DNA of 36,620 nt from positions 1 to 36,620 of the forward strand of contig CAIRNS010000025.1 of NCBI GenBank assembly GCA_903880015.1. The letters are read 5' to 3'. The position numbers and the translations under genes were made by a program. The notes under the pieces are model-generated. The model did not search any database. It saw nothing but the letters and a program-made list of their open reading frames with translations, and was not told the DNA's origin. Shown one piece after another: positions 1-36,620 of the stretch (the first letter of the stretch is position 1; the number at the start of each line of letters is the position of its first letter). The stretch is from an uncultured Elusimicrobia bacterium (GTDB lineage Bacteria; Elusimicrobiota; Endomicrobiia; Endomicrobiales; CAIRNS01).

Positions 1-285
1 AATTACGACTGGCCGGGCAATATACGGGAACTGGAAAACATGGTTGAACGGCTTCTGGCAGTGTCAAGCAAAGACACCATAACGCCCGCTGACTTGCCTG
101 AGCATGTATCCGAAAAGAAAAAATGGCTGCCGAATTCATTGAATACCGTTGTTGACGAAGCGGAAAAGGAGCATATCGTCAAAGTTTTAGAATCTACGAA
201 GTGGCAAAAAACCCTGGCGGCAGCGATACTTGAGATCAGCACAAAAACCCTGTGGCAGAAAATAAAAAAATATAACATCAAATAG
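1..285 (+). CDS. sigma-54-dependent transcriptional activator, C-terminal fragment (NtrC family)
   Basis: The reading frame is open from base 1, so only the last 94 residues are in the window. It begins with the WPGNIREL signature that closes the AAA+ domain of bacterial enhancer-binding proteins. After a linker it ends in a Fis-type helix-turn-helix (roughly the last 40 residues, including LAAAILEISTKTLWQKIKKY). Such proteins bind DNA upstream of sigma-54 promoters and use ATP to open the polymerase complex. The N-terminal sensory domain is outside the window, so whether it is a receiver, PAS or other domain is unknown. A very good sigma-54 promoter lies downstream in front of fixA, which makes this protein the obvious candidate activator of the following operon (inference). 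The family call is secure. Confidence 0.93.
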   Translation, partial: NYDWPGNIRELENMVERLLAVSSKDTITPADLPEHVSEKKKWLPNSLNTVVDEAEKEHIVKVLESTKWQKTLAAAILEISTKTLWQKIKKYNIK

Positions 286-319
286 CACAACATATCCCTT
301 TGCCGCCGCAAAACCATTA

Positions 320-349
320 CTTTACCGTAAAGCATTACCTTTTAGTAAT
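320..349. promoter_or_regulatory. candidate enhancer (UAS): two adjacent inverted repeats
   Basis: Two short inverted repeats lie side by side: CTTTAC-C-GTAAAG (320-332) and ATTAC-N6-GTAAT (334-349). They sit about 160-190 bp upstream of the sigma-54 promoter, a usual distance for activator binding sites of NtrC-family proteins. No T-run follows, so they do not look like a terminator. The assignment rests on position and symmetry only; the rest of the 286-508 spacer is AT-rich and shows nothing else clear. Confidence 0.35.
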
Positions 350-508
350 ACTTATTAATATAGCTGATTTTTCAATCATATATAAATATTATCAAAAAAA
401 ACCATTCTTCTTATCTTCTTTACATCCACTCACTTACTTTTATCTTATTACATAAAAAATACTTAAAATTCAATTAGTATTTAAAAGTGTACATGATTTT
501 TTTTCTAA

Positions 509-524
509 TGGCACTTTTATTGCA
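509..524 (+). promoter_or_regulatory. sigma-54 (-24/-12) promoter for fixABCX
   Basis: The sequence TGGCAC-N5-TTGCA matches the sigma-54 consensus, with the invariant GG (510-511) and GC (522-523) separated by exactly 10 bases. The predicted transcription start is near 535, giving a leader of about 47 nt before the fixA start at 583. It lies downstream of a gene for a sigma-54 activator. It would fall inside fixA if a longer upstream start were used, which supports the GTG start at 583. Confidence 0.8.
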
Positions 525-582
525 TATAGACATAGTGAGTACAGCCATAGATAGTCAATATTGTAGCGAAAAGGTAACTATC

Positions 583-1416
583 GTGCATATCGTCGTGTGT
601 CTTAAACAAGTTCCGGATACAACGGAAGTGAAGATTGATAGAAAAACAAACACCCTTATCCGTGAGGGCGTTCCTTCTATTGCCAATCCGTTTGATTTAA
701 ACGCCGTTGAAGCTGCTCTTGTCCTCAAGGAAAAATACGGAGCAACAGTGACCGTGATTTCCATGGGGCCCCCTCAAGCAAAAGAAGCGTTGCGCAGAGC
801 CATAGCCATGGGTGCTGATCAGGCGATTTTGTTGTCAGACCGGTCTTTTGCCGGCGCCGATACGCTTGCGACCAGCTATACCTTGGCTCAGGCAATTTTG
901 AAATTGCAGGACGCCGGCGGGGTTGATCTTGTTCTGTGCGGAAAGCAAGCCATTGACGGCGATACGGCGCAGGTAGGTCCCGGCATAGCAACGCGGCTGA
1001 ACCTGACGCAGCTGACCTATGTGTCCAAAATAGAATCCGTAGACGCGGATGGAAAACATATTACTGTCGAAAGAAAACTTGAGAACGGCGTTGAAATCGT
1101 CCGTGGCAATTTGCCGGCGTTGTTGACCGTCGTCAAAGAGATATATAAGCCGCGGTATGCGTCACTGCCTTGTCTGATTGAGTCACTGGCATACGAGCCG
1201 GTGGTATGGAATGCCAAACAAATTTCAGCGGATAGTTCACAGATAGGTTTGGAAGGTTCTCCGACATGGGTTGAAACTATTTTTAGCCCGCCTCTGCGAG
1301 AAGGCGGCGTCATACTCAACCCCGGAGATGAAAATTATGACAAAGAATTTAGCGGGTTGATTGATACGGTCAAGAAAATAGTCGCTGAAGAAAGAAGTAA
1401 GCTAGTATGTTCTTGA
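583..1416 (+). CDS. fixA: electron transfer flavoprotein beta subunit, FixA/EtfB
   Basis: This is the 277-residue beta subunit of an electron-transferring flavoprotein. It pairs with the FixB homologue that follows and, in the FixABCX/EtfABCX family, carries the flavin at which NADH electrons are bifurcated. The N-terminus HIVVCLKQVPDTTEVKID and the block REGVPSIANPFDLNAVEAAL are typical of ETF-beta, as is the later GKQAIDGDTAQVGP segment. The start is the GTG at 583, preceded by an AAGG ribosome-binding site at 571-574. An in-frame GTG at 487 would add 32 residues without family similarity and would contain the sigma-54 promoter, so I reject it. First gene of the fixABCX operon. The bifurcating role is inferred from gene order and the partner subunits. 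Confidence 0.93.
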   Translation: MHIVVCLKQVPDTTEVKIDRKTNTLIREGVPSIANPFDLNAVEAALVLKEKYGATVTVISMGPPQAKEALRRAIAMGADQAILLSDRSFAGADTLATSYTLAQAILKLQDAGGVDLVLCGKQAIDGDTAQVGPGIATRLNLTQLTYVSKIESVDADGKHITVERKLENGVEIVRGNLPALLTVVKEIYKPRYASLPCLIESLAYEPVVWNAKQISADSSQIGLEGSPTWVETIFSPPLREGGVILNPGDENYDKEFSGLIDTVKKIVAEERSKLVCS

Positions 1417-1456
1417 AATATATAATTTTAAATAACCTCATAGGTAAGGCCACCGT

Positions 1457-2671
1457 ATGACGCCCATTGAAATAGCCGAAAAACTCTGCACGCTGTGCCA
1501 GGTATGTGTCAAAAAATGCCCTTTTGACGCGCTCAGCATGCAAGATGGCAAGATTGTTGTCAATGAAAAATGCACTGCGTGCGGCATTTGCGTCAGGACA
1601 TGTCCTGAAAAAGCAATGTCCTTGCGGAACCTCCCCAAAAAAGCAATAGCAAAAGATCTCAAAGATTATAAAGGGGTCTGGGTATTTATTGAGCATTCTG
1701 ACTGTAAAATAGCTTCGGTGTCTTTTGAATTGTTGGGCGAAGGCAGAAAACTGGCTGATAAGCTGGGGGTTGAACTCAGCGCCGTATTGCTTGGCGACGC
1801 AACGGAAAGAATGGCGGCAGAATCAGCATCTTACGGAGCGGATACGGTACTTGTAATGAACGATCCTCTGCTGAAGAATTATCGCACGCAGCCGTATCTT
1901 GCGGGCATTGTTCAGCTGGTGCAAAAATATAAACCCGAGATATTCTTGTTTGGAGCCACAACCATGGGCAGGGATCTTGCCGGCGCCGTGGCGACGAAAC
2001 TGAGAACCGGGCTTACCGCCGATTGTACCGCCCTCGACATTGAAGAACAAACGAAATTCCTCAAACAGACGCGGCCGGCTTTTGGCGGGAACATCATGGC
2101 TACGATTTTGACAAAAAATCACCGGCCGCAAATGGCGACGGTCAGACCACGGGTGATGAAAGCTCCCCTAAAAGATGCCGGGAAAAAAGCGGCAATAATT
2201 AATGAAACGATTGTTGTGTCGGCAGAACTCTTGCCTACAATGATAGTAGATTTTATTTTGCAGGCAGAACAGAATGCGCCCCTTGAAGACGCCCAGATTA
2301 TTGTGTCAGGTGGCAAGGGTATGGGTTCTGCGAAAAATTTTGACATGCTTCACGCCTTTGCCAGCGCAATCGGCGGGACGGTAGCGGGGTCCAGGAAGGC
2401 CTCTGAAGCGGGATGGATTTCTGCGGCAATGCAGGTGGGGCAGACGGGTCACACGGTCAGACCGAGGATATATTTCGCGTGCGGGATATCCGGGGCAATT
2501 CAGCATGTAGTCGGCATGCAGACATCAGATATTATTATTGCTATAAACAAGGATCCCCATGCGCCTATTTTTTCCGTGGCAAATTATGGAATTGTCGGAG
2601 ATGTCCTGAATATTATTCCGCAGATGACGAAGATTTTTAATGAGGGTTCGGGGAACAATGAATCGCATTGA
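1457..2671 (+). CDS. fixB: electron transfer flavoprotein alpha subunit with N-terminal ferredoxin domain, FixB/EtfA
   Basis: A 404-residue ETF alpha subunit. Residues 1-55 form a 2[4Fe-4S] ferredoxin domain (Cys 11, 14, 17, 21 and 39, 42, 45, 49, with CxxCxxCxxxCP spacing). Next comes the ETF-alpha N-terminal domain (from about residue 70, GVWVFIEH) and the FAD-binding C-terminal domain (about 280-400, with GGKGMG, SRKASEAGW, GQTGHTVRP and NKDPHAPIF). The ferredoxin extension is absent from classical nitrogen-fixer FixB but occurs in several anaerobic bifurcating ETFs, such as the caffeyl-CoA reductase-linked type. A GGTAAGG-like site lies before the ATG at 1457. The end overlaps fixC by 14 bases. 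The extra clusters probably form part of the low-potential exit path together with FixX (inference). Confidence 0.93.
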   Translation: MTPIEIAEKLCTLCQVCVKKCPFDALSMQDGKIVVNEKCTACGICVRTCPEKAMSLRNLPKKAIAKDLKDYKGVWVFIEHSDCKIASVSFELLGEGRKLADKLGVELSAVLLGDATERMAAESASYGADTVLVMNDPLLKNYRTQPYLAGIVQLVQKYKPEIFLFGATTMGRDLAGAVATKLRTGLTADCTALDIEEQTKFLKQTRPAFGGNIMATILTKNHRPQMATVRPRVMKAPLKDAGKKAAIINETIVVSAELLPTMIVDFILQAEQNAPLEDAQIIVSGGKGMGSAKNFDMLHAFASAIGGTVAGSRKASEAGWISAAMQVGQTGHTVRPRIYFACGISGAIQHVVGMQTSDIIIAINKDPHAPIFSVANYGIVGDVLNIIPQMTKIFNEGSGNNESH

Positions 2672-3956
2672 ATTTGATGTAGTCGTAGTCGGTGCTGGAC
2701 CGGCCGGCATAACTGCCGCGTATCTTTTAGCCAAAGAGGGGCTGAAAGTTGCCCTCATAGAGCGCGGAGAATTCCCCGGTGCCAAGAATGTCATGGGCGG
2801 GCAGTTTTACAGCTATCCGATGCGGGATATCATACCCGAGTTTTGGGAGGCAGCGCCCCTTGAACGCGCGGTATCCGAGAAACAACTGTGGCTGCTCTCG
2901 CGGGAATCAAAAATAGGGTTCTCCTACAAGAATCCACAGTTCGGCGCACCGCCGTACAATGCGTTTACCGTACTGCGCGCCAAGTTCGACCGTTGGTATG
3001 CGGAAAAAGCACGGCAAGCCGGGGTGGTCATAATCCCGGAAACGCTGGTGACCGGTATAATCAAAAAAGGGACTCAGGTAATCGGCGTAAAGACCGGTCG
3101 GGAAAACGGAGAGATATACGCTGATGTCGTGGTCGCAGCTGACGGAGTGAATTCATTGTTGTCAAAATATGCCGGTCTGCATGGCGAGATTGAGTCCCGC
3201 AATGTGGCGCTTGCCGTAAAAGAGATTATTGAATTGCCGCAGGGAGTCATTGAAGACAGGTTCCAGCTCGAAAAGGGCCAGGGTGTCACCATCGAGTTTA
3301 TGGGAGAGTTTCTCAAAGGGATGGTTGGGACCGGTTTCATATACACCAACAAAACTACCCTGTCGGTGGGTATAGGGTGTTTGCTTTCCGACTGGGTTGA
3401 TAACGGCGTGAGCCCCTATGATCTTATCGAGGACTTAAAGTCGCACCCCGTTGTCCGGCCACTCTTGCAAAAAGGGACTGTCAAAGAGTATTTGGCGCAT
3501 CTTATCCCCGAAGGAGGATACCGTTCCCTTCCGCCTCTCTATACGGACGGCATGCTGGTGACGGGTGACGCTGCTATGTTGGTAAACGGGCTCCATCAGG
3601 AAGGCTCCAACCTCGCGATTATGTCGGGAAAATTCGCTGCTGAAACCATACTTGAAGCGCGCAAAGCAGGCGATTATTCCGCACGGACGCTTGGGGCGTA
3701 TAAAAAGAAACTTGACGAGAGTTTCGTGATAAAAGATCTCAAAAAATACAGCAACGCCATGCCGCTGCTCGAGAACAATCGTCATTTCTTCAGCACATAT
3801 CCGCGGCTCTTAAGCGACGCCGCCGATGAATTCATCCGGGTTGACGGCGTGCCGAAGAAAAAGAAACAGCGCATGATTCTCAAGGGCATATTTAAACGGC
3901 GGGGCATTATCGGTATTATCAAGGACGCTCTCTCCGCGTGGAGGATAGTAAAGTGA
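2658..3956 (+). CDS. fixC: ETF:quinone oxidoreductase-type flavoprotein FixC
   Basis: A 432-residue FAD protein of the FixC/ETF-QO family. It takes ETF electrons and passes them to membrane quinone. The N-terminal Rossmann motif VVVVGAGPAGITAAYLL (about residues 8-24) is followed by ERGEFPGAKNVMGG, characteristic of FixC. A second FAD-contact segment, GDAAMLVNGLHQEGSNLAI, lies near residues 297-315. I place the start at the ATG at 2658, inside the end of fixB, because the conserved fold begins at once (MNRIEFDVVVVGAG); a GTG at 2640 would add six residues of no clear value. The fixX start overlaps the stop codon (GTGA). With FixX it forms the quinone-reducing branch of the complex. Confidence 0.93.
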   Translation: MNRIEFDVVVVGAGPAGITAAYLLAKEGLKVALIERGEFPGAKNVMGGQFYSYPMRDIIPEFWEAAPLERAVSEKQLWLLSRESKIGFSYKNPQFGAPPYNAFTVLRAKFDRWYAEKARQAGVVIIPETLVTGIIKKGTQVIGVKTGRENGEIYADVVVAADGVNSLLSKYAGLHGEIESRNVALAVKEIIELPQGVIEDRFQLEKGQGVTIEFMGEFLKGMVGTGFIYTNKTTLSVGIGCLLSDWVDNGVSPYDLIEDLKSHPVVRPLLQKGTVKEYLAHLIPEGGYRSLPPLYTDGMLVTGDAAMLVNGLHQEGSNLAIMSGKFAAETILEARKAGDYSARTLGAYKKKLDESFVIKDLKKYSNAMPLLENNRHFFSTYPRLLSDAADEFIRVDGVPKKKKQRMILKGIFKRRGIIGIIKDALSAWRIVK

Positions 3957-4228
3957 ATATAGACGATAAGCTTTTTCTGGACCGGTATGTGGTTGACGAC
4001 ACTCCCCACATCAAGATAATCGACAAAGAAGTCTGCAAAAAATGCGAAAAAAAGCAGTGTGTTTATACCTGCCCCGCCCAGTGCTATAAACTTGAGGATG
4101 GAGCGCTCAGTTTTTCTTACGAGGGGTGCCTTGAGTGCGGGACATGCAGGATAATATGTAATATCGATCACAATATCGATTGGAACTATCCGCGCGGTGG
4201 TTTCGGTATCTCCTATAAAAATGGATAA
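3953..4228 (+). CDS. fixX: ferredoxin-like protein FixX
   Basis: A 91-residue ferredoxin-like protein that partners FixC, equivalent to the iron-sulfur domain fused to ETF-QO in eukaryotes. Two cysteine groups are visible: Cys 28, 31, 36, 40 (CPAQC follows) and the cluster motif CLECGTCRIIC (Cys 59, 62, 65, 69). The C-terminus WNYPRGGFGISYKNG is a hallmark of FixX. The GTG at 3953 shares bases with the fixC stop (GTGA) and has GGAGGAT just upstream, so I prefer it to the GTG at 3938. Last gene of the fixABCX set; the gap to the kinase is about 100 bp. Confidence 0.92.
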   Translation: MNIDDKLFLDRYVVDDTPHIKIIDKEVCKKCEKKQCVYTCPAQCYKLEDGALSFSYEGCLECGTCRIICNIDHNIDWNYPRGGFGISYKNG

Positions 4229-4327
4229 CCAGTTGGCGAGTTTTAGCCGCATAGCGGCAATGAAAGAATATAGTACGCACACTATCTGAAGCTGATTTTC
4301 TCGAGGTTGCCGTCAAGGCAGTCATTC

Positions 4328-5701
4328 ATGCTAACATTTAAAACGACTATCATCGAAAAAGAAATTAAGCAAAGAATACACTGGTTCATCGAACTGCGGT
4401 GGATCGCGGTCTGCATGCTGTTTATGGTGATAACCTGCGTGCGCTATTTCGCAAAGTTAGAGCTTCCGTATGTGTATTTGTATCTGGGGAACGGTATATT
4501 GCTGTTAAGTAACATGGTATTTATCGCCTACAACCGGCACCTGAATGCGGAAATCGATGAAAACAAATGGTACCAGAAGGCAAATATATTCGCCAATGTT
4601 CAGATATCTCTGGATCTTTTCATCCTTACTTATTTGCTTCATTTCTCGGGAGGTATAGAAAATCCTTTTATATTTTATTTTATATTTCATATAATCATTG
4701 CCGGTATTCTGTTGACAAATCTGGCAGCGTTTTCACAGGCAACCTTTGCGGTCGTTTTGCTGGTAGTGTGCGCGGTGGGGGAATATTCCGGCATACTGAA
4801 CCACTATCATTTGTTTGGATTTCTCAATCAGGGTCTGGGGACAAACCCGGTCTACTTTACCGCTATATTCGTTGTTTTCCTGTCAACGATGTATATTACT
4901 GTCTATATGGTCACTTCAATCGTTAACAAGGTGCGTGAAAAGGAAGTCGCGTTATCGGAAGCCAACGAAAAAATCGCGGAGCAAGACAGGCTGAAATCCC
5001 GGTATGTGGCAACTGTTTCCCATGATTTGCAGGCTTCGCTCGCGGCCGTTCAGTCATGTCTTACAGTAGTATTGGAAGGGCTAACCGGCGCGGTTTCCGA
5101 AAAATCACGGGAAATGATTTTGCGCGCGGAAAGAAAAACGACTCATCTTATTAACTTTGTGAAAGAATTGCTGGACCTTTCACGAATTCGGGCGGCGAAG
5201 GAACTGGAAAAGAATACATTCAACATCATAGAATTAATACAGGAAATTGTCGGCGGCTTTGAGGATGTTGTACAAGAGAAGCATTTGAAAATCGCGGTGG
5301 ACATCAATGATGCGATATCGTTGGCATGGGCGAATAAAGACGCGATTGATAAACTTCTGGTCAATTTGGTTTCAAACGCTATTAAATACACGCCGTGGGG
5401 CGGCACCGTGGGAATAAGCTTAAAAAACAGCACTGATAATCCCGGACAGCTTTTGTTTGAAATTTGGGATACGGGCATCGGTATCCCTGCGGAAGACAAG
5501 AAAAAAATATTTAACGAATTTTATCGCTCAAAGAACGCCGAACAATTTGAAAAAGAAGGCACCGGGCTCGGGCTTTCTATCGTTGAAGAAGTCATAAAGG
5601 CGCATCGGGGCGCCATATGGGTCGACAGTGAAGTGGGAAAAGGGAGCAGGTTTATATTTACGCTTCCGATAGTTGCTGCGCTCGAGGGGATACAATCATG
5701 A
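4328..5701 (+). CDS. RegB-like redox-sensing membrane histidine kinase
   Basis: A 457-residue sensor kinase. The N-terminal half has six predicted membrane helices (roughly residues 22-40, 49-67, 88-105, 114-131, 138-152, 176-198). Between helices 3 and 4 is GGIENPF (residues 108-114, bases 4649-4669). This matches GGxxNPF, the conserved quinone-binding heptapeptide of RegB/PrrB kinases. The catalytic part has an H-box (TVSHDLQASLAA, His 232), N-box (LVNLVSNAIKYTP), G1 (DTGIGIP, from 381) and G2 (GTGLGLS, 411-417). RegB's redox-active cysteine lies about 40 residues after the His; here the nearest Cys is at 244, so that feature is not clearly conserved. The ATG at 4328 has AAGGCA upstream; a TTG at 4307 is the alternative. 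The stop overlaps the next gene (ATGA). Its likely signal is quinone redox state (inference). Confidence 0.88.
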   Translation: MLTFKTTIIEKEIKQRIHWFIELRWIAVCMLFMVITCVRYFAKLELPYVYLYLGNGILLLSNMVFIAYNRHLNAEIDENKWYQKANIFANVQISLDLFILTYLLHFSGGIENPFIFYFIFHIIIAGILLTNLAAFSQATFAVVLLVVCAVGEYSGILNHYHLFGFLNQGLGTNPVYFTAIFVVFLSTMYITVYMVTSIVNKVREKEVALSEANEKIAEQDRLKSRYVATVSHDLQASLAAVQSCLTVVLEGLTGAVSEKSREMILRAERKTTHLINFVKELLDLSRIRAAKELEKNTFNIIELIQEIVGGFEDVVQEKHLKIAVDINDAISLAWANKDAIDKLLVNLVSNAIKYTPWGGTVGISLKNSTDNPGQLLFEIWDTGIGIPAEDKKKIFNEFYRSKNAEQFEKEGTGLGLSIVEEVIKAHRGAIWVDSEVGKGSRFIFTLPIVAALEGIQS

Positions 5702-6141
5702 GTCACAACGCGGTCAAAGTGCTTATAATCGAAGACGATCCTGATGTGGTCGAAGCAATGCGTATTATGCTTGAGGCAAAAGGATACGAAGTGTCTGCGG
5801 CTTTTGAGTATGAAGAAGGATTGAAAAAAACGAAAGACCTGCTGCCGAATATTATTCTGTTGGACGCAACTCTTATGCTTAACGACAGATCAGGATTGGA
5901 ACTTCCCGCCGCCATACGAAAAGATATCGCGACTTCGCATATCCCCATACTCATGATAACGGCGATAAATGAGGACTCTCCGGGATTTGAGTTCTCTCCC
6001 GGTGACAGAGACGAAAGATTACCTATAGATGATTTTATGAATAAACCTGCGCAGCCGGCAGAATTGTACCGGAAAATAGAAAACTTATTGAAAATGAAGG
6101 TGAGCAAATGGGCTCAATCGCCGGGGAAGCAGCCGTCATGA
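5698..6141 (+). CDS. receiver-only response regulator (CheY-like)
   Basis: A 147-residue stand-alone receiver domain with acidic residues EDD (12-14), phospho-acceptor Asp 56 (IILLDATLM), Thr 88 in PILMITAI and Lys 116 in NKPAQP. There is no DNA-binding or enzymatic output domain. The segment between the Thr and Lys strands is longer than usual and reads FSPGDRDERLPIDDF in place of the common GADDYxxKP pattern. The C-terminal tail KVSKWAQSP is shared with the second receiver at 21979. Its start overlaps the kinase stop (ATGA), so the two form a pair. The output could be a phosphorelay or protein-protein contact; a link to the sigma-54 activator at the window edge is possible but not shown. 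Confidence 0.9.
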   Translation: MSHNAVKVLIIEDDPDVVEAMRIMLEAKGYEVSAAFEYEEGLKKTKDLLPNIILLDATLMLNDRSGLELPAAIRKDIATSHIPILMITAINEDSPGFEFSPGDRDERLPIDDFMNKPAQPAELYRKIENLLKMKVSKWAQSPGKQPS

Positions 6142-7151
6142 CACTATCAGTCGCTGAAACAATTATGCATAAGGAAACATTGTATCTTCCCGTACAAAAA
6201 GAATTATCCGCGGTTGAAACCCTGCTGGAAAAGACCGTCCGTGAACAGTCGGGTTTTGAATACATTCTGGAGCTTGGCGGATATTCTCTCAATGCAAAAG
6301 GAAAACGCCTTCGCCCGTCATTGCTGCTGCTCTGTGCGCAGGCGGTGAATCCGGTTTCGCACGAAAAGGACAGTCAGGGCAGGATTCCCATTGCAGCTGC
6401 CGTTGAATTGATTCACATTGCTTCTCTGATTCATGATGATGTCATTGACCAATCGCCGATGCGTCACCGTCGGGAAACCGTTCATTCAAAGTGGGGCAAT
6501 GAAACGGCTATTGCGCTGGGCGATTATTTATATTCGGTTGCATTGAATATTTTGACCCCCTATGCCGGAAGCGATATCCTTCGCTGCATAAGCACTACAG
6601 TAAAAGAGATGAGTGAAGGTGAGCTCATACAGATTGTTGAGCGGAATAATCTTACCCTGGCGAAGGATCGATATCTTAAGATTATTGAGAAAAAGACCGC
6701 CGCCCTGTTTGCCGCTTCCTGTGAGCTCGCGGCACTGCTTGCACCCGATACAAAAAAATTCGCTCCAACGCTGAGAAGCTATGGGTACAATCTGGGGATG
6801 GCGTATCAGATAATCGATGATTACCAGGATCTTGCGGGCGATGCGGAGATTACCGGTAAGGCCCCGGGGCTGGATCTCAAAAGCGGCGAGCTGACGCTGC
6901 CACTGTTGAATCTGCTGTTGGTGTCGCCTGACAAGAACAATATATTGCGTTTGATTGCACAGCACGGCGATGAAAGTTCCTACAGCCAACTGCGTCAATA
7001 TTTTATTTCTTCGACGGCGCTAACTAAGACACGCGCAGAGGCAGTTTCATATGTGGCAAAGGCGCGCGCCAGTATAGAGGGCATTAACGATTCAATATAC
7101 AGACAAAGTCTGGTTGATTTTACCAATCGCTTGATTGAAAAAATGCAATGA
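6108..7151 (+). CDS. trans-polyprenyl diphosphate synthase (quinone side chain; DmkB/IspB/HepT-like)
   Basis: A 347-residue E-type polyprenyl synthase that extends farnesyl or geranylgeranyl diphosphate with isopentenyl diphosphate to make the quinone tail. It shows GGKRLRP-type GKRLRP (65-70), the first aspartate-rich motif DDVID (110-114) and the second DDYQD (237-241). The ATG at 6108 has AAGGTG about five bases upstream; an in-frame ATG at 6138 overlapping the previous stop (ATGA) is an equally plausible start and would remove ten residues. Product chain length cannot be read from the sequence. Sitting before NusG-II and Gx-transporter genes, it matches the position of dmkB in the Listeria EET locus, which supplies a dedicated demethylmenaquinone (family knowledge; equivalence here is inference). 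Confidence 0.9.
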   Translation: MGSIAGEAAVMTLSVAETIMHKETLYLPVQKELSAVETLLEKTVREQSGFEYILELGGYSLNAKGKRLRPSLLLLCAQAVNPVSHEKDSQGRIPIAAAVELIHIASLIHDDVIDQSPMRHRRETVHSKWGNETAIALGDYLYSVALNILTPYAGSDILRCISTTVKEMSEGELIQIVERNNLTLAKDRYLKIIEKKTAALFAASCELAALLAPDTKKFAPTLRSYGYNLGMAYQIIDDYQDLAGDAEITGKAPGLDLKSGELTLPLLNLLLVSPDKNNILRLIAQHGDESSYSQLRQYFISSTALTKTRAEAVSYVAKARASIEGINDSIYRQSLVDFTNRLIEKMQ

Positions 7152-7558
7152 GTCAACAGGGAATGCAAGAAGATGACGCTTTTTTCAGAACATCCCGGCT
7201 TGATATCGCGATAGTCGCTGTGGTGATAGTTTGTTCTTTGTCGTATATAGCTTGGAAAGCGTATGGCGGGCTTTCCCAGGACGGTCAAAAAAAAGAGGTC
7301 ATTGTGTATCAAAAGGAAACACTGATCGAGAAATTTCCTTTGGATAAGGACAGCAAGACACCTCTTTTAAACGGCCGAATGCAGCTTGAAATAGCCCAGG
7401 GCAGAGCAAGGATATTTTCCTCTGACTGCCCGCAAAACATTTGTGTTCACCTGGGATGGATTCATTACAGCGGGCAGAGTATTGTGTGTGTGCCTAATCA
7501 AATTACGGTTGAGATAAAGTCAGACGGTGTCCCGCTTTTGGACGGGGTAAGTTATTGA
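7148..7558 (+). CDS. NusG domain II-containing membrane-anchored protein (EetA-like)
   Basis: A 136-residue protein with one N-terminal membrane helix (about 18-36) and an exported NusG-II-like beta domain. The domain carries the typical CPxxxCVHxGWI pattern (CPQNICVHLGWIHYSGQ, about 96-112) and VCVPNQITVEI near the end. Despite its name, the family is not a transcription factor; these proteins are regularly encoded beside Gx-transporter, ApbE and FMN-binding genes. In Listeria the counterpart is EetA, needed for extracellular electron transfer, with molecular role unsettled. The ATG overlaps the stop of the polyprenyl synthase gene (ATGA). Conserved cysteines suggest a redox or metal role, but that is unproven. 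Confidence 0.85.
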   Translation: MSQQGMQEDDAFFRTSRLDIAIVAVVIVCSLSYIAWKAYGGLSQDGQKKEVIVYQKETLIEKFPLDKDSKTPLLNGRMQLEIAQGRARIFSSDCPQNICVHLGWIHYSGQSIVCVPNQITVEIKSDGVPLLDGVSY

Positions 7559-7604
7559 GAGAAGAGATCGGCAAGTTGTACGGCGGCATCAGGAAGAAAA
7601 AATA

Positions 7605-8828
7605 ATGGAAAATAAAGATCACCGGCAAGTGCATACCATAGCAGTGTTTGTGACGATTTCGTGCGTTTTGCAGATCGCCGAATCTCTCATTCCTCACCCC
7701 ATCCCCGGCCTGCGTCTGGGCCTGTCCAATGTGATGACGCTTATTGCCTTGGTGAATCTGGGATTCGGCTATGCAATGGAAATAGCGATCCTGCGCACAG
7801 TGGTGAGTTCCTTCATTCTGGGAACGTTCATGTCCCCCACCTTTTTTCTGAGCTTTTCCGGAGCCGTCGTGAGCACATTGATTATGGGGGCGCTGTACTG
7901 GCTCTCCTCTTTTAGCGTGCGGTACCGTTTAAGTATAGTCGGAATCAGTATTTTTGGTGCGCTTACTCACAACATCGTTCAATTGAGTTTAGCGTACTTT
8001 ATTTTGATTAAAAACACAGGCATATTTTCTTTCCTGCCATGGTTGTGCATCGGTGCGGTGATTATGGGATGGTTTACCGGTCTCGTTGCCGGCAATGTAT
8101 GCAGAAAAATAAAAGAAATCGCCCGCCTGAACGAAGAAAACGCGGGCTTGAACGCGCACGACGAACCGGTGCCGGATAATGCGACGCTGCCGGCGGCGCC
8201 GGACCATCGCCGTACGATTGTCGGACACGGTTTCCTCTCTTTCGTGCCTGCGGAAATTAAAATTATAGCGGTATCAGCGTTGGCGCTGGGCATATTCCTA
8301 TTCGCCGATTTCCGCATCTATGCGGGGATGTTCGCCGTGCTTGCCGTCATTATTGTACTATCAAAAATTTCTTTTGCTGCACTGATCAATGCGATACGCA
8401 CATATGCGTCTCTTGTCCTGCTGGCATTTTTGTTTCCGCTGGTGCTCAATCATGGGTCTCATATTGTTCTCTCCCTGGGGGTTTTTGATGTGACCGCCGA
8501 GGGGTTATCCGCCGGCGTATTGTACAGCATGAGGATTCTATTCTTAATTCTTGCAAACTCTTTATTGATGCTCACTACGACACAGCAGGATTTGACAAGG
8601 GGTTTGGCAAAAACAATTTCACCGCTTAAAATCTTCGGCGTTTCTCCGGAGAGAATCGCAGCTATACTTTCTCTTTCCTTGGTTTCGATCCCCTCATATA
8701 TGGAAGTTGCAAAAAAGATTCTTAAAGAATCCAATTTCAAACAAGTAAAAACCCTGTATGCCCTGATCCCGTTGCTCAGTGGCATTATAGTCGCGTTGTA
8801 CACGGACGCTGAACGGAAAAGCTTATAG
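7605..8828 (+). CDS. fusion of Gx-transporter (EetB-like / Hpre_diP_synt_I) and EcfT-like (CbiQ-type) membrane domains
   Basis: A 407-residue polytopic membrane protein made of two halves. Residues 1-170 match the Gx transporter family (old name heptaprenyl diphosphate synthase component I), with GLRLGLSNVMTLIAL as a signature; the fold resembles ECF S-components. A charged, proline-rich linker (about 171-215) leads to a CbiQ/EcfT-like half (about 216-407) containing LLMLTTTQQDLTRGLAKTIS and SLSLVSIPSYMEVAKKI. The Ala-Arg-Gly coupling motifs by which EcfT proteins grip their ATPases are not evident (AKKILKES and ALYTDAERKSL stand there). No ATPase gene is nearby. AGGAAG precedes the ATG. In Listeria the separate homologues are EetB and the EcfT-like FmnA, the latter moving flavin across the membrane; a flavin-export role here is inference. 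Confidence 0.82.
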   Translation: MENKDHRQVHTIAVFVTISCVLQIAESLIPHPIPGLRLGLSNVMTLIALVNLGFGYAMEIAILRTVVSSFILGTFMSPTFFLSFSGAVVSTLIMGALYWLSSFSVRYRLSIVGISIFGALTHNIVQLSLAYFILIKNTGIFSFLPWLCIGAVIMGWFTGLVAGNVCRKIKEIARLNEENAGLNAHDEPVPDNATLPAAPDHRRTIVGHGFLSFVPAEIKIIAVSALALGIFLFADFRIYAGMFAVLAVIIVLSKISFAALINAIRTYASLVLLAFLFPLVLNHGSHIVLSLGVFDVTAEGLSAGVLYSMRILFLILANSLLMLTTTQQDLTRGLAKTISPLKIFGVSPERIAAILSLSLVSIPSYMEVAKKILKESNFKQVKTLYALIPLLSGIIVALYTDAERKSL

Positions 8829-8904
8829 TATCCGAAACATAAGATGTTTTTAAGGGGGTGGTTCAATAGTCCCGTAGTACAAATTGAGACAAGGAGAATT
8901 AAAA

Positions 8905-10014
8905 ATGAAGTTGAAAAAAAACATTGTTTTGTCAGCCATTTTGTTGTTGACAGTCGCAGGGTTTGTCAGTGCAAGTGAAATTACCGGAGACAGCTTGAAA
9001 GAAACTTTGGGCGGCGTAAGCATCGGCGGACACATAAAGATGTACATGTATGACGGCACTGAAGGCACGCACAACGGCGTTAAGCAGCAGGATAACAGTT
9101 CTGCCGGCTTCGGCGGCCATGCTTTTTATCTCTATGTGGGTAAAGAGCTCGAGTCGTGGTTGAGATTGGATTCTCAGTTGGAGTACGAGTACACTGCCAG
9201 TGCAACTCCGAAGTTGGGTTCGGACATTACCCGTGGAGCTAATACTTCTGCGGCTACTGATCCCTTAGCTAAGACGACGGCAATCGCCCAGCTCTTTATG
9301 ACGGCTTCTCTGCCGCATGGCATTGAGATGAAAGTCGGTTCGTTCAATGCCATGTATTCCGAGTATTATGCGCGGGAAACCTGGTGGAGCGAGCAGTATC
9401 ATTTGAATCCAGGAATATGTTCATTGATAGCCCTGCACGATACGGGCATTGAATTGAATAAGAACTTCGAATTTACCGGAGTTTCGCTGCCGGTGTATTT
9501 GAGCCTTCTCAATGGACAGCAGGTCGCAGACAACAACAACGATAAAATGACATTGCTGCATGTCGCTCCTGAGTTCTTCCATTCAGCATTGAAGATCATG
9601 GGATCGTACGGCGTTGGCAAATATGACGCTGCCGATAAATATACTGCGACCAGAACTTTGATCGGCGCCGAGTATAAAATAGCGCAGGTCAGACTCAGCA
9701 GCGAATATTCAACCCTTACATCGCAAGACAAGATTGCCGTGGGAAAAGATGCCGTCAATCAAGGGTACTATGTGCAGGGAATGTATGTGTTTAACGATAT
9801 GTGGCGCGCCGGCATTAATAACAGCCATGCGGACAATGAAGCCGTTGCAACATACCGCGAAGTATGGGACACGAACACCTTGCTGCTTGACTGCTTCTTG
9901 ACTCCCAGCTCAAGCATCATCGGACAGTATACGATGGCGGAAGGCAATAGAACTAACGGTTCAGACAAAGTAAAGTATAATCGCTTTACTCTCGGCTGGC
10001 GGACAACATTCTAA
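8905..10014 (+). CDS. outer-membrane porin-like beta-barrel protein
   Basis: A 369-residue exported protein. The start at 8905 follows a strong AAGGAG (8891-8896) and gives a clean signal peptide (KLKK, then a hydrophobic run, cleavage near FVSAS). The mature part has alternating polar and hydrophobic strands rich in Tyr, Gly and Trp, without membrane helices, and ends in FTLGWRTTF. The C-terminal Phe in an alternating pattern is the BamA-recognised signal of outer-membrane beta-barrels. The length suits a barrel of about 16 strands. No specific porin family is recognised. It lies between the EcfT-fusion and apbE genes, which suggests that solute, flavin or electron-carrier passage through the outer membrane belongs to the same process (inference). 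Confidence 0.82.
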   Translation: MKLKKNIVLSAILLLTVAGFVSASEITGDSLKETLGGVSIGGHIKMYMYDGTEGTHNGVKQQDNSSAGFGGHAFYLYVGKELESWLRLDSQLEYEYTASATPKLGSDITRGANTSAATDPLAKTTAIAQLFMTASLPHGIEMKVGSFNAMYSEYYARETWWSEQYHLNPGICSLIALHDTGIELNKNFEFTGVSLPVYLSLLNGQQVADNNNDKMTLLHVAPEFFHSALKIMGSYGVGKYDAADKYTATRTLIGAEYKIAQVRLSSEYSTLTSQDKIAVGKDAVNQGYYVQGMYVFNDMWRAGINNSHADNEAVATYREVWDTNTLLLDCFLTPSSSIIGQYTMAEGNRTNGSDKVKYNRFTLGWRTTF

Positions 10015-10044
10015 TTGCGTAAGATAATAAGATAAAACGGGGAA

Positions 10045-10077
10045 GGGAAGCGGCTATGGAAAACATAGCCGCTTCCC
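10045..10077 (+). promoter_or_regulatory. perfect 14-bp hairpin between porin and apbE genes
   Basis: Bases 10045-10058 pair perfectly with 10064-10077 around a GAAAA loop. No T-run follows on the + strand, so it is not a standard intrinsic terminator. It lies 30 bp after the porin stop and 20 bp before the apbE start, a position suited to protecting the upstream mRNA end or lowering downstream expression, so that the abundant porin and the enzyme are made at different levels (inference). Confidence 0.6.
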
Positions 10078-10097
10078 CCAACCAGAAATGACCGCGC

Positions 10098-11102
10098 ATG
10101 TTTTTGCTTAAAAAATTAAAAATCATATCCTTTATCCTCGCCGCGCTGCTGATTGCTTCGTTCGCGGTGAGAAATTATAATATCCGTCACAACCGCATGG
10201 AAGAAAGAAAGCGGTTCATGATGGATACTTTTGTCATGATAAAGGCCGCCGGACCGTCAAAAAAAGCTATTAAGGCGATTGAAGATGCCCTGGACCGGAT
10301 GCAGGAAATCGATGTAAAAATGAATCCCATGAATCCTGCAAGCCCCTTGTATGCGTTTAACGAAAAAGGGACGCCTATTGATGACCCTGAGATCGTTTTG
10401 CTCGTTCAAAAAGGTCTTGAGATCAGCAAGCTCTCCGGCGGAGCGTTTGATATGACGCTTCTTCCCCTGACAAAATTGTGGGGGTTTAGCGGAAAAGCGC
10501 CGCATCTGCCCGCGGACCGGGACATACAAGACGCTCTTGCCAAAACAGGATACAAATATCTGGTGGTCAAAGACGGAAAAGTTAAAAAATTGAGGCCCTA
10601 TATTCAAATTGACTTCGGCGGCATTGCAAAAGGATACGCCGTGGGCGAAGCAGTTAAAATCCTAAAGCGCGAGGGCATAACTTCAGCCATGATAGATGCC
10701 GGCGGAGACATCTTTGCCGTGGGTAAAAGCGGCGGGAAAAAGTTATGGAAAATCGGCGTTAAGTCGCCCCGAGATGAAGGCATTGTGGGCTATGTAGAGC
10801 TTACCGAGAAGTCGATAGCATGTTCAGGAGATTATGAAAGATATTTTATCAAAGACGGCAAACGCTATCATCATATTTTTAACGCAAAAACCGGCTACCC
10901 CGCGGATGGCGGTTTGCTCAGCGCTTCCATCATTTACCATGATTGCACGATGACCGATGTGTGGACGAAAGTGCTCTTTGTCCTCGGTCCCGAAAAAGGC
11001 ATGGAGCTCGTAAAGAAGAATCCGGGCATGGAAGCGATAATGGTTACCAAGGATAATAAGGTGCTTTATTTTGGAACGGAAAATATGCTTAAAAAAATAT
11101 AA
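10098..11102 (+). CDS. apbE: FAD:protein FMN transferase ApbE (FmnB-like)
   Basis: A 334-residue exported flavinyl transferase. It moves FMN from FAD, with Mg2+, onto a threonine of a target protein. An N-terminal membrane anchor (about 9-25, no lipobox Cys) places it on the outer face of the inner membrane. Family blocks are visible: MDTFVMI (start of domain), DFGGIAKGYA (172-181), MIDAGGDIFAVG (DAGGD 200-204), SGDYERYF, HHIFNAKTGYP (258-268) and a D-x-x-T metal and catalytic region (Asp 287, Thr 290). The next gene encodes a secreted protein with a flavinylation site, its likely substrate. The ribosome-binding site is weak, and the strong hairpin just upstream may tune expression. Confidence 0.95.
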   Translation: MFLLKKLKIISFILAALLIASFAVRNYNIRHNRMEERKRFMMDTFVMIKAAGPSKKAIKAIEDALDRMQEIDVKMNPMNPASPLYAFNEKGTPIDDPEIVLLVQKGLEISKLSGGAFDMTLLPLTKLWGFSGKAPHLPADRDIQDALAKTGYKYLVVKDGKVKKLRPYIQIDFGGIAKGYAVGEAVKILKREGITSAMIDAGGDIFAVGKSGGKKLWKIGVKSPRDEGIVGYVELTEKSIACSGDYERYFIKDGKRYHHIFNAKTGYPADGGLLSASIIYHDCTMTDVWTKVLFVLGPEKGMELVKKNPGMEAIMVTKDNKVLYFGTENMLKKI

Positions 11103-11142
11103 ATCATGGGGGTTTGCCTCCATAAAGAAAAGGAGTAGGAAA

Positions 11143-11727
11143 ATGTTTAAAAAAAGCATGTTGCTGGCAGTGTGTTGCGGGATTATGGTTGTTGCGGTTG
11201 AACAAAGTTTCGCCATTCGTCTTTTGACGAAAGAAGAAGCGATAAAAGGTGTTTTCGGACCGGGTGCCGTCGTTGTTGTTGAAACCAAGCAGTTAAAAGA
11301 ATCCCATCTTGCTAAAGTTACTGAAAGAATGGGCGGAAGCTTGGTAAGCGCGCAAAAAGGATCGAAATCAAGTGAAGTCGCGGCCAAGACCAGTTACGAT
11401 TTTATCTTCTCGATGAAAGACGGAAAAAAAGATAAAGTAGCCATTATTGACGAAGAACCCGGCAAATGGGGCCCCGTAGAGTTTATCGTTGCGATGGACT
11501 TAAAAGGCGCAATCACCCGAGTGGATGTTCTGAGCTATCAGGAAAAAAGAGGCCAGCCCATTGCCCGTCATAGTTTTATGAGCCAGTTTGAAGGAAAATC
11601 GAGCAAAGACAAGATTATGGTCAACAAAGACATCAACGGCGTGAGCGGCGCTACCATTTCTTCCAATTGCGCGACATTTGCCGTCAGAAAAGCAATCGCA
11701 CTGTACGAGGAACTGTATCTCAAATAG
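11143..11727 (+). CDS. secreted FMN-binding domain protein (covalent flavoprotein, NqrC/RnfG/PplA-type domain)
   Basis: A 194-residue exported protein. AGGAG at 11131-11135 fixes the start at 11143, giving a signal peptide ending near QSFA (residues 21-24). The C-terminal half is an FMN_bind domain, with GPVEFIVAMDLKGAITRVDVL and the modification motif GVSGATISS, in which Thr 171 (bases 11653-11655) should carry FMN through a phosphoester bond placed by ApbE. Unlike NqrC or RnfG it is encoded without Nqr or Rnf subunits. It is therefore likely a free or loosely attached electron carrier outside the inner membrane, as proposed for PplA in Listeria. No lipobox Cys follows the signal peptide. 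The family and site are clear; the electron partners are not. Confidence 0.92.
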   Translation: MFKKSMLLAVCCGIMVVAVEQSFAIRLLTKEEAIKGVFGPGAVVVVETKQLKESHLAKVTERMGGSLVSAQKGSKSSEVAAKTSYDFIFSMKDGKKDKVAIIDEEPGKWGPVEFIVAMDLKGAITRVDVLSYQEKRGQPIARHSFMSQFEGKSSKDKIMVNKDINGVSGATISSNCATFAVRKAIALYEELYLK

Positions 11728-11821
11728 AATGGTCAGAAATGCAGTATTGTTGCGGCGGACATTATTTCGCTGCGCGTAATAAGCGTCCCCCCGGCGAGAT
11801 GCGACACTCAGGAGGAAGTAT

Positions 11822-12292
11822 ATGGAAAATTTTAGATTGTCGAAGGCTCCGGTAAGTTTAAAGATATTTATGACCGTTTTGCTGTGTATGCTGGGACTCA
11901 TTTACTTATCATTGCTGTTGCATATTTGGCAGGATACTCAGATGAAGCCGGCGCTGGTTGCCCAGGGATACGCTTCCATGGAAACATTGGAGCTTGCCGA
12001 CCATACGCACAAGTATTTGCCGTACTATGTTATTTATCTTTTTGCGATTCCCACCGGACTTTTCATGTTGACATCTTTTCCTGAAAAAGTTAAGCGGGTA
12101 CTGGCTGTCCTGCCTTTTGTATTAATCGGTATTGATGTTACTTCTATGTGGCTGATACCGTATCTCTCAAAAATGCTGTTTGCCTGGGTGTTGTGGTTTG
12201 CCGGGTCGTTTCTGTCAATGACCTTTTTTGTCCTGTTTGTATTAAATCTTTATGATGTCTGGCTGAGAAAAAACACGGCTTCTGTGCAATAA
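11822..12292 (+). CDS. small four-helix membrane protein of unknown function
   Basis: A 156-residue protein with four predicted membrane helices (about 14-34, 67-83, 91-112, 117-143). Between helices 1 and 2 it has an exposed stretch with ADHTHKYLP; there is also a His near the end of helix 1 (LLLHIWQD). A third-helix segment GIDVTSMWLIPY carries Asp and Trp in a hydrophobic setting. I recall similar short four-helix proteins near cytochrome and extracellular electron transfer genes in metal-reducing bacteria, sometimes misnamed elongation factor-1 alpha, but cannot confirm homology. The histidines could bind heme. AGGAGG lies before the ATG. Being last in the flavin cluster and just ahead of nuoA, it may link the flavoprotein to the quinone pool (inference). 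Confidence 0.75.
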   Translation: MENFRLSKAPVSLKIFMTVLLCMLGLIYLSLLLHIWQDTQMKPALVAQGYASMETLELADHTHKYLPYYVIYLFAIPTGLFMLTSFPEKVKRVLAVLPFVLIGIDVTSMWLIPYLSKMLFAWVLWFAGSFLSMTFFVLFVLNLYDVWLRKNTASVQ

Positions 12293-12360
12293 AAGCATGG
12301 ATTATTTGCTCTAAATAGTGTAAAATATTTAAACATACTTATCCGGGTCAGGAGCATATC

Positions 12361-12708
12361 ATTTATCACTATATTTTTGTCTTTATCGTCGCGGGGATAG
12401 GATTCGTCATTGCTCCCTTTATCATGTCCTATCTTATTGCGCCCGATAAACCCAGCAAAGAAAAACTTTCAACATACGAATGCGGCGAACCCCCGGTGGG
12501 GTTTGCCTGGGTTCAGTACAATGTGAGATATTATATTTTTGTTCTCATGTTCCTGATTTTCGATGTTGAAACTATTTTTCTGTTCCCCTGGGCGGTGTCT
12601 TTCCGGGACATCGGCATGATAGCGCTGACTGAGATGTTTGTGTTTCTTTCGATCCTTCTGCTGGGTCTCGCCTATGCGTGGAGGAAAGGAGCTTTGGAAT
12701 GGTCTTAG
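12361..12708 (+). CDS. nuoA: NADH-quinone oxidoreductase subunit A (NuoA), non-canonical ATT start
   Basis: A 115-residue three-helix membrane subunit of complex I. The conserved core [11 protein letters not shown] and [18 protein letters not shown] is clear. The first ATG in frame (12424) would delete the first membrane helix and has no ribosome-binding site. The frame stays open upstream to 12319 but contains no ATG, GTG or TTG. AGGAG at 12350-12354 lies six bases before ATT at 12361, and starting there restores a full first helix ([19 protein letters not shown]). ATC at 12358 is an alternative. So either a rare near-cognate start is used or the assembly has an error. The spacer before it holds TAAAAT at 12321-12326 but no convincing -35 box. 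The end overlaps nuoB by 10 bases. Confidence 0.85.
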
Positions 12709-13199
12709 AAAAGCTCCCGATATACCTTGAGAAAATCCCGGGTGGTCAAATCGTCATAACCGATTATAACAATCTATTGAGCTGGTCCAGAAAAAACTCT
12801 CTGTGGCCGCTGACATTCGGCCTTGCCTGTTGTGCCATAGAGATGATGGCGGCGGGCGCGTCCCGCTACGACTGGTCGCGGTTTGGTTTTGAAGTTGCGC
12901 GGGCAACGCCCCGTCAGGCGGATTTGATGATAGTGGCGGGGACGGTCACTGAAAAGATGGAGAAAAGGATTAAACTTTTGTGGCAGCAGATGCCGGAACC
13001 GAAATATGTGATATCCATGGGAAATTGCGCCAACACCGGCGGACCATTCTATTATGATTCCTACACGGTGGTTAAAGGCGTTGACACGATTATTCCGGTT
13101 GATGTATATGTGCCCGGCTGCCCGCCGCGTCCGGAAGGTTTGTTGTTCGGGATGATAGAGTTACAGAAAAAAATAATGGCACAGAAAAAACCCCTATGA
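12699..13199 (+). CDS. nuoB: NADH-quinone oxidoreductase subunit B (NuoB)
   Basis: A 166-residue subunit that holds the terminal [4Fe-4S] cluster N2, which passes electrons to quinone. The ligands are visible: the tandem Cys 44-45 in [11 protein letters not shown], Cys 110 in [10 protein letters not shown] and Cys 141 in [29 protein letters not shown] is the usual conserved block. The start at 12699 follows AAGGAG (12686-12691); a GTG at 12678 would add seven residues overlapping nuoA further. The stop shares bases with nuoC (ATGA). Nothing in the protein departs from the family. Confidence 0.97.
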
Positions 13200-13657
13200 C
13201 TACGCAAGAAATAATTAGAAAAATCAGCGGTAGGTTCCCTACAGTTGAAACGACTATCATTGATGGAGAGAATGCATTGAATGTCCTGACAGATAAGGAC
13301 GCGATAGTGCAGCTGTGTGCGTTTATCAAAAATGAGTTGGGATATGATTATCTGCAATTTTTAACCTGCATCGACCGGTTGGACAAACTTGAAATTCACT
13401 ATCACCTGTATGCATATGCAAGCCAGGGGACAATCATAGTCAAGACAAGCGTTGAACGCGTCGGGGGAAAAATTCAATCCGTGGCAGCCTTGTGGAAAGC
13501 CGCTGACTGGCATGAACGGGAAGCATATGACCTGTTCGGGGTTGTTTTTGAAGGACATCCGGGACTAAGGCGCATATTGTTGGAAGAAGATTTCGTGGGA
13601 CATCCGCTTTTGAAAGATTTTAAAGGAAAGAATGTAGTTGTGTTACCGAAAATATGA
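13196..13657 (+). CDS. nuoC: NADH-quinone oxidoreductase subunit C (NuoC, 30 kDa)
   Basis: A 153-residue peripheral-arm subunit, separate from NuoD rather than fused as in E. coli. The signature [18 protein letters not shown] and [18 protein letters not shown] sit in the last third. It helps join the peripheral arm to NuoD and NuoI. It is translationally coupled to both neighbours by ATGA overlaps. The protein is compact and lacks the long C-terminal extension of some homologues. Confidence 0.96.
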
Positions 13658-14772
13658 AAGAAGATTCAGCACAAGATTTTATTACTGAAGAGTATTTATT
13701 AAACATGGGCCCGCAGCATCCGGCCACGCATGGCGTTCTGCGCTTGGTTTTGCGCATGGACGGGGAAAATATTCTTGATCTCGTTCCTGACTTGGGTTAT
13801 CTTCACCGCGGTTTTGAGAAGATTGCCGAGAATAGAACCTATAAGCAGTTTCTTCCTTTTACCGACCGGCTTGATTATCTTGCCGGAATGTTTAACAACC
13901 ATGTCTATTGCCTGGCTGTTGAGAAACTGCTTAAAATAACTGTTCCTCCGCGCGCAGAATACATCAGGGTTCTGGTATCGGAATTAAACAGGATAGCCAG
14001 TCATCTCGTCTGGTTTGGCCCGTTTGCCATGGACTTGGGAGCCATAACCCCGTTTTTATACGCTTTCAGGGAACGCGAGATGATTATAGACCTGCTTGAA
14101 TCGGTTTCCGGGCAGAGGTTAACCTACAGTTATTTCAGAATAGGCGGCGTCGCCCAGGACCTTCCGGATGATTTTATAGTTCAGGCAAAAGCGTTTTGCG
14201 AATATTTCAAACCAAAAGTAGATGAGTACGATACATTGTTAAGCAAGAATATTATTTTCATAAAACGGACAAAAAATATAGGTGTTCTGCCCAAGGAATT
14301 GGCAATTGACTATGGATGCAGCGGGCCTGTTCTCCGTGGTTCGGGCGTTGCGTACGATGTCAGAAAAAATGAGCCATACAGCGTTTACAAAGACCTTTCA
14401 TTCGATATCCCCGTCGGGACCATCGGAGATTCACTGGACAGATACAATGTCAGGATTGAAGAGATGAGACAATCCGTCAGGATAATCGAGCAGGTGCTTG
14501 AAAAACTTCCCGGCGGAGAGATTATGGCTGCGGTGCCGAAGGTCGTCAAACCCGCGCCGGGCGAGGCCTACGCACGCATAGAAGCTCCTCGCGGAGATTT
14601 CGGTTTTTTTATCGTCAGCGACGGTTCGGATAAACCCTACCGCTTGAAAATTCGCGCGCCGTCATTTTCAAACCTTTCCGTACTGCCCGAACTGGTAAAA
14701 GGGCTAAAAATAAGCGATGTGCTGGCTGTTTTCGGCAGTATTGACATTGTTTTGGGGGATGTGGACAGATGA
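13654..14772 (+). CDS. nuoD: NADH-quinone oxidoreductase subunit D (NuoD, 49 kDa)
   Basis: A 372-residue hydrogenase-large-subunit-like protein that shapes the quinone site beside Nuo[16 protein letters not shown] (His 22 and His 26) is the quinone-binding loop. Further conserved blocks are [42 protein letters not shown] and [16 protein letters not shown]. No Ni-binding cysteines are present, as expected for NuoD rather than a hydrogenase. ATGA overlaps at both ends. No nuoE, nuoF or nuoG follows; nuoH begins at once. Confidence 0.97.
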
Positions 14773-15833
14773 TCACCGTATGCGTTTCCTATATGTTCAA
14801 TTTAGTGTCGTTGTTTGACCTTATTTCAAATCTTCTGCTGAATGTGTGGATGAACATAGGGTTGCCCGTCATACTCTTTGAACTTATCAAAAAATTTGTG
14901 GTCGCGGGCGTTATGTTCGGTCTGCTCTCCGTTACGGTCATGTTTCTCATCTGGTTGGAACGGAGAATTTGCGCCCGCTTCCAGTCAAGAGTTGGTCCCA
15001 ATCGCGTCGGTTTTCAGGGATTCTTGCAGCCGGTGGCGGATGCGATTAAACTGCTTGCCAAAGAAAATATCGTTCCTCAAGACGCTGACCGGCTGGTCCA
15101 TTTTCTGGCTCCGCCCATTGTTTTTACGGCAGCTTTTACGGCGTACCTGTGTATGCCCTTTGGTCCGGGGCTGATTGCTTTGGATATCAACCTCGGCATT
15201 CTGTATATTTTTTCCATTACCACGCTGGGAGTTATGGGGATCCTGCTGGCCGGCTGGGGTTCTAATAATAAATATTCTTTGTTGGGCGGCATGCGCTCTG
15301 TGGCTCAAATTGTCAGCTATGAGATACCGCTCATTTTATCGGTATTGGGTGTTGTCATGCTGACAAATACGCTGAAAATAACTGAAATTGTAGATGCGCA
15401 AAAAAGCTTTTTTGATTGGTTTATATTCAGACAGCCGCTGGCTTTCATCATTTATCTCATTGCGGGTACGGCGGAATTAAACCGCACTCCTTTTGATATT
15501 CCGGAAGCGGAAAGCGAATTGACCGGCGGATATCATACTGAATACTCAGGCATTCGGTTTTCAATGTTCTTTTTGGCGGAATTCACCAACATGTTCATGG
15601 TCTCCGCTATCGCGACAAGTATCTTTTTGGGCGGGTGGCACGGATTCGGATTTTTACCTCCCTATGTATGGTTTTTTGTAAAATGTTTTGCGGTGGTTTT
15701 TCTTTTGATTTGGTTCAGGTGGACATTCCCGCGGATGCGGTTCGACCAGTTAATGGATTTAGGTTGGAAAGCGCTAACCCCGTTGGCATTCGTCAATATT
15801 TTTCTGACGGGTATAATGATTTTCATTAAGTGA
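14769..15833 (+). CDS. nuoH: NADH-quinone oxidoreductase subunit H (NuoH)
   Basis: A 354-residue membrane subunit that joins the peripheral and membrane arms and forms the quinone chamber. Recognisable blocks are WLERRICARFQSRVGPNRVGFQGFLQPVADAIK-like sequence at about 63-95, then the loop GTAELNRTPFDIPEAESELT with its acidic residues (about 233-252) and YHTEYSGIRFSMFFLAEF. About eight membrane helices are expected. The ATG overlaps the nuoD stop (ATGA). It directly follows nuoD, confirming that the NADH-module genes are absent from this operon. Confidence 0.97.
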   Translation: MITVCVSYMFNLVSLFDLISNLLLNVWMNIGLPVILFELIKKFVVAGVMFGLLSVTVMFLIWLERRICARFQSRVGPNRVGFQGFLQPVADAIKLLAKENIVPQDADRLVHFLAPPIVFTAAFTAYLCMPFGPGLIALDINLGILYIFSITTLGVMGILLAGWGSNNKYSLLGGMRSVAQIVSYEIPLILSVLGVVMLTNTLKITEIVDAQKSFFDWFIFRQPLAFIIYLIAGTAELNRTPFDIPEAESELTGGYHTEYSGIRFSMFFLAEFTNMFMVSAIATSIFLGGWHGFGFLPPYVWFFVKCFAVVFLLIWFRWTFPRMRFDQLMDLGWKALTPLAFVNIFLTGIMIFIK

Positions 15834-15843
15834 GAATAATCTT

Positions 15844-16266
15844 ATGATATTAAAATTTGCGGCAACCATTTATAACGGCGTGATGAGTCTTCCCCAGGGA
15901 ATGATGGTGACCCTGAAATATTTTTTAAAAAAGCCGGTTACCATGCAGTATCCTGACCAGAAATGGGTCATGCCGGCACGATACCGCGGCGTGGTTTCAC
16001 TGATATTCGATAAAAACACGGGCAAACATCGCTGCATTGCCTGCAAAAACTGCGTCAAAATCTGTCCGAACTATTCGCTGGCGATAGAAACAGCTGTTGG
16101 CGAGGATAAAAAATGGTTCCCGAAAACCTTTACTCTCGAACTGGGGCAGTGCATGTTCTGCGGGTTGTGCGTTGAGATTTGTCCCACCAAGGCATTGGAA
16201 ATGAACAAAGAATATGAGCTTGCAACATATACCCGGGAAGAATTGACGAGGTCGCTGCTGCCATGA
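15844..16266 (+). CDS. nuoI: NADH-quinone oxidoreductase subunit I (NuoI)
   Basis: A 140-residue ferredoxin-like subunit that carries clusters N6a and N6b between the input module and NuoB. Two CxxCxxCxxxCP motifs are seen: Cys 64, 67, 70, 74 and Cys 103, 106, 109, 113. An N-terminal amphipathic segment (GMMVTLKYFLKKPVTMQYP) matches the family. Because nuoEFG are missing, this is the first cluster-bearing subunit facing the electron donor and a likely docking site for ferredoxin, as in other 11-subunit complexes (inference). Its end overlaps nuoJ (ATGA). Confidence 0.96.
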   Translation: MILKFAATIYNGVMSLPQGMMVTLKYFLKKPVTMQYPDQKWVMPARYRGVVSLIFDKNTGKHRCIACKNCVKICPNYSLAIETAVGEDKKWFPKTFTLELGQCMFCGLCVEICPTKALEMNKEYELATYTREELTRSLLP

Positions 16267-16760
16267 TAGATATGTATCTGCTGTATTTCCTTATGATTTT
16301 TGCTGCGGTCTCTGCCGTGGGCGTGGTAACATTTAGGAATATATTTCACGGCGCCATTTGTCTGGGAGCCATGCTTTTGGGCATTGCGGGGATATATTTG
16401 ATCATGGGCGCTGAGTTCGTTTTTGCCGTACAGGTCCTGGTCTATGTCGGGGGAATTCTTACGCTGATATTATTCGCCATCATGCTTACCAGTAAAATCG
16501 CCGACAGATCAATCCTGCAGGCCAACGAACAAAAAACGGTATCTTTCCTGATAAGCGCCATCACGCTTTTTGTCCTGATTTACGCGATAGTGAAGACGCC
16601 TTTTACAACCGTGCAGGGGCCTTTTATCGTTGTCGACACCGCGCGCATCGGGAAGTCATTGTTTTTAAACAACATATTGCCGTTTGAAGTTATTTCTATT
16701 CTTCTCTTGGCGGCGCTGGTGGGGGCAATAGTGCTTGCGCGCAAGGATATCAAAAAATGA
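16263..16760 (+). CDS. nuoJ: NADH-quinone oxidoreductase subunit J (NuoJ)
   Basis: A 165-residue membrane subunit with five predicted helices. The helix-3 region AEFVFAVQVLVYVGGILTLILFAIML contains the pi-bulge segment typical of NuoJ that takes part in proton transfer. The C-terminus has LLLAALVGAIVLARKDIKK. It is joined to nuoI and nuoK by ATGA overlaps. Length and features are normal for the family. Confidence 0.94.
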   Translation: MIDMYLLYFLMIFAAVSAVGVVTFRNIFHGAICLGAMLLGIAGIYLIMGAEFVFAVQVLVYVGGILTLILFAIMLTSKIADRSILQANEQKTVSFLISAITLFVLIYAIVKTPFTTVQGPFIVVDTARIGKSLFLNNILPFEVISILLLAALVGAIVLARKDIKK

Positions 16761-17065
16761 TCGCTATTCAAGAACTGCTTATTTTCAACAGCGTTATTTT
16801 CGCGATCGGAATATACGGGGCTCTTACCCGTAGGAATACCATCGGGATTTTGATGTCCATCGAACTGATATTCAACAGCGCATGCTTAAACTTCATTGTT
16901 TTCGGAAAATATCTGTACCCCTCGCTTCTCTCGGGGGATATATTTGTCTTGTTTATTATAACCGTTGCCGCGGCGGAGGTGGCTGTTGCGCTGGCGTTGT
17001 TGCTGTGTATTTACAGAAATTCAAAAAATATATTTATTGAAAAAATCAGTTTGATGAGGGGTTGA
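16757..17065 (+). CDS. nuoK: NADH-quinone oxidoreductase subunit K (NuoK)
   Basis: A 102-residue, three-helix membrane subunit of the proton-translocating arm, related to MrpC. It shows the family blocks GALTRRNTIGILMSIELIFN, with the conserved membrane glutamate in helix 2, and VAAAEVAVALALL with the glutamate of helix 3. The ATG overlaps the nuoJ stop, and nuoL begins one base after its own stop. There is nothing unusual in the protein. Confidence 0.95.
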   Translation: MIAIQELLIFNSVIFAIGIYGALTRRNTIGILMSIELIFNSACLNFIVFGKYLYPSLLSGDIFVLFIITVAAAEVAVALALLLCIYRNSKNIFIEKISLMRG

Positions 17066-17066
17066 A

Positions 17067-18902
17067 ATGTTCGAACTTACGGCGACAGTGCTCCTGTGCC
17101 CTCTTGCTGCCTTTGTACTTATAACTTTTTTTACCGGAAAATCCGAGAAGATTTCCTCGCTTGTCTCTATGGTTGCGATGGCCGTGTCGCTTCTTTCGTC
17201 GCTGCTGATTTTCGCGCTCATTCTTAGTGCGCCGGGAGATTATGAATTAAAGATACCGTGGATAAATATCCTTAAGGATTTGCCGATTGAGATGGGCGTT
17301 CTTTTAAACCCGGTGAGTTCCGTCATGCTTATGGTCGTGTGCACGGTCAGCCTCTTTGTACAGATATATTCCGTGGGGTACATGCATAACGATGAGGGGT
17401 ATTCAAAATATTATTCTTTCATATCGTTGTTTAGTTTTTCGATGCTGGGACTTGTGATTGCCAATAATTTGCTGCAGCTCTACATATTCTGGGAACTGGT
17501 GGGTTTGTGTTCATATCTGTTGATTGGACACTGGTATCATAAGCCCGACGCCGCAAATGCCGCTAAAAAAGCATTTGTGGTCACGCGGTTCGGAGATTTC
17601 GGTCTTCTCATTGCTGTTATCTTTCTTGCGTGTAAAACCGGAACATTTAATTTCCTTGAAATTGAACGGGTAATCGGCAGTGGGATTTTAAGCCCTGCCG
17701 CGGTCACTGCCGTCGCTCTGCTTATTTTTTGCGGTGCGGCGGGAAAGAGCGCGCAATTTCCTCTGCATATATGGCTACCTGACGCCATGGAGGGGCCGAC
17801 CCCGATATCCGCTCTCATTCACGCGGCCACCATGGTCGCCGCAGGTGTGTACCTTGTCATCAGAACCTACTTTATTTTTGACCTCTCTGGCACGGCGCTG
17901 TCCGTTATTGCCATCATAGGGTGCAGTACTGCCTTCATGGCGGGAAGCATAGCCATCGTTCAGGACGACATTAAAAAAGTTCTTGCGTACTCGACCATCA
18001 GTCAGTTGGGGTACATGATGCTGGCGTTAGGCGTGCACGGCTATACGGCAGGATATTTCCATTTGATAACCCATGCAACTTTCAAGGCGCTGCTGTTTTT
18101 AGGCGCTGGCAGCGTCATCCATTCCCTGCACACCAACAACATCTGGGAGATGGGGCGTTTGTTTAAAAACATGAAAGTCACGGCAGTCACCTTCCTCATC
18201 GGGGGGCTTGCTCTGAGCGGCGTCTATCCCACCAGCGGCTTTTTCAGCAAGGATGCGATACTGATACAAACCCTCGAAAGCGGACACTATGTTTTGTTTG
18301 CCGTAGCGTTCTTGACGGCGGGATTTACCGCCTTTTACATGGCGCGCGTCTTTTTCGTGGTATTTCTTTCTAAAGAGAAGTTTTCCGGCAAGCATCCTCA
18401 TGAATCACCCGCGGTCATGTATGTGCCTCTTATACTTCTCGCGACTCTTGCGGTGGGGCTCGGGTTTTTCAGCGAAGGGTTTAGCCGGCTGATTTTCTTT
18501 GGCAAGATCAATGAACCGGAGCACGCAGTGCTTATACCGCTCTTGTCCAATCTCTCGGCAATCGGCGCGATAGTTTTGGCGTGGGCGATATACCAAAAGG
18601 AACTCATCTCCGCAGCGGCGCTTGAACAGCGATTTGCCTTCGTTCATAAATTTCTTAAAAATAAATATTATATCGATGAAATGTATGTGTTCTGCGTCAA
18701 GAATATTCTTTTCGTTGTGTCTAACGCGGCAGGATGGTTCGACCGCCATATCGTCGATGGCGCGGTAAACGGCGCTTTTTATCTGACCAGCTCTGCTGCC
18801 GGCGCTTTGAGGAAACTGCAGACAGGCATGGTTCAAAATTATGCCGTCGGCATATTTGGCGGCGTGATACTGTTGTGGTTTTTCATGAATATGATGAAGT
18901 GA
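17067..18902 (+). CDS. nuoL: NADH-quinone oxidoreductase subunit L (NuoL)
   Basis: A 611-residue Mrp-antiporter-type subunit at the far end of the membrane arm. The proton-channel core is visible: FWELVGLCSYLLIGHWY (helix 5 glutamate), CGAAGKSAQFPLHIWLPDAMEGPTP-type sequence around residues 224-248 (the helix 7 lysine), then LAYSTISQLGYMMLALG and the TSGFFSKD motif (about 391-398). A long C-terminal tail beyond residue 480 fits the lateral helix and final anchor typical of NuoL. GAGGGG lies before the ATG. The next gene starts 25 bp after its stop. Confidence 0.96.
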   Translation: MFELTATVLLCPLAAFVLITFFTGKSEKISSLVSMVAMAVSLLSSLLIFALILSAPGDYELKIPWINILKDLPIEMGVLLNPVSSVMLMVVCTVSLFVQIYSVGYMHNDEGYSKYYSFISLFSFSMLGLVIANNLLQLYIFWELVGLCSYLLIGHWYHKPDAANAAKKAFVVTRFGDFGLLIAVIFLACKTGTFNFLEIERVIGSGILSPAAVTAVALLIFCGAAGKSAQFPLHIWLPDAMEGPTPISALIHAATMVAAGVYLVIRTYFIFDLSGTALSVIAIIGCSTAFMAGSIAIVQDDIKKVLAYSTISQLGYMMLALGVHGYTAGYFHLITHATFKALLFLGAGSVIHSLHTNNIWEMGRLFKNMKVTAVTFLIGGLALSGVYPTSGFFSKDAILIQTLESGHYVLFAVAFLTAGFTAFYMARVFFVVFLSKEKFSGKHPHESPAVMYVPLILLATLAVGLGFFSEGFSRLIFFGKINEPEHAVLIPLLSNLSAIGAIVLAWAIYQKELISAAALEQRFAFVHKFLKNKYYIDEMYVFCVKNILFVVSNAAGWFDRHIVDGAVNGAFYLTSSAAGALRKLQTGMVQNYAVGIFGGVILLWFFMNMMK

Positions 18903-18927
18903 CGGACTTCAGGAGCAGGCAATAACT

Positions 18928-20520
18928 ATGATTGTTCATTTTCCTTTTTTATCAGCCATTTTATCGGTAACCCTTTTGGGAGCGCTGATAATTATCGTAT
19001 TGCCGGAGAACAAGCATTTTCTGATGAAAGTGACTGCCGGGGTGACCGGTTTTATTTCTCTGGTCCTTTCTCTTGCCTTGTTTGTCCTCTATGACCGCTC
19101 GCTTGGCGGATTTCAGTTTGTGGAACAGATTGCATGGCTGCCCCGTTTGGGCATTACCTATCAGGTAGGTATTGACGGGATTGGTCTTGCGATGCTGTTG
19201 TTGACCGGCATCGTCATCCTTACCGGGGTTTTGATATCCTCGCATGAATTCAAGGCGGGAGGACTGCTGGGGGCGACCGGAAGGCCCAAAGAGTTTTATG
19301 CGTTACTGCTGGTTCTTGTGGCGGGTGTTTTCGGGGTTTTCATGTCCCTGGACTTGTTTTTCTTCTTCCTTTTCTACGAGCTCGCGGTTTTGCCGATGTA
19401 CCTGCTGATTGGTATATGGGGTACCGGAAAAAAAGAATATTCCGCGATGAAGCTTACCTTGTATCTTTTGCTGGGCAGCGCGTTCATTCTTATTGGCATA
19501 CTCGCCTTGTATTTTTCCAGCGGGTTGAGAACTTTTGATTGGCTTGTTTTGCGTTCCGTTGCCTTTCCGGCTCATTTTCAAAACATTGTATTCCCGGTCA
19601 TCTTTGTGGGGTTTGGCATACTGGCGGGGTTATGGCCGTTCCATACATGGTCACCTGACGGGCACGCTTCAGCCCCATCAGCGGTCAGCATGCTGCATGC
19701 CGGTGTTTTGATGAAGCTGGGCGCCTTTGGTATAATCAGGGTCGCCTTAGAGCTGTTCCCGATCGGCGCGAAATTCTGGTGCCCGATTCTGGTGTTTCTG
19801 CCGATAGTCAATATCGTTTATGGCGCTTTGTCGGCGATGTCGCAGAAAGACCTCAAATATGTCATCGCCTACTCATCGGTCAGCCATATGGGTATCGTCC
19901 TTTTGGGTATATGCAGTTTAAACGCGTTAGGATTGAACGGTGCGGTATTTCAAATGTTTTCACACGGCGTGATGACCGCTCTTTTCTTCGCCCTCGTCGG
20001 CTGTATTTACGGCAGGACGCATACCAGAATCCTTAATGAAATGGGGGGGCTCGCTAAGCTTGCGCCTTTCCTTGCCGTTGCTTTCACCGTCGGCGGACTT
20101 GCCTCTCTTGGTTTGCCGGGTACCAGCGGTTTTGTTGCCGAATTTTTAGTGTTCCTTGGTGCGTTCAAGGCCTATCCCGCGTTAACCGTCATTGCCGCTA
20201 CGGGAATAGTTATAACGGCCATATATGTTTTGCGTGTCGTGCAGAAAATATTTTTCGCGTCATTAAATCCCAACTACATCCCGGAAGCGGATGCGTGCAC
20301 GATGAAAGATCAATTTACCCATGAACATCTTGAAGAAGTGAGTGATTCGGGGCATAAAGGATTTCCTATTTCTGTCTCTGACGCAGTTCTTCTTGAAAAA
20401 ATACCCATTGTCATGCTCATGGGCATTCTGATTTTATTCGGCATATGGCCGTCGTTGATCATTAATGTTATAAACATAGGCGTCAGTTCAATAGTGCAGA
20501 CCATCGGAGGATCGTTGTGA
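18928..20520 (+). CDS. nuoM: NADH-quinone oxidoreductase subunit M (NuoM)
   Basis: A 530-residue antiporter-type subunit with about 14 membrane helices. Conserved segments include LFFFFLFYELAVLPMYLLIG (helix 5 glutamate), LWPFHTWSPDGHASAPSAVS, YSSVSHMGIVLLGI and GLPGTSGFVAEFLVFLG. AGGAG at 18910-18914 serves the ATG at 18928. A hydrophilic insertion near residues 452-480 (ADACTMKDQFTHEHLEE) before the last helix is a little longer than in E. coli NuoM. Its stop overlaps the nuoN GTG start (GTGA). Confidence 0.96.
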   Translation: MIVHFPFLSAILSVTLLGALIIIVLPENKHFLMKVTAGVTGFISLVLSLALFVLYDRSLGGFQFVEQIAWLPRLGITYQVGIDGIGLAMLLLTGIVILTGVLISSHEFKAGGLLGATGRPKEFYALLLVLVAGVFGVFMSLDLFFFFLFYELAVLPMYLLIGIWGTGKKEYSAMKLTLYLLLGSAFILIGILALYFSSGLRTFDWLVLRSVAFPAHFQNIVFPVIFVGFGILAGLWPFHTWSPDGHASAPSAVSMLHAGVLMKLGAFGIIRVALELFPIGAKFWCPILVFLPIVNIVYGALSAMSQKDLKYVIAYSSVSHMGIVLLGICSLNALGLNGAVFQMFSHGVMTALFFALVGCIYGRTHTRILNEMGGLAKLAPFLAVAFTVGGLASLGLPGTSGFVAEFLVFLGAFKAYPALTVIAATGIVITAIYVLRVVQKIFFASLNPNYIPEADACTMKDQFTHEHLEEVSDSGHKGFPISVSDAVLLEKIPIVMLMGILILFGIWPSLIINVINIGVSSIVQTIGGSL

Positions 20521-21935
20521 TAGATTTTTCATTGTTGAAAATTGAGCTGCTCCTGTGCGGGCTTATCGCGATTCTCTTCATCCTTGATTTGCTGTTTACT
20601 AATAAAAAGCCCCTCCACATCGTGGCGATTGCGGGAACCTTCATCACTTTTGCAGCCGCACTGTTTTTTAGGGACACCGGCACGACCTTCGTGGGGTCTT
20701 TCATATCCGACGATCTCAGCATATTCTTTAAGATATTGTTTCTTCTCAACGCATTCCTCGTGATCCTTCTTTCGGGTGATTTTCTCAAAAAAAATCCGCT
20801 CTATACCGGCGAATATTTCATCCTTTTGCTTTCCGCGACGCTGGGCATGGTGTTAATGGCGTCAAGCAGCGAATTGATTACCTTTTATATTTCGCTCGAA
20901 TTAATGTCGATTAGTTCCTACATCCTAAGCGCGTATCAAAAATCAAATCCCCGCTCCGGCGAAGCCGGATTAAAATATCTTCTCCTGGGTGCCATGGCTT
21001 CAGGGATGCTTTTATTTGGCATCAGTTTGCTCTACGGGGCGGCCGGAACGCTTCATTATGCGGAGATCGCCGGGGTGATATCGGCGCATGCCGCGTCCCC
21101 TATATTATATCTTGCCGTGGTAATCATTCTCGCAGCCATGAGTTTTAAGATAGCCGTTGTGCCTTTTCACATGTGGGTCCCCGATGTCTACGAAGGCGCA
21201 CCGACGCCGGTTGTTGCCTTTTTTTCTGTCGGTACAAAAATTGCCGGCTTTGCCGTTTTGATGCGGTTGTTTATGACCGCTTTTGTCGGACTTAAGGCGG
21301 AATGGGGCATACTTATGGCAGCCATCAGCGCTATTACCATCATTGCGGGCAATCTGTTAGCTATTCCTCAGACCAACATAAAAAGGTTCCTCGGTTATTC
21401 GAGCATCGCCCAGGCAGGGTATGTGCTCATCGGGTTGGCAATGGCTACCGTGGCAGGATTGAGCGCCACAATGTTCTATCTGGTGGCGTATTTATTTTCA
21501 AATCTCGCAGGTTTTGCGGTCATTATCATTGTGAGCGGTAAAATTGAAGGCGATAAAATTGATGATTATAAAGGGTTGTGGAAACGATCTCCGATTCTCG
21601 CCGTTTGTCTGCTTATCTCTTTTATGTCACTGGGTGGGGTGCCGCCGCTGGTAGGATTTTTTGGAAAACTGTATTTGTTCACCAGCGCCGTCGAGAACGG
21701 CTATGTCTGGCTCGTGGCAATAGGCGTGTTGATGAGTGTCGTCTCCATATATTATTACCTCATTGTGCTCAAAAGAGTTTATATCGACCCCCCGCTGGAT
21801 ACTTCGCCCATACGCGCGTCTATCTGGGAAAATACCGCTCTCGGCATCTGTGTTGCCGGTACATTAATTTTCGGCATACTCCCTATTTTATTCTTTGATT
21901 CGGTAGTGTCAAGCGTGCAAACTTTTCTAAAATAA
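20517..21935 (+). CDS. nuoN: NADH-quinone oxidoreductase subunit N (NuoN)
   Basis: A 472-residue third antiporter-like subunit, next to NuoM in the membrane arm. Typical blocks are FYISLELMSISSYILSAYQK, KYLLLGAMASGMLLFGISLLYG, FKIAVVPFHMWVPDVYEGAP (helix 7 lysine), GYSSIAQAGYVLIGLA and SLGGVPPLVGFFGK. It starts with GTG in a GTGA overlap with nuoM. It closes the 11-gene nuoABCDHIJKLMN run; a receiver gene follows after about 43 bp, probably in the same transcript. Confidence 0.96.
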   Translation: MIDFSLLKIELLLCGLIAILFILDLLFTNKKPLHIVAIAGTFITFAAALFFRDTGTTFVGSFISDDLSIFFKILFLLNAFLVILLSGDFLKKNPLYTGEYFILLLSATLGMVLMASSSELITFYISLELMSISSYILSAYQKSNPRSGEAGLKYLLLGAMASGMLLFGISLLYGAAGTLHYAEIAGVISAHAASPILYLAVVIILAAMSFKIAVVPFHMWVPDVYEGAPTPVVAFFSVGTKIAGFAVLMRLFMTAFVGLKAEWGILMAAISAITIIAGNLLAIPQTNIKRFLGYSSIAQAGYVLIGLAMATVAGLSATMFYLVAYLFSNLAGFAVIIIVSGKIEGDKIDDYKGLWKRSPILAVCLLISFMSLGGVPPLVGFFGKLYLFTSAVENGYVWLVAIGVLMSVVSIYYYLIVLKRVYIDPPLDTSPIRASIWENTALGICVAGTLIFGILPILFFDSVVSSVQTFLK

Positions 21936-21978
21936 ATATATCCACCACGGCGCCGATTGGCTCACAAGGATGATCTTT

Positions 21979-22410
21979 ATGATACATAAAATTACCATTC
22001 TTATGATTGAAGATGATGAAGATGTCGCCGAAGCGATGAAGGTGATGATCACCTCAAAAGGGTATACCGTTGTCAACGCATTTACCTATGACGACGGGCT
22101 TGCCAAGGCGACAGCATTAAAACCGGACATGATAATCCTCGATGTAATGCTCAAGGGAAAATCAGGGTTTGATCTGTCCTATGAAATACGGGGCAATAAA
22201 TCAATATCATATATTCCGATACTGATGATAACGGCAATTAATCAGCAGGGCAACGGGCTTGCTTTTTCGCCCGAAACAGACGACCAGTATTTGCCGGTAG
22301 ACGAATTTATTAACAAACCGGCCCAGCCGCAGGAATTATACGAAAAAATCGAGAAGCTGTTGCAAAAAAAAGTCAGTACCTGGGCGAATTGGCCTGAAAA
22401 AAAAGCTTGA
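21979..22410 (+). CDS. receiver-only response regulator, paralogue of the one at 5698
   Basis: A 143-residue stand-alone receiver: EDDED (11-15), phospho-acceptor Asp 55 (MIILDVMLKGKSGFDL), Thr 85 in PILMITAIN and Lys 113 in NKPAQPQELYEKIEKLL. The long FSPETDDQYLPVDEF loop and the tail KVSTWANWP match the first receiver, so the pair arose by duplication or belongs to one specialised subfamily. AAGGAT places the start at 21979; an ATG at 21970 lies three codons earlier. No output domain and no kinase gene adjoin it, so it may share the kinase at 4328 (inference). No clear terminator follows. Confidence 0.9.
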   Translation: MIHKITILMIEDDEDVAEAMKVMITSKGYTVVNAFTYDDGLAKATALKPDMIILDVMLKGKSGFDLSYEIRGNKSISYIPILMITAINQQGNGLAFSPETDDQYLPVDEFINKPAQPQELYEKIEKLLQKKVSTWANWPEKKA

Positions 22411-22464
22411 ATACTCGGGTTGCCGTTGGGTTGGTGCAGTTGGTTGTAGAGCTTTCCCCGCCGA

Positions 22465-22493
22465 ATGACAATAGTCCCCCATCACACTATAAT
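22465..22493 (+). promoter_or_regulatory. sigma-70-type promoter upstream of the HD gene
   Basis: ATGACA (22465-22470, five of six to consensus -35) and TATAAT (22488-22493, perfect -10) are separated by 17 bp. Transcription would start near 22500, about 84 nt before the HD gene. The 173-bp gap after the response regulator otherwise shows no terminator. Confidence 0.65.
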
Positions 22494-22568
22494 TAATCAA
22501 TACATATATACTGCCCGTCTTTGTCTTTTCTCTCCCGCAGATCCTGTTTTAGATTCCGCTCGCAAAAA

Positions 22569-22577
22569 TGCTACAAT
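22569..22577 (+). promoter_or_regulatory. extended -10 promoter directly before the HD gene
   Basis: TGC-TACAAT is an extended -10 element. Its predicted start point is at or next to the ATG at 22584, which would give a leaderless mRNA; the gene indeed has no ribosome-binding site in the preceding bases. The same 13-base string AATGCTACAATGC recurs upstream of tgt. The -35 region is poor. Confidence 0.45.
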
Positions 22578-22583
22578 GCTCAC

Positions 22584-23246
22584 ATGAATCTGACCCGTGA
22601 TATCATTGCTCGCAATGAATCGGTACATGCTTTTCTTAAGACTGCTGACAATAATTTTGCTGCAGTCGGGTATAAAGAGCATGGGCTCAGGCATGCGAAA
22701 TTAACGGCGACTATTGCGGGCAATATTTTGAAGTTTCTCGAATATGACGAACGGGAAGTGGAGCTTGCGTGGATTGCCGGATATTTGCACGATATCGGCA
22801 ACGCAGTCGCCCGGAGGGACCACTCGCAGACCGGCGCGGTGTTGGTTCTGGACATCTTGCAGGATATGCAGATTTCTTATCAGGATATTTTCCCGATTAT
22901 CAGCGCCATCGGCGGCCACGAGGATAGAGGGGTCGCGCCTCCGTCGGCAGTCGCCGCTGCGGTCGTTTTGGCTGATAAGACCGATGTGCACCGGACACGG
23001 GTGCGTTCAGAAGATATTTCATCGCTCGATGTTCACGCACGGGTTAATTATGCCTGTCAACGGGCGTTTATGCGGGTGCATAAGGATACCCGGGTGATAG
23101 CGCTGGAACTTACCATCGATACCGCCATCTGCGCGGTGATGGATTACTTCGAAATATTCCTTTCGCGCATAAAATTCTGCCAAAAGGCCAGTAAAACTCT
23201 TGGCTGCACCTTCGAGATTTCCATCAATAATGACAAATTCCTGTGA
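22584..23246 (+). CDS. HD-domain metal-dependent phosphohydrolase
   Basis: A 220-residue HD-superfamily protein. The metal ligands appear in order: His 37 in HGLRHAK, His 69-Asp 70 in AGYLHDIGNAV, His 80 in RRDHSQ, His 112 in GGHEDRG and Asp 131 in VLADKTDVHRTRVR. The double-histidine layout between HD and the last Asp suggests a two-metal site. The substrate is unknown; HD proteins of this form hydrolyse nucleotides or other phosphate esters. The C-terminus (about 165-220) has LTIDTAICAVMDYFEIFLSR, shared with the paralogue at 26484. The first Met with family similarity is at 22584; an in-frame TTG at 22521 would add 21 residues without support. Confidence 0.85.
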   Translation: MNLTRDIIARNESVHAFLKTADNNFAAVGYKEHGLRHAKLTATIAGNILKFLEYDEREVELAWIAGYLHDIGNAVARRDHSQTGAVLVLDILQDMQISYQDIFPIISAIGGHEDRGVAPPSAVAAAVVLADKTDVHRTRVRSEDISSLDVHARVNYACQRAFMRVHKDTRVIALELTIDTAICAVMDYFEIFLSRIKFCQKASKTLGCTFEISINNDKFL

Positions 23247-23448
23247 GAGCGTTTTTTTGTTCAGTCTGTGAAAACAATCGCATTTTTTTAGCGGGACTCG
23301 TGGAACTGTTAAAACGATATCGAATAATAAACTGATTCGGGGGGTGCTAAAAATATTTTAGACACTTCCTATTATCTCTATCTCCGTCACTGAACTGGTT
23401 TCGTTGTTACCTGTGTTGCAATACTCAAGAAAAGAGATAAAAAGCGAC
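23247..23448. other. AT-rich intergenic region, no gene seen
   Basis: About 200 bp with several T-runs (for example after 23254 and near 23284) but no strong hairpin before them. An imperfect palindrome, GTGCTAAAA with TTTTAGACAC, lies at 23345-23366. No promoter that I would call with confidence is present. The base composition becomes more A+T-rich here and stays so through the SGNH gene. Confidence 0.4.
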
Positions 23449-23559
23449 ATGAATGTCCTGCCATCCAATGTGCTAATCAATATTATCCGGCGGTTAATGG
23501 TAAGTGTTCTTGGTATTGTGTTTTTCTTGGTAATTTTAGAGTTTTTCTTTATATTATAG
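23449..23559 (+). pseudogene. membrane-anchor fragment, probably the frameshifted N-terminus of the SGNH hydrolase
   Basis: A 36-codon frame begins at ATG 23449 after a purine-rich stretch. It encodes a basic segment (IIRR) followed by one membrane helix (LMVSVLGIVFFLVILEFFFIL), then a TAG stop at 23557. The SGNH gene that follows lies in a different frame and lacks a membrane anchor. Cell-surface SGNH hydrolases commonly begin with just such a basic-hydrophobic anchor a few dozen residues before GDS. A single-base indel near 23545-23558, close to the T-rich run, would join both. It could also be a genuine short peptide or an assembly error. Confidence 0.55.
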
Positions 23560-23567
23560 GTTTTACA

Positions 23568-24845
23568 GTGGCTTTGCGGGTGTCGAATAGCGATCAAACA
23601 AAGCTGTCCAATTCATTGCCATGCCGTATTGTTTGCTTTGGGGATTCAATGACTTATGGGCAGTATCCTTTAAAGTTACAGCAACTTCTTGATACCCAGT
23701 ATGGCAGTGGAAAATACCAGATCATCGATAAGGGATTACTATGTACTGATTCAGGCTATATTTGTTCTATTGTATCAGAAACATTGGATCAATATCACCC
23801 TCAGTTCATTATACTTATGACGGGACAAAATGATCGAACTGAAAAGAACAATTATTTCATTTCAAATAAAGATCATACCAGTAAAACGGAGTGGTGGAAA
23901 CGGCTTAAATTATTCAAGTTGGCACTTCTGTTGCGGGAGGAAATATCATATGATATTTCCTCCGCTGGGGTTTTGAGGAATGTGACAACTCTCGGAAAAT
24001 CGAATCGGGATATGGTTCGGATGGCTTCTCCCGGAGAATCTTTATATCAAACGGATTTGGCGGAAGGCCGCAAGCAAATGGCAGAGGATAAATTTGAGCA
24101 AGCGGAAAGTCTGTTTCGAAAAGCGATTGAGTGTAATCCTTCAACAGATGATGAGAGTGCTATAAATTCCTTGATATGGCTGCACAAAGTTCGTGGATCT
24201 TTGAACATTGAAGAATTAAATATAGAATTTGGGGAAAGGTATCCTAGGATATTTATCCCGCTTATGGGCAACCAATATGAAATAAACAAAGATTTGAAGA
24301 ATGCGGAACAATGTTATGAACGCGGAGTCCGCTTGTTTCCCGGCACAAGAGGTTTGGAAAATGAATTACTGACTTTCTATCGTAGGTATCATTATTCCAA
24401 TAAAATATATGCTTTTCTTAGGAACAATAGACGGTTGATCGGCGCCATGGCAGTTTTCCGCTTGGAAAGGGATGGCACAGTAGCTGCACAGCCGTTTTTC
24501 GATGCGTTGACTCGGCAGATAAAAGAGAATCAACCCCTATGGACTTCTGAGAACATACGATTCATAATCGGTGAAGCACGCAAACGGCAGGTGCGCGTTA
24601 TATGCATGCAATACCCTATGAGAAAAGTACAGGCGTTGAAAGATATGCTTCCGGGATATGATGATATTGTATATGTCGATAATGAGGAGTCCTATAAAAG
24701 TATTGTTTCCCGAGAAGGGTATGATGCCGTTTTTGTTGATCAATTCGCCGGCGATTTTGGCCATTGCAATGATCGTGGCGAGAAACTAATGGCTTCAAAT
24801 ATTTTTGCTGCCATAGAACCCATCCTGCCCCCCCATCAACAGTAA
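23568..24845 (+). CDS. SGNH/GDSL-type hydrolase with internal TPR-like repeats
   Basis: A 425-residue protein as read from the GTG at 23568. SGNH blocks are GDSMTYG (25-31, nucleophile Ser 27), GQND (86-89) and, near the end, DQFAGDFGHCNDRGEKLMA with the catalytic Asp and His. Between them (about 160-275) are TPR-like helical repeats (AEDKFEQAESLFRKAIECNP, then KDLKNAEQCYERGVRLFPG). The fold suits an esterase or O-acetyl transferase acting on surface glycans or lipids; the substrate is unknown. The ribosome-binding site is poor, and the likely membrane anchor lies upstream in another frame, so the true gene may run from 23449. Codon use looks more A+T-rich than in its neighbours, a possible sign of transfer. 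Confidence 0.8.
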   Translation: MALRVSNSDQTKLSNSLPCRIVCFGDSMTYGQYPLKLQQLLDTQYGSGKYQIIDKGLLCTDSGYICSIVSETLDQYHPQFIILMTGQNDRTEKNNYFISNKDHTSKTEWWKRLKLFKLALLLREEISYDISSAGVLRNVTTLGKSNRDMVRMASPGESLYQTDLAEGRKQMAEDKFEQAESLFRKAIECNPSTDDESAINSLIWLHKVRGSLNIEELNIEFGERYPRIFIPLMGNQYEINKDLKNAEQCYERGVRLFPGTRGLENELLTFYRRYHYSNKIYAFLRNNRRLIGAMAVFRLERDGTVAAQPFFDALTRQIKENQPLWTSENIRFIIGEARKRQVRVICMQYPMRKVQALKDMLPGYDDIVYVDNEESYKSIVSREGYDAVFVDQFAGDFGHCNDRGEKLMASNIFAAIEPILPPHQQ

Positions 24846-24872
24846 TATTATTTCAATGATTATTTTAATAAA

Positions 24873-24881
24873 TGCTACAAT
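24873..24881 (+). promoter_or_regulatory. extended -10 promoter for tgt-yajC-secDF
   Basis: TGC-TACAAT, identical to the element before the HD gene at 22569. The expected start point near 24888 leaves a leader of about 26 nt containing the GAGGAGA ribosome-binding site for tgt. No good -35 box is seen (TTTCAA at a 19-bp spacing is the nearest). Confidence 0.5.
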
Positions 24882-24898
24882 GCCATTCAGTGTTTTAA

Positions 24899-26053
<1,155 letters not shown>

Positions 26054-26098
26054 GGTGCAGTTGCCGGGTACGGTGATTGTGCAAAACAGGAGCGTAAA

Positions 26099-26479
26099 AT
26101 GAAAACAGCAGTGTTGAGCAGTGGATTGTTATTCTCATCGGCCATGGCGTACGCGGCGGATCCGGTGGCAGGCGGAGCTAACGCTTTCGGCAGTTTTTTT
26201 CCGCTGATAATCATATTCGGTATTTTCTATTTCTTTTTGATCCGTCCCCAGCAGAAAAAAGCAAAAGAGCATCAGCTGCTGCTCAATGCTTTGAAAAAAG
26301 ACGATAAAGTATTGACATCCGGCGGCATTTACGGAACGGTAGCACAGGTGAAAGACGATATTGTGGAAGTCAAGATTGCTGATACCGTTAAGGTTCAGGT
26401 TGCCAAAAGCTCCATCACTGCCGTGATAGTTCCCGGACAGAACAGTGAAGCGGTGGTAACCCCGGAGATCGTGAGATAA
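26099..26479 (+). CDS. yajC: preprotein translocase accessory subunit YajC
   Basis: A 126-residue protein of the SecDF-YajC complex. It has a hydrophobic N-terminus that looks like a signal sequence (TAVLSSGLLFSSAMAYAA), a membrane helix (about 34-50, PLIIIFGIFYFFLI) and the hallmark RPQQKKAKEHQ followed by KKDDKVLTSGGIYGTV. CAGGAGCG precedes the ATG. The extra N-terminal hydrophobic segment makes it slightly longer than the E. coli protein. Its neighbours tgt and secDF confirm the call. Confidence 0.95.
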   Translation: MKTAVLSSGLLFSSAMAYAADPVAGGANAFGSFFPLIIIFGIFYFFLIRPQQKKAKEHQLLLNALKKDDKVLTSGGIYGTVAQVKDDIVEVKIADTVKVQVAKSSITAVIVPGQNSEAVVTPEIVR

Positions 26480-26483
26480 ATTG

Positions 26484-27167
26484 ATGGAAGTTTCACCGCA
26501 GTATTCAGGCATTACCCTGGATGCGGTCAAAAAAAATACTCTCGCTAACCGTTTTATCGATGCGGCTAACGAGTATCTGGGCGCTGTTGGCTACACCGAA
26601 CACGGCCAGCGCCATGTGTCGCTGGTGGCGGCAATGGCCCACAACACGCTGACGCGCCTTGGTTTTCAGGATCCTTTGCCGGAACTCGCGGGTATAGCGG
26701 GATATCTTCATGATATAGGCAATGTCGTTAACCGTCAGGATCACGGGCAGTCAGCGGCATTGATAGCCATGCGTATCCTTAAGGAAATGGGCGCAACCCC
26801 CGACGAGATAGCCATCATCATTTCTGCTATCGGAAATCACGAAGAAGAGATTGGTGAACCGGTCAATCCCGTTGCAGCCGCACTCATACTGGCGGATAAA
26901 TCGGATGTGCATAAAACACGCGTGCGCAATCCTGATCAGGTATCGGTTGATATTCATGATAGGGTTAACTATGCGGCGGAACGGTCGTTTTTGAATGTGG
27001 ATGGGCAGAAAAAAACGATTTCTTTGGGGCTGACGATTGACACGAAGGTTTCGCAGGTCATGGAATACTTTGAAATATTTATCTCGCGTATGATTATGTG
27101 CCGCAGGGCTGCAAAATTTCTTGGTTGCACTTTTGAATTAATTATAAATGAAAGGAAGTTGATTTGA
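26484..27167 (+). CDS. HD-domain metal-dependent phosphohydrolase, paralogue inserted between yajC and secD
   Basis: A 227-residue HD protein. Ligands in order: His 44 (GQRHVS), His 76-Asp 77 (AGYLHDIGNVV), His 87 (RQDHGQS), His 119 (GNHEEEIG) and Asp 138 (LADKSDVHKTRVR). It aligns along its full length with the protein at 22584, including YxEHGxRH, ISAIGxHE and the tail TLGCTFE-like GCTFELIINERKLI. The ATG at 26484 is used; a TTG lies one codon earlier. Its stop overlaps the secD start by one base, so it is translated with the Sec genes. No substrate can be named; co-transcription with SecDF is genetic context only. Confidence 0.87.
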   Translation: MEVSPQYSGITLDAVKKNTLANRFIDAANEYLGAVGYTEHGQRHVSLVAAMAHNTLTRLGFQDPLPELAGIAGYLHDIGNVVNRQDHGQSAALIAMRILKEMGATPDEIAIIISAIGNHEEEIGEPVNPVAAALILADKSDVHKTRVRNPDQVSVDIHDRVNYAAERSFLNVDGQKKTISLGLTIDTKVSQVMEYFEIFISRMIMCRRAAKFLGCTFELIINERKLI

Positions 27168-28582
27168 TGAGCAAATTACAATGGAAATTTATTTTCACCG
27201 CTTTGGTACTCGGCCTGTCCGTTTATTTTCTGTATCCCACATGGGAGTGGTACCGTTCCACGCCTGACGAACGGGCTACCTATGAAAAGCTTAAAGACAA
27301 GATTGTCGGTAAAGTGCTTAATCTCGGTCTTGACCTTCGCGGCGGATCACATCTTCTCATGGAGCTGGATGTTTCGAAATTAGACCCCAAACTGGATGTC
27401 AAAGATGCCGTGGACCGCGCTATCGAGATCATTCGCAACCGCGTTGACCAGTTCGGTGTTTCTGAACCGCTGATAGCTCGCCAGGGTGAACAATGGATCG
27501 TTGTGCAGCTGCCGGGCATAAAAGACCCTCAACGCGCCAAAGATTTGATCGGCAAAACTGCGTTGCTCGAATTTAGAATCGTCGACAACAGTTCCGCCAT
27601 CAATGCCATAACGGAAAAGATGCGCGACAAGGGCGCACGCATCGAAGAGTTATCCAAATATCCCGAGATTGTCAAACTCATCCCGCCCGGCATGGAGCTT
27701 TTTGCCGGTAAAGAAGAACGGTATTATCTGTTGAAATCTACGCCGGAGCTTACGGGCGCCTATCTGGTCAACGCCAAGGTTGAACTGGGCGGCGAGTTTG
27801 GATACCCACATGTGTCCATCGAATTCAATAAAGACGGCGGCAGAATATTTTCTCAGGTGACGGAAGCCAATATCGAGCGCAACCTCGCCATCGTTCTTGA
27901 CGGCGTCGTCCAGTCAGCGCCGGTCATTCGGTCGCGTATTCCTGACGGTAAAGCCATCATAGAAGGCAATTTCACCGGTGACGACGCAAAAATGCTGGCT
28001 ATGGTCCTTCGCGCCGGCGCCCTGCCCGCGCCGGTACGGGTTATTGAAGAACGCAGCGTTGGTCCGACTCTGGGCGAGGATTCCATTAAATACGGCGTCC
28101 TTTCGGCTCTGGTGGGATCGTTGGCGGTTATCATTTTCATGCTGATTTATTACGGTTTCTCCGGCGTTATCGCCAATGTGGCGCTTCTCATAAATCTATT
28201 CGTTTTGTTGGGCATGATGGCGTATTTCCATTTCACGCTGACCTTGCCGGGTATTGCGGGTATCGCGCTTACGCTCGGTATGGCAGTTGACGCCAATGTG
28301 CTGATTCTGGAGCGTATCCGTGAAGAGCTGGCTGCCGGTAAAACTGCGCGTCTTGCGCTGGATGCGGGATACCAGAAGGCGATGACAGCAATTATGGACT
28401 CCAATATCACCACCCTGATAGCTGCGTTGTTTCTGTTTCAGTTCGGCACCGGTCCGGTCAAGGGCTTTGCCGTCACGCTGACGATCGGGCTTACCATCAG
28501 CATGTTTACCGCCATCGTAGTGACAAAAATGATATATGATTTCCTTTTTCAGGAACGCATTATCGAGACCATAAAACTTTAA
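27167..28582 (+). CDS. secD: protein translocase subunit SecD
   Basis: A 471-residue membrane protein that, with SecF, uses the proton gradient to help pull exported proteins across the membrane. It has an N-terminal helix (9-24), the motif LNLGLDLRGGSHLLMELD (about 46-63), a large periplasmic domain, and five C-terminal helices with GMAVDANVLILERIREEL, which contains the proton-path Asp. AAGGAAG lies before the ATG at 27167, which overlaps the preceding stop. Length and layout are normal. Confidence 0.97.
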   Translation: MSKLQWKFIFTALVLGLSVYFLYPTWEWYRSTPDERATYEKLKDKIVGKVLNLGLDLRGGSHLLMELDVSKLDPKLDVKDAVDRAIEIIRNRVDQFGVSEPLIARQGEQWIVVQLPGIKDPQRAKDLIGKTALLEFRIVDNSSAINAITEKMRDKGARIEELSKYPEIVKLIPPGMELFAGKEERYYLLKSTPELTGAYLVNAKVELGGEFGYPHVSIEFNKDGGRIFSQVTEANIERNLAIVLDGVVQSAPVIRSRIPDGKAIIEGNFTGDDAKMLAMVLRAGALPAPVRVIEERSVGPTLGEDSIKYGVLSALVGSLAVIIFMLIYYGFSGVIANVALLINLFVLLGMMAYFHFTLTLPGIAGIALTLGMAVDANVLILERIREELAAGKTARLALDAGYQKAMTAIMDSNITTLIAALFLFQFGTGPVKGFAVTLTIGLTISMFTAIVVTKMIYDFLFQERIIETIKL

Positions 28583-28597
28583 TACGCGGAGGATACT

Positions 28598-29527
28598 GTG
28601 CAATTTTCTTTTCTTCACAACACGACCATTGATTTTATCGGTAAGCGATACATCTTTTTTGGTGTGTCGGCGGTGTTGTTTCTTGTCGGGCTCGCATCGC
28701 TCATTGCGCGCGGTGGGCCCAATTACAGCATAGATTTCACGGGCGGGATTCTGGTTCAGGTAGCGTTCAATCAGCCGGTAGCCCTTGATGATGTGCGCTC
28801 ATCGCTCATTGCCGGCGGCATTGAAAAGCTGGAACTGCAAAGCTCGCGCAACGCGGTTATCATCCGCGCAAAAAAACAGGATATCAATCAGGACGAATTT
28901 TCAAATAAAGTGATGGGGCTTTTGAAGGCAAAATTTCCCAATAATCCAATCGTGGTTGAACGCACTGAATATGTCGGTCCGACGGTGGGAAAACATCTGG
29001 CGACACAGGCGTTTAACGCGCTGGTTTTTTCATTTTTGGGCATCATTATCTATGTTGCGTTCCGGTTTCATTCAAGCATATGGGGCGCCTCTGGCGTATT
29101 TGGTATCATGCATGATGTGTTCGTCGTGTTCGGACTTTTCGCTCTGTTCAACAAAGAAATCAACCTTACTTCGATAGCGGCGTTTCTGACCATTGCGGGT
29201 TATTCCATTAACGACACCATCGTTGTTTTTGACCGTTTGCGCGAAAACCTGCGCTATCTTGCCAAAGAGGACTATGCGACGGTTATCAATCGCACCATCA
29301 ATCAGACGCTTTCGCGGACTGTTATTACATCCTTGACGGTTTTTCTGGTTGCCTTGGCGCTCTTTTTCATGGGTGGCGAAGTCATTCATGATTTCGCGTT
29401 CGCCATGCTGCTGGGCGTAGTCATCGGAACATATTCATCCATCTATGTCTGCACGCCGCTGGTGTTCGAATGGGAACAGTATAAACGCCGGCGTACGGCG
29501 AAGTTTGCAAAGCCCTACAAAAAGTAA
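28598..29527 (+). CDS. secF: protein translocase subunit SecF
   Basis: A 309-residue partner of SecD. The motif YSIDFTGGILVQVAF (about 43-57) and the C-terminal YSINDTIVVFDRLREN are diagnostic. Six membrane helices are expected. It starts at GTG 28598 behind GGAGG, 15 bp after the secD stop, and its own stop shares one base with the next ATG. A split secD/secF pair as here is common in bacteria outside Firmicutes. Confidence 0.97.
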   Translation: MQFSFLHNTTIDFIGKRYIFFGVSAVLFLVGLASLIARGGPNYSIDFTGGILVQVAFNQPVALDDVRSSLIAGGIEKLELQSSRNAVIIRAKKQDINQDEFSNKVMGLLKAKFPNNPIVVERTEYVGPTVGKHLATQAFNALVFSFLGIIIYVAFRFHSSIWGASGVFGIMHDVFVVFGLFALFNKEINLTSIAAFLTIAGYSINDTIVVFDRLRENLRYLAKEDYATVINRTINQTLSRTVITSLTVFLVALALFFMGGEVIHDFAFAMLLGVVIGTYSSIYVCTPLVFEWEQYKRRRTAKFAKPYKK

Positions 29528-30099
29528 TGAAAAAAATTAAAAAATTCAAAATAAATTTCCGGCCGCGCGATATTGCCCGGATGCTTAAAACAACGGCGCA
29601 GTTGACTGAAGTAACGCCGCAGATCGAAGAAGCGGTACTGCGTGAAATTGCGCGGATAACGCCGCTGGTGGCGACCGCGGCGATGTATGAAACGCAGGCA
29701 AAAGATAAATTCCCTGCGGAAATGGTTGCCGCGCCTCCCGATAACTGGGTGGCAGCCAGTGCCTATATTGTGACCATCGGAGAAGGTCTTGAAGGCGATA
29801 TTCGTGCCGCGCGACAGCGGGACGAAACGATGATTACGAACATCCTTCATGCCATTGCCGTAGAGGGTCTTGATCAATCCGCAAATTTCGTCGCTCGTCT
29901 TATTGCTGACGAAGCAAAAGATCAGGACTGCGAGATATCCCGTCAGCAGGTAATCCCATCTGCCGCATGGACCGCCCTGTTCACCATGGTTCCCGGCGAC
30001 AAGATCGGCGTAACTCTTGCCGGTCCCGACGCATTCCATCCGCTCTATTCGTCCTGCGGGTTGGTGTATTGGCAGCCGATAAAAAAAAGACGCAAATAA
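29527..30099 (+). CDS. protein resembling the vitamin B12-dependent methionine synthase activation domain
   Basis: A 190-residue soluble protein. The opening FKINFRPRDIARML, the segment AYIVTIGEGLEGDIRAARQRDE (about 78-99) and the closing GDKIGVTLAGPDAFHPLYSSCGLVYW resemble stand-alone activation-domain proteins of cobalamin-dependent methionine synthase. The usual RxSPGYG core appears altered (ISRQQVIPSAAW), so S-adenosylmethionine binding is uncertain. It overlaps the secF stop by one base and therefore belongs to the secDF transcript. No methionine synthase gene is in the window. The family call is tentative. Confidence 0.55.
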   Translation: MKKIKKFKINFRPRDIARMLKTTAQLTEVTPQIEEAVLREIARITPLVATAAMYETQAKDKFPAEMVAAPPDNWVAASAYIVTIGEGLEGDIRAARQRDETMITNILHAIAVEGLDQSANFVARLIADEAKDQDCEISRQQVIPSAAWTALFTMVPGDKIGVTLAGPDAFHPLYSSCGLVYWQPIKKRRK

Positions 30100-30196
30100 T
30101 AGCTGCCGAAAGTATCTGTTTCTTTCTTCTGTTGTTTCCAAATGTTTATTAATCGTGCCCGCATCCCAAGAATTTTTATTATGGATGATGCAGCAC

Positions 30197-30240
30197 GGAG
30201 GTTGACTATCCTCCTATCGTTTTAGGGGGATTTGGTTTTT
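30197..30240 (+). terminator. terminator/attenuator-like hairpin just before waaA, with an alternative upstream pairing
   Basis: Bases 30208-30216 (ATCCTCCTA) pair with 30223-30231 (TAGGGGGAT) in a 9-bp stem containing one G-U pair and a 6-base loop. TTGGTTTTTT follows, as in an intrinsic terminator. GGAGG at 30197-30201 can instead pair with CCTCC at 30210-30214, breaking the first stem. The waaA ATG is only 12 bases past the stem, and its only purine-rich ribosome-binding candidate lies inside it. So the element may both end the secDF transcript and gate waaA expression. The rest of the 30100-30243 spacer shows no clear promoter. Confidence 0.55.
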
Positions 30241-30243
30241 TAT

Positions 30244-31524
30244 ATGATTATACTGTATAACCTCATTTTGCTGATTTGCTTTCCGCTTGCCGCTATCTAC
30301 TTCCTGTTTTTCCAAAAAAAATACACCTGGCACAGCATTTTTCGCGATGTAATCGAGAGGTTTGGGTACTGGCAGTCGGGTATCCCCGGCGATGAGCGCA
30401 AAAAATTGATCTGGGTCCATTGTGCTTCTCTCGGTGAAGTGCGCGCTGTTGAACCCATTCTTAAACAGTTGCGCGATTGCCGAATTTTAATTACAACGCT
30501 TACCTGGTCAGGCAAACAGTATGCTCTCGATAACCGTCTAGCGGATGCCGTTTATTTTGTCCCATTTGATTTTAGTATCCTCACCGGGAAGGTCATGGGG
30601 GAAATAAAGCCGGCGGCATTAATCCTTATTGAAACGGAATTATGGCCCGGGCTCATGCGTGCCGCCAATAAGAACGGTGTTCCTATTTTTCTTGTCAACG
30701 CGCGATTGTCGCTAGGGTCATTCCCCTGGTATCATCTGACGCGGTTTTTTTGGCGCAATGTGGTCCGCATGATTGATCATCTGCTTGCGCGGTCATCGGA
30801 AGATGCAGAGCGGCTTATTACGATCGGCTTTGACCCGCAGAAAGTCGTTGTCACGGGAAACATTAAATATGACCGGGTATTCCCGCGCCCGCCATTTACG
30901 CGGCAGGATATCGGATTTGCCGCAGCCGATCAGGTTTTTATCGCGGGCAGTATTCGCGACGGAGAGGAAGATATTATCATCGATATCTGGCGGTCGTTGC
31001 ATGCACGGTATCCGAAACTGCGTTTGATTGTTGCACCGCGTCACACCCATGCTGTATCGGCCGTTGCAGATAAGTTCGCCAAACGGAACATTTTGTTCCG
31101 TCTGCGTTCGCAACAACACACTGAATTACCCGCCGGGAATAACGCATCACCTATTGACTGTGTAATAATTGACACCTTTGGAGAACTTTCGTCGATGTAC
31201 GCTCTTTCAGATGTTGCGTTTGTCGGTGGTTCAATGGTTCGACGGGGGGGGCAAAACCCCATAGAGCCGGCTGCCTACGGCATTCCTGTTCTGTTTGGCA
31301 ATGATATGAGCAATTTCGAAACGGAAGCAAAAGTTCTCGAGGATTTTGGTGGTGGTTTCCGTATCAACAATAAAGAAGAATTCATTGTTTGTCTCGACCA
31401 ATTATTGAAAGACCCCGCATCGCGTGCTGTTGCTGGCGCTAAAGCCCTCGCGGCGGTCGAAAGTCAGAAAGGCGCCCTTGCGAAAACGATGCAAGCGATC
31501 CGGCGCGTTGTGCCGCTACAATGA
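30244..31524 (+). CDS. waaA: 3-deoxy-D-manno-octulosonic acid (Kdo) transferase, GT30 family
   Basis: A 426-residue inner-membrane enzyme that adds Kdo from CMP-Kdo to the lipid A precursor. It has an N-terminal membrane anchor (IILYNLILLICFPLAAIYF), then IWVHCASLGEVRAVEP with the presumed catalytic Glu 65, IETELWPGL (129-137), FLVNARLS, AGSIRDGEEDII and the nucleotide-sugar site FVGGSMVRRGGQNPIEPAAYG. The ATG at 30244 fits the family start; a TTG at 30232 lies inside the hairpin region. Its stop overlaps the next gene by ATGA. It shows that the cell makes a Kdo-bearing lipopolysaccharide. Confidence 0.95.
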   Translation: MIILYNLILLICFPLAAIYFLFFQKKYTWHSIFRDVIERFGYWQSGIPGDERKKLIWVHCASLGEVRAVEPILKQLRDCRILITTLTWSGKQYALDNRLADAVYFVPFDFSILTGKVMGEIKPAALILIETELWPGLMRAANKNGVPIFLVNARLSLGSFPWYHLTRFFWRNVVRMIDHLLARSSEDAERLITIGFDPQKVVVTGNIKYDRVFPRPPFTRQDIGFAAADQVFIAGSIRDGEEDIIIDIWRSLHARYPKLRLIVAPRHTHAVSAVADKFAKRNILFRLRSQQHTELPAGNNASPIDCVIIDTFGELSSMYALSDVAFVGGSMVRRGGQNPIEPAAYGIPVLFGNDMSNFETEAKVLEDFGGGFRINNKEEFIVCLDQLLKDPASRAVAGAKALAAVESQKGALAKTMQAIRRVVPLQ

Positions 31525-33215
31525 CTTCTTTCCTTGCACTCATTGGTGCCGCCATTATACGATGCATCGGGTCGACCCTGCGGATACGGGCGGTGAATGC
31601 GCGGGCTAACTATACCGGCAAAAATGATGACAATGTTGTTTTCGCTTTTTGGCACGGGGATCAGTTTATTCCGTGTTATCACCACCGGAACCAGCAAGCC
31701 GTAATCATGACGAGTTTGTCTAAAGACGGAGCCATCCAGACAGGGATATTGAACCGACTTGGTTTTGTCACCGTCAGGGGATCTTCTTCACGCGGCGGCC
31801 AGCGGGCGCTGGTGGAAGCTGTCCGTCTGGTGAAAAAAGGATATTCCGCCTCATTTGCCATTGACGGTCCTAAGGGGCCGTTTCATGATATCAAACCGGG
31901 GATCGTTTTCTTGGCGCAAAAAACCGGGCGTCCGCTTATTCCGGTCAGTTCTGTTTCCAAACGGTATAAACTATTGCCGAAAACGTGGGATAAATACCGC
32001 TTGCCGCTGCCGTTTTCTTCGGCGGTTGTTGTGTACGGCGAACCGCTGGTCATCGCCCCGCGCGAGACAACCGCACAGGCGATTAGCCGTCTTGGTGCGG
32101 CCATGGAAAAAGTGTACGAATTTTCAAATCGCTGGTTTGAATTTACCGATGTTACCGCTTTTCTCGACGCGCACCCCCGGCCGAAAATACTGATTATTCA
32201 GCCCAGCAGAATAGGCGATGTCGTATTTACCCTGCCGTCGCTGGCTGCCATCAGAAAACGCTATCCGCACGCATGGATTGGCTGGGTTGTTGACGAACGC
32301 TGCGCAACGATACTGGCGGGCAATTCCGATATCGATGAAATTATTATTTTCGACCGTTCAAAACTTTCTCCGTTGTATTTGTGGCGCTTTGCCCGGGCAC
32401 TTCGGGCCCGCCGGATAGATGTAAGCATTGATTTTCACGGTCTATTAAAATCGGCCATGCATGTGTTGTTTGCGGGTGCGCGGTTTAAGATTGCGTCAGC
32501 TTCCACCAATGGCATGCGGGAAATGTCATGGCTATTTTCCCGTGAAATTAAACCATTGCGGGAAGGGGCGCACTGTGTTGAACGCCACCTTGCGGCGGCA
32601 GATTTTTTAGATTGCAGTATCAGTGATCCTTCATTTTCGTTGGCTGTCGGGCAGGACGAAGCGGCTCGGCTCTCCGCCCGACTGTCGTCTGCGGGTGTTT
32701 CGTGGGATAAACCGGTTATTGTTGTTCATCCCGGCGGCGGTTGGATTTCCCGCCGCTGGTTTCCTGACCGTTTTGCCAAACTCATCAACCGGTTACTGCA
32801 CGAAACCAGCGCGCAGATAATCCTTGTCGGCGGCAAAGAAGGCGGTGCCGGCGAGCAGGGGCTCAATACGGTCATCACGGGCATGGTGGACTACCCGGGA
32901 TTCCTTGATTTAACGGGGGCACTGAGTTTGACGGAGTTAGTCGCGGTCCTCAAGCGGGCGACGGTATTTGTCGGCAACGAAGCCGGACCTCTGCATATGG
33001 CTACCGCTGCCGGCACTCCTCTGGTTGCCATTCTTGGACCGACGGACCCCAGCCGGACGGGTCCGTTCCGCGGTGCGGCAATTGTCCGTCACGAAATATC
33101 CTGTCAGCCCTGCCGCAACCGTTCGTGTAAGGATGTGCGGTGCATGCAGTTGATAACGGTCGACGAAGTGTTCCATGCGGTCACTAAAAAATTACATGAA
33201 CATACTGATCATTAA
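31521..33215 (+). CDS. bifunctional fusion: DUF374 acyltransferase-like domain plus GT9 heptosyltransferase-like domain
   Basis: A 564-residue protein of two parts. Residues 1-210 match the DUF374 branch of lysophospholipid acyltransferases: FAFWHGDQFIPCY (HGDQ at 45-48), SKDGAIQTGILNRLGF, VRGSSSRGGQRAL and FAIDGPKGP. Residues 222-560 form a glycosyltransferase family 9 domain: KILIIQPSRIGDVVFTLPS, VVHPGGGW, GNEAGPLHMATAAGTPLVAI and the closing Cys-rich CQPCRNRSCKDVRC typical of WaaC/WaaF-type proteins. The linker is short (about 211-221), and the frame is continuous. Likely roles are adding an acyl chain to Kdo-lipid A and a core sugar; neither specificity is proven. ATGA overlap with waaA. 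Confidence 0.87.
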   Translation: MTSFLALIGAAIIRCIGSTLRIRAVNARANYTGKNDDNVVFAFWHGDQFIPCYHHRNQQAVIMTSLSKDGAIQTGILNRLGFVTVRGSSSRGGQRALVEAVRLVKKGYSASFAIDGPKGPFHDIKPGIVFLAQKTGRPLIPVSSVSKRYKLLPKTWDKYRLPLPFSSAVVVYGEPLVIAPRETTAQAISRLGAAMEKVYEFSNRWFEFTDVTAFLDAHPRPKILIIQPSRIGDVVFTLPSLAAIRKRYPHAWIGWVVDERCATILAGNSDIDEIIIFDRSKLSPLYLWRFARALRARRIDVSIDFHGLLKSAMHVLFAGARFKIASASTNGMREMSWLFSREIKPLREGAHCVERHLAAADFLDCSISDPSFSLAVGQDEAARLSARLSSAGVSWDKPVIVVHPGGGWISRRWFPDRFAKLINRLLHETSAQIILVGGKEGGAGEQGLNTVITGMVDYPGFLDLTGALSLTELVAVLKRATVFVGNEAGPLHMATAAGTPLVAILGPTDPSRTGPFRGAAIVRHEISCQPCRNRSCKDVRCMQLITVDEVFHAVTKKLHEHTDH

Positions 33216-34257
33216 ACCCAGCTCGATGGGCGATATCATCCAGGCGAATCCCACCGCTGTCGCCATAAAAAAAATATTCCCTGATAGCAGGGTTTCTTGG
33301 CTGGTGTTTGATATGTGGTCCGCGATACCGGCACTTTTTCCCGATGTTGATGAGATTATTGTCTGGCGCCGAAAGGGTGGAATCAGGGAATACCTGCGGG
33401 TTATCCGAGAAGTGCGGAAAAAAAGTTTTGATATCGTCATTGATTTACAAGGCCTTCTGCGCAGCGCGGTCATCGCGCGGTTCTCCGGTGCACCGACGGT
33501 GATAGGCGTTCCCGGTATGAAAGAGGGCAGCTGGATGCTGGTTAAGGAATCAGCACCCGCATGGCGCTCATTTAATGCGGTATGGCGCTCGCTGGAAACC
33601 GTGCGCCATGCTGCTGCCCCCGGCGGAATATCAACTATTGACGATGTTGGTGTTGTTGATATGAATGATCTGCGCAAGATATTCCATATTGAGGTTCCTG
33701 TTACGGCACAGGAAGAAGTGGCTTCCCTTCTGCGTGAGCACGGCATAGGCAGCAGTGACGCAGTAATCGGGATTGTGCCAACCGCCCGCGGCAAAGCAAA
33801 ACAATGGCCGTCGTCGTCCTATGTCGCGCTCATCGAGATGCTGCAAAAAAAACATGTTCATGTCAAAATAGTTCTGTTGGACAGCGCGGCAACAGCTCTT
33901 ACCTATCCGCTGTCCAATGCGGTCATTGATTTGGGCGGCGTCCTTACCCTGCATCAACTGGCTGCGGTGCTCCGGCGCTGCAGTGTTGTTGTTGGCGGAG
34001 ATACCGGGCCGATGCACCTTGCAGCTGCGCTCGGGATGCCGGTCGTGATGATGTTTGGCGGTTCAGATGTTGCGGAGACAGCACCCCTTTCACCGTTGGC
34101 AACTATACTCAATAAAGAATTCCCCTGTTCGCCCTGCCGCGGCGCCGCTGACTGCCGTGTAAAGGGGAAAAAGAGCAAAAAGAAAGAACACTACCCCTGT
34201 TTAGAAGCCATTACTCCCCGGGAAGTTTTTGAGGCAATCGAAAAATGGATTCACTGA
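33196..34257 (+). CDS. GT9 family glycosyltransferase (heptosyltransferase-like)
   Basis: A 353-residue GT-B enzyme. The N-terminal NILIIKPSSMGDIIQANP and C-terminal GDTGPMHLAAALGMPVVMMFGGSD are the family's acceptor-side and donor-binding signatures. Near the end, CSPCRGAADC and a later PCLEAITP give the cysteine pattern usual in WaaC/WaaF-like enzymes, separated by a lysine-rich insertion (KGKKSKKKEH). The ATG at 33196 lies 20 bases inside the previous gene and has no strong ribosome-binding site, which suggests coupled translation. Sugar and linkage are unknown; lipopolysaccharide inner core is the likely target from context. Confidence 0.9.
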   Translation: MNILIIKPSSMGDIIQANPTAVAIKKIFPDSRVSWLVFDMWSAIPALFPDVDEIIVWRRKGGIREYLRVIREVRKKSFDIVIDLQGLLRSAVIARFSGAPTVIGVPGMKEGSWMLVKESAPAWRSFNAVWRSLETVRHAAAPGGISTIDDVGVVDMNDLRKIFHIEVPVTAQEEVASLLREHGIGSSDAVIGIVPTARGKAKQWPSSSYVALIEMLQKKHVHVKIVLLDSAATALTYPLSNAVIDLGGVLTLHQLAAVLRRCSVVVGGDTGPMHLAAALGMPVVMMFGGSDVAETAPLSPLATILNKEFPCSPCRGAADCRVKGKKSKKKEHYPCLEAITPREVFEAIEKWIH

Positions 34258-35198
34258 TATTCTTCCATATGAATCAGTTGGGCGATTTGCTCTTTAGTTT
34301 ACCTGTTCTCGCGGCTGCGCGCAAACAATGGCCGGAGAAAAGAATTTTGAGCGTTGTTCGTCCTGCATTGGGGCCATTGTTGACGGCAAGTGGGCTGGTT
34401 GACGGCGTAGTGGTGCGCCATCCCGCCGGGGGCATAGCTGCGTTGCGTTTTGTAGCCCATCTGAGTAAAGAACGGGCTCAGACCGGAGTATTTTTTTCTG
34501 AATCACCCGGGTCCATCATAACGGCGGTTGCGGCGGGCATATCCCAGCGGATAGGATTTGACACTGCGTCATTGCGCCTGTTGTTGACCGATACCGCGGC
34601 CCGAACCGGCGTCCCCTCGCTGAAAAACAACAAAAATCTGGGCATAAAAATCGGATTGACCGCGATTGCCGATGATTATGCCGGACTCATAACAGTACCC
34701 GCCGCAGAGAACGTTGAAGCGTTGCGCTGGTTGGGTGAACAATCTTTTTCCCCTGATCGGGTAGTCCTTCTTTCCCCGGGAGCCAGTCGGCGCCGGCAAG
34801 ATAAATGCTGGGATGTTTCCCGCTGGACAGAACTCGCCAACCGGATAATTGGCGGCGGACTGCATCCCATACTTATTGGTGCACCACAGGAGCGGGAAGC
34901 ACTGTCCCGCATCGCCCGTCTTTGTTCGGCTGCGCTGCCGGTGTTTTGTGCCGAAAATGGTATACTTTCGCTGGCGGCACTGATGCGCCTTTCGCGGGTG
35001 TTTATCGGTATTGATTCGGGGGCCATGCATCTGGCTGCCAGCGGGGGAACTCCTGTAATTGCCTTGTTTGCCGTTACCGACCCCGCGCAGGTCGGACCAC
35101 GCCCCGCGTCGCGGCATCAAATCATTAAGCGCGACGCTATGGACGCCATCACCGTGGAGGATGTTTGCAACGCCTTAAAAAATATCCAGGTTTTATAA
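34245..35198 (+). CDS. GT9 family glycosyltransferase, short form
   Basis: A 317-residue member of the heptosyltransferase family. It starts DSLIFFHMNQLGDLLFSLPVL and ends with GIDSGAMHLAASGGTPVIALFAVTDPAQVGP. It lacks the C-terminal cysteine cluster found in both upstream GT9 proteins and is shorter than they are. A VVLLSPGASRRRQDKCW segment marks the start of the C-terminal Rossmann half. It overlaps the previous gene by 13 bases, continuing the run of three GT9 domains in tandem. Substrate unknown; probably another core sugar. Confidence 0.88.
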   Translation: MDSLIFFHMNQLGDLLFSLPVLAAARKQWPEKRILSVVRPALGPLLTASGLVDGVVVRHPAGGIAALRFVAHLSKERAQTGVFFSESPGSIITAVAAGISQRIGFDTASLRLLLTDTAARTGVPSLKNNKNLGIKIGLTAIADDYAGLITVPAAENVEALRWLGEQSFSPDRVVLLSPGASRRRQDKCWDVSRWTELANRIIGGGLHPILIGAPQEREALSRIARLCSAALPVFCAENGILSLAALMRLSRVFIGIDSGAMHLAASGGTPVIALFAVTDPAQVGPRPASRHQIIKRDAMDAITVEDVCNALKNIQVL

Positions 35199-36620
35199 TC
35201 GGAATATGTTTGTACGGACTGCTTTTTTTCGTTGCGCTGATTTGGAATGCCGGTTTCAGCGTGATGGGCGTGCAGAACGCTGAAATCACGAAGCTTGTGC
35301 TCAGTTCTTTCTGGCCGTATGTATTGTTAGCGCAGATAAAAATATTTGCGGCATATCTGATAATCGGCGCCGTGATTGGATTTTCAGCTGATGTGGTTGT
35401 TTGCGGGTTTCGTTCGCGGTTTTTGATGGCCGGTCCCGCATGGATTGCGGGTGTGACCGGATACTTTTTACTGGCCGGCATTCGCGCCTATCCGCAGTTG
35501 TATACCGAAGCATTGTACGATCGCGGTGGTTTGCTGCGCCGGATTCAAGTCGTTATTACCCATACGCTTCCCTCCTGGTTTATTCCCGCGTTCGGCATCA
35601 TATTATTGCTGATCATCTGCGCTGCTCTGGTTAGTTATTTTTCCCGTGCACCGTTTCGGCGGCGAGCAGTTGTTCTCGTTTTTTTTGGGTTAATCCTGGC
35701 GATAGTTGCGGGGCGTAGTTTTAAGACCGCCCGGATTATGAGTGCTCACACCCGCGGGACGGACGGGAGTACCGCCACCGTCAATGCATTGCCTGTTCCC
35801 AACATTCTTATTCTGGCAGCTGATTCGTTGAGAAACGACGCAATAGCGGACACCCGGCAGGTGCAGGAGATGTCTCGGGACGGCGTAGTTTTCCAACAGC
35901 AGTATACTTCTCTCCCGCGCACCTTCCCAGCTATTATTTCTCTGTTGACCGGAAAACTACCGGTTACGCACGGCGTGCGTCATATGTTTCCGTCTAAAAA
36001 TGATCGGGATCATCGTGCCGGTAGTTTACCCGATGAACTGAGACGCAGGGGATATGCAACCGCCGCAGTCAGCGATTTTGCCGGCGATGTTTTTTCGCGT
36101 TTTTCCGCCGGTTTTGATACCGTCAAAGCGCCGTATTTTAATTTCGTTACGCTGATCAATCAGCGGTCGCTTGAAATCCATTTTTTTCTGCTCCCTTTTG
36201 TGGCAAATTCTTTCGGGAGAATACTATTCCCCGAACTCAAGGAATCTGCCGCTAACGGCGATCCCTTTCTTTTGGCTGATGAAGCCATGCATGAGATTGC
36301 CGTTGCCGGCAAGAAGCCATTTTTCACGATGGTGTTTTTTTCAACGCTCCATTTTCCGTATGCGGCACCCGATCCATATTACCGGGCGCATACTTCCGCT
36401 TCGTACAGCGGTCGCTTTAAATATCACAAACCGCCCATACTGGATAATTCAGAACATATGACTGATGACGATATTCGCCAGATTCGGGGTTTATACCGCG
36501 GCGCTCTGGACGCGTATGATGACGCCGTCGGCAAGATTATCGCATTCCTCAAGAAAAAAAATCTCTATGACAACACCCTGATTATTATCACTGCCGATCA
36601 TGGCGAGAACCTCTATGAGA
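35165..36620 (+). CDS. membrane sulfatase-fold enzyme (LtaS/EptA-like phosphotransferase), truncated at the window end
   Basis: The frame runs open to the last base (485 codons seen). It starts at TTG 35165, inside the end of the preceding gene and just after GGAGG (35156-35160); no ATG in frame is suitable. Five membrane helices (about 8-26, 55-80, 87-108, 137-160, 167-185) precede a periplasmic alkaline-phosphatase-fold domain from about 213: NILILAADSLRND (metal Asp 220), LPRTFPAIISLLTG with Thr 253 at the nucleophile position, and TADHGENLYE at the window edge. Thr in place of the Cys/Ser of true sulfatases points to a transferase such as phosphoethanolamine or glycerol-phosphate transferase. 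Placed after lipopolysaccharide core genes, decoration of the core or lipid A is likely (inference). Confidence 0.85.
   Translation, partial: MQRLKKYPGFIIGICLYGLLFFVALIWNAGFSVMGVQNAEITKLVLSSFWPYVLLAQIKIFAAYLIIGAVIGFSADVVVCGFRSRFLMAGPAWIAGVTGYFLLAGIRAYPQLYTEALYDRGGLLRRIQVVITHTLPSWFIPAFGIILLLIICAALVSYFSRAPFRRRAVVLVFFGLILAIVAGRSFKTARIMSAHTRGTDGSTATVNALPVPNILILAADSLRNDAIADTRQVQEMSRDGVVFQQQYTSLPRTFPAIISLLTGKLPVTHGVRHMFPSKNDRDHRAGSLPDELRRRGYATAAVSDFAGDVFSRFSAGFDTVKAPYFNFVTLINQRSLEIHFFLLPFVANSFGRILFPELKESAANGDPFLLADEAMHEIAVAGKKPFFTMVFFSTLHFPYAAPDPYYRAHTSASYSGRFKYHKPPILDNSEHMTDDDIRQIRGLYRGALDAYDDAVGKIIAFLKKKNLYDNTLIIITADHGENLYE

Follow-up and report, generated by a model that had tools for sequence, protein, structure and literature searches.

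Bacteria with a single membrane are known to export electrons by means of flavins. The locus described here raises the question of what such a system would be, and what it would serve, behind an outer membrane. The window, a stretch of 36,620 nucleotides from a contig (CAIRNS010000025.1) of an uncultured Elusimicrobia bacterium, had been given a sequence-only reading in which seven consecutive genes were taken for a Listeria-type extracellular electron transfer (EET) module with its own porin. According to this reading, electrons leave the quinone pool by a flavinylated periplasmic carrier, and the porin lets flavin, carrier or acceptor cross the outer membrane.

The cassette lies in a longer block of electron-transfer genes

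All seven genes were recovered from the open reading frames and their translations, on the + strand (as are all features below) and in the order that had been read, with Pfam support wherever a family exists. They encode a polyprenyl diphosphate synthase (6108-7151; polyprenyl_synt, 219 bits), which would supply the quinone side chain in a DmkB-like role; a membrane-anchored NusG_II domain protein of the EetA family (7148-7558; PF07009, 86.7 bits); EetB, an ECF-S-like protein, fused in one reading frame to an EcfT/CbiQ domain (7605-8828; PF07456, Hpre_diP_synt_I, 131.9 bits; CbiQ, 46.6 bits); an outer-membrane porin with a signal peptide and a C-terminal Phe (8905-10014, the ATG at 8905 being preferable to a start at 8884); the flavin transferase ApbE with an N-terminal membrane anchor (10098-11102; PF02424, 278 bits); a secreted single-domain FMN-binding protein (11143-11727; PF04205, FMN_bind, 48 bits); and a four-helix membrane protein (4TM, 11822-12292). 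Between porin and apbE lies a strong RNA hairpin (10040-10085; -33.6 kcal/mol, z -5.6) that has no U-run and no Rfam match; the Rfam search found neither an FMN riboswitch nor any other element in the window.

The block extends further on both sides than the sequence-only reading had seen. Upstream is a FixABCX-type electron-bifurcating ETF block (487-4228; Pfam ETF, 154 bits), comprising ETF beta (487-1416), ETF alpha with a ferredoxin domain (1457-2671), a FixC-like quinone oxidoreductase (2640-3956; NCBIfam FixC, 343 bits, with a Pfam ETFQO_UQ-bd match) and the ferredoxin FixX (3938-4228; NCBIfam, 75 bits). It is followed by a histidine kinase with a 6-TM sensor (4307-5701; Pfam 6TM_PilS, HisKA and HATPase_c) and a single-domain receiver (5698-6141; Response_reg). 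Downstream are the complex I genes nuoA, B, C, D, H, I, J, K, L, M and N (12424-21935), of which nuoA to nuoH were assigned by order and translation and the rest by order and size. NuoE, F and G are absent from this set; where NuoE- and NuoF-like proteins do occur in the genome, they are part of the HydABC set of an [FeFe]-hydrogenase.

We looked for other outlets of the quinone pool in the same genome. CydA, CyoB, Mo-oxidoreductase and NrfD queries gave no match there, while every quinol-oxidase or reductase query did find a realistically diverged match in one or more relatives; a FrdA-like match proved, by sequence and length, to be NadB (L-aspartate oxidase). Thus, no other quinol oxidase was found. 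As for the quinone itself, its identity is uncertain, since the known menaquinone pathways were not found in this genome (PF02621 is absent, and MenB and MenD queries had no match); a UbiA, a candidate DmkA counterpart, is encoded on another contig.

The FMN-binding protein and the four-helix protein form a conserved pair

The FMN-binding protein is the only one in the genome, which is 99.9% complete. It has a plain Sec signal without a lipobox, and its SGAT site places the Thr at residue 171 (counted from the ATG at 11143), as had been read; among relatives, G169-A170-T171 is invariant. Judged by sequence, it would count as an ApbE-flavinylated protein, given the adjacent cognate ApbE and an FMN_bind domain with an [S/T]GA[S/T] site. 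The sequence-only reading had allowed that this protein might instead be an Nqr/Rnf orphan. RnfG is indeed the sole match of its profile among PDB sequences, but a genome-wide search for FMN_bind found the domain once, in a secreted, soluble protein, and in the tree the carrier groups with porin-linked relatives, both of which contradict an Rnf/Nqr remnant.

The small membrane protein had been regarded as a mere addition to the Listeria set, a view that did not hold. In every genome found with the 4TM family, an FMN or haem carrier is encoded next to it: an FMN-binding protein in 24 of 27 genomes (24 of 26 by another count) and a haem-c carrier in 3. The 4TM is a real part of the cassette and the constant partner of the FMN-binding protein. 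That it can also accompany a haem-c carrier suggests that either cofactor, flavin or haem, can fill the carrier role. The protein has no Pfam family and no match among PDB folds; its model shows four transmembrane helices (pLDDT 74). Helix 2 bears an H-x-H (HTH) motif with an invariant His63 at its periplasmic end, and beyond this motif there is no recognised cofactor site. In sister cassettes its place is taken by PepSY_TM or a cytochrome-b-like four-helix protein, which fits the role expected of a membrane electron donor. We infer that the 4TM passes electrons from quinol to the FMN-binding protein.

The porin resembles ordinary diffusion porins

Like the 4TM, the porin has no Pfam family. 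AlphaFold modelled it as a barrel of 16-17 strands (pLDDT 69), and in Foldseek this model matched solved 16-strand porins (235 matches at E<=1e-3), among them MOMP, OmpT, PorB and OprP; its sequence profile had no match in the PDB, nor did the porin match plasmid sequences. It is homologous to the cassette porins of other families (profile comparison, 93%, E 3e-7).

This fold bears on the proposal of true EET, in which the flavinylated carrier, or co-exported flavin shuttles, would use the porin to cross the outer membrane and reach minerals or electrodes. A 16-strand diffusion porin is too narrow for a folded 20 kDa carrier. Moreover, the carrier has no surface anchor, Ndh2 is missing, and CXXCH sites showed no clear enrichment and no multihaem cluster among the matches listed. 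The overlap with the Listeria gene list, which is greater still in a related genome (G067), speaks for EET, as does the flavin-based EET claimed for Ca. Effluviviacota, also a diderm phylum (PMC11323493). On this evidence we consider true EET distinctly unlikely.

Alternatively, the EetA/EetB-linked porin could itself receive a flavin in a conserved A-[T/S]-P-x-[L/I]-G loop, and together with the carrier it would then relay electrons across the outer membrane by flavins. If true, the pair would be a haem-free, flavin-based outer-membrane conduit, a counterpart of porin-cytochrome complexes. An [SG]A[TS]P loop is present in all eight porins of the EetB-type loci described below, with exchange of Thr and Ser at the would-be acceptor, and flavinylation has been demonstrated for a DUF3570 protein that has two [S/T]GA[S/T] sites (PMC8238504). 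However, the window porin reads ASAT rather than [S/T]GA[S/T], its loop follows strand 3 and probably lies on the outer side, and homology to DUF3570 was rejected (hhalign probability 2.7%), making porin flavinylation highly improbable.

The EetB-linked cassette is conserved and distinct from its iron-linked relatives

The sequence-only reading had proposed to look for the same neighborhood in other genomes. The order NusG_II, EetB/CbiQ, (4TM), porin, ApbE, FMN-binding protein is shared by eight genomes of three families, namely the window and seven further genomes from two others, six of which have the 4TM. NusG_II adjoins EetB in all eight, and a histidine kinase stands beside the cassette in seven. 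In G067, this kinase is 54% and ApbE 51% identical to its window counterpart, a polyprenyl synthase homologue occupies the corresponding position, and the cassette lies between genes for UbiA and an NqrF-like NADH dehydrogenase and a Mo-oxidoreductase/NrfD (PsrABC-like) respiratory set. In gene content, this cassette is even nearer the Listeria list than that of the window.

Similar cassettes of outer-membrane protein, FMN-binding protein, ApbE and 4TM occur across the phylum beside Fur. Fourteen loci have Fur next to the sister cassette, most of the wider porin-FMNb-4TM relatives lie beside it too, and in family f18 it is accompanied by PepSY as well as FeoB. These neighbors suggest that iron is reduced for uptake. 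Since these closest wider relatives are Fur- or FeoB-linked, iron assimilation competes with EET as an explanation of the window cassette: the carrier would reduce Fe(III) admitted by the porin for Fe(II) import, and the quinone and complex I genes would merely supply electrons. In line with this, PepSY-, MsrQ- and P19-linked flavinylation clusters have been read as iron-assimilation reductases (PMC8238504), and the window's own genome encodes FeoB (588 aa) and a Fur-like protein. Both, however, are on other contigs; the eight EetB-type loci have a two-component system in their vicinity but neither Fur nor FeoB, and respiratory genes flank the cassette in the window and in G067. Iron assimilation is thus the main rival to the electron-outlet reading given below, and on balance a somewhat unlikely one.

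Profile searches and the tree show that the EetB-type and Fur-linked cassettes have homologous carriers and membrane partners. Nonetheless, EetB-type carriers are separated in the tree by a 100/99 branch, and the motifs PGKWG and EKRGxP are found in 8/8 of them and 0/33 others. The window cassette is therefore a distinct, EetA/EetB-linked type, and two uses of one cassette can be told apart, one iron-linked (Fur, FeoB) and one linked to quinone and EetB.

A putative electron outlet behind an outer membrane

Taken together, these results favor the cassette being a quinol-linked periplasmic flavin reductase that serves as an electron outlet, with a dedicated porin admitting small acceptors, a reading to which we assign a probability of about one half. 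The EetB-CbiQ protein, a predicted FAD exporter feeding ApbE, would move FAD out; ApbE would then transfer FMN from the exported FAD to Thr171 of the carrier. The 4TM would oxidise quinol on the periplasmic side of the membrane and hand the electrons to the carrier, which in turn could pass them to small oxidants, such as ferric chelates or free flavins, diffusing in through the porin. FixABCX and the ferredoxin-type complex I of the same block may feed the quinol. A cell of this two-membraned anaerobe would thus probably dump electrons, for respiration rather than assimilation, onto small acceptors admitted by the pore, ferric iron for example. Of the earlier electron-exit proposal, the route from the quinone pool to a flavinylated carrier in the periplasm, together with its dedicated porin, was strengthened by the conserved cassette, the quinone/complex I block and the lack of another quinol oxidase among those sought, whereas its extracellular part was not.

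A carrier, ApbE, a dedicated porin and a Pfam-less 4TM offer a concrete answer to how flavoprotein systems may work behind an outer membrane, and the conserved set provides a search signature across diderms.

Comparison with known systems

The combined cassette had no match in the open literature searched. With the EET locus of Listeria monocytogenes (dmkB, eetA, eetB, fmnA, fmnB, pplA, ndh2) it shares the polyprenyl synthase, NusG_II protein, EetB, EcfT-like domain (FmnA-type, here without the Ala-Arg-Gly coupling motif usual for T domains), ApbE (FmnB) and an FMN_bind protein. PplA is a surface lipoprotein with two FMN_bind domains. Here, by contrast, the host is a diderm, EetB and EcfT are fused, and the carrier is soluble with one domain; moreover, the porin, 4TM, kinase/receiver, FixABCX and complex I have no place in the Listeria locus. 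Ndh2, without which a locus falls outside EET as operationally defined in the literature (PMC8238504), is missing, as had been read, from the open reading frames annotated at 487-21935; in its place G067 encodes an NqrF-like protein. Fusions of EetB to ECF-T, like the export of FAD by EetB, are already known, EetB being a general FAD exporter that colocalises with apbE and serves many ApbE systems, and deletion of eetA leaves EET unaffected (PMC9973259). Lacking Ndh2 and a two-domain PplA lipoprotein, and with EetB so widely associated with ApbE, the window cassette is by definition not a Listeria EET locus, and the label of Listeria-type EET has to be dropped.

The Fur/FeoB-linked cassettes of the same phylum resemble it in carrier, porin and, where this is of the 4TM type rather than PepSY, membrane partner, but have Fur adjacent (and FeoB in one family), no EetA/EetB, and carriers without PGKWG and EKRGxP. 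Plasmid clusters of Bradyrhizobium, Ideonella and Methylocystis place the same four roles (OMP, FMNb, ApbE, 4TM) side by side; their four-helix protein differs in its His pattern and weakly matches cytochrome b561, and EetA/EetB are absent. PepSY-like and MsrQ-like flavinylation systems (Meheust 2021, PMC8238504) likewise combine ApbE, a flavinylated periplasmic protein and a small membrane donor, this donor being of another family; a porin is unmentioned in the text of that paper. The DUF3570/DUF4266/DsbD flavinylation system (PMC8238504), a copy of which lies elsewhere in the same genome (L116), shares ApbE and a barrel-type substrate but, unlike the window cassette, is thioredoxin-linked.

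Gene content and conservation of the cassette

All seven genes that the sequence-only reading had placed in line at 6108-12292 are present, in the order claimed and on a single strand. Among the window's ORFs, Pfam recognised polyprenyl_synt, NusG_II (EetA), ApbE (10098-11102) and FMN_bind (11143-11727), with Hpre_diP_synt_I and CbiQ within a single ORF (EetB-CbiQ); the porin (8905-10014) and the four-helix protein (4TM, 11822-12292) matched no Pfam family. The block extends past these limits both ways, with every gene in the same direction: it is preceded by FixABCX (487-4228) and by a histidine kinase with a lone receiver (4307-6141), and followed by eleven complex I genes (12424-21935). The latter set lacks nuoEFG, which suggests a complex I fed by ferredoxin or another donor. 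A very stable hairpin (10040-10085) separates the porin and ApbE genes and would perhaps set porin expression higher than that of the remaining genes.

Among 295 genomes sampled from the phylum, six others encode homologues of the porin. Five of these (G067, G134, G204, G221 and G241) keep the order NusG_II, EetB-CbiQ, porin, ApbE, FMN-binding protein, and the sixth (G063) gave a weak match (E 2e-6) without cassette neighbours. Two genomes of family f16 (G300 and G306) also carry the cassette, so that, with the window, this order stands in eight EetB-type loci and the neighbourhood that the sequence-only reading relied on is conserved in relatives. EetB alone is found in 19 of the 295 genomes, among them the five that carry the cassette. 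Identity between window genes and their counterparts is 36-54% for G067 and 28-43% for G204, and the kinase adjoins the cassette in seven of the eight loci. The G067 cassette, which comes nearest to the Listeria gene list, additionally encodes a second barrel, a UbiA prenyltransferase and an NqrF-like protein; genes for a 4Fe-4S protein, for NrfD and for a molybdopterin oxidoreductase come after it.

Elsewhere in the window's own genome, a second EetB-CbiQ fusion (L053:9653-10837, contig C7) lies downstream of uvrB and nadC-like genes, with no ApbE nearby. ApbE, NusG_II and EetB also stand in line at two gammaproteobacterial loci (L005:8465-10495 and L007:8449-10495), in an unrelated-looking setting.

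The carrier, the porin and the four-helix protein

The window FMN-binding protein, read from the ATG at 11143, begins with a cleavable Sec signal, and Thr171 of its SGAT site is the acceptor to be expected. Since FMN_bind occurs once in its own genome (1.81 Mb, 99.9% complete), the protein does not belong to an Rnf or Nqr complex, which speaks against the Nqr/Rnf orphan raised in the sequence-only reading. In a tree of these proteins, a 100/99 branch separated the eight EetB-type rows from other cassette carriers, the only further rows on the EetB-type side being two very long ones; the motifs PGKWG and EKRGxP occur in 8/8 EetB-type proteins and 0/33 others.

The porin is modelled as a 16-17-strand barrel (mean pLDDT 69), and the model matches solved 16-strand porins, e.g., MOMP, OmpT, PorB and OprP. 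It is related to the barrels of wider-relative cassettes (hhalign 93%, E 3e-7). A loop motif, [SG]A[TS]P.[LI]G (residues 98-105), is kept in all eight EetB-type porins and resembles an ApbE site, yet is not of canonical form. That the porin is itself flavinylated at this conserved A-[T/S]-P loop is a long shot; profile comparison revealed no homology to DUF3570 that would back it.

A profile search recovered the 4TM family in 26 of 290 genomes, the window's own counted; in 24 of these an FMN-binding protein lies within 2.4 kb on the same contig (within 150 bases in 20). In the two exceptions, and in a third genome found by single-sequence search (G294), a protein bearing a single c-type haem site adjoins 4TM (L090:1-768, L104:333-1295 and, in G294, L077:1655-2452). 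Because the L077 protein is joined to an FMN_bind-like region without a flavin site, haem may replace flavin in the carrier beside 4TM. All six f16 loci have a 4TM homologue between EetB and the porin, with 23-26% identity to the window copy; in sister cassettes its place is taken by a PepSY_TM protein or by a four-helix protein whose His pattern differs. A single His is invariant, within an H-x-H where helix 2 begins on the periplasmic side. We infer that 4TM passes electrons to the periplasmic carrier, most likely from quinol.

A proposed electron outlet weighed against possible iron assimilation

We give a probability of about 0.5 to the cassette being an electron outlet with a flavinylated carrier. 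EetB-CbiQ would export FAD, which ApbE would use to flavinylate Thr171; FixABCX and the ferredoxin-type complex I would reduce quinone to quinol, the four-helix protein would oxidise it, and the carrier would hand the electrons to small oxidants, the presumed acceptors, coming in through the porin. We regard it as improbable, and unsupported, that electrons truly exit the cell.

The main rival, iron assimilation, draws on the wider relatives. The usual form across the phylum is ApbE, barrel, FMN-binding protein and 4TM, often with Fur adjoining; family f18 has the order Fur, barrel, FMN-binding protein, PepSY, ApbE, FeoB, and a DtxR/FeoA-type gene comes next in the locus examined. On plasmids of Bradyrhizobium, Ideonella and Methylocystis, genes for a barrel, an FMN-binding protein, ApbE and a four-helix protein stand together. 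Such relatives look like reductive iron uptake. However, the eight EetB-type loci have neither Fur nor FeoB nearby and a two-component system in their place, and respiratory neighbours set the window and G067 loci further apart. We regard iron assimilation as the less likely of the two readings here. A c-di-GMP-I riboswitch (L105:12656-12784) lies downstream of one Fur/FeoB-linked cassette.

The proposed electron outlet can also be viewed against what else the genome encodes. A composite query returned no CydA, CyoB, Mo-oxidoreductase or NrfD from it, and returned each of these types from relatives' genomes that served as controls; a FrdA-like match proved to be L-aspartate oxidase. A second composite query did not find FrdB, and placed FeoB and a Fur-like protein on contigs other than the window's. 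Its NuoE/NuoF-like matches belong to an [FeFe]-hydrogenase, not complex I. Translations read by eye at L084 (contig C1:91000-97500) resemble a membrane-bound [NiFe]-hydrogenase complex beside HydB/HydG-like proteins. The genome has a polyprenyl synthase and UbiA, the latter on another contig; PF02621 (MqnA/D family) is absent, and MenB and MenD queries found no match, the latter a weak negative given that it was convincing in no genome. Uptake or an unrecognised biosynthetic route may supply the quinone. CXXCH occurs at 124 sites, against 93 where the pattern is reversed, and the matches listed include no multihaem cluster.

Comparison with known flavin-based systems

EetB binds FAD as an ECF-S subunit and is known in fusions with ECF-T; eetB and apbE colocalise in 2,169 genomes, where Rnf and EET systems are their most frequent company, and eetA deletion leaves EET intact (PMC9973259). 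In one diderm phylum, flavin-based EET has been claimed on gene content (PMC11323493). Flavinylation surveys list PepSY-, MsrQ- and DsbD/DUF3570-type systems and do not mention a porin in their main text (PMC8238504; PMC11334425). The own genome holds a second flavinylation system (L116:5835-10987, contig C20), comprising DsbD-like, Rrf2, ApbE, DUF3570 with SGAS and TGAT, thioredoxin and DUF4266 lipoprotein genes, which corresponds to the DsbD/DUF3570 type (PMC8238504). We found no description of the porin-FMN-binding protein-ApbE-4TM cassette in the open-access literature, subscription literature lying mostly outside our search.

The sequence-only reading had likened the module at 6108-12292 to the Listeria EET locus, but two features that define that locus, Ndh2 and the PplA architecture, are both missing from it. 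The cassette is a good and testable candidate for a flavin-based electron outlet in a diderm, and represents a variant form of already known flavin-based systems that differs from the Listeria EET locus.
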